Assembly: GCA_017534835.1 (NCBI GenBank) | Contig: JAFXVT010000005.1 | Location: forward strand, 1-32,914 | Length of the DNA stretch: 32,914 nucleotides | Direction: 5' to 3' | Origin: Ruminococcus sp. | GTDB taxonomy: Bacteria > Bacillota > Clostridia > Oscillospirales > Ruminococcaceae | In this document: one piece after another, positions 1 to 32,914 of the stretch | Layout of the letters: each line of letters starts with the position of its first letter | How positions within the stretch are numbered: the first letter of the stretch is position 1 | The notes under the pieces: model-generated | Database searches by the model: none | Told to the model about the DNA's origin: nothing | The model's input: the letters and a program-made list of their open reading frames with translations, nothing else | Made by a program: the position numbers and the translations under genes

Positions 1-68
1 ACCGCTTTGACTTCATTTTCTCCTTTACCGTATACCTTGTAAAGATTTTCAACTTTTAACAGTTCCAT
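1..68 (-). CDS. ABC transporter ATP-binding protein, N-terminal fragment (runs off window)
   Basis: Only the first 22 codons are present: an ATG at 66-68 on the minus strand, preceded by a strong CAGGAGGTATCG ribosome site (71-82). The peptide begins MELLKVENLYKVYG and continues with a GKGENEVKA stretch. This is the usual first strand of ABC ATPases of the MacB/LolD/bacitracin-export type, whose typical start is followed by the Walker A loop, here beyond the edge. The family is inferred from this short stretch only. The permease would be expected further left. The upstream region has a good -10 but a poor -35 plus a direct repeat, suggesting activator control. Confidence 0.72.
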   Translation of the reverse strand, partial: MELLKVENLYKVYGKGENEVKA

Positions 69-95
69 AACGATACCTCCTGTTCTTTTGATTCT

Positions 96-157
96 ATTAT
101 AGCACGTCTATATGACAATGGCATTATCTGAATCTTACAGTTTTGTCATCTTTACAC
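96..157 (-). promoter_or_regulatory. Putative activator-dependent promoter of the ABC transporter gene
   Basis: On the minus strand a perfect TATAAT lies at 96-101, about 27 bases before the start codon. No good -35 hexamer lies 16-18 bases further up; TTGTCA at 113-118 is only 11 bases away. Two similar words, TGTAAGAT (132-139) and TGTAAAGAT (149-157), repeat in the same orientation 17 bases apart, just upstream of where the -35 should be. A strong -10 with a weak -35 and upstream repeats is typical of response-regulator-activated promoters. The regulator is unknown. Confidence 0.4.
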
Positions 158-183
158 ATCAGTTCATTTATTATACTGACAAA

Positions 184-212
184 GAAAAATCCCGACACTT
201 ACTGTATCGGGA
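184..212 (-). terminator. Intrinsic terminator of the trpB transcript
   Basis: Minus-strand hairpin TCCCGATACAGTAAGTGTCGGGA (arms CCCGA/TCGGG plus partly paired inner bases) followed by a T-rich ATTTTTCTTTG tract. It lies at the far end of the 3'-UTR motif copy downstream of trpB. Confidence 0.75.
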
Positions 213-300
213 TAGTTGTCCTATTCGGTTTTAGTATGTTTTCTTCGTTAAGGACCGTGAGCATTGAGGGAGAACCCTTTTTCAAAAGGGTTTCCCTCAA
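213..300 (-). repeat. 3'-UTR repeat motif, copy 1 (downstream of trpB)
   Basis: Read on the minus strand after trpB: a hairpin with arms around GAGGG...CCCTC (265-300), then TCCTTAACGAAGAAAA (239-254), eight variable bases, then AAACCGAATAGG (220-231), then the terminator at 184-212. The same order occurs at 21,641-21,756 after the response regulator gene and, without the first hairpin, at 20,727-20,795 after feoB. The element is always in the sense direction of the preceding gene. Confidence 0.7.
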
Positions 301-354
301 TTAATACGTGTAGATCTGCCGAAGCACCCAAACGGGAGGTGCCTGGAGCTTTAT

Positions 355-1725
355 TTACTGGATCTTGGGGAGGTTTGCGAGGGACTTTGCTATCTCCTCG
401 TCGGTGGGGATATAGTCGCTCATCTTGCCGTCGTTGTATGCGCCGTAAGCGTACATATCGAAATAACCTGTACCGGTAAGACCGAAGAGGATAGTTTTCT
501 CCTCGCCTGTCTCCTTGCACTTGAGAGCCTCGTCGATAGCTGCCTTGATAGCGTGGCTGCTCTCGGGAGCCGGGAGGATACCCTCAACTCTTGCGAATCT
601 CTGTGCAGCCTCGAATACAGAGGTCTGCTCTACTGAAACAGCCTCCATAAGTCCCTGATCGTAGAGCTCGGAGAGAATAGCGCTCATACCGTGGTAACGG
701 AGACCGCCTGCATGGTTCGGTGAGGGCATAAATCCGCTTCCGAGCGTATACATCTTCTGGAGCGGACAAACCTTTCCGGTATCGCAGAAGTCATAAGCGT
801 AGGTACCGCGTGTAAGGCTCGGGCACGAAGCAGGCTCAACAGCGATGATACGGTAGTCAGCCTCGCCGCGGAGCTTCTCGCCCATAAACGGAGCGATAAG
901 ACCGCCGAGGTTCGAGCCGCCGCCTGCGCAGCCGATTATCATATCCGGCTTTATGCCGTACTTATCCATAGCTATCTTGGATTCAAGACCGATAACAGTC
1001 TGGTGGAGGAGCACCTGTGAGAGCACGCTTCCGAGAACATAGCGATAGCCCTCGTGAGTAGTAGCAGCCTCAACAGCCTCAGAGATAGCGCAGCCGAGGC
1101 TTCCGTTGGTATCGGGGAATTCGGCGAGTATCTTCTTTCCGACCTCGGTCGTCATAGAGGGCGAAGGAGTAACGCTTGCGCCGTAGGTACGCATTACCTC
1201 GCGGCGGAAGGGCTTCTGCTCGTATGATACCTTTACCATATAAACGTGGCAGTCGAGACCGAAGTAAGAGCAAGCCATTGAAAGAGCCGTGCCCCACTGA
1301 CCTGCGCCTGTTTCGGTGGTAACGCCCTTGAGTCCCTGCTTCTTTGCGTAGTAAGCCTGTGCGATAGCAGAGTTGAGCTTGTGGCTTCCCGATGTATTGT
1401 TGCCCTCGAACTTGTAGTAGATCTTAGCCGGAGTACCGAGAGCCTTTTCGAGACAGTAAGCTCTTACGAGCGGTGAAGGACGGTACATCTTGTAGAATGA
1501 GAGTATCTCATCGGGAATGTCGATGTAGGGAGTTGTCTCGTCGAGCTCCTGCTTAACGAGCTCATCGCAGAACACAGCTCCGAGCTCCTCAGCTGTGACA
1601 GGCTTGCCTGTACCGGGATTGAGGAGAGGAGCCGGCTTCTTCTTCATATCAGCGCGGACATTGTACCACTGCTTCGGGAGCTCGCTCTCTTCGAGGTAAA
1701 TCTTGTAAGGTATTTCTTTTGCCAT
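355..1725 (-). CDS. trpB: Tryptophan synthase beta chain, TrpB2-type
   Basis: This 456-residue PLP enzyme condenses indole with serine to give tryptophan. The PLP lysine lies in SGSHKLNSA (Lys116), the ETGAGQWG loop is at 138-145, and the phosphate-binding GGGSN is at 268-272. The length, the N-terminal extension and the phrase KYGIKPDMIIGCAGGGSN fit the TrpB2 subfamily, not the ~400-residue TrpB1 that pairs with TrpA. No trpA or other trp gene adjoins it, so it may work as an indole-salvage enzyme or with a distant partner; this is inference. The start is an ATG with AAAAGGAGA upstream (1733-1742). A Trp-specific T-box leader controls it, and the transcript ends at the repeat-associated terminator near 190. 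Confidence 0.95.
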   Translation of the reverse strand: MAKEIPYKIYLEESELPKQWYNVRADMKKKPAPLLNPGTGKPVTAEELGAVFCDELVKQELDETTPYIDIPDEILSFYKMYRPSPLVRAYCLEKALGTPAKIYYKFEGNNTSGSHKLNSAIAQAYYAKKQGLKGVTTETGAGQWGTALSMACSYFGLDCHVYMVKVSYEQKPFRREVMRTYGASVTPSPSMTTEVGKKILAEFPDTNGSLGCAISEAVEAATTHEGYRYVLGSVLSQVLLHQTVIGLESKIAMDKYGIKPDMIIGCAGGGSNLGGLIAPFMGEKLRGEADYRIIAVEPASCPSLTRGTYAYDFCDTGKVCPLQKMYTLGSGFMPSPNHAGGLRYHGMSAILSELYDQGLMEAVSVEQTSVFEAAQRFARVEGILPAPESSHAIKAAIDEALKCKETGEEKTILFGLTGTGYFDMYAYGAYNDGKMSDYIPTDEEIAKSLANLPKIQ

Positions 1726-1768
1726 TGTGATCTTCTCCTTTTAATCAGAATTTGTTTGTCTACCGGAC

Positions 1769-2056
1769 AAAAAACAGCGCCCCTGTCCGACATTATCTGA
1801 AATGCCGGGACAGGAGCGAATATCCATTCAGCTTCTGCGGTGCCACCCCGCTTGACGTAAAAACGTCCTCTCGTGTGTACTTTCATACACGGGTTTTGAT
1901 AACGCAGGACCGCTGCGGCTCGCTTACTCAGACGCAAAGTCCTTTCTGTCCGCCCTCGGAAGTCCATTCACCGCAGCCTCACGCACCTGCTCACACCGAC
2001 CGCAGGCTCTCTGGAACGCTTATGAAGCGGCTACTCACACTTCTTCACTGGTTTAT
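1769..2056 (-). promoter_or_regulatory. T-box leader (tryptophan specifier) controlling trpB
   Basis: The minus-strand leader has the standard T-box order. The stem I AGAGAGC motif is at 2006-2012. The specifier-loop phrase GTGAA-TGG-ACTTCC has the UGG Trp codon at 1964-1966. The conserved T-box word CGGGGTGGCACCGCAG is at 1835-1850. A terminator hairpin (arms CGCTCCTGTCC/GGACAGGGGCG, 1778-1818) precedes a T6 run at 1769-1774. Uncharged tRNA-Trp is expected to stabilise the antiterminator and allow trpB transcription when tryptophan is scarce. The specifier agrees with the downstream gene, which supports both calls. Confidence 0.95.
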
Positions 2057-2062
2057 GACTGC

Positions 2063-2091
2063 ATTATACCACAATAATCACTTTTTGTCAA
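2063..2091 (-). promoter_or_regulatory. Sigma-A promoter of the T-box/trpB transcript
   Basis: Consensus TTGACA (2086-2091) and TATAAT (2063-2068) separated by exactly 17 bases on the minus strand. Transcription should start near 2056, just before stem I of the T-box leader. It lies only 22 bases beyond the stop of the TPM-domain gene, with no clear terminator in between. Confidence 0.9.
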
Positions 2092-2113
2092 GCGATTTTT
2101 GCTGATACTGCGC

Positions 2114-3064
2114 TTATCTGTGTCTTCCGCCGCCGCCGTGGCTGCCGCCGCTGTGGTGACCTCCGCCGCTCCGGTGACCGCCGCCGCTGTGATGACCGCC
2201 GCCGCTGCTGTTTGAAGAGATGTATGTCTTTGTGGTATTCGAGCGCAGCAGGTGGTCATCGCGGAAATTGAACCTTGTCTCCTCGCGCGAGAGGTAAATT
2301 TTCGGGTCAGTCTTTGCCTTGAACTTATAGTTGCTCTTGGCGACGAAATAGGTGATGAGATGCACGATACCTCCGCCGACGAGCGCGATAGCGAGCGCTT
2401 TGAGGTAGACAGCCGGCGGCTTGAATTTCGTTATTTTGAGTTCGCCGTTAAAATAATAGATATACTTGTGTGTATCAGGGTCGTAGTAGTATTTCAGACC
2501 CGAGCGGAAGTCCTCCTGATAGCTTTCGAGCTGCTTGAGGAAGGAACCGATAGTGTACTTCACGTCATAGGAATAATCCTCGCCCTCGGTAACAGAATCC
2601 GACGAGGGAAGATACGAGCACGCAGCGTCAAGTATCGCGTCAACATTGTCCTGATAGAAGAGTATCGCCGTTCCTGCGGTCGACAGATAGTCGTATGCAG
2701 GACGCTTTCCGGTCATATCAATGAACAGGAAGACGCCGTCGGTATCATTTCCGAAGCGCCGGTCATAGGCTTCGTCGCAGAATTTCTCTACTTCACTGTC
2801 GCTCATACGGTGTTCGGGACCTGCGATGAGGATATAGATGTTCATCTGAAGCGACTGCGAGGCGTTTTTTACATCTTCCTGAAGAAGATCGAGAGCCTCG
2901 GGGTGCTCCCTGAACATATCTGCTTCGTCCTCGACTCCGGAGAGCGAGCTGTCACCGGACCAGCCTGCCGCACTGTTCTCAGCATGGGAATCGAACGTAA
3001 ATAACGGCAGTATGAACAGTATCATCATAAATGCGGCAGCAGCCGCTGAAAGAGATCTTCTCAT
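2114..3064 (-). CDS. TPM-domain membrane protein with Gly/His-rich tail
   Basis: The 316-residue protein has a signal peptide (hydrophobic core to about residue 22, cleavage likely after DSHA at 28). A TPM domain follows (about 40-170; NIYILIAG, then TDGVFLFIDMTGKRPAYDYLSTAG), then a transmembrane segment at about 217-242. The last 30 residues are a low-complexity Gly/His/Ser tail (SGGGHHSGGG-like repeats ending GGGGRHR). TPM domains occur in thylakoid acid-phosphatase-like TLP18.3 and bacterial YgcG proteins. Members often carry Gly-rich ends like this one, and their role in bacteria is unsettled. The ATG overlaps the stop of the upstream zinc-ribbon gene (ATGA), so the two are translationally coupled. 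The His-rich tail could bind metal; that is speculation. Confidence 0.85.
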   Translation of the reverse strand: MRRSLSAAAAAFMMILFILPLFTFDSHAENSAAGWSGDSSLSGVEDEADMFREHPEALDLLQEDVKNASQSLQMNIYILIAGPEHRMSDSEVEKFCDEAYDRRFGNDTDGVFLFIDMTGKRPAYDYLSTAGTAILFYQDNVDAILDAACSYLPSSDSVTEGEDYSYDVKYTIGSFLKQLESYQEDFRSGLKYYYDPDTHKYIYYFNGELKITKFKPPAVYLKALAIALVGGGIVHLITYFVAKSNYKFKAKTDPKIYLSREETRFNFRDDHLLRSNTTKTYISSNSSGGGHHSGGGHRSGGGHHSGGSHGGGGRHR

Positions 3065-4119
3065 AGTCCGATCGCGCCTCCTATGAACAGGATGATACCG
3101 GCGATAAGACCGATGAGCGAGGAGAATGCGGCGAGCTTAGGCTTCGAGAGCGGCGGAGTTCCGGCGACCTTTCCGGTCTGACCGTTCATCGCGAATTCGT
3201 AGACCTTATCCTTGTACTTATAGCTCATAAACCATACCGGAAGCATCATATACTGCCAGTCAGTCTTGATGATATTGTAGTTCTCACTCTTTACAGATAA
3301 TGTTGTATAGCCTTTTACGCTGTTATGTATGATCTCCTTGCTGACCTTGTCGACGCGCTCGCGGATACGCGGAAAGACCGCTGCACGGTCGACATCATAC
3401 TTGTCGGCAAAGAATCCTGTCAGGTAGGACATCGAAAAATCCTGCACATCGTTATAATCATACGGCTCGATAGCCTCCATAAGCAGGTCATCTATCTTGC
3501 TCTCACCGTCGGCAGGAACGCCTCTTGTGAGCACTCTTGCATTGCGGACCACCTGATATTCCTTCGTCTCGGTGTAGCGGTAATTGCCCGAGATCCACGA
3601 GCGCACCTTCTTGCCGATAGCCTGATACTGCGCATCGACATCACAGTCCGCGACCCAGAACGGAACATAGAGCCCCGTCATTTTTTCGAGCTGCTGGGAC
3701 GATTTGAAGTCGTTCGGGACGAATTTACGCTTTCCGCACCACTTCTTGAACGCACCGAGAGCCTGCTCACGCGAGAACTGAAAGCCGATGACCTTATCGG
3801 GCTTATATTCGCCTGTCATTTTTCCGGCGAGGATAACGGGATTGTGGCAGTAATAGCAGAACAGCGCGGTCTGCTGGTCGTCCGCCATTATCTGGGCGCC
3901 ACAGCTTGAGCAGTGATAGAGGTTCGTGTGCTCGGCGAACTCTTCCTTTTCCTCCGCAACAGCAGGCTCCTCCGTAATGGCATCAAGCTCGGCATATATC
4001 TTCTTTATCTCCTCCATCGAGAACTGGCTGTCGCAGTATTCGCAGACAACGCCCTGCGTCTCGGGCGAGAACGTCAGATACGCGCCGCAGTTTGGGCATT
4101 TATACTCGGATGCTTCCAA
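3061..4119 (-). CDS. Zinc-ribbon membrane-anchored protein (partner of the TPM gene)
   Basis: Two zinc ribbons are visible near the N-terminus: CPNC with CEYC, and CSSC with CYYC about 50 residues later. A conserved soluble region follows (YVPFWVADCDVDAQYQ, then a YMMLPVWFMSYKYKDK stretch), ending in one C-terminal transmembrane segment rich in Leu/Ile/Gly. This matches the TFIIB-type zinc-ribbon proteins often found beside TPM genes; their function is unknown. An ATG at 4138-4140 would add seven residues, but it has no ribosome site and lies within about 10 bases of the predicted transcription start. The TTG at 4117-4119 follows AGGTGATC, which matches the 16S 3' end, so I chose TTG (352 residues). 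The stop overlaps the TPM start. Confidence 0.85.
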   Translation of the reverse strand: MEASEYKCPNCGAYLTFSPETQGVVCEYCDSQFSMEEIKKIYAELDAITEEPAVAEEKEEFAEHTNLYHCSSCGAQIMADDQQTALFCYYCHNPVILAGKMTGEYKPDKVIGFQFSREQALGAFKKWCGKRKFVPNDFKSSQQLEKMTGLYVPFWVADCDVDAQYQAIGKKVRSWISGNYRYTETKEYQVVRNARVLTRGVPADGESKIDDLLMEAIEPYDYNDVQDFSMSYLTGFFADKYDVDRAAVFPRIRERVDKVSKEIIHNSVKGYTTLSVKSENYNIIKTDWQYMMLPVWFMSYKYKDKVYEFAMNGQTGKVAGTPPLSKPKLAAFSSLIGLIAGIILFIGGAIGL

Positions 4120-4153
4120 GGGATCACCTCTCCAATTCATTTACTTTTCATCT

Positions 4154-4182
4154 ATTGTACCATAAATAAAATCATTTTTCAA
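4154..4182 (-). promoter_or_regulatory. Promoter of the zinc-ribbon/TPM operon
   Basis: TTGAAA (4177-4182) and TACAAT (4154-4159) are 17 bases apart on the minus strand. The inferred start near 4147 supports the TTG start codon at 4119 over the ATG at 4140. Confidence 0.8.
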
Positions 4183-4310
4183 GTGCAAGTATAAAAAATC
4201 CCGCTCCGGAAACTGTCCGCCGGGCGCGTACAAGCGTATTCACCAAAAACACACGTCAACTCAGCCCGAAATTTGGCTTTCTGTCAATAGATTTTCCCCA
4301 TTTTTTGGAG

Positions 4311-4341
4311 TATAATTGATATTGTCGCTTAATTATCAATT
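4311..4341 (+). promoter_or_regulatory. Putative -10 element and inverted repeat upstream of aspartate kinase
   Basis: A TATAAT at 4311-4316 lacks a convincing -35. It overlaps an inverted repeat, AATTGATA (4314-4321) and TATCAATT (4334-4341), separated by 12 bases. The repeat would sit over the transcription start, so it could be an operator or a 5' hairpin. Confidence 0.4.
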
Positions 4342-4362
4342 ATTCAAGGAAGGTTTTATCAA

Positions 4363-5700
4363 ATGGCTTATAAAGTTGTAAAATTCGGCGGAAGCTCACT
4401 CGCTGACGCAAATCAGTTCAGAAAGGTCGCCGCTATCATCAGGTCCGATGACAAGCGCCGCTTCGTTGTTCCGTCCGCACCCGGAAAGCGCTTTTCTGAC
4501 GATATAAAGGTAACTGATATGCTCTACAAATGCTGCGAGCTCGCAGGAAGCGGCGTGGATTTCGCTGACGACCTGCAAATGATAAAGGACCGCTACAACG
4601 GTATCATCTCCGAGCTCGGGATGGATATGACCCTCGATGAGGAGTTTGCGACCATCGAGCGCGAGCTCAAGGCACGTCCGGCAAAGGACTACGCAGCAAG
4701 CCGCGGTGAGTTCCTCAACGGTAAGGTGCTCGCAAATTTCCTCGGCTTCAACTTCGTTGACGCTGCTGACGTCATCATCTTCAACACAAAAGGCAGCCTC
4801 CTCCTCGACGAGACAGTAAAGGCTGTCCGCGAGCGCATAAAAGGACTCGACAACGCAGTTATCCCCGGCTTCTACGGAAGGACTACCGAGGGCGTCATCA
4901 AGACCTTCTCACGCGGCGGCTCTGACGTTACAGGCTCTATCATCGCAAATGCCGTAAGAGCCGAGATATACGAGAACTGGACAGACGTTTCCGGCTTCCT
5001 CGTAGCTGACCCGAGAATAGTCGACAAGCCCGACGTCATCGAGACGATAACCTACCGTGAGCTCCGCGAGCTCGCATATATGGGTGCTTCCGTGCTCCAC
5101 GAGGACGCTATCTTCCCCGTCCGCTCGGCAGGTATCCCGATAAATATCCGCAACACCAATGCTCCCGGGGACGCAGGCACGATGATAGTCTCCAACGACT
5201 ATGATTTCAGCCGCGAGAGCCTCGGTCATACTATAACCGGTATCGCCGGCAAGAAGGGCTTCAGCACTATCAACATCGAGAAGGCGATGATGAACAACGA
5301 GCTCGGCTTTGGTATGAAGGTGCTGAAGGTGCTCTACGACAACGGCATTTCCTTCGAGCATATGCCGTCGGGCATCGACACGATGAGCATCACCCTTGAG
5401 ACAGCAAAGCTTGCCCCTGTACGCGAAAAGGTGATCGCTGAGCTGCGCCGCGAGGTAAATCCCGACCACATCGAGATCGAGGACGGTATCGCTATCCTCG
5501 CCGTAGTCGGCAGAAGGATGAAGAACACACGCGGAACTGTTGCAAGAGTATTTGCAGCAATGGCACACGCAAGAATAAATGTCAAGCTCATTGACCAGGG
5601 CTCAAGCGAGCTCAACGTTATCATCGGTGTCAGCGAGAACGACCTCCCCGAGGCTATCCGCCGCATCTATGATATGTTCATCAACTCCGAAAAACAGTAA
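4363..5700 (+). CDS. lysC: Aspartate kinase
   Basis: The 445-residue enzyme phosphorylates aspartate, the first step toward lysine, threonine and methionine. The kinase domain starts with the KFGGSS nucleotide-binding motif (7-12). SRGEFLNGKVLANFLG, FSRGGSDVTGSIIA and the WTDVSGFLVADPR region are all present. From about residue 290 the C-terminus carries two ACT-type regulatory modules (ITGIAGKKGFSTINIEK; LAVVGRRMKNTRGTVARVF), where end-product feedback would act. The ATG has GGAAGG just upstream. It is a single-gene unit ending in a strong terminator. The clostridial form lacks the longer loops of E. coli LysC. Which end product inhibits it cannot be told from the sequence. Confidence 0.95.
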   Translation: MAYKVVKFGGSSLADANQFRKVAAIIRSDDKRRFVVPSAPGKRFSDDIKVTDMLYKCCELAGSGVDFADDLQMIKDRYNGIISELGMDMTLDEEFATIERELKARPAKDYAASRGEFLNGKVLANFLGFNFVDAADVIIFNTKGSLLLDETVKAVRERIKGLDNAVIPGFYGRTTEGVIKTFSRGGSDVTGSIIANAVRAEIYENWTDVSGFLVADPRIVDKPDVIETITYRELRELAYMGASVLHEDAIFPVRSAGIPINIRNTNAPGDAGTMIVSNDYDFSRESLGHTITGIAGKKGFSTINIEKAMMNNELGFGMKVLKVLYDNGISFEHMPSGIDTMSITLETAKLAPVREKVIAELRREVNPDHIEIEDGIAILAVVGRRMKNTRGTVARVFAAMAHARINVKLIDQGSSELNVIIGVSENDLPEAIRRIYDMFINSEKQ

Positions 5701-5717
5701 AATTGTTCTATACCTGA

Positions 5718-5760
5718 ATATCCGCATCGAAGGGCACGTCTCTCCGATGCGGATATTTTC
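5718..5760 (+). terminator. Intrinsic terminator of aspartate kinase
   Basis: A 12-13 bp stem, AATATCCGCATCG (5717-5729) with CGATGCGGATATT (5745-5757), is followed by TTTTC about 17 bases after the stop codon. Confidence 0.9.
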
Positions 5761-6046
5761 TTACAATAAGACCTCAGCTCATTTTAATGAACGTCCTCAC
5801 TTGCAGTGCGATTCTAAAGCAATTGCGGGGCTTTGCCCCACACCCTACCAGGGGCACCGCCCCTGGACTCCGGCAAGGGGCTCACCCCTTGCATCCCGGT
5901 TTCGCTGCCGCTCGTTTTACTCGCTCACCTGCTTCAAACGGCTTTATGTGTCGTCGCCGCAGTCACAGATATGAAGACGGAACATATGGTCCACTCAAAG
6001 TCGCAGCCCCCTTAGAATCCCAGTTTTATTACAAAAAGACCTCAGC
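5761..6046. repeat. Palindromic GC-rich intergenic element flanked by 18-bp direct repeats
   Basis: TTACAATAAGACCTCAGC (5761-5778) and TTACAAAAAGACCTCAGC (6029-6046) differ at one base; the right copy is the outer arm of the murA terminator. Between them are three successive GC-rich hairpins: GGGGCTTTGCCCC (5827-5839), CCAGGGGC/GCCCCTGG (5848-5866) and GCAAGGGG/CCCCTTGC (5873-5892). A near-terminal inverted pair, GATTCTAAAG (5810-5819) and CTTAGAATC (6011-6019), encloses them. No coding region with a ribosome site is seen. It resembles the GC-rich palindromic intergenic repeats of Firmicutes; direct-repeat flanks suggest insertion. Confidence 0.65.
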
Positions 6047-6066
6047 CGCCGGCTGAGGTCTTTTTT
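6037..6066 (-). terminator. Bidirectional-type terminator downstream of murA
   Basis: A perfect 10-bp stem, GACCTCAGCC (6039-6048) with GGCTGAGGTC (6051-6060), has an A-run on the left and a T6 run on the right. It can end murA (minus strand) and anything arriving from the left. Confidence 0.9.
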
Positions 6067-6067
6067 C

Positions 6068-7369
6068 TTATACAGCAGCTTTGCTGCTTTCGTTCTTGGA
6101 ACTGGGCTTGTCCGGAACACTGACCTTCTCGATGTCAGCTCCCATTGCCCTGAGCTTGCCCTCCATACAGTCATAGCCACGCTCGATATGGTAAATATCC
6201 TCTATCTCGGTAACGCCGCTTGCTGCAAGTCCGGCAATGATGAGCGCCGCGCCTGCTCTGAGGTCGCACGCCTTCACGGGAGCGCCCATGAGCTTGCCTG
6301 TGCCCTCGATGAGAGCTACCTTGCCGTTGACAGTGATGTCAGCGCCCATACGTCTGAGCTCGTCAACATAGCGGAAGCGCTGCTCCCAGATGTTCTCGGT
6401 GATGATGCTCGTACCCTCCGCAAGAGTGAGCAGAGTTGCTATCTGCGACTGCATATCCGTCGGGAATCCCGGATGCGGAGCTGTCTTGATATTCGCCTTG
6501 ACGAGCGGACCGTCGACCCATACTCTGATGCTGTCGTCGTACTGCTCGATATTGACGCCTATCTTCTCAAGCTTCTTTGTTATGGACTCGAGGTGCTTCG
6601 GGATAACGTTCTTCACGATCGCATCGCCCTTTGTTGCAGCGATAGCGACCATAAACGTACCTGCCTCGATCTGGTCGGGGATAACTGAATATGTCGTACC
6701 GTGGAGGTGCTCAACGCCTCTCACCTTGATAACGTCCGTACCTGCACCCATAATGTTGGCGCCCATAGAATTGAGGAAGTTCGCAAGGTCGACGATATGC
6801 GGCTCCTTTGCGGCATTCTCGATGACGGTGAGTCCCTCAGCCTTTACAGCTGCGAGCATAGCGTTCATCGTGGCGCCGACGGTGACAACGTCGAAGAATA
6901 TCTGGCTTCCCTTGAGCTTAGCAGCCCTGAGATCTATCATTCCCTGACTGAGAGTGTACTCAGCGCCGAGAGCCGAAAAAGCCTTGAGATGCTGGTCTAT
7001 GGGACGGTCGCCGAGGGGACATCCGCCCGGCATCGAAACACGTGCCTTGTTGTACCTTCCGAGCAGAGCGCCGAGGAAATAATACGAAGCGCGCATTTTC
7101 CTTGCATACTCATAGGGTACGCAGAATTTATCTATAGTGGTTGGGTCTATGCGGTAAGCGTCCTTGCCGACAGCCTCAACAGATGCGCCCATTTCCTCCA
7201 GTATCTGGAGGCAGATGTTGACATCGCTTATCGAGGGAACATTCTCGATTATGCATGGACCGTCTGACAGTATAACTGCCGGAAGAATAGCTACTGCGGC
7301 ATTCTTGGCACCGCTGATGGTGACCTCGCCGAGGAGGCGTCTGCCGCCCTTTATCACAAACTTATCCAA
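6068..7369 (-). CDS. murA: UDP-N-acetylglucosamine 1-carboxyvinyltransferase
   Basis: This cytosolic enzyme (433 residues) transfers enolpyruvate from PEP to UDP-GlcNAc, the first committed step of peptidoglycan synthesis and the target of fosfomycin. SGAKNA with the PEP-binding Lys22 is at 19-24. The catalytic loop MPGGCPLGDRPIDQH carries Cys117, the fosfomycin-sensitive residue. The C-terminus has DLRAGAALIIAGL and ends in a short Ser/Lys-rich tail. The start is TTG (7367-7369), eight bases after AAGGAGAG; no in-frame ATG fits. The tandem-cyclophilin gene ends 74 bases upstream with no clear terminator, so the two may be co-transcribed. Confidence 0.96.
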   Translation of the reverse strand: MDKFVIKGGRRLLGEVTISGAKNAAVAILPAVILSDGPCIIENVPSISDVNICLQILEEMGASVEAVGKDAYRIDPTTIDKFCVPYEYARKMRASYYFLGALLGRYNKARVSMPGGCPLGDRPIDQHLKAFSALGAEYTLSQGMIDLRAAKLKGSQIFFDVVTVGATMNAMLAAVKAEGLTVIENAAKEPHIVDLANFLNSMGANIMGAGTDVIKVRGVEHLHGTTYSVIPDQIEAGTFMVAIAATKGDAIVKNVIPKHLESITKKLEKIGVNIEQYDDSIRVWVDGPLVKANIKTAPHPGFPTDMQSQIATLLTLAEGTSIITENIWEQRFRYVDELRRMGADITVNGKVALIEGTGKLMGAPVKACDLRAGAALIIAGLAASGVTEIEDIYHIERGYDCMEGKLRAMGADIEKVSVPDKPSSKNESSKAAV

Positions 7370-7443
7370 AATGAATTCTCTCCTTATATGTCGGGCTCTT
7401 CTCTATCTTTGCCCGAGCTCTTTCTTTTGTTTTGACATTCGCA

Positions 7444-9009
7444 TCATTCAGCAGCTGCTGTGGTATCTTCCGCAGCAGTTGTCTCTTCCGTTGCTTCCTC
7501 ACTTGCAGCCTCTGTGGACTCTCCGGAGGTCTCCTCTGCTTCAGAGGTCTCTTCGATGCCCTCGTAATCGGAGCGGTACCAGCGGAGCGGTGAGCCGTCG
7601 TACTCTTCAACAGTCACAGATTCGATGATAACGTCCTGCTTGGGCTTGTCGGAGTCTCCGGTCTCTACCTGCTGCACCTTGAGCACAACGTCGAGTCCGT
7701 CATAGACCTGACCGAATACAGTGTAGCCGCCGTCGAGGAAGGGAGTGCCGCCGTATGTGGTATACACCTTCTCAGCAGCAGGAGTGCAGGCTGCCTGACT
7801 TCTGAGATCATCGATGTCATATACTTTACCTGTAACTATATAGAACTGGCTGCCGTTGGTCGAGGTCGAGCCTGAATTTGCATAAGCGACAGCGCCTGTA
7901 GCGTGGATAAGGTTGAAATATTTTCCGCCGTCGAACTGACCGCCCCATATGGACTCGCCGCCCATACCGGTGCCTTCGGGGTCGCCGCCCTGTATCATAA
8001 ATTCATTGATGATACGGTGGAAGGTAAGACCGTTGTAATAGCCGTCCTTGGCGTGTGTGACGAAGTTCTCGACAGCCTTGGGAGCGTACTCCGGGAAGAG
8101 CTTTATCTTGACATCGCCGTAGTCCTTTATCTTCATATTCACGACTGTCTCGCCCTGCTCGGGAGCTGTGAAGTTCACAACGTCAGCCTTTGCCGGGTCG
8201 TCGTAGTCATAATCGCTGAGATACCACCTGAGTTCCTCGCCCTTGTACTCTGTGACCTTTACAGAGTCGATGATGACATCTCCGGCAAGGGGCTTGTCAT
8301 TGGCATCGGTCGGGACGTACTGCACCTTGAAGATAACATCAAGGCCGTCGATGACCTGACCGAAAATGGTATAATTTCCGTCGAGGAAGGGAGCTCCGCC
8401 TACCTTCTTGTACATCTCCTTCTGCTTATCGGAGAAGGAATAGCCGTACTGCTCATAGTAAGCAAAGGTATCATCGTTGATATTCTGGTCGCCGGTAACG
8501 ATGTAGAACTGGCTTCCGTCAGAAGCAGTGGGAGCGGATTTCTCATCAGGTGCGCCCGAATTAGCATACGCAAGAGCGCCTGTCACGTGTCCGAGGTGAG
8601 GGTCTGAGCCGCCGTCAAACTTGCCGCCCCATGTGGACTCTCCGCCCTGACCGGTGCCCAGCGGGTCGCCGCCCTGAATCATAAAGTCTCTTATGACGCG
8701 GTGGAAGGTAAGTCCGTCGTAATAGCCCTTCTTAGCGAGCTCAACGAAGTTCTCGCAGCCCTTGTCTGCGTACTCGGGGAAGAGGCGGAACTTGACTGTT
8801 CCGTAATCCCTGATGTTCATTTCGATAATGGTATCTCCCTCTTTGGGAGCAGTGAAATTCATAAGTTCGACCTCTGCCGGAGCTGTAGCCTCGGTAGTAG
8901 CCTCGACCGAGCTGCCTTCGCTTATATCGATGTCCTTGCCGCAGCTTACAGCAGCAGGGAGAGTGAGCGCAGCGCAGAGCACAGCTGCCAGTATCTTCTT
9001 GTTTATCAT
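7444..9009 (-). CDS. Tandem-cyclophilin lipoprotein (peptidyl-prolyl isomerase)
   Basis: This is a 521-residue exported protein. A signal peptide ends in an AAVSC lipobox (Cys23), predicting a lipid-anchored extracytoplasmic protein. Two complete cyclophilin domains follow, about 50-255 and 275-470. Each has the active-site phrase FHRxIxxFMIQGGD (102-115 and 330-343), GALAYANSG or GAVAYANSG, and NGSQFYIVTG-like strands. The role is proline isomerisation to fold secreted proteins. The last 35 residues are Glu/Thr/Ala low complexity. A GTG three codons upstream overlaps the AAGGAG ribosome site, so I chose the ATG at 9007-9009. Two cyclophilin domains in one lipoprotein is uncommon; single-domain proteins are the rule. 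Confidence 0.93.
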   Translation of the reverse strand: MINKKILAAVLCAALTLPAAVSCGKDIDISEGSSVEATTEATAPAEVELMNFTAPKEGDTIIEMNIRDYGTVKFRLFPEYADKGCENFVELAKKGYYDGLTFHRVIRDFMIQGGDPLGTGQGGESTWGGKFDGGSDPHLGHVTGALAYANSGAPDEKSAPTASDGSQFYIVTGDQNINDDTFAYYEQYGYSFSDKQKEMYKKVGGAPFLDGNYTIFGQVIDGLDVIFKVQYVPTDANDKPLAGDVIIDSVKVTEYKGEELRWYLSDYDYDDPAKADVVNFTAPEQGETVVNMKIKDYGDVKIKLFPEYAPKAVENFVTHAKDGYYNGLTFHRIINEFMIQGGDPEGTGMGGESIWGGQFDGGKYFNLIHATGAVAYANSGSTSTNGSQFYIVTGKVYDIDDLRSQAACTPAAEKVYTTYGGTPFLDGGYTVFGQVYDGLDVVLKVQQVETGDSDKPKQDVIIESVTVEEYDGSPLRWYRSDYEGIEETSEAEETSGESTEAASEEATEETTAAEDTTAAAE

Positions 9010-9091
9010 TGTTTCCACTCCTTAAAAATGCGTGAAAAGTCCTATCATAATATAATGTACAGACATAGATATTTTACATCTCAACCCATTC

Positions 9092-9120
9092 ATTATACAC
9101 CATCTGAGTGCTTTTGTAAA
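9092..9120 (-). promoter_or_regulatory. Promoter of the tandem-cyclophilin gene
   Basis: TTTACA (9115-9120) and TATAAT (9092-9097) with a 17-base spacer on the minus strand, giving a leader of about 75 bases. Confidence 0.8.
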
Positions 9121-9232
9121 TACTTCCCCGGTAATTTTTGGTACATTCCATTAAAGGTTTGGCGAAATAGAGTTCACAATTATTTCACATTGACGTAATT
9201 CCGGGGGTTATTTTATTAAAAAGTAAGCAAAT

Positions 9233-10039
9233 TTACTGCTTTTTGTCTTCGTCCGCCGGATAGGAGGCTATTTTTACGGAATTTATCATAATATTCTCCT
9301 TCGGGATGGTATACTTTCCGTTATTCTCCGTCTCAAGCGACGTAAGAGCGTCGATGACATCGAGCCCCTCATAGGTCTGACCGATAACAGTCACCTGCTG
9401 TGAAAGGTTCGGAACTCCGCCCTTGTCGACGAAAGCCTGTCCGAGCTCCTGCTTTCCGGAGGCTTCAAGGAGCTGTTTTTTCATATCGTCCGTCAGCTCG
9501 ACCGTATCAAGAAAGGCGAAGCAGCTTCCGTTGTAGTATGTTCCGCCGCCGACGAGCCTTGTTTTTAGCGAGGTCTTCTTATAGGTATTCACCATACATA
9601 CCGCCCCTCTGAAAGGCCAGAGGTCCTGATCCAGTTCACGCTCCACACGCTCGTGCTGTTCCACGTCGTAGTCATCTGGAAATTCGCCGTTTTTCTGCTT
9701 GCTTCCGGCATACGCGCATATCCCCTCGACTGAATTATAAACGTAGGTGTTATCGTACCAGCCGCTCTCGGCGAGCTCGGTGAAGTTCTTCACGGCATTC
9801 GGTGAGCGGTCGGGATAGAGCACTATTTTTATCTCTCCGAGGGTAGTATCTATAATGGCGACAGGGTCGCCCTCCTTCGGCTCCTCGAACTGAACGAGCC
9901 GCAGCGTATCCGGATCTATAACGATATACCGGTCATTTTCCTGCCTCTGCGCTGCCAGATACAGCAGCAAAACTGTTCCGACGAACAGAACTGCCGACGC
10001 AGCGATGACGAATTTTAACAATCCTCGATGTTTCTTCAT
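9233..10039 (-). CDS. Membrane-anchored degenerate cyclophilin-like protein
   Basis: The 268-residue protein has a transmembrane anchor at about 10-30 and then a cyclophilin-like fold. IDTTLGEIKIVLYPDRSPNAVKNFTELAESGWYDN matches the N-terminal strands, and GQTYEGLDVIDALTSLET with IMINSVKI matches the C-terminal ones. The active-site phrase FHRVIxxFMxQGGD is replaced by VYNSVEGICAYAGS, so the catalytic Arg and the Gln are missing. It is therefore probably not a classical isomerase and may bind substrates or act as a membrane partner; this is inference. The ATG has a GAGGTG ribosome site, and the gene has its own promoter. It lies directly upstream, same strand, of the tandem-cyclophilin gene, from which it may derive by duplication. 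Confidence 0.85.
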   Translation of the reverse strand: MKKHRGLLKFVIAASAVLFVGTVLLLYLAAQRQENDRYIVIDPDTLRLVQFEEPKEGDPVAIIDTTLGEIKIVLYPDRSPNAVKNFTELAESGWYDNTYVYNSVEGICAYAGSKQKNGEFPDDYDVEQHERVERELDQDLWPFRGAVCMVNTYKKTSLKTRLVGGGTYYNGSCFAFLDTVELTDDMKKQLLEASGKQELGQAFVDKGGVPNLSQQVTVIGQTYEGLDVIDALTSLETENNGKYTIPKENIMINSVKIASYPADEDKKQ

Positions 10040-10067
10040 TTCCGCACCTCATTGCATAATTATACAT

Positions 10068-10096
10068 ATTATAACACGAAACGGCAGATAATGCAA
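10068..10096 (-). promoter_or_regulatory. Promoter of the degenerate cyclophilin-like gene
   Basis: TTGCAT (10091-10096) and TATAAT (10068-10073) with a 17-base spacer on the minus strand. Confidence 0.8.
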
Positions 10097-10126
10097 TAAA
10101 AAAAGCATTTTTTATTCACAGGCAGC

Positions 10127-10159
10127 AAAAAAAGGGACCGAATAATACTTCGGTCCCTG
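10127..10159 (-). terminator. Intrinsic terminator of the signal-peptidase-like gene
   Basis: The 10-bp stem AGGGACCGAA (10133-10142) with TTCGGTCCCT (10150-10159) is followed on the minus strand by a T7 run. Confidence 0.92.
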
Positions 10160-10164
10160 TGTTA

Positions 10165-11382
10165 TCAGAGCTTGTTCTTTTCGCTCTCTATCATCTTGAG
10201 AAGGTCGTCTACGGACATATCCGAAGGATCCTTCGTTCTCGTCCTCGACTCAGTCTTGCTGATTATGTCTGAGATGTCAGGCGTGCTGCTCTTTCTCGGA
10301 GCTGCTGCCGGACGTGGTGAAGGTGCGCTGTAAGCGGGAGCGTCGTTTCTCATCTGCTCAACAGCGGCAGTTGAAAGAACGCCGGTAATATCAGCCGATG
10401 TGCCCTCAGCAGGCTTGAAGCTGTTATTGCCTGTGCGCTCAGCCTCAGCGGTCTTCCTGAGCATTTCCTCTCTGAGAGCGTCCGCTGTGGGAGCTGTTCC
10501 GGACTGTGCGCCGAGATTTCTCGCTGCGAATGAGGATTCAGCAGAGCTGCTCGCTGTCGGGAACGACATTGTATTTGTGAGGCTGCCCTTCTGAGCCTTG
10601 AACTGCATAGTGCGCTCTTTTTCCTTCTGATAGGGAGAATCGTGGTTGACCTCCTTCTGGCTGAAGTTCTCCGCAATGGACATCTTCTTGCGCTCGAGCT
10701 CGGAAACGGGAGAGGATGCAGCTCTCTGCTCGGGAGCGAATTCGTGCTCGCCCTCTGTTCTGCCGGGTCTCTTTCTGTCAGCAGCAGGAGCGTTCTCGTC
10801 CTGATACTCGTAGAAGTCGAACTCATCGTCCATATCGTCCTTGCCGGAAACGGCTCTGGCGATAGCAGCGATGATGAAGATAACGAGAATAACGCTCGGT
10901 ACAACGAGCAGTACGATGATGCCCTTTATGCCCTGTGCGAATCTGATGAACGCGCCGAGCTCGGGGCTTTCGGGATAGCCGGTGCAGACAGCGACTACCT
11001 TTTCCTTGGCAATAGAATCAACAGTGTCCTCATGGAGAGAATCCTTTGTGTAGTATCTCTCAGCCGCGCCCTCTTCGGCTTCAACGATGTAGTTGACGCT
11101 TCTGAGGCAGAGCTTGTCGGGAGCATCAGCCGGATAGCAGAGCACGATGTCGCCGACTGTCAGCGAGATGCCGCTCGCGTCCTTCGCGAGCAGAGCCGAG
11201 CCCTTTGAAACGTCTGATGGCATCGGGTTGTCATCGCCGACGATGTAGACGTAGCGTCCGAAGATATGGGGAGTGTTGTTCTTGGTGAACATAATATTAA
11301 CTGCCAGTGAAACGATGACAGATGAGATGCATATGATGATAATGAGCAGCTTGATGATAAAGAAGCCTTTTTTCTTTTCCAT
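10165..11382 (-). CDS. Signal-peptidase-like (S26) membrane protein lacking catalytic residues, with long disordered tail
   Basis: This is a 405-residue protein with two membrane segments (about 7-31 and 154-175). The loop between them resembles SipW/Sec11-type signal peptidases: SKGSALLAKDAS, LTVGDIVLCYP, a YYTK strand and a VVAVCTGYPESPELGAFIRF strand. The catalytic landmarks are changed. The nucleophile motif SM-x-P appears as NPMPS with no Ser before Met, HRIV is LRSV, and the KGDxN loop is TKDSLHED. It is thus probably inactive as a protease. Residues 177-405 form a Ser/Ala/Glu/Pro-rich, probably disordered cytoplasmic tail with a short C-terminal helix (SVDDLLKMIESEKNKL). The ribosome site is GAGAGGTTAA. 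It is alone in its transcript. Function unknown; a scaffold is possible. Confidence 0.75.
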   Translation of the reverse strand: MEKKKGFFIIKLLIIIICISSVIVSLAVNIMFTKNNTPHIFGRYVYIVGDDNPMPSDVSKGSALLAKDASGISLTVGDIVLCYPADAPDKLCLRSVNYIVEAEEGAAERYYTKDSLHEDTVDSIAKEKVVAVCTGYPESPELGAFIRFAQGIKGIIVLLVVPSVILVIFIIAAIARAVSGKDDMDDEFDFYEYQDENAPAADRKRPGRTEGEHEFAPEQRAASSPVSELERKKMSIAENFSQKEVNHDSPYQKEKERTMQFKAQKGSLTNTMSFPTASSSAESSFAARNLGAQSGTAPTADALREEMLRKTAEAERTGNNSFKPAEGTSADITGVLSTAAVEQMRNDAPAYSAPSPRPAAAPRKSSTPDISDIISKTESRTRTKDPSDMSVDDLLKMIESEKNKL

Positions 11383-11455
11383 TGTTGGCTTAACCTCTCT
11401 TTTCTACAGTATAGTTTCTACACATCTTTTCCGTGCGGAAAATGTAAGTAAATAT

Positions 11456-11484
11456 ATTATATCACATCTTTCGGCTGATTTCAA
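11456..11484 (-). promoter_or_regulatory. Promoter of the signal-peptidase-like gene
   Basis: TTGAAA (11479-11484) and TATAAT (11456-11461) with a 17-base spacer on the minus strand. Confidence 0.82.
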
Positions 11485-11556
11485 ATGTTTTTTGCTGTTT
11501 TTGCAAGTTTTATTTTTTAAATATTTGCATCGTTCTCGTTGGCAGATTTTGTATAG

Positions 11557-11636
11557 GCAAAATGTTCAATCGCAAGGCGCTCAAAAAAGCACATTTTGCT
11601 GTTCTGCACAAAAAAATTCTCTCATTTTTTTGCACA
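11557..11636. repeat. Two inverted repeats in the divergent intergenic region
   Basis: A perfect 9-bp inverted pair, GCAAAATGT (11557-11565) and ACATTTTGC (11591-11599), is followed by a second palindrome of TGCACAAAAAAA type with TTTTTTTGCACA (11605-11636). They lie in the 473-base gap between the divergent signal-peptidase-like and glgP genes, away from both promoters. No gene with a ribosome site is seen here. They could be a small MITE-like remnant or a bidirectional terminator for an unseen RNA. Confidence 0.5.
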
Positions 11637-11706
11637 GCGACGATTTTCTCAAAGATTTTTCAGTAATGTGTAAATTACGTTGATAAATATTTGTTGAATT
11701 ATACAG

Positions 11707-11735
11707 TTGAAAATAACAGTGAAAAGTGGTACAAT
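11707..11735 (+). promoter_or_regulatory. Promoter of glgP
   Basis: TTGAAA (11707-11712) and TACAAT (11730-11735) with a 17-base spacer. The leader to the chosen start is about 110 bases and includes a small GTCGT/ACGAC hairpin just before the ribosome site. Confidence 0.82.
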
Positions 11736-11855
11736 ATATAATATACTGTTTGTAATCTGAAATGTGATTATCCTGCAATATCACGTAGGTTATAAAGGAT
11801 GAAATATATACAAGCAGTAATTTCGTCGTTACTTACGACAGAACGGAGATTTTTT

Positions 11856-14258
11856 ATGGCAAAGAAAACGAACCCTCTTATTGAAAAGATCAAACAGGAA
11901 TTCCCACAGAAACTCCAGTCACTCTACAGCGTGACTCCTGAGGAGGCTTCCGATAAGCAGGTTTATCAGGTACTGTCCTCGATAATCGTCGAGATCCTCG
12001 GCGCCAAGAGGCAGAGCTTCATCAACCACACTCATTCTGTCGGCGGCAAGCAGGTCTACTACCTCTCGATGGAGTTCCTTATGGGACGCTCTCTCAAGAC
12101 AAGCCTCTACAACCTTGAAATAGCTGATGAAGTGCGCTCGATGCTCAAGGAGCACACCATCAACCTCGACAAGGTGTTTGAATATGAGCCCGATGCAGGT
12201 CTCGGCAACGGCGGCCTCGGCAGACTCGCTGCCTGCTACCTTGACGGCCTTGCAACAACAGGCTTTCCGGCAATGGGCTATTCTATCTGCTATGAGTACG
12301 GCATCTTCCAGCAGAAGCTCGAGGACGGCTGGCAGACAGAGCTCCCCGACAACTGGCTCCCCGGCGGAAGCGTATGGCTCGTTCCCAAGCCCGAGCTCTC
12401 GATAGATATACACTTCGAGGGCGACCTTCAGGAATACTGGGACAACCAGTACCACTATATCTCACACGTAAACTACAGCACTGTCGTTGCCACACCCTAT
12501 GATATGTATGTATCGGGCTACGGCGGAGAGGGCGTATCCGTGCTCCGTCTCTGGTCGGCAAAGGCACCGAGCTTCGATATGAAGATGTTCAACAAGGGCG
12601 ATTATGCAAGTGCTCTTGCTCAGAACTCTATCGCGAACGCTATCTCAAAGATACTCTATCCCAACGATAATCACCTCGAGGGCAAGAGCCTCCGTCTGAG
12701 ACAGCAGTATTTCCTCTGCGCAGCTTCTATCGGCGACATCGTAAACAATCATATGATGGTATACGGCACGCTTGAGAACCTCGCTGAGAAGGTAGCTATC
12801 CACATCAATGACACCCACCCCACACTCGCTATCCCCGAGCTTATGAGAGTCCTCCTCGACGACTGCGGCTACGGCTGGGATCAGGCATGGGACATCGTAA
12901 CAAAGACCTTTGCCTACACCAACCACACAGTTATGGCGGAAGCTCTCGAAAAGTGGGACGTAAACCTCGTAAAGCACATCATTCCGAGGATCTTCTCTAT
13001 CATCGTTGAGATAAACAACCGCTACTGCCAGTCACTTATGGAGCGCAACGGCGGCGACAGCGCAAAGACCACACGTATGTCCATCATCAAGGACAATATG
13101 ATCCATATGGCAACTCTCTGCGTTGCAGCTTCACACAGCGTAAACGGCGTATCAAAGCTCCATTCTCAGATAATCAAGGATTCTGTCTTCCACGACGAAT
13201 ACGAGAACACTCCCGAGAAGTTCAAGAATGTAACTAACGGTATCGCTTACAGACGCTGGCTGTATCAGTCCAATCCGGCGCTCACAAAGCTCCTCAAGGA
13301 CACTATCGGCACAAAGTTCATCAAGGACGGCGCAGAGCTCGAAAAGTTCCGCAAGTTCCAGGATGACGAGGAAGTCCTCAACAAGCTCCTTGCTGTAAAG
13401 AAGCTTGCCAAGGAGGAATTCGCAAAGTATGTCAAGAAGGACAACATCATCCTCAACACAGACAGCATCTTCGACGTACAGGTAAAGCGTCTCCACGAAT
13501 ACAAGAGACAGCACCTCAACGTTATGAATATCCTCGCAGATTACGCTTACCTGCTCAATAATCCCGACGCTCCCTTCACTCCCAAGACCTACATCTTCGC
13601 AGCAAAGGCAGCTCCCGGATACTATCTCGCAAAGCAGATAATCAAGCTCATCTGGGCTATCTCCGAGGAGATAAGAAAGAATCCGCGCATATCTGACAAG
13701 CTTCAGGTAGTGTTCCTCGAAAATTACTGCGTAACACTCTCCGAGCACCTCATGCCTGCCGCTGACATCTCCGAGCAGATCTCGCTCGCAGGTACAGAGG
13801 CTTCAGGTACGGGCAATATGAAGCTTATGCTCAACGGCGCTATCACCCTCGGAACCCTCGACGGCGCAAACATCGAGATAAAGGAGGCTGCCGGCGACGA
13901 CAACATCGTTATCTTCGGTATGACGACTCCCGAGGTCAACGAGCTCAAGGCACGCGGCTATGATCCTCAGCAGTACTTCAAGAACGACGGCAGGATCAAC
14001 GAGGCTATCGAGCGTATGTATCACGGCATCAACGGCTGCACATTCGTTGACGTAGCTGATTCGCTCCGTCTCCGCGACCCGTATATGGTCCTCGCAGACT
14101 TCGACAGCTACAGACGCGCACAGGCTTACATCACCGAGTGCTACAACGACAAGCTGAAGTGGGCTAAGATGTCGCTCAACAACATCGCAGGCGCAGGCAT
14201 CTTCTCCGCCGACCGCGCTGTTACAGAGTACGCTGACAACATCTGGCACCTCAGATAA
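11856..14258 (+). CDS. glgP: Glycogen/alpha-glucan phosphorylase (GT35)
   Basis: The 800-residue cytosolic enzyme releases glucose-1-phosphate from the non-reducing ends of glycogen or maltodextrin. Family hallmarks include YLSMEFLMGRSL, GNGGLGRLAACYLDGLAT, HINDTHPTLAIPELMR and the PLP-site phrase EASGTGNMKLMLNGA with Lys656, followed by TLGTLDGANIEI. An upstream in-frame ATG at 11799 would add 19 residues but its AAAGG lies too close. The ATG at 11856 has GGAG nine bases upstream and matches the usual MAKK-type start, so I chose it. The next gene is a GH13 alpha-glycosidase after a terminator; together they suggest intracellular breakdown of storage glycogen or imported maltodextrins. Confidence 0.96.
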   Translation: MAKKTNPLIEKIKQEFPQKLQSLYSVTPEEASDKQVYQVLSSIIVEILGAKRQSFINHTHSVGGKQVYYLSMEFLMGRSLKTSLYNLEIADEVRSMLKEHTINLDKVFEYEPDAGLGNGGLGRLAACYLDGLATTGFPAMGYSICYEYGIFQQKLEDGWQTELPDNWLPGGSVWLVPKPELSIDIHFEGDLQEYWDNQYHYISHVNYSTVVATPYDMYVSGYGGEGVSVLRLWSAKAPSFDMKMFNKGDYASALAQNSIANAISKILYPNDNHLEGKSLRLRQQYFLCAASIGDIVNNHMMVYGTLENLAEKVAIHINDTHPTLAIPELMRVLLDDCGYGWDQAWDIVTKTFAYTNHTVMAEALEKWDVNLVKHIIPRIFSIIVEINNRYCQSLMERNGGDSAKTTRMSIIKDNMIHMATLCVAASHSVNGVSKLHSQIIKDSVFHDEYENTPEKFKNVTNGIAYRRWLYQSNPALTKLLKDTIGTKFIKDGAELEKFRKFQDDEEVLNKLLAVKKLAKEEFAKYVKKDNIILNTDSIFDVQVKRLHEYKRQHLNVMNILADYAYLLNNPDAPFTPKTYIFAAKAAPGYYLAKQIIKLIWAISEEIRKNPRISDKLQVVFLENYCVTLSEHLMPAADISEQISLAGTEASGTGNMKLMLNGAITLGTLDGANIEIKEAAGDDNIVIFGMTTPEVNELKARGYDPQQYFKNDGRINEAIERMYHGINGCTFVDVADSLRLRDPYMVLADFDSYRRAQAYITECYNDKLKWAKMSLNNIAGAGIFSADRAVTEYADNIWHLR

Positions 14259-14266
14259 GTATTATT

Positions 14267-14295
14267 TAGGGGACACCCGACGGTGTCCCCTATTT
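14267..14295 (+). terminator. Terminator of glgP
   Basis: A 10-bp stem, AGGGGACACC (14268-14277) with GGTGTCCCCT (14282-14291), is followed by a short ATTTC tract starting nine bases after the stop. Confidence 0.8.
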
Positions 14296-14351
14296 CAGCA
14301 TAACCAACAAATATAAACATTTTCCTGAATATCATCAAGGAGGAGAGGTCT

Positions 14352-16238
14352 GTGATACCTGTATACGATACCTGGGACCTTAGCTGCAAATCAATCTTCG
14401 GCGCCATAAAGCAGTTTGAGACCTGCCGCTTCGCCATAAGGCTGAGCAAGGAGATACGCCCCGATTTTCCGCCCGTTCTCGTGCTTTTCAGGACCGGCTT
14501 CAAGGAGCGCTTCATCCATATGCAGCCCAGCGGCGAAACGGATGGATGCATCATCTATTCCTGCGAATACGAGGCGAGATACAGCGATGTACACTACTAT
14601 TACTTCTCGTATACCTCCGGCGGCATAAGGCACTATATCAAGCGCATCAACTGCCATGAGGGCGCTGAGCAGGAGGGCGACCTCTTTCAGCTGACGGTCT
14701 ATGCAAAGGACTACCAGACCCCCGATTTCCTCAAGGGCGGCATTATGTATCAGATATTCCCTGACCGCTTCTGCAAAAGCGGAGCTCCCAAGAAGAACAT
14801 CCCCGAGGGACGTGTTCTCCGCGAGGACTGGGGCGGAACTCCGTGGTATAAGCCAGACGAGCACGGTCATGTATGGAACAACGACTACTTCGGCGGAGAT
14901 TTTGCCGGGATACAGTCAAAGCTCCCCTATCTTCACGAGCTCGGTGTCACCTGCATCTACCTCAACCCCATTTTTGAGGCTCACGAGAACCACCGCTACA
15001 ATACGGCTGACTATACAAAGGCAGACCCCCTCCTCGGAACGAATCAGGAATTCGCCGAGCTCTGCCGCGAAGCAAAAAAGCTCGGCATCTCGATAATCCT
15101 CGACGGCGTTTTCTCCCACACCGGCGCCGACAGCATCTACTTCAACAAGTACGGAAGATACCCCGAACCCGGCGCTTACCAGTCAAAGGGCAGCAAATAC
15201 TACGACTGGTACAGCTTCATCAACTACCCCGAGCAGTATGAGTCGTGGTGGGGCATCGACACGCTCCCCAACGTTGACGAGAACAACGAGGACTACACGC
15301 GCTTCATCTGCGGCGACGAGGGTGTCCTGCACTACTGGCTCAGCAAGGGCGCGGCAGGCTTCCGCCTCGACGTAGCAGACGAGCTCCCCGACCAGTTTCT
15401 CAACAACCTCCGCAGGTCGGTCAAGAAATTCGGCAAGGAGAAGATCATCATCGGCGAGGTATGGGAGGACGCCTCGAACAAGGAGAGCTACGGCGTAAAG
15501 CGCCGCTATCTCCTCGGCGACCAGCTCGATTCCGTGATGAACTATCCCTTCCGCGAGGCGATAATCAACTACGTCAAGGGCGGAGATCCGCGCGATTTCA
15601 TCTATTCGGTGATGACTATCCTCGAGCACTATCCCAAGCCGACTATAGATGTGCTGATGAACTTCGTATCGACACACGATATAGAGCGCGCGATAAACCG
15701 TCTCGGCGGCGAATACTGCGACGACAAGAGCAAGGACTGGATGGCAGAGCGCCGTCTCACCGACGAGCAGTACAGAAACGGCAAGGATCTGCTGAAAACT
15801 GCCTTTGCGCTGATGTACTTCCTGCCGGGAGTACCGTGTATCTATTACGGTGACGAAGCCGGTATGCAGGGCTACAAGGACCCGTTCAACCGCCGCTGCT
15901 TCCCGTGGGGAAGCGAGGATCACGAGCTCATCGAGTACGTCAAGGAGCTCGGACGTGTCAGGAAGTCGATACCGAACCTCAGATCGGGCAGGACCTATTT
16001 CGCCCTCAGCGGCGGACAGCTCCCCGATGAGCGCGTCATCGTCTTCACGCGGCAGGGACATTTCACCGATTACATCTTCTACATCAACCGCACAGCCGAT
16101 ACCGTCACGCTCAGCGGCGTTGACAAATTCTTCACGCTCTTCTCGGGAATAGAGGGATTCTACGGCGATTACAGCGACGGGACCATCGTTGTTCCGCCCT
16201 ACGGCTACAGTATAATCAAGGCAAAATACACCGGCTGA
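14352..16238 (+). CDS. Cytosolic GH13 alpha-glycosidase (neopullulanase/maltodextrinase type)
   Basis: A 628-residue protein without a signal peptide. About the first 125 residues form an N-terminal beta domain. The GH13 barrel starts at GGIMYQIFPDRFCKSG, with VTCIYLNPIFEAHENHRYNT and the catalytic trio: nucleophile Asp340 (GFRLDVAD), acid/base Glu369 (GEVWED) and Asp443 (FVSTHDIE). A C-terminal beta domain ends YGYSIIKAKYTG. This layout fits the GH13 group of neopullulanases, cyclomaltodextrinases and maltogenic amylases, which trim maltodextrins in the cytosol. Exact specificity cannot be read from the sequence. The start is GTG, seven bases after AAGGAGG (14338-14344); no nearby in-frame ATG has a better site. 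The neighbour glgP would phosphorolyse the linear products. Confidence 0.92.
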   Translation: MIPVYDTWDLSCKSIFGAIKQFETCRFAIRLSKEIRPDFPPVLVLFRTGFKERFIHMQPSGETDGCIIYSCEYEARYSDVHYYYFSYTSGGIRHYIKRINCHEGAEQEGDLFQLTVYAKDYQTPDFLKGGIMYQIFPDRFCKSGAPKKNIPEGRVLREDWGGTPWYKPDEHGHVWNNDYFGGDFAGIQSKLPYLHELGVTCIYLNPIFEAHENHRYNTADYTKADPLLGTNQEFAELCREAKKLGISIILDGVFSHTGADSIYFNKYGRYPEPGAYQSKGSKYYDWYSFINYPEQYESWWGIDTLPNVDENNEDYTRFICGDEGVLHYWLSKGAAGFRLDVADELPDQFLNNLRRSVKKFGKEKIIIGEVWEDASNKESYGVKRRYLLGDQLDSVMNYPFREAIINYVKGGDPRDFIYSVMTILEHYPKPTIDVLMNFVSTHDIERAINRLGGEYCDDKSKDWMAERRLTDEQYRNGKDLLKTAFALMYFLPGVPCIYYGDEAGMQGYKDPFNRRCFPWGSEDHELIEYVKELGRVRKSIPNLRSGRTYFALSGGQLPDERVIVFTRQGHFTDYIFYINRTADTVTLSGVDKFFTLFSGIEGFYGDYSDGTIVVPPYGYSIIKAKYTG

Positions 16239-16253
16239 AAAAAATCCGGCATT

Positions 16254-16302
16254 TTTAAAGTATCTTTAAGGTTATTTTAAGGTTCGCCAAATATACTATA
16301 AA
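16254..16302 (+). promoter_or_regulatory. Promoter with three 11-bp-spaced TTTAARG boxes (OmpR/PhoB-type)
   Basis: TTTAAAG (16254-16260), TTTAAGG (16265-16271) and TTTAAGG (16276-16282) start exactly 11 bases apart, one helical turn. Next come TATACT (16292-16297) and the overlapping TATAAA (16297-16302) as -10 candidates. The boxes cover the -35 position, as is usual for OmpR/PhoB-family activators binding tandem direct repeats. It begins only 16 bases after the GH13 stop and points into a gap holding no gene on this strand. Confidence 0.6.
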
Positions 16303-16303
16303 T

Positions 16304-16454
16304 GGATCGAGTGATCCCCCAATTCCCCTTCTATATTTTGTTTCTTTTTCCTGTAACTGTACCTTACGGCACAAAACCGGTAGACAGGACGCAAGGGTCT
16401 GTTGAGAGCGGCTCTTTGCTTCTTGTTTATCGGTGCCGAAGGGTGCAGTTTTTT
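16304..16454 (+). ncRNA. Candidate regulated small RNA in the convergent gap
   Basis: Downstream of the direct-repeat promoter lies a stretch with RNA-like structure and no plausible protein. A 5' hairpin GGATC/GATCC (16304-16317) is followed by a C-rich single-stranded stretch with CCCCC and CCCC runs. A long stem follows: 16357-16372 pairs with 16433-16448 at 15 of 16 positions, including two G-U wobbles. A T6 run (16449-16454) then follows. The wobbles pair only if the plus strand is the RNA, which fixes the strand. C-rich loops are the usual seed of Gram-positive sRNAs against ribosome sites. It could instead be the 3' UTR of the GH13 gene. Confidence 0.5.
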
Positions 16455-16463
16455 GTTTATATG

Positions 16464-16490
16464 AAAAAGCACTCTCCGAAGAGAGTGCCC
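16464..16490 (-). terminator. Terminator of the glycerophosphodiesterase gene
   Basis: On the minus strand the stem GCACTCTC/GAGAGTGC (16469-16488) with a TTCG-type loop is followed by T5. A second strong stem, GGGGACGCCCT/AGGGCGTCCCC (16518-16546), lies closer to the gene but has only three Ts after it. Confidence 0.85.
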
Positions 16491-16583
16491 AGAATGCCGA
16501 AAAAACCGGTTTTGAAAGGGGACGCCCTCTATCGCAGGGCGTCCCCGTAAATGAGCCGGACCCTTGACAGCCTGACTTTCGCA

Positions 16584-18407
16584 TCAGTAAGAGCCGAAAA
16601 TGGTTTTCAGCACTGTCAGTATCTTTTCGCCGGTAGTAGTTGAATAAACGACCTTTGAGGCGCGGTCGGGACGGTTTGTGATGATGTTGTCCACACCGAG
16701 CGCCATCATCTTCTGCATCTCGTCCTTGTTGTCAACGGTCCACACGAAAATCCGCTTGCCGTTCTGATGAGCGTTGTTCACGACAGTCGCATTCACGAGC
16801 AGGTGATTCATACTCAGTGCGTCGATGTTCTTCATCTGCATAAACGCAGTAGTTGTCGCAACATTCGCTATAAGTCCCGTTTTTATGTCCGGATCGAGCT
16901 GCTTGACCTGCTTCAGCGCCGCATACGAAAACGACGTGACATAGCAGGAATCCTCAAGGTCAGCCTCTTTTACCGCCTCGACCACCTTCTCTGCCGTGAG
17001 CTTTGTATTGCCGTGGTCCTTGATCTCGATATTGTAGAGCAGGTCGTCACCGACAACTTCAAACACCTCGGAGAGGAGCGGTATCTTCGCATCGGGATAG
17101 TCCTCCTCAGCGACATATTTGCTTACGATATTCAGCTCAAGCAGTTCATCATAGTTATAGTCGCACAGCTTTCCGGTAGCGCTCGTCACGCGGTCGAGCT
17201 TCTCATCGTGGAATACCACGAGCTGCTCGTCCTTTGTGAGCTGCACATCGAGCTCGAGGTAGTCCGCACCGCTGTCTATCGCAAGCTCGAACGCTTCAAG
17301 CGTATTTTCGGGCGCCTGACGCGAGCAGCCGCGGTGAGCAGTGACCTGCGTGCGCGTTATGACCCCGACATTGAGGTTTATATTACCCTTGTGGAGCGCG
17401 CTTATATACGAATAATTCAGCAGCAGGCTGCCAACTATCAGCGAAACATAGACGACGATGCGTGTCGTTTTTTTCAGCTGGTGGGTCTTGCGCTCGGGAA
17501 GAGTTATCGGCATATCCTCGGGAATATCCGAGAAGAATCTGCCTGTCAGCCAGCACATAACAGCCGGAGTTGAGATGAATGCGGATATTGCCGTGAATAT
17601 CTCTCCCTCGTATTTCAGCACCTTCAGTGACGAGATGAGCGCCTTGTCCGGACTCGATATGCCCTTGATGAAGAGGAGTATCACGAAGCTGAGCACGAAT
17701 GTTATCAGAGCGGCTGCGGCTACGATGACAAGGGACCACGCAACGAGCGAGAGAACGTATCTCATCTTGCTGCCGATGATGAGCTTCCGGCTCTCCTTCG
17801 TGGAATCGTACAGCTTCTTGTCAGTCAGCACAAGGAAGTGCAGGCTGTAGCTGCGGCTGACTATGAGAATGGCAAACAATACCTGTATCCCGATATAGAC
17901 TACAAGAGCGCCGCGCATATTGATATGCCGGAAAGCATCACGCAGTATCGGAAGTATCGGTGCGAGGAATATACCGGACGAAATGGTGTACTGCGCTATC
18001 GGCATATAGACCATAAACGTCAGGAAGCAGAGCAGTCCCCTTCCGCGGAAAGCCTTCCGAAAGGCAAAGATACCCGTCCTGAACATTCCGATGACCGAGA
18101 GCCGTTCACCCTTGTAATAGCAGGAATAGCAGGCGGCGAGTCCCGACAGCTCGATAAACGACGACACTGCCGCAAAGAACAGTATCAGCACAAGAGCTAC
18201 GATAGTGGCAGGATTTTTGAGATATATCCACACCTTTTCGTCCGAGAGGTAACGGACGTGCGAGACCTTCATCGTGAATTTGAGCAGAAGCGTGAGTATC
18301 GGCGCACCGACAGCGAGCAGCAGCAGCTTGAATAAGAGCTCAAACAGCAGCACATCGGGCAGCGCTCGCAGAAAGACTGCGACGGACTTAAAAAATCTTT
18401 TCTTCAT
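16584..18407 (-). CDS. Membrane glycerophosphodiester phosphodiesterase
   Basis: The 607-residue protein has an N-terminal membrane domain with about eight hydrophobic helices (residues 10-345, glycerophosphodiesterase membrane-domain type). A C-terminal GDPD catalytic domain follows: HRGCSRQAPENT with His358 and Glu367, ELDVQLTKD with Glu385 and Asp387, and FHDEKLDR with His400. The expected reaction is hydrolysis of glycerophosphodiesters, possibly from lipids or teichoic acid, at the membrane face. The reading frame extends upstream to 18542, but a perfect promoter (TTGACA/TATAAT) lies inside that extension. The start is therefore the ATG at 18405-18407, although its ribosome site is weak. 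It diverges from feoB. Confidence 0.92.
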   Translation of the reverse strand: MKKRFFKSVAVFLRALPDVLLFELLFKLLLLAVGAPILTLLLKFTMKVSHVRYLSDEKVWIYLKNPATIVALVLILFFAAVSSFIELSGLAACYSCYYKGERLSVIGMFRTGIFAFRKAFRGRGLLCFLTFMVYMPIAQYTISSGIFLAPILPILRDAFRHINMRGALVVYIGIQVLFAILIVSRSYSLHFLVLTDKKLYDSTKESRKLIIGSKMRYVLSLVAWSLVIVAAAALITFVLSFVILLFIKGISSPDKALISSLKVLKYEGEIFTAISAFISTPAVMCWLTGRFFSDIPEDMPITLPERKTHQLKKTTRIVVYVSLIVGSLLLNYSYISALHKGNINLNVGVITRTQVTAHRGCSRQAPENTLEAFELAIDSGADYLELDVQLTKDEQLVVFHDEKLDRVTSATGKLCDYNYDELLELNIVSKYVAEEDYPDAKIPLLSEVFEVVGDDLLYNIEIKDHGNTKLTAEKVVEAVKEADLEDSCYVTSFSYAALKQVKQLDPDIKTGLIANVATTTAFMQMKNIDALSMNHLLVNATVVNNAHQNGKRIFVWTVDNKDEMQKMMALGVDNIITNRPDRASKVVYSTTTGEKILTVLKTIFGSY

Positions 18408-18494
18408 TTTATCTGTCGGGTCAGACCCCGTTGTAAGCGGTTTTTGTATGTGTTTTGTCAGGCGGCAGCTGAGCCGGAATGTACCTACGTGATT

Positions 18495-18523
18495 ATTATA
18501 AGGCTTTAAAGTCATAATGTCAA
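18495..18523 (-). promoter_or_regulatory. Promoter of the glycerophosphodiesterase gene
   Basis: Consensus TTGACA (18518-18523) and TATAAT (18495-18500) with a 17-base spacer on the minus strand. It shows that the coding region cannot begin at the upstream ATG (18542). Confidence 0.9.
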
Positions 18524-18605
18524 GAGCCCAGAGCTTCCACACAGAAAACTTCCTGTAATCAAACCGACCTCCGCCTCATAGAATTAGAGTGAATGAGGTG
18601 ATAGA

Positions 18606-20651
18606 ATGGAAGAAAAGGGCTTACTTATCGCACTTGCCGGGAATCCGAACGTCGGAAAATCAACGGTTTTCAACGCTCTCACCGGAGCACATCAGCACAC
18701 CGGGAACTGGGCAGGAAAGACCGTCGCGTGCGCGGAGGGAAGCTACACATTTGCTGAGAAAAAGTATACCCTCGCGGACATTCCGGGGACCTACTCGCTT
18801 CGCTCAGGCTCAGCAGAGGAGCAGACTGCGCGTGATTTCATCTGCTTCGGCGGAGCAGACGCGGCTGTGGTGGTCTGCGATGCGTCGTGCCTTGAGCGGA
18901 ATCTCAGTCTCGCACTGCAAGTTATGGCGATGATACCGCGGACAGTCGTGTGCGTGAATCTCATCGACGAAGCCGCCGGGAAGGGGATCTCCGTCGATAC
19001 ATCACGGCTTTCGGAGCTTCTCGGTGTACCGGTGACGGCTGCCGCCGCGCGGAGCGGAGTCGGACTTGCACAGCTGAGAGAGGCTGTGCGGGAAGTCACG
19101 GAGTCAGAAGAGCCTTCACCCGTACAGGTAAATCTCCCCGGGGAGCTCGGAAAAGCTGCCGGAGCTCTTGCGGAGAAGATGTCCGGCAGAGCGCGATATG
19201 CCGCGGCACTTCGGCTGATGGAGGGAGACCGCGACTTCCTTGCCGAAGCCGAAAAGCACGGAGCTGTCACAGTTACCGACAGAGACAGGCTCGATGAGCT
19301 CCTCGCACAGCTCCCCTTTTCCGCAGAGCAGTGTTCGGACGCCATAACAGCAGCGTATTCGGCTCTTGCAGCCTCAATTGCCGCCGAGACCGTCACCTGC
19401 TCAACGCCGGAGCCTTACAGACGCGACCGTCTGCTCGACCGTATCTTTCTCAGCCGCACGGCCGGGATACCGGTCATGCTTGCGCTGTTTCTGCTGCTGA
19501 TGTGGCTGACCGTCGCCGGAGCAAATTATCCATCTGCGCTCCTCGGCAGCCTCTTCGACCGGCTCGGTGATGTGCTGTCGGCAGGAGTGAGCCGTGCCGG
19601 AGCTCCCGGCTGGCTCGAGGGCGTGCTCGTGGACGGGATATACCGCACTCTCGCATGGGTCGTATCGGTAATGCTGCCGCCGATGGCGATATTCTTCCCG
19701 CTGTTCACGCTGATGGAGGATATGGGCTATCTTCCGCGTATCGCCTTCAATCTCGACGGCTGCTTCAAGTGCGCAGGAGCGTGCGGAAAGCAGGCGATAA
19801 CGATGTCGATGGGACTCGGCTGCAATGCCTGCGGAGTCACGGGCTGCCGCATAATCGACTCACCGCGCGAACGCCTCATCGCCGTCGCAACGAATGCTTT
19901 CATACCATGCAACGGCAGATTCCCGACTCTTATAGCAGTTATCACGATGTTCTTCGCAGCCTCCGGCGGAGCTCTCACTCCCCTGATACAAGGCAGTATG
20001 CTCGGAGGAACACTTCTTCTCGGAGCAGCGATGACTCTGCTCGCGTCGAAGCTGCTTTCATCTACTCTGCTGCGAGGCGAGCCCTCGTCGTACACGCTGG
20101 AGCTGCCTCCGTACCGCCGTCCGCAGATCGGGAAGGTGCTCGTGCGCTCGCTCCTCGACCGGACGATATTCGTCCTCGGAAGAGCCTGCACCGCCGCTGC
20201 TCCGTGCGGACTGCTGATATGGATAATGGCGAATGTAAACGTCTCCGGTGAAAGTCTGCTCTCGCACGTTTCCGGCTTCCTCGCCCCCGTCGGCAGCGCA
20301 ATGGGACTCGACGGCGTGATACTTCTCGCATTCCTGCTCGGAGCTCCGGCAAATGAGATAGTTATGCCGATAATCCTTATGGCTTACCTCGCGAACGGTA
20401 CGCTCGTCGAAATGAGCGATGTATCGCAGCTCCGCGAACTCCTCACCGCCAACGGCTGGACGATGCGCACCGCTGTTTGTATGCTCATATTCACTCTGTT
20501 CCACTTCCCCTGCGCAACGACCTGTATGACGATACGCCGCGAGACCGGCAGCCTGAAATGGACCCTCCTCAGCATCGTCCTCCCGACTGCCGCCGGAGCA
20601 GTGATGTGCCTCGCCGCCAACGCCCTCCTTACCCTCTGCGGCGTGCAATAA
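18606..20651 (+). CDS. feoB: Ferrous iron transport protein B
   Basis: This is a 681-residue Fe(II) transporter of the inner membrane. The N-terminal GTPase has G1 GNPNVGKST (12-20), G3 DIPG (58-61) and the G4-like NLID (118-121). A helical linker follows, and from about residue 285 a polytopic permease with the Cys-bearing gate region LGCNACGVTGCR (about 402-414). The end is a short cytosolic tail. The ATG has a GAGGTGATAG ribosome site. No feoA or feoC lies beside it, and no clear Fur or DtxR operator is seen in the 60 bases upstream. The 3' side carries one copy of the 3'-UTR motif and a terminator. Confidence 0.95.
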   Translation: MEEKGLLIALAGNPNVGKSTVFNALTGAHQHTGNWAGKTVACAEGSYTFAEKKYTLADIPGTYSLRSGSAEEQTARDFICFGGADAAVVVCDASCLERNLSLALQVMAMIPRTVVCVNLIDEAAGKGISVDTSRLSELLGVPVTAAAARSGVGLAQLREAVREVTESEEPSPVQVNLPGELGKAAGALAEKMSGRARYAAALRLMEGDRDFLAEAEKHGAVTVTDRDRLDELLAQLPFSAEQCSDAITAAYSALAASIAAETVTCSTPEPYRRDRLLDRIFLSRTAGIPVMLALFLLLMWLTVAGANYPSALLGSLFDRLGDVLSAGVSRAGAPGWLEGVLVDGIYRTLAWVVSVMLPPMAIFFPLFTLMEDMGYLPRIAFNLDGCFKCAGACGKQAITMSMGLGCNACGVTGCRIIDSPRERLIAVATNAFIPCNGRFPTLIAVITMFFAASGGALTPLIQGSMLGGTLLLGAAMTLLASKLLSSTLLRGEPSSYTLELPPYRRPQIGKVLVRSLLDRTIFVLGRACTAAAPCGLLIWIMANVNVSGESLLSHVSGFLAPVGSAMGLDGVILLAFLLGAPANEIVMPIILMAYLANGTLVEMSDVSQLRELLTANGWTMRTAVCMLIFTLFHFPCATTCMTIRRETGSLKWTLLSIVLPTAAGAVMCLAANALLTLCGVQ

Positions 20652-20726
20652 AACAACAAAATGACCGCTGGCGTTTCTTGGGACTATTCCGGGTATCTAC
20701 TGGGTGAAACCTTTCTGATGTAAGAT

Positions 20727-20762
20727 ATTCTTAACGCAGAAAGTAGAACCAAACCGAATAGG
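20727..20762 (+). repeat. 3'-UTR repeat motif, copy 3 (downstream of feoB)
   Basis: ATTCTTAACGCAGAAAG (20727-20743), seven variable bases, then AAACCGAATAGG (20751-20762), leading directly into the terminator hairpin. It is in feoB sense orientation, opposite to copies 1 and 2 on the map but the same relative to the gene. Between the feoB stop and this motif there is no gene. Confidence 0.7.
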
Positions 20763-20765
20763 AAG

Positions 20766-20800
20766 AAAGGCGGTGCTTTTACAAGCGCCGCCTTTAATAT
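20766..20800 (+). terminator. Terminator after feoB
   Basis: An 11-bp stem, AAAGGCGGTGC (20766-20776) with GCGCCGCCTTT (20785-20795), contains one mismatch and is followed by a short T/A tract. Confidence 0.75.
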
Positions 20801-20816
20801 TGCTGCAAAGGTATCG

Positions 20817-21480
20817 TTATTCTCCCTGTCCAGCGAGCTTCTCCAGCGCGCGGAAATCTATCTTTCCGACGGCGGTCAGCGGCATGGCGTCGATGAATTC
20901 GTATTTGCTCGGGAGACTGTATTCCGGCAGCTCGGACTTACAGAGATCGCGGAGTTCTTTTTCTATGCGAGCGCCGTCCGAGCGGTATTTCTCTTTGAGC
21001 ACAACGTAAGCCGCGAGCTTCACCTCCGGCTCGTTGTCGGCGGAGCTTTTAACGACGCAGGCGACCTCGACCGCTTCGTGTGCTTCGAGCGTTTTCCACG
21101 CGGTCGGGGAATATCTTGCTGACCATGCCGTCCTTTTCGGTGAGGATGATGCGCTTGATTCTTCCGGTAATGTAAACCGCGCCTTTTTCGTTCATAAAGC
21201 CCAAATCGCTTGTATGAAACCACTCATTTCCATCCTTATGCCTTTTGATAACTTTGACAGTTGCTTCCGGGTTATTAAGATAAACAAGCATGCGATAAGG
21301 TGTAAGAATACATATTTCACCTATTTCATCATGTGAAAGTTCTTTTTCGGAATCGGGGTCAAATACAGAGATGGTATTTCTTGAAATCGGTATGCCAAGC
21401 GAACCGCTGAATTGACCGTAGTAGTTTAAACTTGCCACAGCACATACTTCAGTTGCACCATAACCGTTCATATGTGGATT
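20817..21480 (-). pseudogene. AMP-binding enzyme (acyl-CoA ligase/adenylation domain), truncated and frameshifted
   Basis: Only the C-terminal third of an adenylate-forming enzyme remains. The order of motifs is NGYGATEVCAV (A5), FHTSDLGF (A7), TGRIKRIILTEKDG (A8), and PLTAVGKIDFRALEK (A10) with its lysine. At the 5' side a TGA lies about five codons before the NGYGATE motif, and no AMP-binding core is found beyond it. One frameshift sits at the A-run 21092-21096: the peptide continues as TLEAHEAVEVACVV only in the next frame. Base composition differs between the halves (23 of 60 G+C at 21241-21300; 36 of 60 at 21001-21060). Substrate is unknown; it may derive from an NRPS-like or acyl-CoA ligase gene. 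Confidence 0.85.
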
Positions 21481-21640
21481 TCAAACGCCTCATAAGGAAA
21501 AGTGCCGCTATATGCATATTTGCAATTGTTATTAATTTCTGTTATTCAGCTTACATAACAGGCAAAGAATTATAAAAAAGGAGTCAAAAATCTGTTAATT
21601 GCGAGAACAAATACACATAATGTCCTTGAAAGTCATACAA
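21481..21640. other. AT-rich gap without recognisable gene
   Basis: About 160 bases between the broken end of the AMP-binding remnant and the repeat-associated terminator of the response regulator gene. I see no open frame with a ribosome site, no inverted termini and no promoter with proper spacing. It may mark the deletion or insertion junction that truncated the remnant. Confidence 0.5.
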
Positions 21641-21666
21641 AATCCCGATACAATTGTATCGGGATT
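21641..21666 (-). terminator. Terminator of the sensor/regulator operon
   Basis: A perfect palindrome with arms AATCCCGATACAA/TTGTATCGGGATT, followed on the minus strand by TTTTG. Confidence 0.85.
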
Positions 21667-21672
21667 CGTCGT

Positions 21673-21756
21673 CCTATTCAGTTTGATGATATTCTTTCTT
21701 CGTTAAGAATCGTGGGCATTGAGGAGGGACCCTTTTTCAAAAGGGTCCCTCCTCAA
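21673..21756 (-). repeat. 3'-UTR repeat motif, copy 2 (downstream of the response regulator)
   Basis: Read on the minus strand: a perfect 18-bp hairpin (21719-21756, arms TTGAGGAGGGACCCTTTT and its complement, loop of two bases), then ATTCTTAACGAAGAAAG (21694-21710), then AAACTGAATAGG (21673-21684), then the terminator. It is the best-preserved copy and matches copy 1 in both hairpins and the spacing. Confidence 0.75.
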
Positions 21757-21814
21757 TAAGTCTACGTATTACTCCCATATGAGTATCACGGCTATTCCTC
21801 CAAGCGTTTTTATA

Positions 21815-22456
21815 TCAGCCGAAGCAGCTGCTGTCGTCGTTTATCACGATACCGCCCGCTCTCGCGCGTACTGCGAGCTGCAGCCGCGTCTGGAAGCCCG
21901 TCTTCTGGAGCAGGTTCGTGATGTGCATTTTTACCGTGCGCTCGGATATGCCGAGCTGCTCGGCTATTTCCGTGTTCGACGCGCCGCCGACAAGTCCGCG
22001 GAGGATGTCCTGCTCACGCTCCGAGAGCTCGGAGCTCTCCATATTCCCGAAGGGCACGGACGGCATATTATCGGGGAAAACGTGCTCGCCTGCCATAGTC
22101 CTGTCCATAACTTCAAGGAGGGGCTGCTGCTGTACCTCCTTGTGCCAGAAGCTGTCCACGCCGATCTCGCGGGCGCGGCGTATGTACGTGACCTCGAACA
22201 TCGACGTCACGAGCAGTATCCTTATGTCGGGACAGAGCCTTTTCAGCTCGCCCGAGGCTGTTATGCCGTCCATTCCACTGCCCATAACAACGTCCATCAG
22301 CACGATGTCCACCTGCTGACGGCCGCAGAGCTCGATTGCTTCCTCAGCGCTGCCGACCGAGCCTGTGAGCACGTACCTGTCGGAGTTGCCGACGGCGTCC
22401 TCGAATATCTTCCTTATCAGCTTGCAGTCGTCAACTATCAGAACGCGATATGCCAT
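21815..22456 (-). CDS. LuxR/NarL-type response regulator
   Basis: The 213-residue regulator has a receiver domain at 1-120 with acidic pair Asp9/Asp10, phospho-acceptor Asp55 (DIVLMDVVM), Thr84 and Lys106. A LuxR-type helix-turn-helix follows at about 140-205: LSEREQDILRGLVGGASNTEIAEQLGISERTVKMHI, split here as the LSEREQDIL and GISERTVKMHI parts. The gene overlaps the upstream histidine kinase gene by 26 bases and has its own AAGGAGATA site. It is therefore the natural phosphate acceptor of that kinase. Likely targets are its own operon and the divergent effector operon, whose promoter carries a palindrome at the activator position; this is inference from layout. Confidence 0.93.
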   Translation of the reverse strand: MAYRVLIVDDCKLIRKIFEDAVGNSDRYVLTGSVGSAEEAIELCGRQQVDIVLMDVVMGSGMDGITASGELKRLCPDIRILLVTSMFEVTYIRRAREIGVDSFWHKEVQQQPLLEVMDRTMAGEHVFPDNMPSVPFGNMESSELSEREQDILRGLVGGASNTEIAEQLGISERTVKMHITNLLQKTGFQTRLQLAVRARAGGIVINDDSSCFG

Positions 22457-23684
22457 TGTCCGTATCTCCTTTGCCGAGCGGCAGACGGAGTATCATCTCG
22501 AAGTGTCCGCCGCTTCTTATTTCCATAGTACCGCCGCGGCTCTCGACTATTCGCCGCAGGTTTGCAAGTCCGCCCTTTTCGCGGATGTTGTCCTTCTGAG
22601 CTCCGTCGTTCGTGAAGCGGAGCTCACATTCGTTTTTGCCCGTTCGCACGTCGATGAACGCCGTGCTTCCGCGGGCGTGACGGAGCACATTCGTGGCGTG
22701 CACCGTTATCGCTTCATTTATCAGCTCCGTGAGCTCGGGTGCGCTCGGGAGCCTGCTGCCGCTTATCTTCACGTTCACGCCGAGCTCCTCTGCGTGGCGG
22801 AGCGTGTCCGCATACTGAGCATAGGTCTGCTCGCTCTGCACGTTGCTGAGGAGCATAGTGTTGCGCTTCCACAGGCGCAGGAGCTCGTCCTGCCCGACGC
22901 TGCCATCGACGAGGAGCGCACGCTTCGTCAGCAGGAGCATTTTTCCGAAGCCGTCGTGTATGCTTATCTTTATCTGTAAGAGCTCGCGCTCCTTGATAGC
23001 CTCGCCGATACTGCGGTTGAGGTCGTGGAGTCGCCTGTTTATGCTGTCGGCGTGAGCCTGCTTCCCGCGGAGCTCCTGCGTGAGGGTGTATTCTGAGGTC
23101 ATATCCGAGGCGATGAGCTCGTAATACTTCCTGCCGTCAATGTCAGCCTCGTACCGTGTGAAGCTGTAGACCCTTCCGTCCGTCAGCTTTACAATATGAC
23201 CGCTTCTGCCGAGCTCCTCGGACAGCTCGTTTTTCTCGGTGACGGCGCTCCACAGGGCTCTGCCGTCGGAGAGATATACCCCGAGCACATCGCGGCATAT
23301 CTGCTCCATAAGGGTGTTCACGAGTATCGGCAGACCGTTTTCGTTGCAGAAGCATATGCCAGTCGGCAGTGAATCCACGCACTCCTTGACCGACATTGCC
23401 GTCAGACTCGAAGCCTTCCACTTCTCTATGCGCGAGAGCAGGAAAAGTCCGGCTATCATCAGTGCGAGAGCTATGCTCATCAGCAGAGCGGGGGATATGT
23501 CGAGTATATTGTCATTGAAAGCCTCGGAGCAGTTTGAGGAAAAGCAGAACATAAAGAGCGTAACCGCGAGCAGAGCAGCCGAGAGCGGCTTTTTCATCTT
23601 CAGCATCACCGACTCGGTGAATTCGTAGGCGAAGAGGAGAGTCAGCAGCAACAGCAGCAGGATAGCCGCACGTGTGATTATCAT
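22431..23684 (-). CDS. Sensor histidine kinase (NarX/HisKA_3 type)
   Basis: The 417-residue kinase has two or three N-terminal membrane helices (about 3-20, 35-50, 64-83). A PAS-like segment follows (about 95-195, beginning VDSLPTGICFCNENGLPILVN), then a coiled region. The dimerisation helix carries His242 in KISIHDGFGK. The ATP-binding domain has an N-box (INEAITVHATNVLRHA, Asn331) and a G-box (REKGGLANLRRIVESRGG). All catalytic landmarks are intact. The ATG overlaps the stop of the upstream 7TM gene by four bases (ATGA), with AAGGAGG before it. It presumably phosphorylates the LuxR-type regulator encoded next. The stimulus is unknown and may be relayed by the 7TM protein. Confidence 0.92.
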   Translation of the reverse strand: MIITRAAILLLLLLTLLFAYEFTESVMLKMKKPLSAALLAVTLFMFCFSSNCSEAFNDNILDISPALLMSIALALMIAGLFLLSRIEKWKASSLTAMSVKECVDSLPTGICFCNENGLPILVNTLMEQICRDVLGVYLSDGRALWSAVTEKNELSEELGRSGHIVKLTDGRVYSFTRYEADIDGRKYYELIASDMTSEYTLTQELRGKQAHADSINRRLHDLNRSIGEAIKERELLQIKISIHDGFGKMLLLTKRALLVDGSVGQDELLRLWKRNTMLLSNVQSEQTYAQYADTLRHAEELGVNVKISGSRLPSAPELTELINEAITVHATNVLRHARGSTAFIDVRTGKNECELRFTNDGAQKDNIREKGGLANLRRIVESRGGTMEIRSGGHFEMILRLPLGKGDTDNGISRSDS

Positions 23685-25225
23685 ACGTCAGCCCTCCTTA
23701 CCGTGACAGTCGTCTGACCGTCGTAGACCCTTATGCCGAGCTCCAGCCCGATCCGTTCGAGCTCGCCGCCGAAGCGCTCGAAGCCGAGCTTTTCGGTCGT
23801 GTCTGTCTCTATGCGGAGCAGCTCGTTCTCCGAGGGCACTACAGTCGCTGCGAGAGCGTGTATCCTGTACATCGACTGCTCGAGGACAGCCTCGAAGACG
23901 TCGTATGCGAGGATAACACTGTCAGACTGCCACAGTGCCCGCTTTCCGCTGTCGGCAAAGCATTCGATACCGAGCAGTGTGAGGTACTCTATCGACTCGC
24001 GGACGGAGTAGAGCAGCTCATCCGTGGTCATTTCGGAGTTTCCTCCCGCAATGAGCATAAGATTCGATACGCGCTTGATGTACGTGCCGAGGATAAGGCA
24101 GAATTTCGTGCGGAGCTCGGGCATATCGCTGTCGCCGAGCGACTCGTTTATCTCGCGGAGCTGCCGCTCAACGTGAGCTGTTATCGCGTCGTAGGTGTTG
24201 TTCTGCGTCTCGAGGCGTACTCTCTCCGCAGTTACGCGGTTCTCCTCCTCAAGGAGCTCGTTCTCGCCCTCGATACGCTCTGCGGCTTCGCCAATGGCGG
24301 CGTTCACGGCACGTATGGCGGACACGTCCTCGCGCCACTCGACAGAGCCGCCGCGGAGCGTGCCCGTGCGGGTAACTGATTCATCGCCCGCAAGCTCGGC
24401 AGAGCGGCAGCTGACCTCGCCGCTGTCTGACTTGATAACGGCATTGAGGTGAGACAGCGTGAACAGCTCGCGGTAGCCCGTATTCGAGGATATAAGACCT
24501 ATTGCGATACAGCTCTCCCACAGGCTGATGAAGATGAGGGCGTAGACCTCCTGTATCATATACAGCTTCAGACCGAAAACTGTCGGAGAGCCGCCGCATA
24601 TCAGGTAGATGACACACAGCGCGATACCTATCCCCGAGACTGCGAGCGGGATATATGCGTATTTTCTGCACAGAGACGAGCGGCAGCGGTGTATGAGCAT
24701 AGCGTATGAGGCGATGAATACGATCGCTATCCACGCGATTATGACGTAGAACAGCCAGTTGTACGCCGCCTCGACAGCCCTGCCCTCCACTCGGAAGATG
24801 AAAACAGCTTCGTGGAGGTCGTTCGTCAGAACAGCCGCTATCAGAAGTACGGCTATCGTGCGCAGGAAGGTGAAGAGCTTCGGTACAGGCGTGTCCTCGG
24901 GCTTGCCGACGCGGTAAGCCGCACTCAGCGACAGCATGGGCACGGCTATGAAGGGTATGTAGTATGCGCCCCAGAGATACCTCTGTGCGGTGAGGTCGGT
25001 GTAGAATATGTTGTGCTTACAGGTGCGTATGGCGAAGAGGCTCATCGCGAGGATAGAGGCAACCCGCAGATTCAGCCTGACAGGGCGGCTGAGTATGCGC
25101 TGCTCTATCGTCAGTGACCATATCATTATGAGGGCGGCATAGTAGAGGGAGACTGGTGTCGAGCCAAGCTCAAAATACTGCGATATCATATACATCGCTG
25201 CTCCGATGAGCACAGCACAGACCAT
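23681..25225 (-). CDS. 7TM sensor protein with degenerate kinase-like C-terminus
   Basis: The 514-residue protein has about seven N-terminal membrane helices (to residue ~250, 7TM-receptor/histidine-kinase-N-terminal type). A long coiled segment (about 310-350, rich in Glu) and a kinase-like region follow. The expected phospho-His is absent: the matching helix reads LRTKFCLILGTYIKRVSNLM. The N-box appears as YDVFEAVLEQSMYRIHAL and no Gly-rich box is seen. It is therefore likely a signalling partner, not a kinase. The ATG at 25225 has no ribosome site. A strong GGGAGG at 25271-25277 precedes a CTG (25261-25263) in another frame. That frame joins this gene if one copy of a 5-bp duplication (25210-25220) is removed. 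The N-terminus is uncertain. Confidence 0.8.
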   Translation of the reverse strand: MVCAVLIGAAMYMISQYFELGSTPVSLYYAALIMIWSLTIEQRILSRPVRLNLRVASILAMSLFAIRTCKHNIFYTDLTAQRYLWGAYYIPFIAVPMLSLSAAYRVGKPEDTPVPKLFTFLRTIAVLLIAAVLTNDLHEAVFIFRVEGRAVEAAYNWLFYVIIAWIAIVFIASYAMLIHRCRSSLCRKYAYIPLAVSGIGIALCVIYLICGGSPTVFGLKLYMIQEVYALIFISLWESCIAIGLISSNTGYRELFTLSHLNAVIKSDSGEVSCRSAELAGDESVTRTGTLRGGSVEWREDVSAIRAVNAAIGEAAERIEGENELLEEENRVTAERVRLETQNNTYDAITAHVERQLREINESLGDSDMPELRTKFCLILGTYIKRVSNLMLIAGGNSEMTTDELLYSVRESIEYLTLLGIECFADSGKRALWQSDSVILAYDVFEAVLEQSMYRIHALAATVVPSENELLRIETDTTEKLGFERFGGELERIGLELGIRVYDGQTTVTVRRADV

Positions 25226-25293
25226 AATACTATCTGTTTCTTCTTGAATTTGGTGAGCTCCAGCGCGAATGCCTCCCTTCTGCGTTTTATTTA

Positions 25294-25323
25294 ATCATAG
25301 CACTGATTTGAGGATACAGTCAA
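25294..25323 (-). promoter_or_regulatory. Promoter of the sensor/regulator operon
   Basis: TTGACT (25318-25323) and extended -10 TGCTATGAT (TATGAT 25294-25299) with an 18-base spacer on the minus strand. The transcript would start near 25287, ten bases before the GGGAGG ribosome site at 25271-25277. Confidence 0.78.
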
Positions 25324-25395
25324 GAAGAAAGCGGCTTTTTGTACATATCCGACAAAAACACGTGCAAAGGTTGAAGAATTGTCTCTCGCGCACCT

Positions 25396-25437
25396 GTACT
25401 TTAGTACGTACCGCCATTTTTATTATTGGTATATAAT
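25396..25437 (+). promoter_or_regulatory. Promoter and activator palindrome of the effector operon
   Basis: TATAAT at 25432-25437 has no -35 match (ACCGCC occupies that place). The inverted repeat GTACT-TT-AGTAC (25396-25407) is centred about 43 bases before the inferred start. A partly overlapping GTACGTAC follows it. This geometry is typical for LuxR-family response regulators activating next to RNA polymerase. The divergent operon encodes exactly such a regulator. Confidence 0.6.
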
Positions 25438-25490
25438 GAGTACATTGGTAAAGTATACCTTATATTGCGTATGTACAAGGAGGAAAAACT

Positions 25491-26054
25491 ATGGGACTAT
25501 TTGACAAGCTGAAGCAAGCCACTGAAAGCGTCGCAAGAGACGTTGTCCAAAATGCGGGCTGCAGGTCCGAGGACGTGCAGTTCACGAAGCTGCCCGATAC
25601 GCTCGAGGAGTTCAGGTCACTGCCGCAGGCAAGCCTCACCTCACCATTCGATACGGCAGCGCTGACGGTGCTCGCGCTGTGCTTCTACCCGCAGGATAAG
25701 GAGCTCTCGCTGAATATGCTCGCGTATCTGAAAGGACCGCAGCCGCTGTCGGAGCACGACAAGCAGTTCCTGCGCGACCGCTTTATGGACAAGGACTACG
25801 TTCCGCGCTCGTACTTCAAGGGCGCGTCTCCGCAGAACGACTACACTCCCGCAGAGCCGTACACTATCCGCGTAAGCGAGAACCCGTACAGCTACACCGA
25901 GGAGAACTACGCAAAGATGTTCATACAGTCGGGCGGAGCAGATTCTCCGCGCTACGTTCAGCTTCGCAAGGCTAAGGACGGCAAATGGTATCTCTGGGAG
26001 CAGTTCCTGCTCGCTGATATAAGACAGCCCGAAAGCGCAGACCCGTGGGCATAA
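25491..26054 (+). CDS. DUF6935-like small cytosolic protein
   Basis: This is a 187-residue protein without signal or membrane segments. A short amphipathic start (MGLFDKLKQATESVARDV) leads into a conserved block: LPDTLEEFRSLPQASLTSPF, FDTAALTVLALCFYPQDKE, YVPRSYFKGASPQNDYTP, YTIRVSENPYSY and WYLWEQFLLADIRQPESADPWA. From memory these match the DUF6935 family, common in ruminococci and other Clostridia and of unknown function; I could not check. It is the first gene of the four-gene effector operon, with an AAGGAGG site, eleven bases ahead of the next gene. Its codon use and GC content match the neighbours. Confidence 0.85.
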   Translation: MGLFDKLKQATESVARDVVQNAGCRSEDVQFTKLPDTLEEFRSLPQASLTSPFDTAALTVLALCFYPQDKELSLNMLAYLKGPQPLSEHDKQFLRDRFMDKDYVPRSYFKGASPQNDYTPAEPYTIRVSENPYSYTEENYAKMFIQSGGADSPRYVQLRKAKDGKWYLWEQFLLADIRQPESADPWA

Positions 26055-26065
26055 GGAGGTAAATT

Positions 26066-26437
26066 ATGAGTATTATCGGACTTTGGAAAATTACGGATAT
26101 GAACGCTATGGATATGAGCTTTAAGCAGACATGGCGTAAGATTGACGAGCTGCTCGCGGACGACGGCGTCCACCCGATGCAGAAGATAATGGCGCAGGCG
26201 GTGTACCTCTTCCGCGAGGACGGCAAGGCGCTGCAGCTCATGCCGAAGGAAGCTGTAGGCGGCGAGGGCGAGCCCTACGATGACAAGTACGTCATCGGTA
26301 TGCAGACCGACTGGAAGGAAGAGGGCGGAAAGCTCTTCATCGCAGCGGAGGAGAACGGCGAGCCTGACTGGCAGGAGCTTGTCCCCGAGGGTGACGGCTA
26401 CGTTATGTTCAATATGTTTAAAATTGCGAAAGCATAA
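26066..26437 (+). CDS. Lipocalin-like small protein A
   Basis: This is a 123-residue soluble protein. It begins MSIIGLWKI, carrying the Gly-x-Trp signature often seen at the first strand of lipocalin-like barrels. Later strands read AVYLFREDGKALQLMP, TDWKEEGGKLFIAAE and WQELVPEGDGYVMFNM. No signal peptide is present, so it should stay in the cytosol. It is a clear paralogue of the next gene (shared IIGxW, FKxxWR, FxExGKALxLxP, WKEExGKL). The family assignment is inferred from this pattern only; ligand and role are unknown. The ribosome site is AAGGAGG, and it lies eleven bases after the DUF6935-like gene. Confidence 0.8.
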   Translation: MSIIGLWKITDMNAMDMSFKQTWRKIDELLADDGVHPMQKIMAQAVYLFREDGKALQLMPKEAVGGEGEPYDDKYVIGMQTDWKEEGGKLFIAAEENGEPDWQELVPEGDGYVMFNMFKIAKA

Positions 26438-26452
26438 GATATGGAGGTATGT

Positions 26453-26872
26453 ATGGAAATTATCGGAAAATGGAACATTGCAGAAGCTAAGGTAATGAAC
26501 AAGGACTTCAAAATGGAGTGGCGCACGGCTGCCGATATCATGGCGGACGACAGCCTCGACGACTACGTTAAGCAGTCGATAGGCTACAGCTACTGCTTCA
26601 CCGAGGAAGGCAAGGCTCTGACGCTCTTCCCGATACCTGCGGACGCGCCTAAGGAGAAGATAGACGCGGCGCTTGCTTCGGGCGAGATGAAGCTCTACGA
26701 CGACTCCACGATGATACTTGAGGAGAAGGCGTGGAAGGAAGAGGACGGCAAGCTTCTCTATGACACGCAGGCAAAGGCAGAGGTGCTCGGCGAGAAGCTG
26801 TCTTCGTGGGTGGAGATAAAGCCGACTGCCGACGGGATAGAGCTTATGGCTTACCGTCTTGTGAAGGAATAA
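26453..26872 (+). CDS. Lipocalin-like small protein B
   Basis: This is a 139-residue soluble paralogue of the preceding protein. It starts MEIIGKWNI with FKMEWRTAADIMADD, YCFTEEGKALTLFPIP, AWKEEDGKLLYD and WVEIKPTADGIELMAYRLVKE. An ATG twelve bases further up (26441) overlaps the GGAGG ribosome site, so I chose the ATG at 26453, five bases after it. No signal peptide is seen. The side-by-side duplication with divergence suggests two different ligands or a heterodimer; this is inference. It is twelve bases ahead of the large surface protein gene in the same operon. Confidence 0.8.
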   Translation: MEIIGKWNIAEAKVMNKDFKMEWRTAADIMADDSLDDYVKQSIGYSYCFTEEGKALTLFPIPADAPKEKIDAALASGEMKLYDDSTMILEEKAWKEEDGKLLYDTQAKAEVLGEKLSSWVEIKPTADGIELMAYRLVKE

Positions 26873-26884
26873 GGAGGAAGAGAT

Positions 26885-29800
26885 ATGAATTTTAAGAAAA
26901 TGGCTGCGGCGGTGCTTGCTGCCGCGACCGTGCTCACCTACAATATGGGGTATATGCCGACGGGTGTGAACTATCAGGGGAGCAGTATCACTGCAGAGGC
27001 ATTTGATACTGACGGAAAGCTGTATTACAGTAAGGACGGCGTAAAAACATTCGGTGAAAATAAACTCGGCTCAATCAGTAACCCCGACACAAACACTAAT
27101 AATTTCTTCGGCTACCTTAACAGGTACTACACCTACGAAAAGGATTCTGCAAACAGTTCAGCGACAGTATACGCTATTAAGATAAAAAAAGGCAGGAAAA
27201 ACAATCCTGACTTTAAAACTGCTCAGTTCCCTGCACCGTATACACAGGACGGCGTTACATACAAGATAACATCAATAGCTAACGGAGCTTTCGAGAATTA
27301 TACAAACATTACCAACGTCCTTCTTCCGTGCTCTATTAAGGATATCGGTGCTTATGCTTTCAGCGGCTGTACGAGCCTTCAAACTGTATCTTTTACAAAC
27401 AGAGCCACATCACTTGAAAGTGATACTTCTGTTGTTCAGACGTCCGACCTCAGAAGTATCAATAAAGAAGCATTTAAAGGCTGCTCAAAGCTTAGGCTTT
27501 TTGATATGAATCCTGTTGCAGCCTTCGAGAACCTCACCATCATCGACGAGGGTGCATTCAAGGATACAGCTCTCAAGGTAGGCTATATCCCGAAGAATCT
27601 GTCGATGATAAAAGCCACTGCTGATGGCACCGGGGAAAACTACAACCCCTATGAGGATATCCCCACGCTGAACAAATACATCGTTGCGCCTAATCAGACA
27701 AAGGGCTACTACGCGATAGACGGCGTGCTCTGCAAAACAACTGACAGCGGCAAGGCTCTCGCGGCGTACCCTGCGGCAAAGACAGGCGACAGCTATACTA
27801 TCCCCGCGGAGATAGATGCTATCGGTAATTATGCGTTCAAAAAGGTGAAAAACGAAAACCTCAGCGTGACTATCCCCTCGACCGTCACCACGGTGGGCAG
27901 CTGCGCATTCTATGAGGGCACGCTGAAAAACATCACAATAAACGGCGCACCGACTATCTACGATGAGTTTATGTGTGAGACCAACATCGGCACGCTGACT
28001 ATCAACGGCGAGGCAAGGTGGAACAAGGAATCTGGGTCTGCATACTGGTTCCACCACTGCAATATCAACAAGGTAGTTTTCACCAAGAACTTCACATGGC
28101 GTCTGCCCGATGAGCCTATCTCTATGAACTTCGAGCTCTTCGGCGTATCCACGAGAAGTGCTGACGGCTATTACCTCTATCATGATGAATACAACTACGC
28201 TTACATGAAGGCAATTTACTACAACTCCGTCGATACCGTAGAGATACAGGGCAAGTGGAACCTCAGAACAGCCAACGGCGAATACTACTCATTCCGCGAG
28301 CATATGTTCCAGGGCGTAAAGCACGTCAAGTTCACTGACCCCGACTGCGAGATAACGAAGTATATGTTCTATATGTGCCCCGAGCTCGAAACTGTTGAGC
28401 TCCCCGAGAACCTCAAGGAGATACCGACTTGCGCTTTCGCCTACACATACAGCCTCCAGTCGCTCGACATTCCCAATACTGTAACAACTATCGGTGCCTG
28501 CGCTTTCGAGAACACAGGTCTGAAATCGCTCGTTATCCCCGACAGCGTGACATCGCTCGGCAATTCGAGCGAGGGCTGGTATACGTTCAGAACGAGCAAC
28601 GAAAAGTGGCTGCGCGACGACGAGTTCACACCGCAGCTCGTTGACCTCTATATCCCGTCCACGCTGACATACTACCTGCTCAAGGATATGGAATACGGCA
28701 CATTCAGAACATGGGAAGGCATTAACGTGACCGAGGGAACATACCCCGTAACCCTCCACGGCGTTGCGGGCTCGGGCGCGGAGGAGTACGCGAGCAAGCA
28801 CGCCAATGTCACATTCGCGGGTATGGATGACCTCTCCGCATACAGCGTTACCAAGATAGACGGCGATGCTCCCGCAACATACGAGCACGACGGCATTACA
28901 TACTATGTTTCTGACAGTGTGAAGCCTAACTTCACTTTAACCAACGGCACAAAGACCTACACCAACGCCTCGGCAGAGCTGAACTGCAGCTTCTCGGGCA
29001 GCAGCGAGGACATCAGGTACTATGATGTTACCTTTGCCGACGAGACACAGGGCTACGGCAAAATGAGGATATTCTTCGCTTATCCGAAGTCGCAGTTTAA
29101 ATGCTTAGAGGACAATGATGTAACACACTCATACGACAAGGTAAACGGCAAGACCCTCGCGCCGACGTGTACAGAGGGCGGCTATGACTACTATGAGTGC
29201 ATTTACTGCGGCGAAAAGAAATCAATAGGCAATGAGACAGCCGCCCTCGGTCATGACTGGGGCGAATGGGACGAGAACAACGAGCACACCTGCTCACGCT
29301 GCGGCGCAAAGGAGCACAAGCCCACAGTAAGCTTTGACGAAACAACAGGCACGCTGACACTTCTCAAGGGCAATGTTATCAAGTCAGACGTTCAGGCTTA
29401 TGCAGATAATGAAGCTGTAAAGTCAGTAGTAGCTGAAGAGGGCGCTGTTCTTCCTGAGGACTGCGAAGCTATGTTTAAAAATTTCAAAGCAACTTCTATT
29501 GACCTTACAAATGCAAATACGAGCAATGTAACTGGTATGAGTTGTATGTTCATGCAGTGCTATGAACTTACTGACTTGAATTTATGCGGAATTGATACAA
29601 GCGAAGTTACAGACATGAGTTATATGTTCTATGGTTGTAAAGTTCTCGTATCACTTGACCTTAGCAGCTTTGATACGAGCAAGGTTACTAATACGAGAAC
29701 GATGTTTCAGGCTTGTATAGAAATTGAAACTATATATGTCTCTGATAAGTGGAATATGGCTAATGTAACTGATTCAACATATATGTTTGCGCAGTGTCAA

Positions 29801-32800
29801 AAACTTGTCGGAGGAAACGGAACAAAACAGAGAGACGTATCCATAGATGTTACATACGCTCGTCCTGATTTAGAGGGACAGAAGGGCTTATTGACAATCA
29901 ATATCTTGGCTGTCCCCGCAAAGGAACCCACCTGCGGCGCGGCAGGCAACAGCGCTTACTACAAGAACAACATAGACGGCAAATACTATTCCGACGCTGA
30001 ATGCACCACCGAGATAACCCTCGAATCCACGGTTATCCCCGCAACAGGCGAGCATACTTGGGGCGAACCCGAGGGCGGCTTCCGCACCTGCACTGTTTGC
30101 GGTACAAAGGAGGCACTCGCAGATTTCGACAAGCCTCAGAATATCACAGCCACCGATATTACAAAGACGAGCTTAAAGCTCTCTTGGGACGCTTTCCCCG
30201 AGGGCTACAAGCTGGATAGAATTACAGGCGGAAAGAATGTCCCCGAACTGGGAGACCTCGATTTCAACGCGGTAATGAAGGATTATGTTACACTTCTCAG
30301 CTCGGGAAAGACCGATGACGAGGCATATCCTGTCATTGAAGCTAAATACGGCGAGACCGCAACTGCCGCATTGAAAGCAGTCAACGAGCCTGAAAATACG
30401 CTCCCGTTTGAAAACTATGAACTTGATGAAACCGACCTGACATGGTGCAAGGTCAATAACCTTGAAGAAGGAACTCTCTATACATTCCTGATAGTTCCAA
30501 ACATCAATGACGGCGGCGTTCCGCTCCCCGAGCACTGGGGTATCATTCAGGTGAAGACCCTTGCCGATAAGGTGCTCACCCACGTTGAGGCTAAGGCGGC
30601 TACCTGCACAGAGGCAGGCAACATCGAATACTGGAAGGACGAAGACGGCAAGTGCTACTCCGACGCGGAGGGCAAGCTCCCGATAGACCCCGCGCTCGTA
30701 GTTATCCCGCCCACCGACGACCACCAGTACGGCGAGCCCGTCTACGAATGGGCGGCTGACCTCGGCGAGGTAACGGCGAAGGTGGTATGCGCACTCAGCA
30801 GCGAGCACAAGCTATCCGAGACAGTCAAGACCGTCAAGGAGGAGCTCCCCGAGCTCGGCAAGATAGTATACCACGCTGTCTTCACCGATGCGCACTTCAC
30901 CGAGCAGACGAAGGAAGTCCCGATGGAGACGACTACGGGTACAACCACTGCTACAACTACGGCTACTACAACGGCTACAGAGACTGAGAATACTACGACC
31001 ACATCTTCTGCGACTGCGACAACAACTACAGTTTCTGAGGGTACAACGACTTCTGCGACTGCTACGGAGTCCGCGACCACCGCGAGCGAGGGCGCGACAA
31101 CGAGTGGAACAGCTACAGAAACGACAACCACGGCAAGCGACACAGTAACCACAACATCAGGTACTGAGACGACGGCTTCAACGACAAGCGGTACAGGTAA
31201 CGAGACAACTGCTTCGACAACAAGCGGTACAGGTACTGAGACTACAGCTTCAACAACGAGCGGAACAGGTACTGAGACAACTGCTTCAACGACAAGCGGC
31301 ACAGGTACCGAGACGACAGCTTCGACTACAAGCGGCACAGGTACCGAGACTACAGCTTCAACAACGAGCGGTACAGGTACCGAGACTACAGCTTCAACAA
31401 CGAGCGGAACAGGTACTGAGACAACGGCTTCAACGACAAGCGGTACAGGTACTGAGACAACGGCTTCAACGACAAGCGGTACAGGTACCGAGACGACAGC
31501 TACCACTACAAGCGACACAGGTACTGAGACGACGGCTTCGACAACAAGCGGCACAGGTACTGAGACCACAGCTTCGACAACAAGCGGTACAGGTACCGAG
31601 ACAACTGCTTCAACGACAAGCGGCACAGGTACCGAGACGACAGCTTCGACTACAAGCGGCACAGGTACCGAGACGACAGCTTCAACAACGAGCGGTACAG
31701 GTACCGAGACTACAGCTTCAACAACGAGCGGAACAGGTACTGAGACAACGGCTTCGACAACAAGCGGCACAGGTACTGAGACCACAGCTTCAACAACGAG
31801 CGGAACAGGTACTGAGACAACTGCTTCAACGACAAGCGGCACAGGTACCGAGACTACAGCTTCAACAACGAGCGGAACAGGTACTGAGACAACGGCTTCA
31901 ACGACAAGCGGCACAGGTACCGAGACTACAGCTTCAACGACAAGCGGCACAGGTACCGAGACGACAGCTTCGACTACAAGCGGTACAGGTACCGAGACGA
32001 CAGCTACCACTACAAGCGGCACAGGTACCGAGACTACAGCTTCGACTACAAGCGGTACAGGTACTGAGACTACAGCTACCACTACAAGCGGCACAGGTAC
32101 CGAGACTACAGCTTCGACTACAAGCGGCACAGGTACCGAGACGACGGCTTCGACAACAAGCGGCACAGGTACTGAGACCACAGCTTCAACAACAAGCGGT
32201 ACAGGTACTGAGACGACGGCTTCGACAACAAGCGGTACAGGTACTGAGACAACAGCTTCAACAACGAGCGGTACAGGTACCGAGACAACAGCTTCAACAA
32301 CGAGCGGTACAGGTACCGAGACGACAGCTACCACTACAAGCGGCACAGGTACTGAGACAACTGCTTCAACGACAAGCGGTACAGGTACCGAGACGACAGC
32401 TACCACTACAAGCGGTACAGGTACCGAGACAACTGCCTCGACTACAAGCGGTACAGGTACCGAGACGACGGCTTCGACAACAAGCGGTACAGGTACTGAG
32501 ACTACAGCTACCACTACAAGCGGCACAGGTACTGAGACTACAGCTACCACTACAAGCGGTACAGGCACAGGAACGACAGCTTCCACTTCACAGACCACAG
32601 CTGCTTCCTCTACAGGCGAGCAGGGCTCGACTACTACCGAAACCAAGCCCGTTGAGCCTGACAAGGACCTCGGCGATATGAACGGCGACGGCAAGGTCGA
32701 TGCTAAGGACGCTTCGGCTATCCTCGTTGCATACGCAAAGGCTTCCACAGGTGAGGACGACGGACTTACAGACGCTCAGCGCGCAGCAGGCGATGTAAAC

Positions 32801-32914
32801 GGCGACGGCAAGGTCGATGCTAAGGACGCTTCCGCGGTACTTGCGTACTACGCACTTGTTTCGACGGCGACGGGCGATATCCCGACACTGCTGGAATTCG
32901 CACGGCCGAAGGTA
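26885..32914 (+). CDS. Secreted BspA-type LRR/DUF285/FN3/dockerin surface protein (3' end beyond window)
   Basis: At least 2,010 codons are open to the window edge. A signal peptide (MNFKKMAAAVLAAATVLTY, cleavage perhaps after SITAEA) leads to BspA-like leucine-rich repeats at about 110-640 (ITSIANGAFENYTNITNVLLP; IGAYAFSGCTSLQTVSF). Cys-pair segments with CIYCG (772), CSRCG (803) and CTVCG (1069) follow, with DUF285 repeats at about 863-978 (MSYMFYGC, SFDTSKVT) among them. An FN3-like domain spans about 1080-1210. A Thr-rich linker runs from ~1347, with 39 exact-length 12-residue repeats at 1427-1894. The two-repeat type I dockerin has DMNGDGKVDAKDAS at 1931 and DVNGDGKVDAKDAS at 1970. The dockerin implies docking to a cohesin scaffold; no catalytic domain is seen, so adhesion or sensing is likely. 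The ribosome site is AAGGAGGAAGAG. Confidence 0.93.
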   Translation, partial: MNFKKMAAAVLAAATVLTYNMGYMPTGVNYQGSSITAEAFDTDGKLYYSKDGVKTFGENKLGSISNPDTNTNNFFGYLNRYYTYEKDSANSSATVYAIKIKKGRKNNPDFKTAQFPAPYTQDGVTYKITSIANGAFENYTNITNVLLPCSIKDIGAYAFSGCTSLQTVSFTNRATSLESDTSVVQTSDLRSINKEAFKGCSKLRLFDMNPVAAFENLTIIDEGAFKDTALKVGYIPKNLSMIKATADGTGENYNPYEDIPTLNKYIVAPNQTKGYYAIDGVLCKTTDSGKALAAYPAAKTGDSYTIPAEIDAIGNYAFKKVKNENLSVTIPSTVTTVGSCAFYEGTLKNITINGAPTIYDEFMCETNIGTLTINGEARWNKESGSAYWFHHCNINKVVFTKNFTWRLPDEPISMNFELFGVSTRSADGYYLYHDEYNYAYMKAIYYNSVDTVEIQGKWNLRTANGEYYSFREHMFQGVKHVKFTDPDCEITKYMFYMCPELETVELPENLKEIPTCAFAYTYSLQSLDIPNTVTTIGACAFENTGLKSLVIPDSVTSLGNSSEGWYTFRTSNEKWLRDDEFTPQLVDLYIPSTLTYYLLKDMEYGTFRTWEGINVTEGTYPVTLHGVAGSGAEEYASKHANVTFAGMDDLSAYSVTKIDGDAPATYEHDGITYYVSDSVKPNFTLTNGTKTYTNASAELNCSFSGSSEDIRYYDVTFADETQGYGKMRIFFAYPKSQFKCLEDNDVTHSYDKVNGKTLAPTCTEGGYDYYECIYCGEKKSIGNETAALGHDWGEWDENNEHTCSRCGAKEHKPTVSFDETTGTLTLLKGNVIKSDVQAYADNEAVKSVVAEEGAVLPEDCEAMFKNFKATSIDLTNANTSNVTGMSCMFMQCYELTDLNLCGIDTSEVTDMSYMFYGCKVLVSLDLSSFDTSKVTNTRTMFQACIEIETIYVSDKWNMANVTDSTYMFAQCQKLVGGNGTKQRDVSIDVTYARPDLEGQKGLLTINILAVPAKEPTCGAAGNSAYYKNNIDGKYYSDAECTTEITLESTVIPATGEHTWGEPEGGFRTCTVCGTKEALADFDKPQNITATDITKTSLKLSWDAFPEGYKLDRITGGKNVPELGDLDFNAVMKDYVTLLSSGKTDDEAYPVIEAKYGETATAALKAVNEPENTLPFENYELDETDLTWCKVNNLEEGTLYTFLIVPNINDGGVPLPEHWGIIQVKTLADKVLTHVEAKAATCTEAGNIEYWKDEDGKCYSDAEGKLPIDPALVVIPPTDDHQYGEPVYEWAADLGEVTAKVVCALSSEHKLSETVKTVKEELPELGKIVYHAVFTDAHFTEQTKEVPMETTTGTTTATTTATTTATETENTTTTSSATATTTTVSEGTTTSATATESATTASEGATTSGTATETTTTASDTVTTTSGTETTASTTSGTGNETTASTTSGTGTETTASTTSGTGTETTASTTSGTGTETTASTTSGTGTETTASTTSGTGTETTASTTSGTGTETTASTTSGTGTETTASTTSGTGTETTATTTSDTGTETTASTTSGTGTETTASTTSGTGTETTASTTSGTGTETTASTTSGTGTETTASTTSGTGTETTASTTSGTGTETTASTTSGTGTETTASTTSGTGTETTASTTSGTGTETTASTTSGTGTETTASTTSGTGTETTASTTSGTGTETTASTTSGTGTETTATTTSGTGTETTASTTSGTGTETTATTTSGTGTETTASTTSGTGTETTASTTSGTGTETTASTTSGTGTETTASTTSGTGTETTASTTSGTGTETTASTTSGTGTETTATTTSGTGTETTASTTSGTGTETTATTTSGTGTETTASTTSGTGTETTASTTSGTGTETTATTTSGTGTETTATTTSGTGTGTTASTSQTTAASSTGEQGSTTTETKPVEPDKDLGDMNGDGKVDAKDASAILVAYAKASTGEDDGLTDAQRAAGDVNGDGKVDAKDASAVLAYYALVSTATGDIPTLLEFARPKV
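31163..32566 (+). repeat. 39 tandem 36-bp repeats encoding a Thr/Ser/Gly linker
   Basis: The unit, ACTGAGACNACNGCTTCNAC followed by NACNAGCGGNACNGGT, encodes TETTASTTSGTG. The start-to-start distance from the first unit (31163) to the last (32531) is 1,368 bases, exactly 38 units, so no indel breaks the frame. Variation is nearly all at third codon positions, with some units reading TETTATTTSGTG or SDTG. It is a flexible, probably O-glycosylated linker separating the LRR/FN3 part from the dockerin. Confidence 0.95.

Follow-up and report, generated by a model that had tools for sequence, protein, structure and literature searches.

Organization of the locus

The window, the whole 32,914-nucleotide stretch of DNA that was analysed, was the entire contig C55 of a 2.56-Mb Ruminococcus-type genome (G000). 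The closest named relative at the locus was the sheep-rumen MAG Ruminococcus sp. RGIG6826 (L084), which had a 96% identical 7TM protein. Three genes, referred to here as the trio, were located on the minus strand and encoded a NarL/LuxR-type response regulator (21815-22456), a DesK-type histidine kinase (22431-23684) and a 7TM protein (23681-25225). The regulator and kinase genes overlapped by 26 bases, and the kinase and 7TM genes by 4 bases. The plus strand carried the DUF6935 gene (25491-26054), small gene A (26066-26437, product of 123 aa), small gene B (26453-26872, product of 139 aa) and a giant LRR/dockerin gene (26885-32914), separated by 11, 15 and 12 bases, respectively. The giant gene ran into the window edge and its end was missing, because the window spanned the whole contig. 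The region between the trio and the facing operon (25226-25490) was 265 bases long. Gene order and spacing were in agreement with the initial annotation, which had described three overlapping minus-strand genes and four plus-strand genes with gaps of 11-15 bases sharing a 265-base control region.

For the trio, a consensus scan alone pointed to a candidate sigma-70 promoter on the minus strand at 25294-25323 (TTGACT-18-TATGAT). For the facing operon, a -10-like box TATAAT was present on the plus strand at 25432-25437, and the consensus scan recorded no recognisable -35 element in the window. The -35 position was occupied by a proposed 19-base operator, CTGTACTTTAGTACGTACC (25394-25412, plus strand), which was obtained from conservation scans and placed 19 bases ahead of the -10-like box. 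The regulator-binding stretch suggested earlier, 25396-25407 (GTACTTTAGTAC), turned out to be the core of this candidate site.

Proteins of the trio

Both domains of the regulator exceeded the Pfam cut-offs (Response_reg 67.5 bits, GerE 65.1 bits), which assigned the protein to the NarL/LuxR type. The region of its recognition helix was read from the alignment as ERTVKMHITN. The kinase alone scored 15.9 bits against HATPase_c, under the cut-off of 26.4. A kinase-domain profile built from 19 relatives (A8) matched DesK structures with an E value of 5.5e-10 and also matched the structures of VraS and DevS. Residues H243, N332 and GG371-372 were invariant in an alignment of 12 sequences, and the profile similarity together with the conserved H, N and G boxes placed the enzyme among the DesK-type kinases. 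Three hydrophobic segments were detected by hydropathy at its N-terminus.

The 7TM protein of the window scored 21.5 bits against HisKA_7TM (PF16927) and did not reach the cut-off of 28.6; 14 of its 22 relatives matched this family at E ≤0.01, the best with 9.6e-10. The protein carried a 260-residue C-terminal part resembling the middle of fused Lachnospiraceae proteins (six proteins, E 3e-4 to 1e-11). In Lachnospiraceae, a single protein of 656-693 residues combined a 7TM part, the following domain and a kinase; its first parts matched the 7TM protein of the window and its last part matched the kinase. These fusions suggest that the separate 7TM protein and kinase work together. By eye, the C-terminal domain of the 7TM protein looked kinase-like with the H and N boxes lost; however, neither an hhalign comparison with the kinase nor a PDB profile search returned a kinase match, and the pseudokinase reading was kept as an idea only.

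Products of the facing operon

The product of the giant gene scored 173.5 bits against LRR_5 (cut-off 27.7) and was thereby assigned to the BspA-type LRR proteins. It also exceeded the Pfam cut-off for DUF285 and ended in a C-terminal type I dockerin (Dockerin_1, 36.5 bits, cut-off 22.9), so the very large dockerin-bearing protein expected in the facing operon was indeed found. A 36-bp repeat of 39.6 copies (31158-32583) encoded a Thr-rich linker of this protein. An antisense ORF of 668 aa (30742-32748) overlapped the repeat and was probably a by-product. The start of the giant resembled a signal peptide by eye, and a hydropathy scan showed no segment there; from such starts, read by eye, we infer that the giants are secreted. 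The genome of the window contained at least 85 dockerin matches and 14 cohesin matches. Seven of the cohesins were located on contig C45, six of those seven in 1888-aa open frames. The type I dockerin, together with cohesins in the same genome, classified the giant as a cellulosomal dockerin protein, and docking would be possible because both kinds of module were matched in the genome.

The DUF6935 protein (187 aa) was assigned to PF22043 with 211.8 bits (cut-off 27). It had no hydrophobic segment by hydropathy, and a PDB profile search yielded a single weak match (E 0.27). The family was not named in any paper of the literature searched. Small proteins A and B were paralogues (36%). They had been called lipocalin-like binding proteins in the initial annotation, a description that found no support: no lipocalin family was matched in Pfam or NCBIfam, and a PDB profile search gave weak unrelated matches only.

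Conservation of the gene neighborhood

Loci in which the 7TM protein and the kinase were separate (split type) were collected from a 120-genome sample of the genus, which yielded 15, and by further search, which added six, giving 21 distinct loci; this number excludes two marginal entries (G098, G084) and four belonging to a distant subfamily. The neighbor count was based on 20 of them, as the contig ended at L097. An LRR neighbor was defined by a BLAST E value of ≤1e-5 to the giant of the window, and most such neighbors also matched LRR_5 or DUF285 by Pfam. An LRR protein was encoded within four genes of the trio at 15 of the 20 loci, or at 13 of 18 when the window and the near-identical G077 were set aside; in these counts relatives are not independent, many genomes are MAGs and gene calls are mechanical. 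Control triplets taken from twenty 20-kb stretches of G117 and G047 had an adjacent LRR gene in 4 of 259 cases and one within four genes in 6 of 139. Judged from gene order, the association between trio and operon is not a chance one, and the LRR giant is the usual partner of the trio.

The 15 loci (window, G077, C20, G037, L091, L095, G117, G047, G045, G073, G096, G089, L088, L090 and G036) displayed at least three layouts. A second, diverged set, arranged on one strand in the order trio-DUF6935-A-B-giant, was present on another contig of this genome, C20 (L032). Its first six members were 42, 44, 58, 83, 60 and 69% identical to those of the window set, and the giant was 33% identical locally. 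A close copy of the C20 set, also on a single strand, was present in R. flavefaciens YRD2003 (L038), and L091 had the order trio-DUF6935-DUF285 giant. In R. flavefaciens ND2009, one strand carried the trio followed by LRR giants, DUF6935 at a distance of about 12 kb and another giant.

Five loci had no LRR neighbor. G039 and G023 encoded proteins of roughly 2270 aa near the trio, truncated at the edge of the retrieved sequence, and the one scanned had no Pfam match; at G011, G097 and L096 no such giant was seen near the trio. In G014 (L071, about 8190-8320), two pieces of a regulator gene lay between an LRR gene and a DUF6935-A-B-giant operon, which reached the contig end and kept the operator. 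This relic may reflect a recent loss or a fault of the MAG assembly.

A search for conserved neighborhoods of the gene set had been suggested. The linkage of the trio to the LRR giant was kept, in rearranged form, whereas DUF6935 was not detected in 9 of the 14 genus genomes bearing the trio. At 13 of 19 DUF6935 loci the retrieved flanks, in part short, contained no trio and no relic of one, and DUF6935 was rejected as a core partner of the trio. On the best reading of these sequences, DUF6935 and small genes A and B would be optional members of the system.

Several loci showed further arrangements. At L069 and L040 (G047, ND2009), four same-direction LRR-type giants followed the trio, and in ND2009 the same operator preceded two of the four giants and DUF6935. 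At L039 (G117, R. flavefaciens YL228), the trio was followed at 12819-18215 by a dockerin protein and a cohesin-DUF285 repeat fusion. A distant DUF6935 (43%) in L076 (8531-9592, G082) was immediately preceded by a relative of small protein B (33%); the pairing of DUF6935 with small protein B may therefore predate the link to the trio. A distant 7TM-kinase-regulator subfamily of about 25% identity was present in the same genus (L046-L049); no LRR neighbor was found at these loci, and one 3-mismatch operator match only was recorded, away from the trio.

Candidate operators and regulator helices

The 19-base site occurred once in the window even when 3 mismatches were allowed, and in 0 of 100 shuffles. 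When CTGTACTTTAGTACGTACC was searched in seven genomes with up to 2 mismatches, four matches were obtained (the window one, G077 two, G014 one, the other four genomes none), each located before DUF6935. One of them, in G077:C22, had no trio nearby, and the one in G014 was accompanied by the regulator relic only. The alignment of the four promoters had an overall mean identity of 74%, and 17 of the 19 operator positions were invariant. The exact 17-mer was absent from 395 genomes of the family and 390 of the class (780 distinct) except that of the window, a sample which contained few trio carriers as far as known and did not include G077 or G014.

The 17-mer pattern was fixed before the Lachnospiraceae loci were searched. 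The exact 17-base core was present next to the gene for the 7TM-kinase fusion at L103, L105 and L107, and these were the sole exact matches in nine fused-type genomes. When as many as 3 mismatches were tolerated, the number of matching fused-type loci rose to 8 of 10 (L099, L101, L104, L106 and L108 only in this way), although control DNA (400 kb) yielded 4 as well. No site was found at L100 or L102, the latter despite its GTAC-type helix. A looser pattern gave ten matches in the nine genomes, six of them at the locus including the three exact ones and four imperfect and elsewhere, against six for the reversed control.

The GTAC site accompanied regulators with the helix ERTVK(M/L)HI(T/A)N, with the exception of L102. 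Regulators with TVKR(H/N)I accompanied TGASCYNNTYGGSTCA, exactly in seven of ten cases and imperfectly in three (L035, L036, L090), and those with ERSVKQHI and ERAVKKHI accompanied CCCTTTYGTAC. These three site classes ruled out a single operator for all trios. In the regulator tree, from which L043 was left out as it had no intact regulator helix, the TVKR group formed one cluster (98/95), and the GTAC rows fell outside it.

The two later classes had been derived in part from the same loci, and the independent matches were only those of G089 (two), the third site of ND2009, which preceded another LRR giant, and G073:C31, which lay on another contig than the trio and preceded a DUF285-dockerin gene. 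One later class had ten exact matches, all at trio loci or in G073, within a total of 28 matches with up to one mismatch (4 in the control), most of the one-mismatch ones being elsewhere. The other had five exact matches, all at trio loci; 11 of its 16 matches were imperfect and elsewhere (control 1), a number of them in genomes lacking a regulator of this class. G073:C26 (L037, 2283) held a further exact copy of the operator, situated between convergent genes, and its target was not obvious. One-mismatch matches in G000 (C6, C11, C41 and C63), in or beside genes showing no evident connection, look like chance. Among 18 sites, 11 had their best -10-like box, searched within 75 bases, beginning 19-21 bases downstream; in four the distance was 37 bases and in three it was another. 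Taken across the loci, the type of site appears to follow largely the recognition helix of the regulator.

Proposed regulation and its alternatives

We proposed that the trio works as a dedicated two-component system in which the 7TM protein would sense a signal and, with the DesK-type kinase, control the phosphorylation of the NarL/LuxR-type regulator. The regulator would bind CTGTACTTTAGTACGTACC, substituting for the missing -35 element, and thereby activate the promoter of the DUF6935-A-B-giant operon, the end product being a giant LRR surface protein able to dock to the cohesin scaffold of the cell. From the sequences we infer the binding, activation rather than repression, the joint action of 7TM protein and kinase, secretion and docking. 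The trio is probably a dedicated activator of giant LRR surface proteins, some of them bearing dockerins. Control of the facing operon by the regulator, as first presumed from the head-to-head layout, was strengthened by a linkage kept through rearrangement, a site at a set distance from the promoter and the agreement between helix and site.

The geometry of site and promoter is what suggests activation: the operator took the -35 position of a promoter lacking that element, and the trio had an ordinary promoter candidate of its own. The same overlap would also suit a repressor that covers the -35 region until a signal relieves it, but we consider this unlikely, since a promoter without a recognisable -35 is what an activated promoter would look like, and at the four loci with the 37-base distance the site was clear of the -35 region.

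It is more doubtful still that the trio acts mainly on its own expression or on other genes, the giant operon being a neighbor by descent only. Divergent loci do place the site between both units, and a quarter of the 20 loci had no LRR neighbor; against this, in one-strand loci the site separated the regulator gene from the target operon downstream, and sites away from any trio preceded DUF6935 (G077:C22) and the DUF285-dockerin gene (G073:C31). Slightly less credit again was given to a global regulator of surface proteins as the owner of the conserved site. The site kept in G014 beside a fragmented regulator gene would fit such an owner, but that gene may have been lost recently or broken by assembly, the exact 17-mer was confined to the window's genome among the 780 sampled, and the site class tracked the recognition helix of the trio regulator.

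The dedicated activator may belong to something wider. A signalling family of Oscillospiraceae and Lachnospiraceae, dedicated to giant LRR proteins including those that carry dockerins in the rumen cellulosome, would pair a degenerate-kinase 7TM receptor with an active kinase, and its operators would have changed together with the helix. Receptor and kinase are split in one family and fused in the other. We regard the case for this broader reading as evenly balanced.

Comparison with described systems

The nearest described behavior met in the literature, as far as the consulted part of the source goes, is that of the group A Streptococcus protein RocA, which combines a 7TM region, through which it interacts with CsrS, with a cytosolic domain (PMC6635533). 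In both cases a 7TM membrane protein acts with a separate sensor kinase, an action proposed here from sequence. The likeness is one of described behavior: here, unlike in RocA-CsrRS, the 7TM gene overlaps the kinase gene (in Lachnospiraceae the two are fused), the kinase is of the DesK type, the regulator of the NarL type and the proposed targets are LRR proteins. The 7TM histidine kinases BtsS/LytS, in the sections consulted (PMC10653868), and HisKA_7TM (PF16927) similarly have a seven-helix sensor region upstream of kinase signalling, but here two proteins are involved, the HisKA_7TM score is below the cut-off and the regulator belongs to another family. The kinase-domain profile and the regulator domains resemble DesK/VraS-type kinases with NarL-type regulators, whereas the sensor partner, the proposed operator and the targets differ.

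The giants resemble the LRR-dockerin proteins of the R. flavefaciens cellulosome, described for strain FD-1, in which LRR modules are joined to dockerins (PMC2930009, PMC4081043). In the searched portions of these texts the word 'kinase' was absent from both and 'sensor' from PMC2930009, and none of the terms two-component, histidine kinase, response regulator and sensor appeared in the FD-1 draft genome paper. The regulation of CAZymes and cohesin components in R. flavefaciens and R. albus was described, in the text available, as 'yet to be understood' (PMC4081043); the analysis now names a regulator for this gap together with its proposed operator and targets, and the LRR proteins gain a conserved candidate control system. 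The seven-gene signalling and uptake cluster of Ruminiclostridium cellulolyticum, as described in the part consulted (PMC5663094), likewise joins signalling and fibre-use genes in a cellulosome bacterium, the likeness again being drawn by description. The system was not recognised in the searched portions of the literature on Ruminococcus cellulosome signalling, LRR-dockerin proteins, BspA and 7TM kinases. Its parts are of known kinds; the system as a whole, its operator and the standing LRR link appear undescribed in the literature searched.

Flanking sequences

An Rfam scan found nothing. Beside the trio, the fragment at 21049-21471 presumably corresponds to the end of an AMP-forming ligase. 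A 40-base inverted repeat was located at 21718-21757 (GAGGAGGGACCC...GGGTCCCTCCTC); about twenty similar copies were present genome-wide, and six of these lay no more than about 150 bases from the start of a contig.
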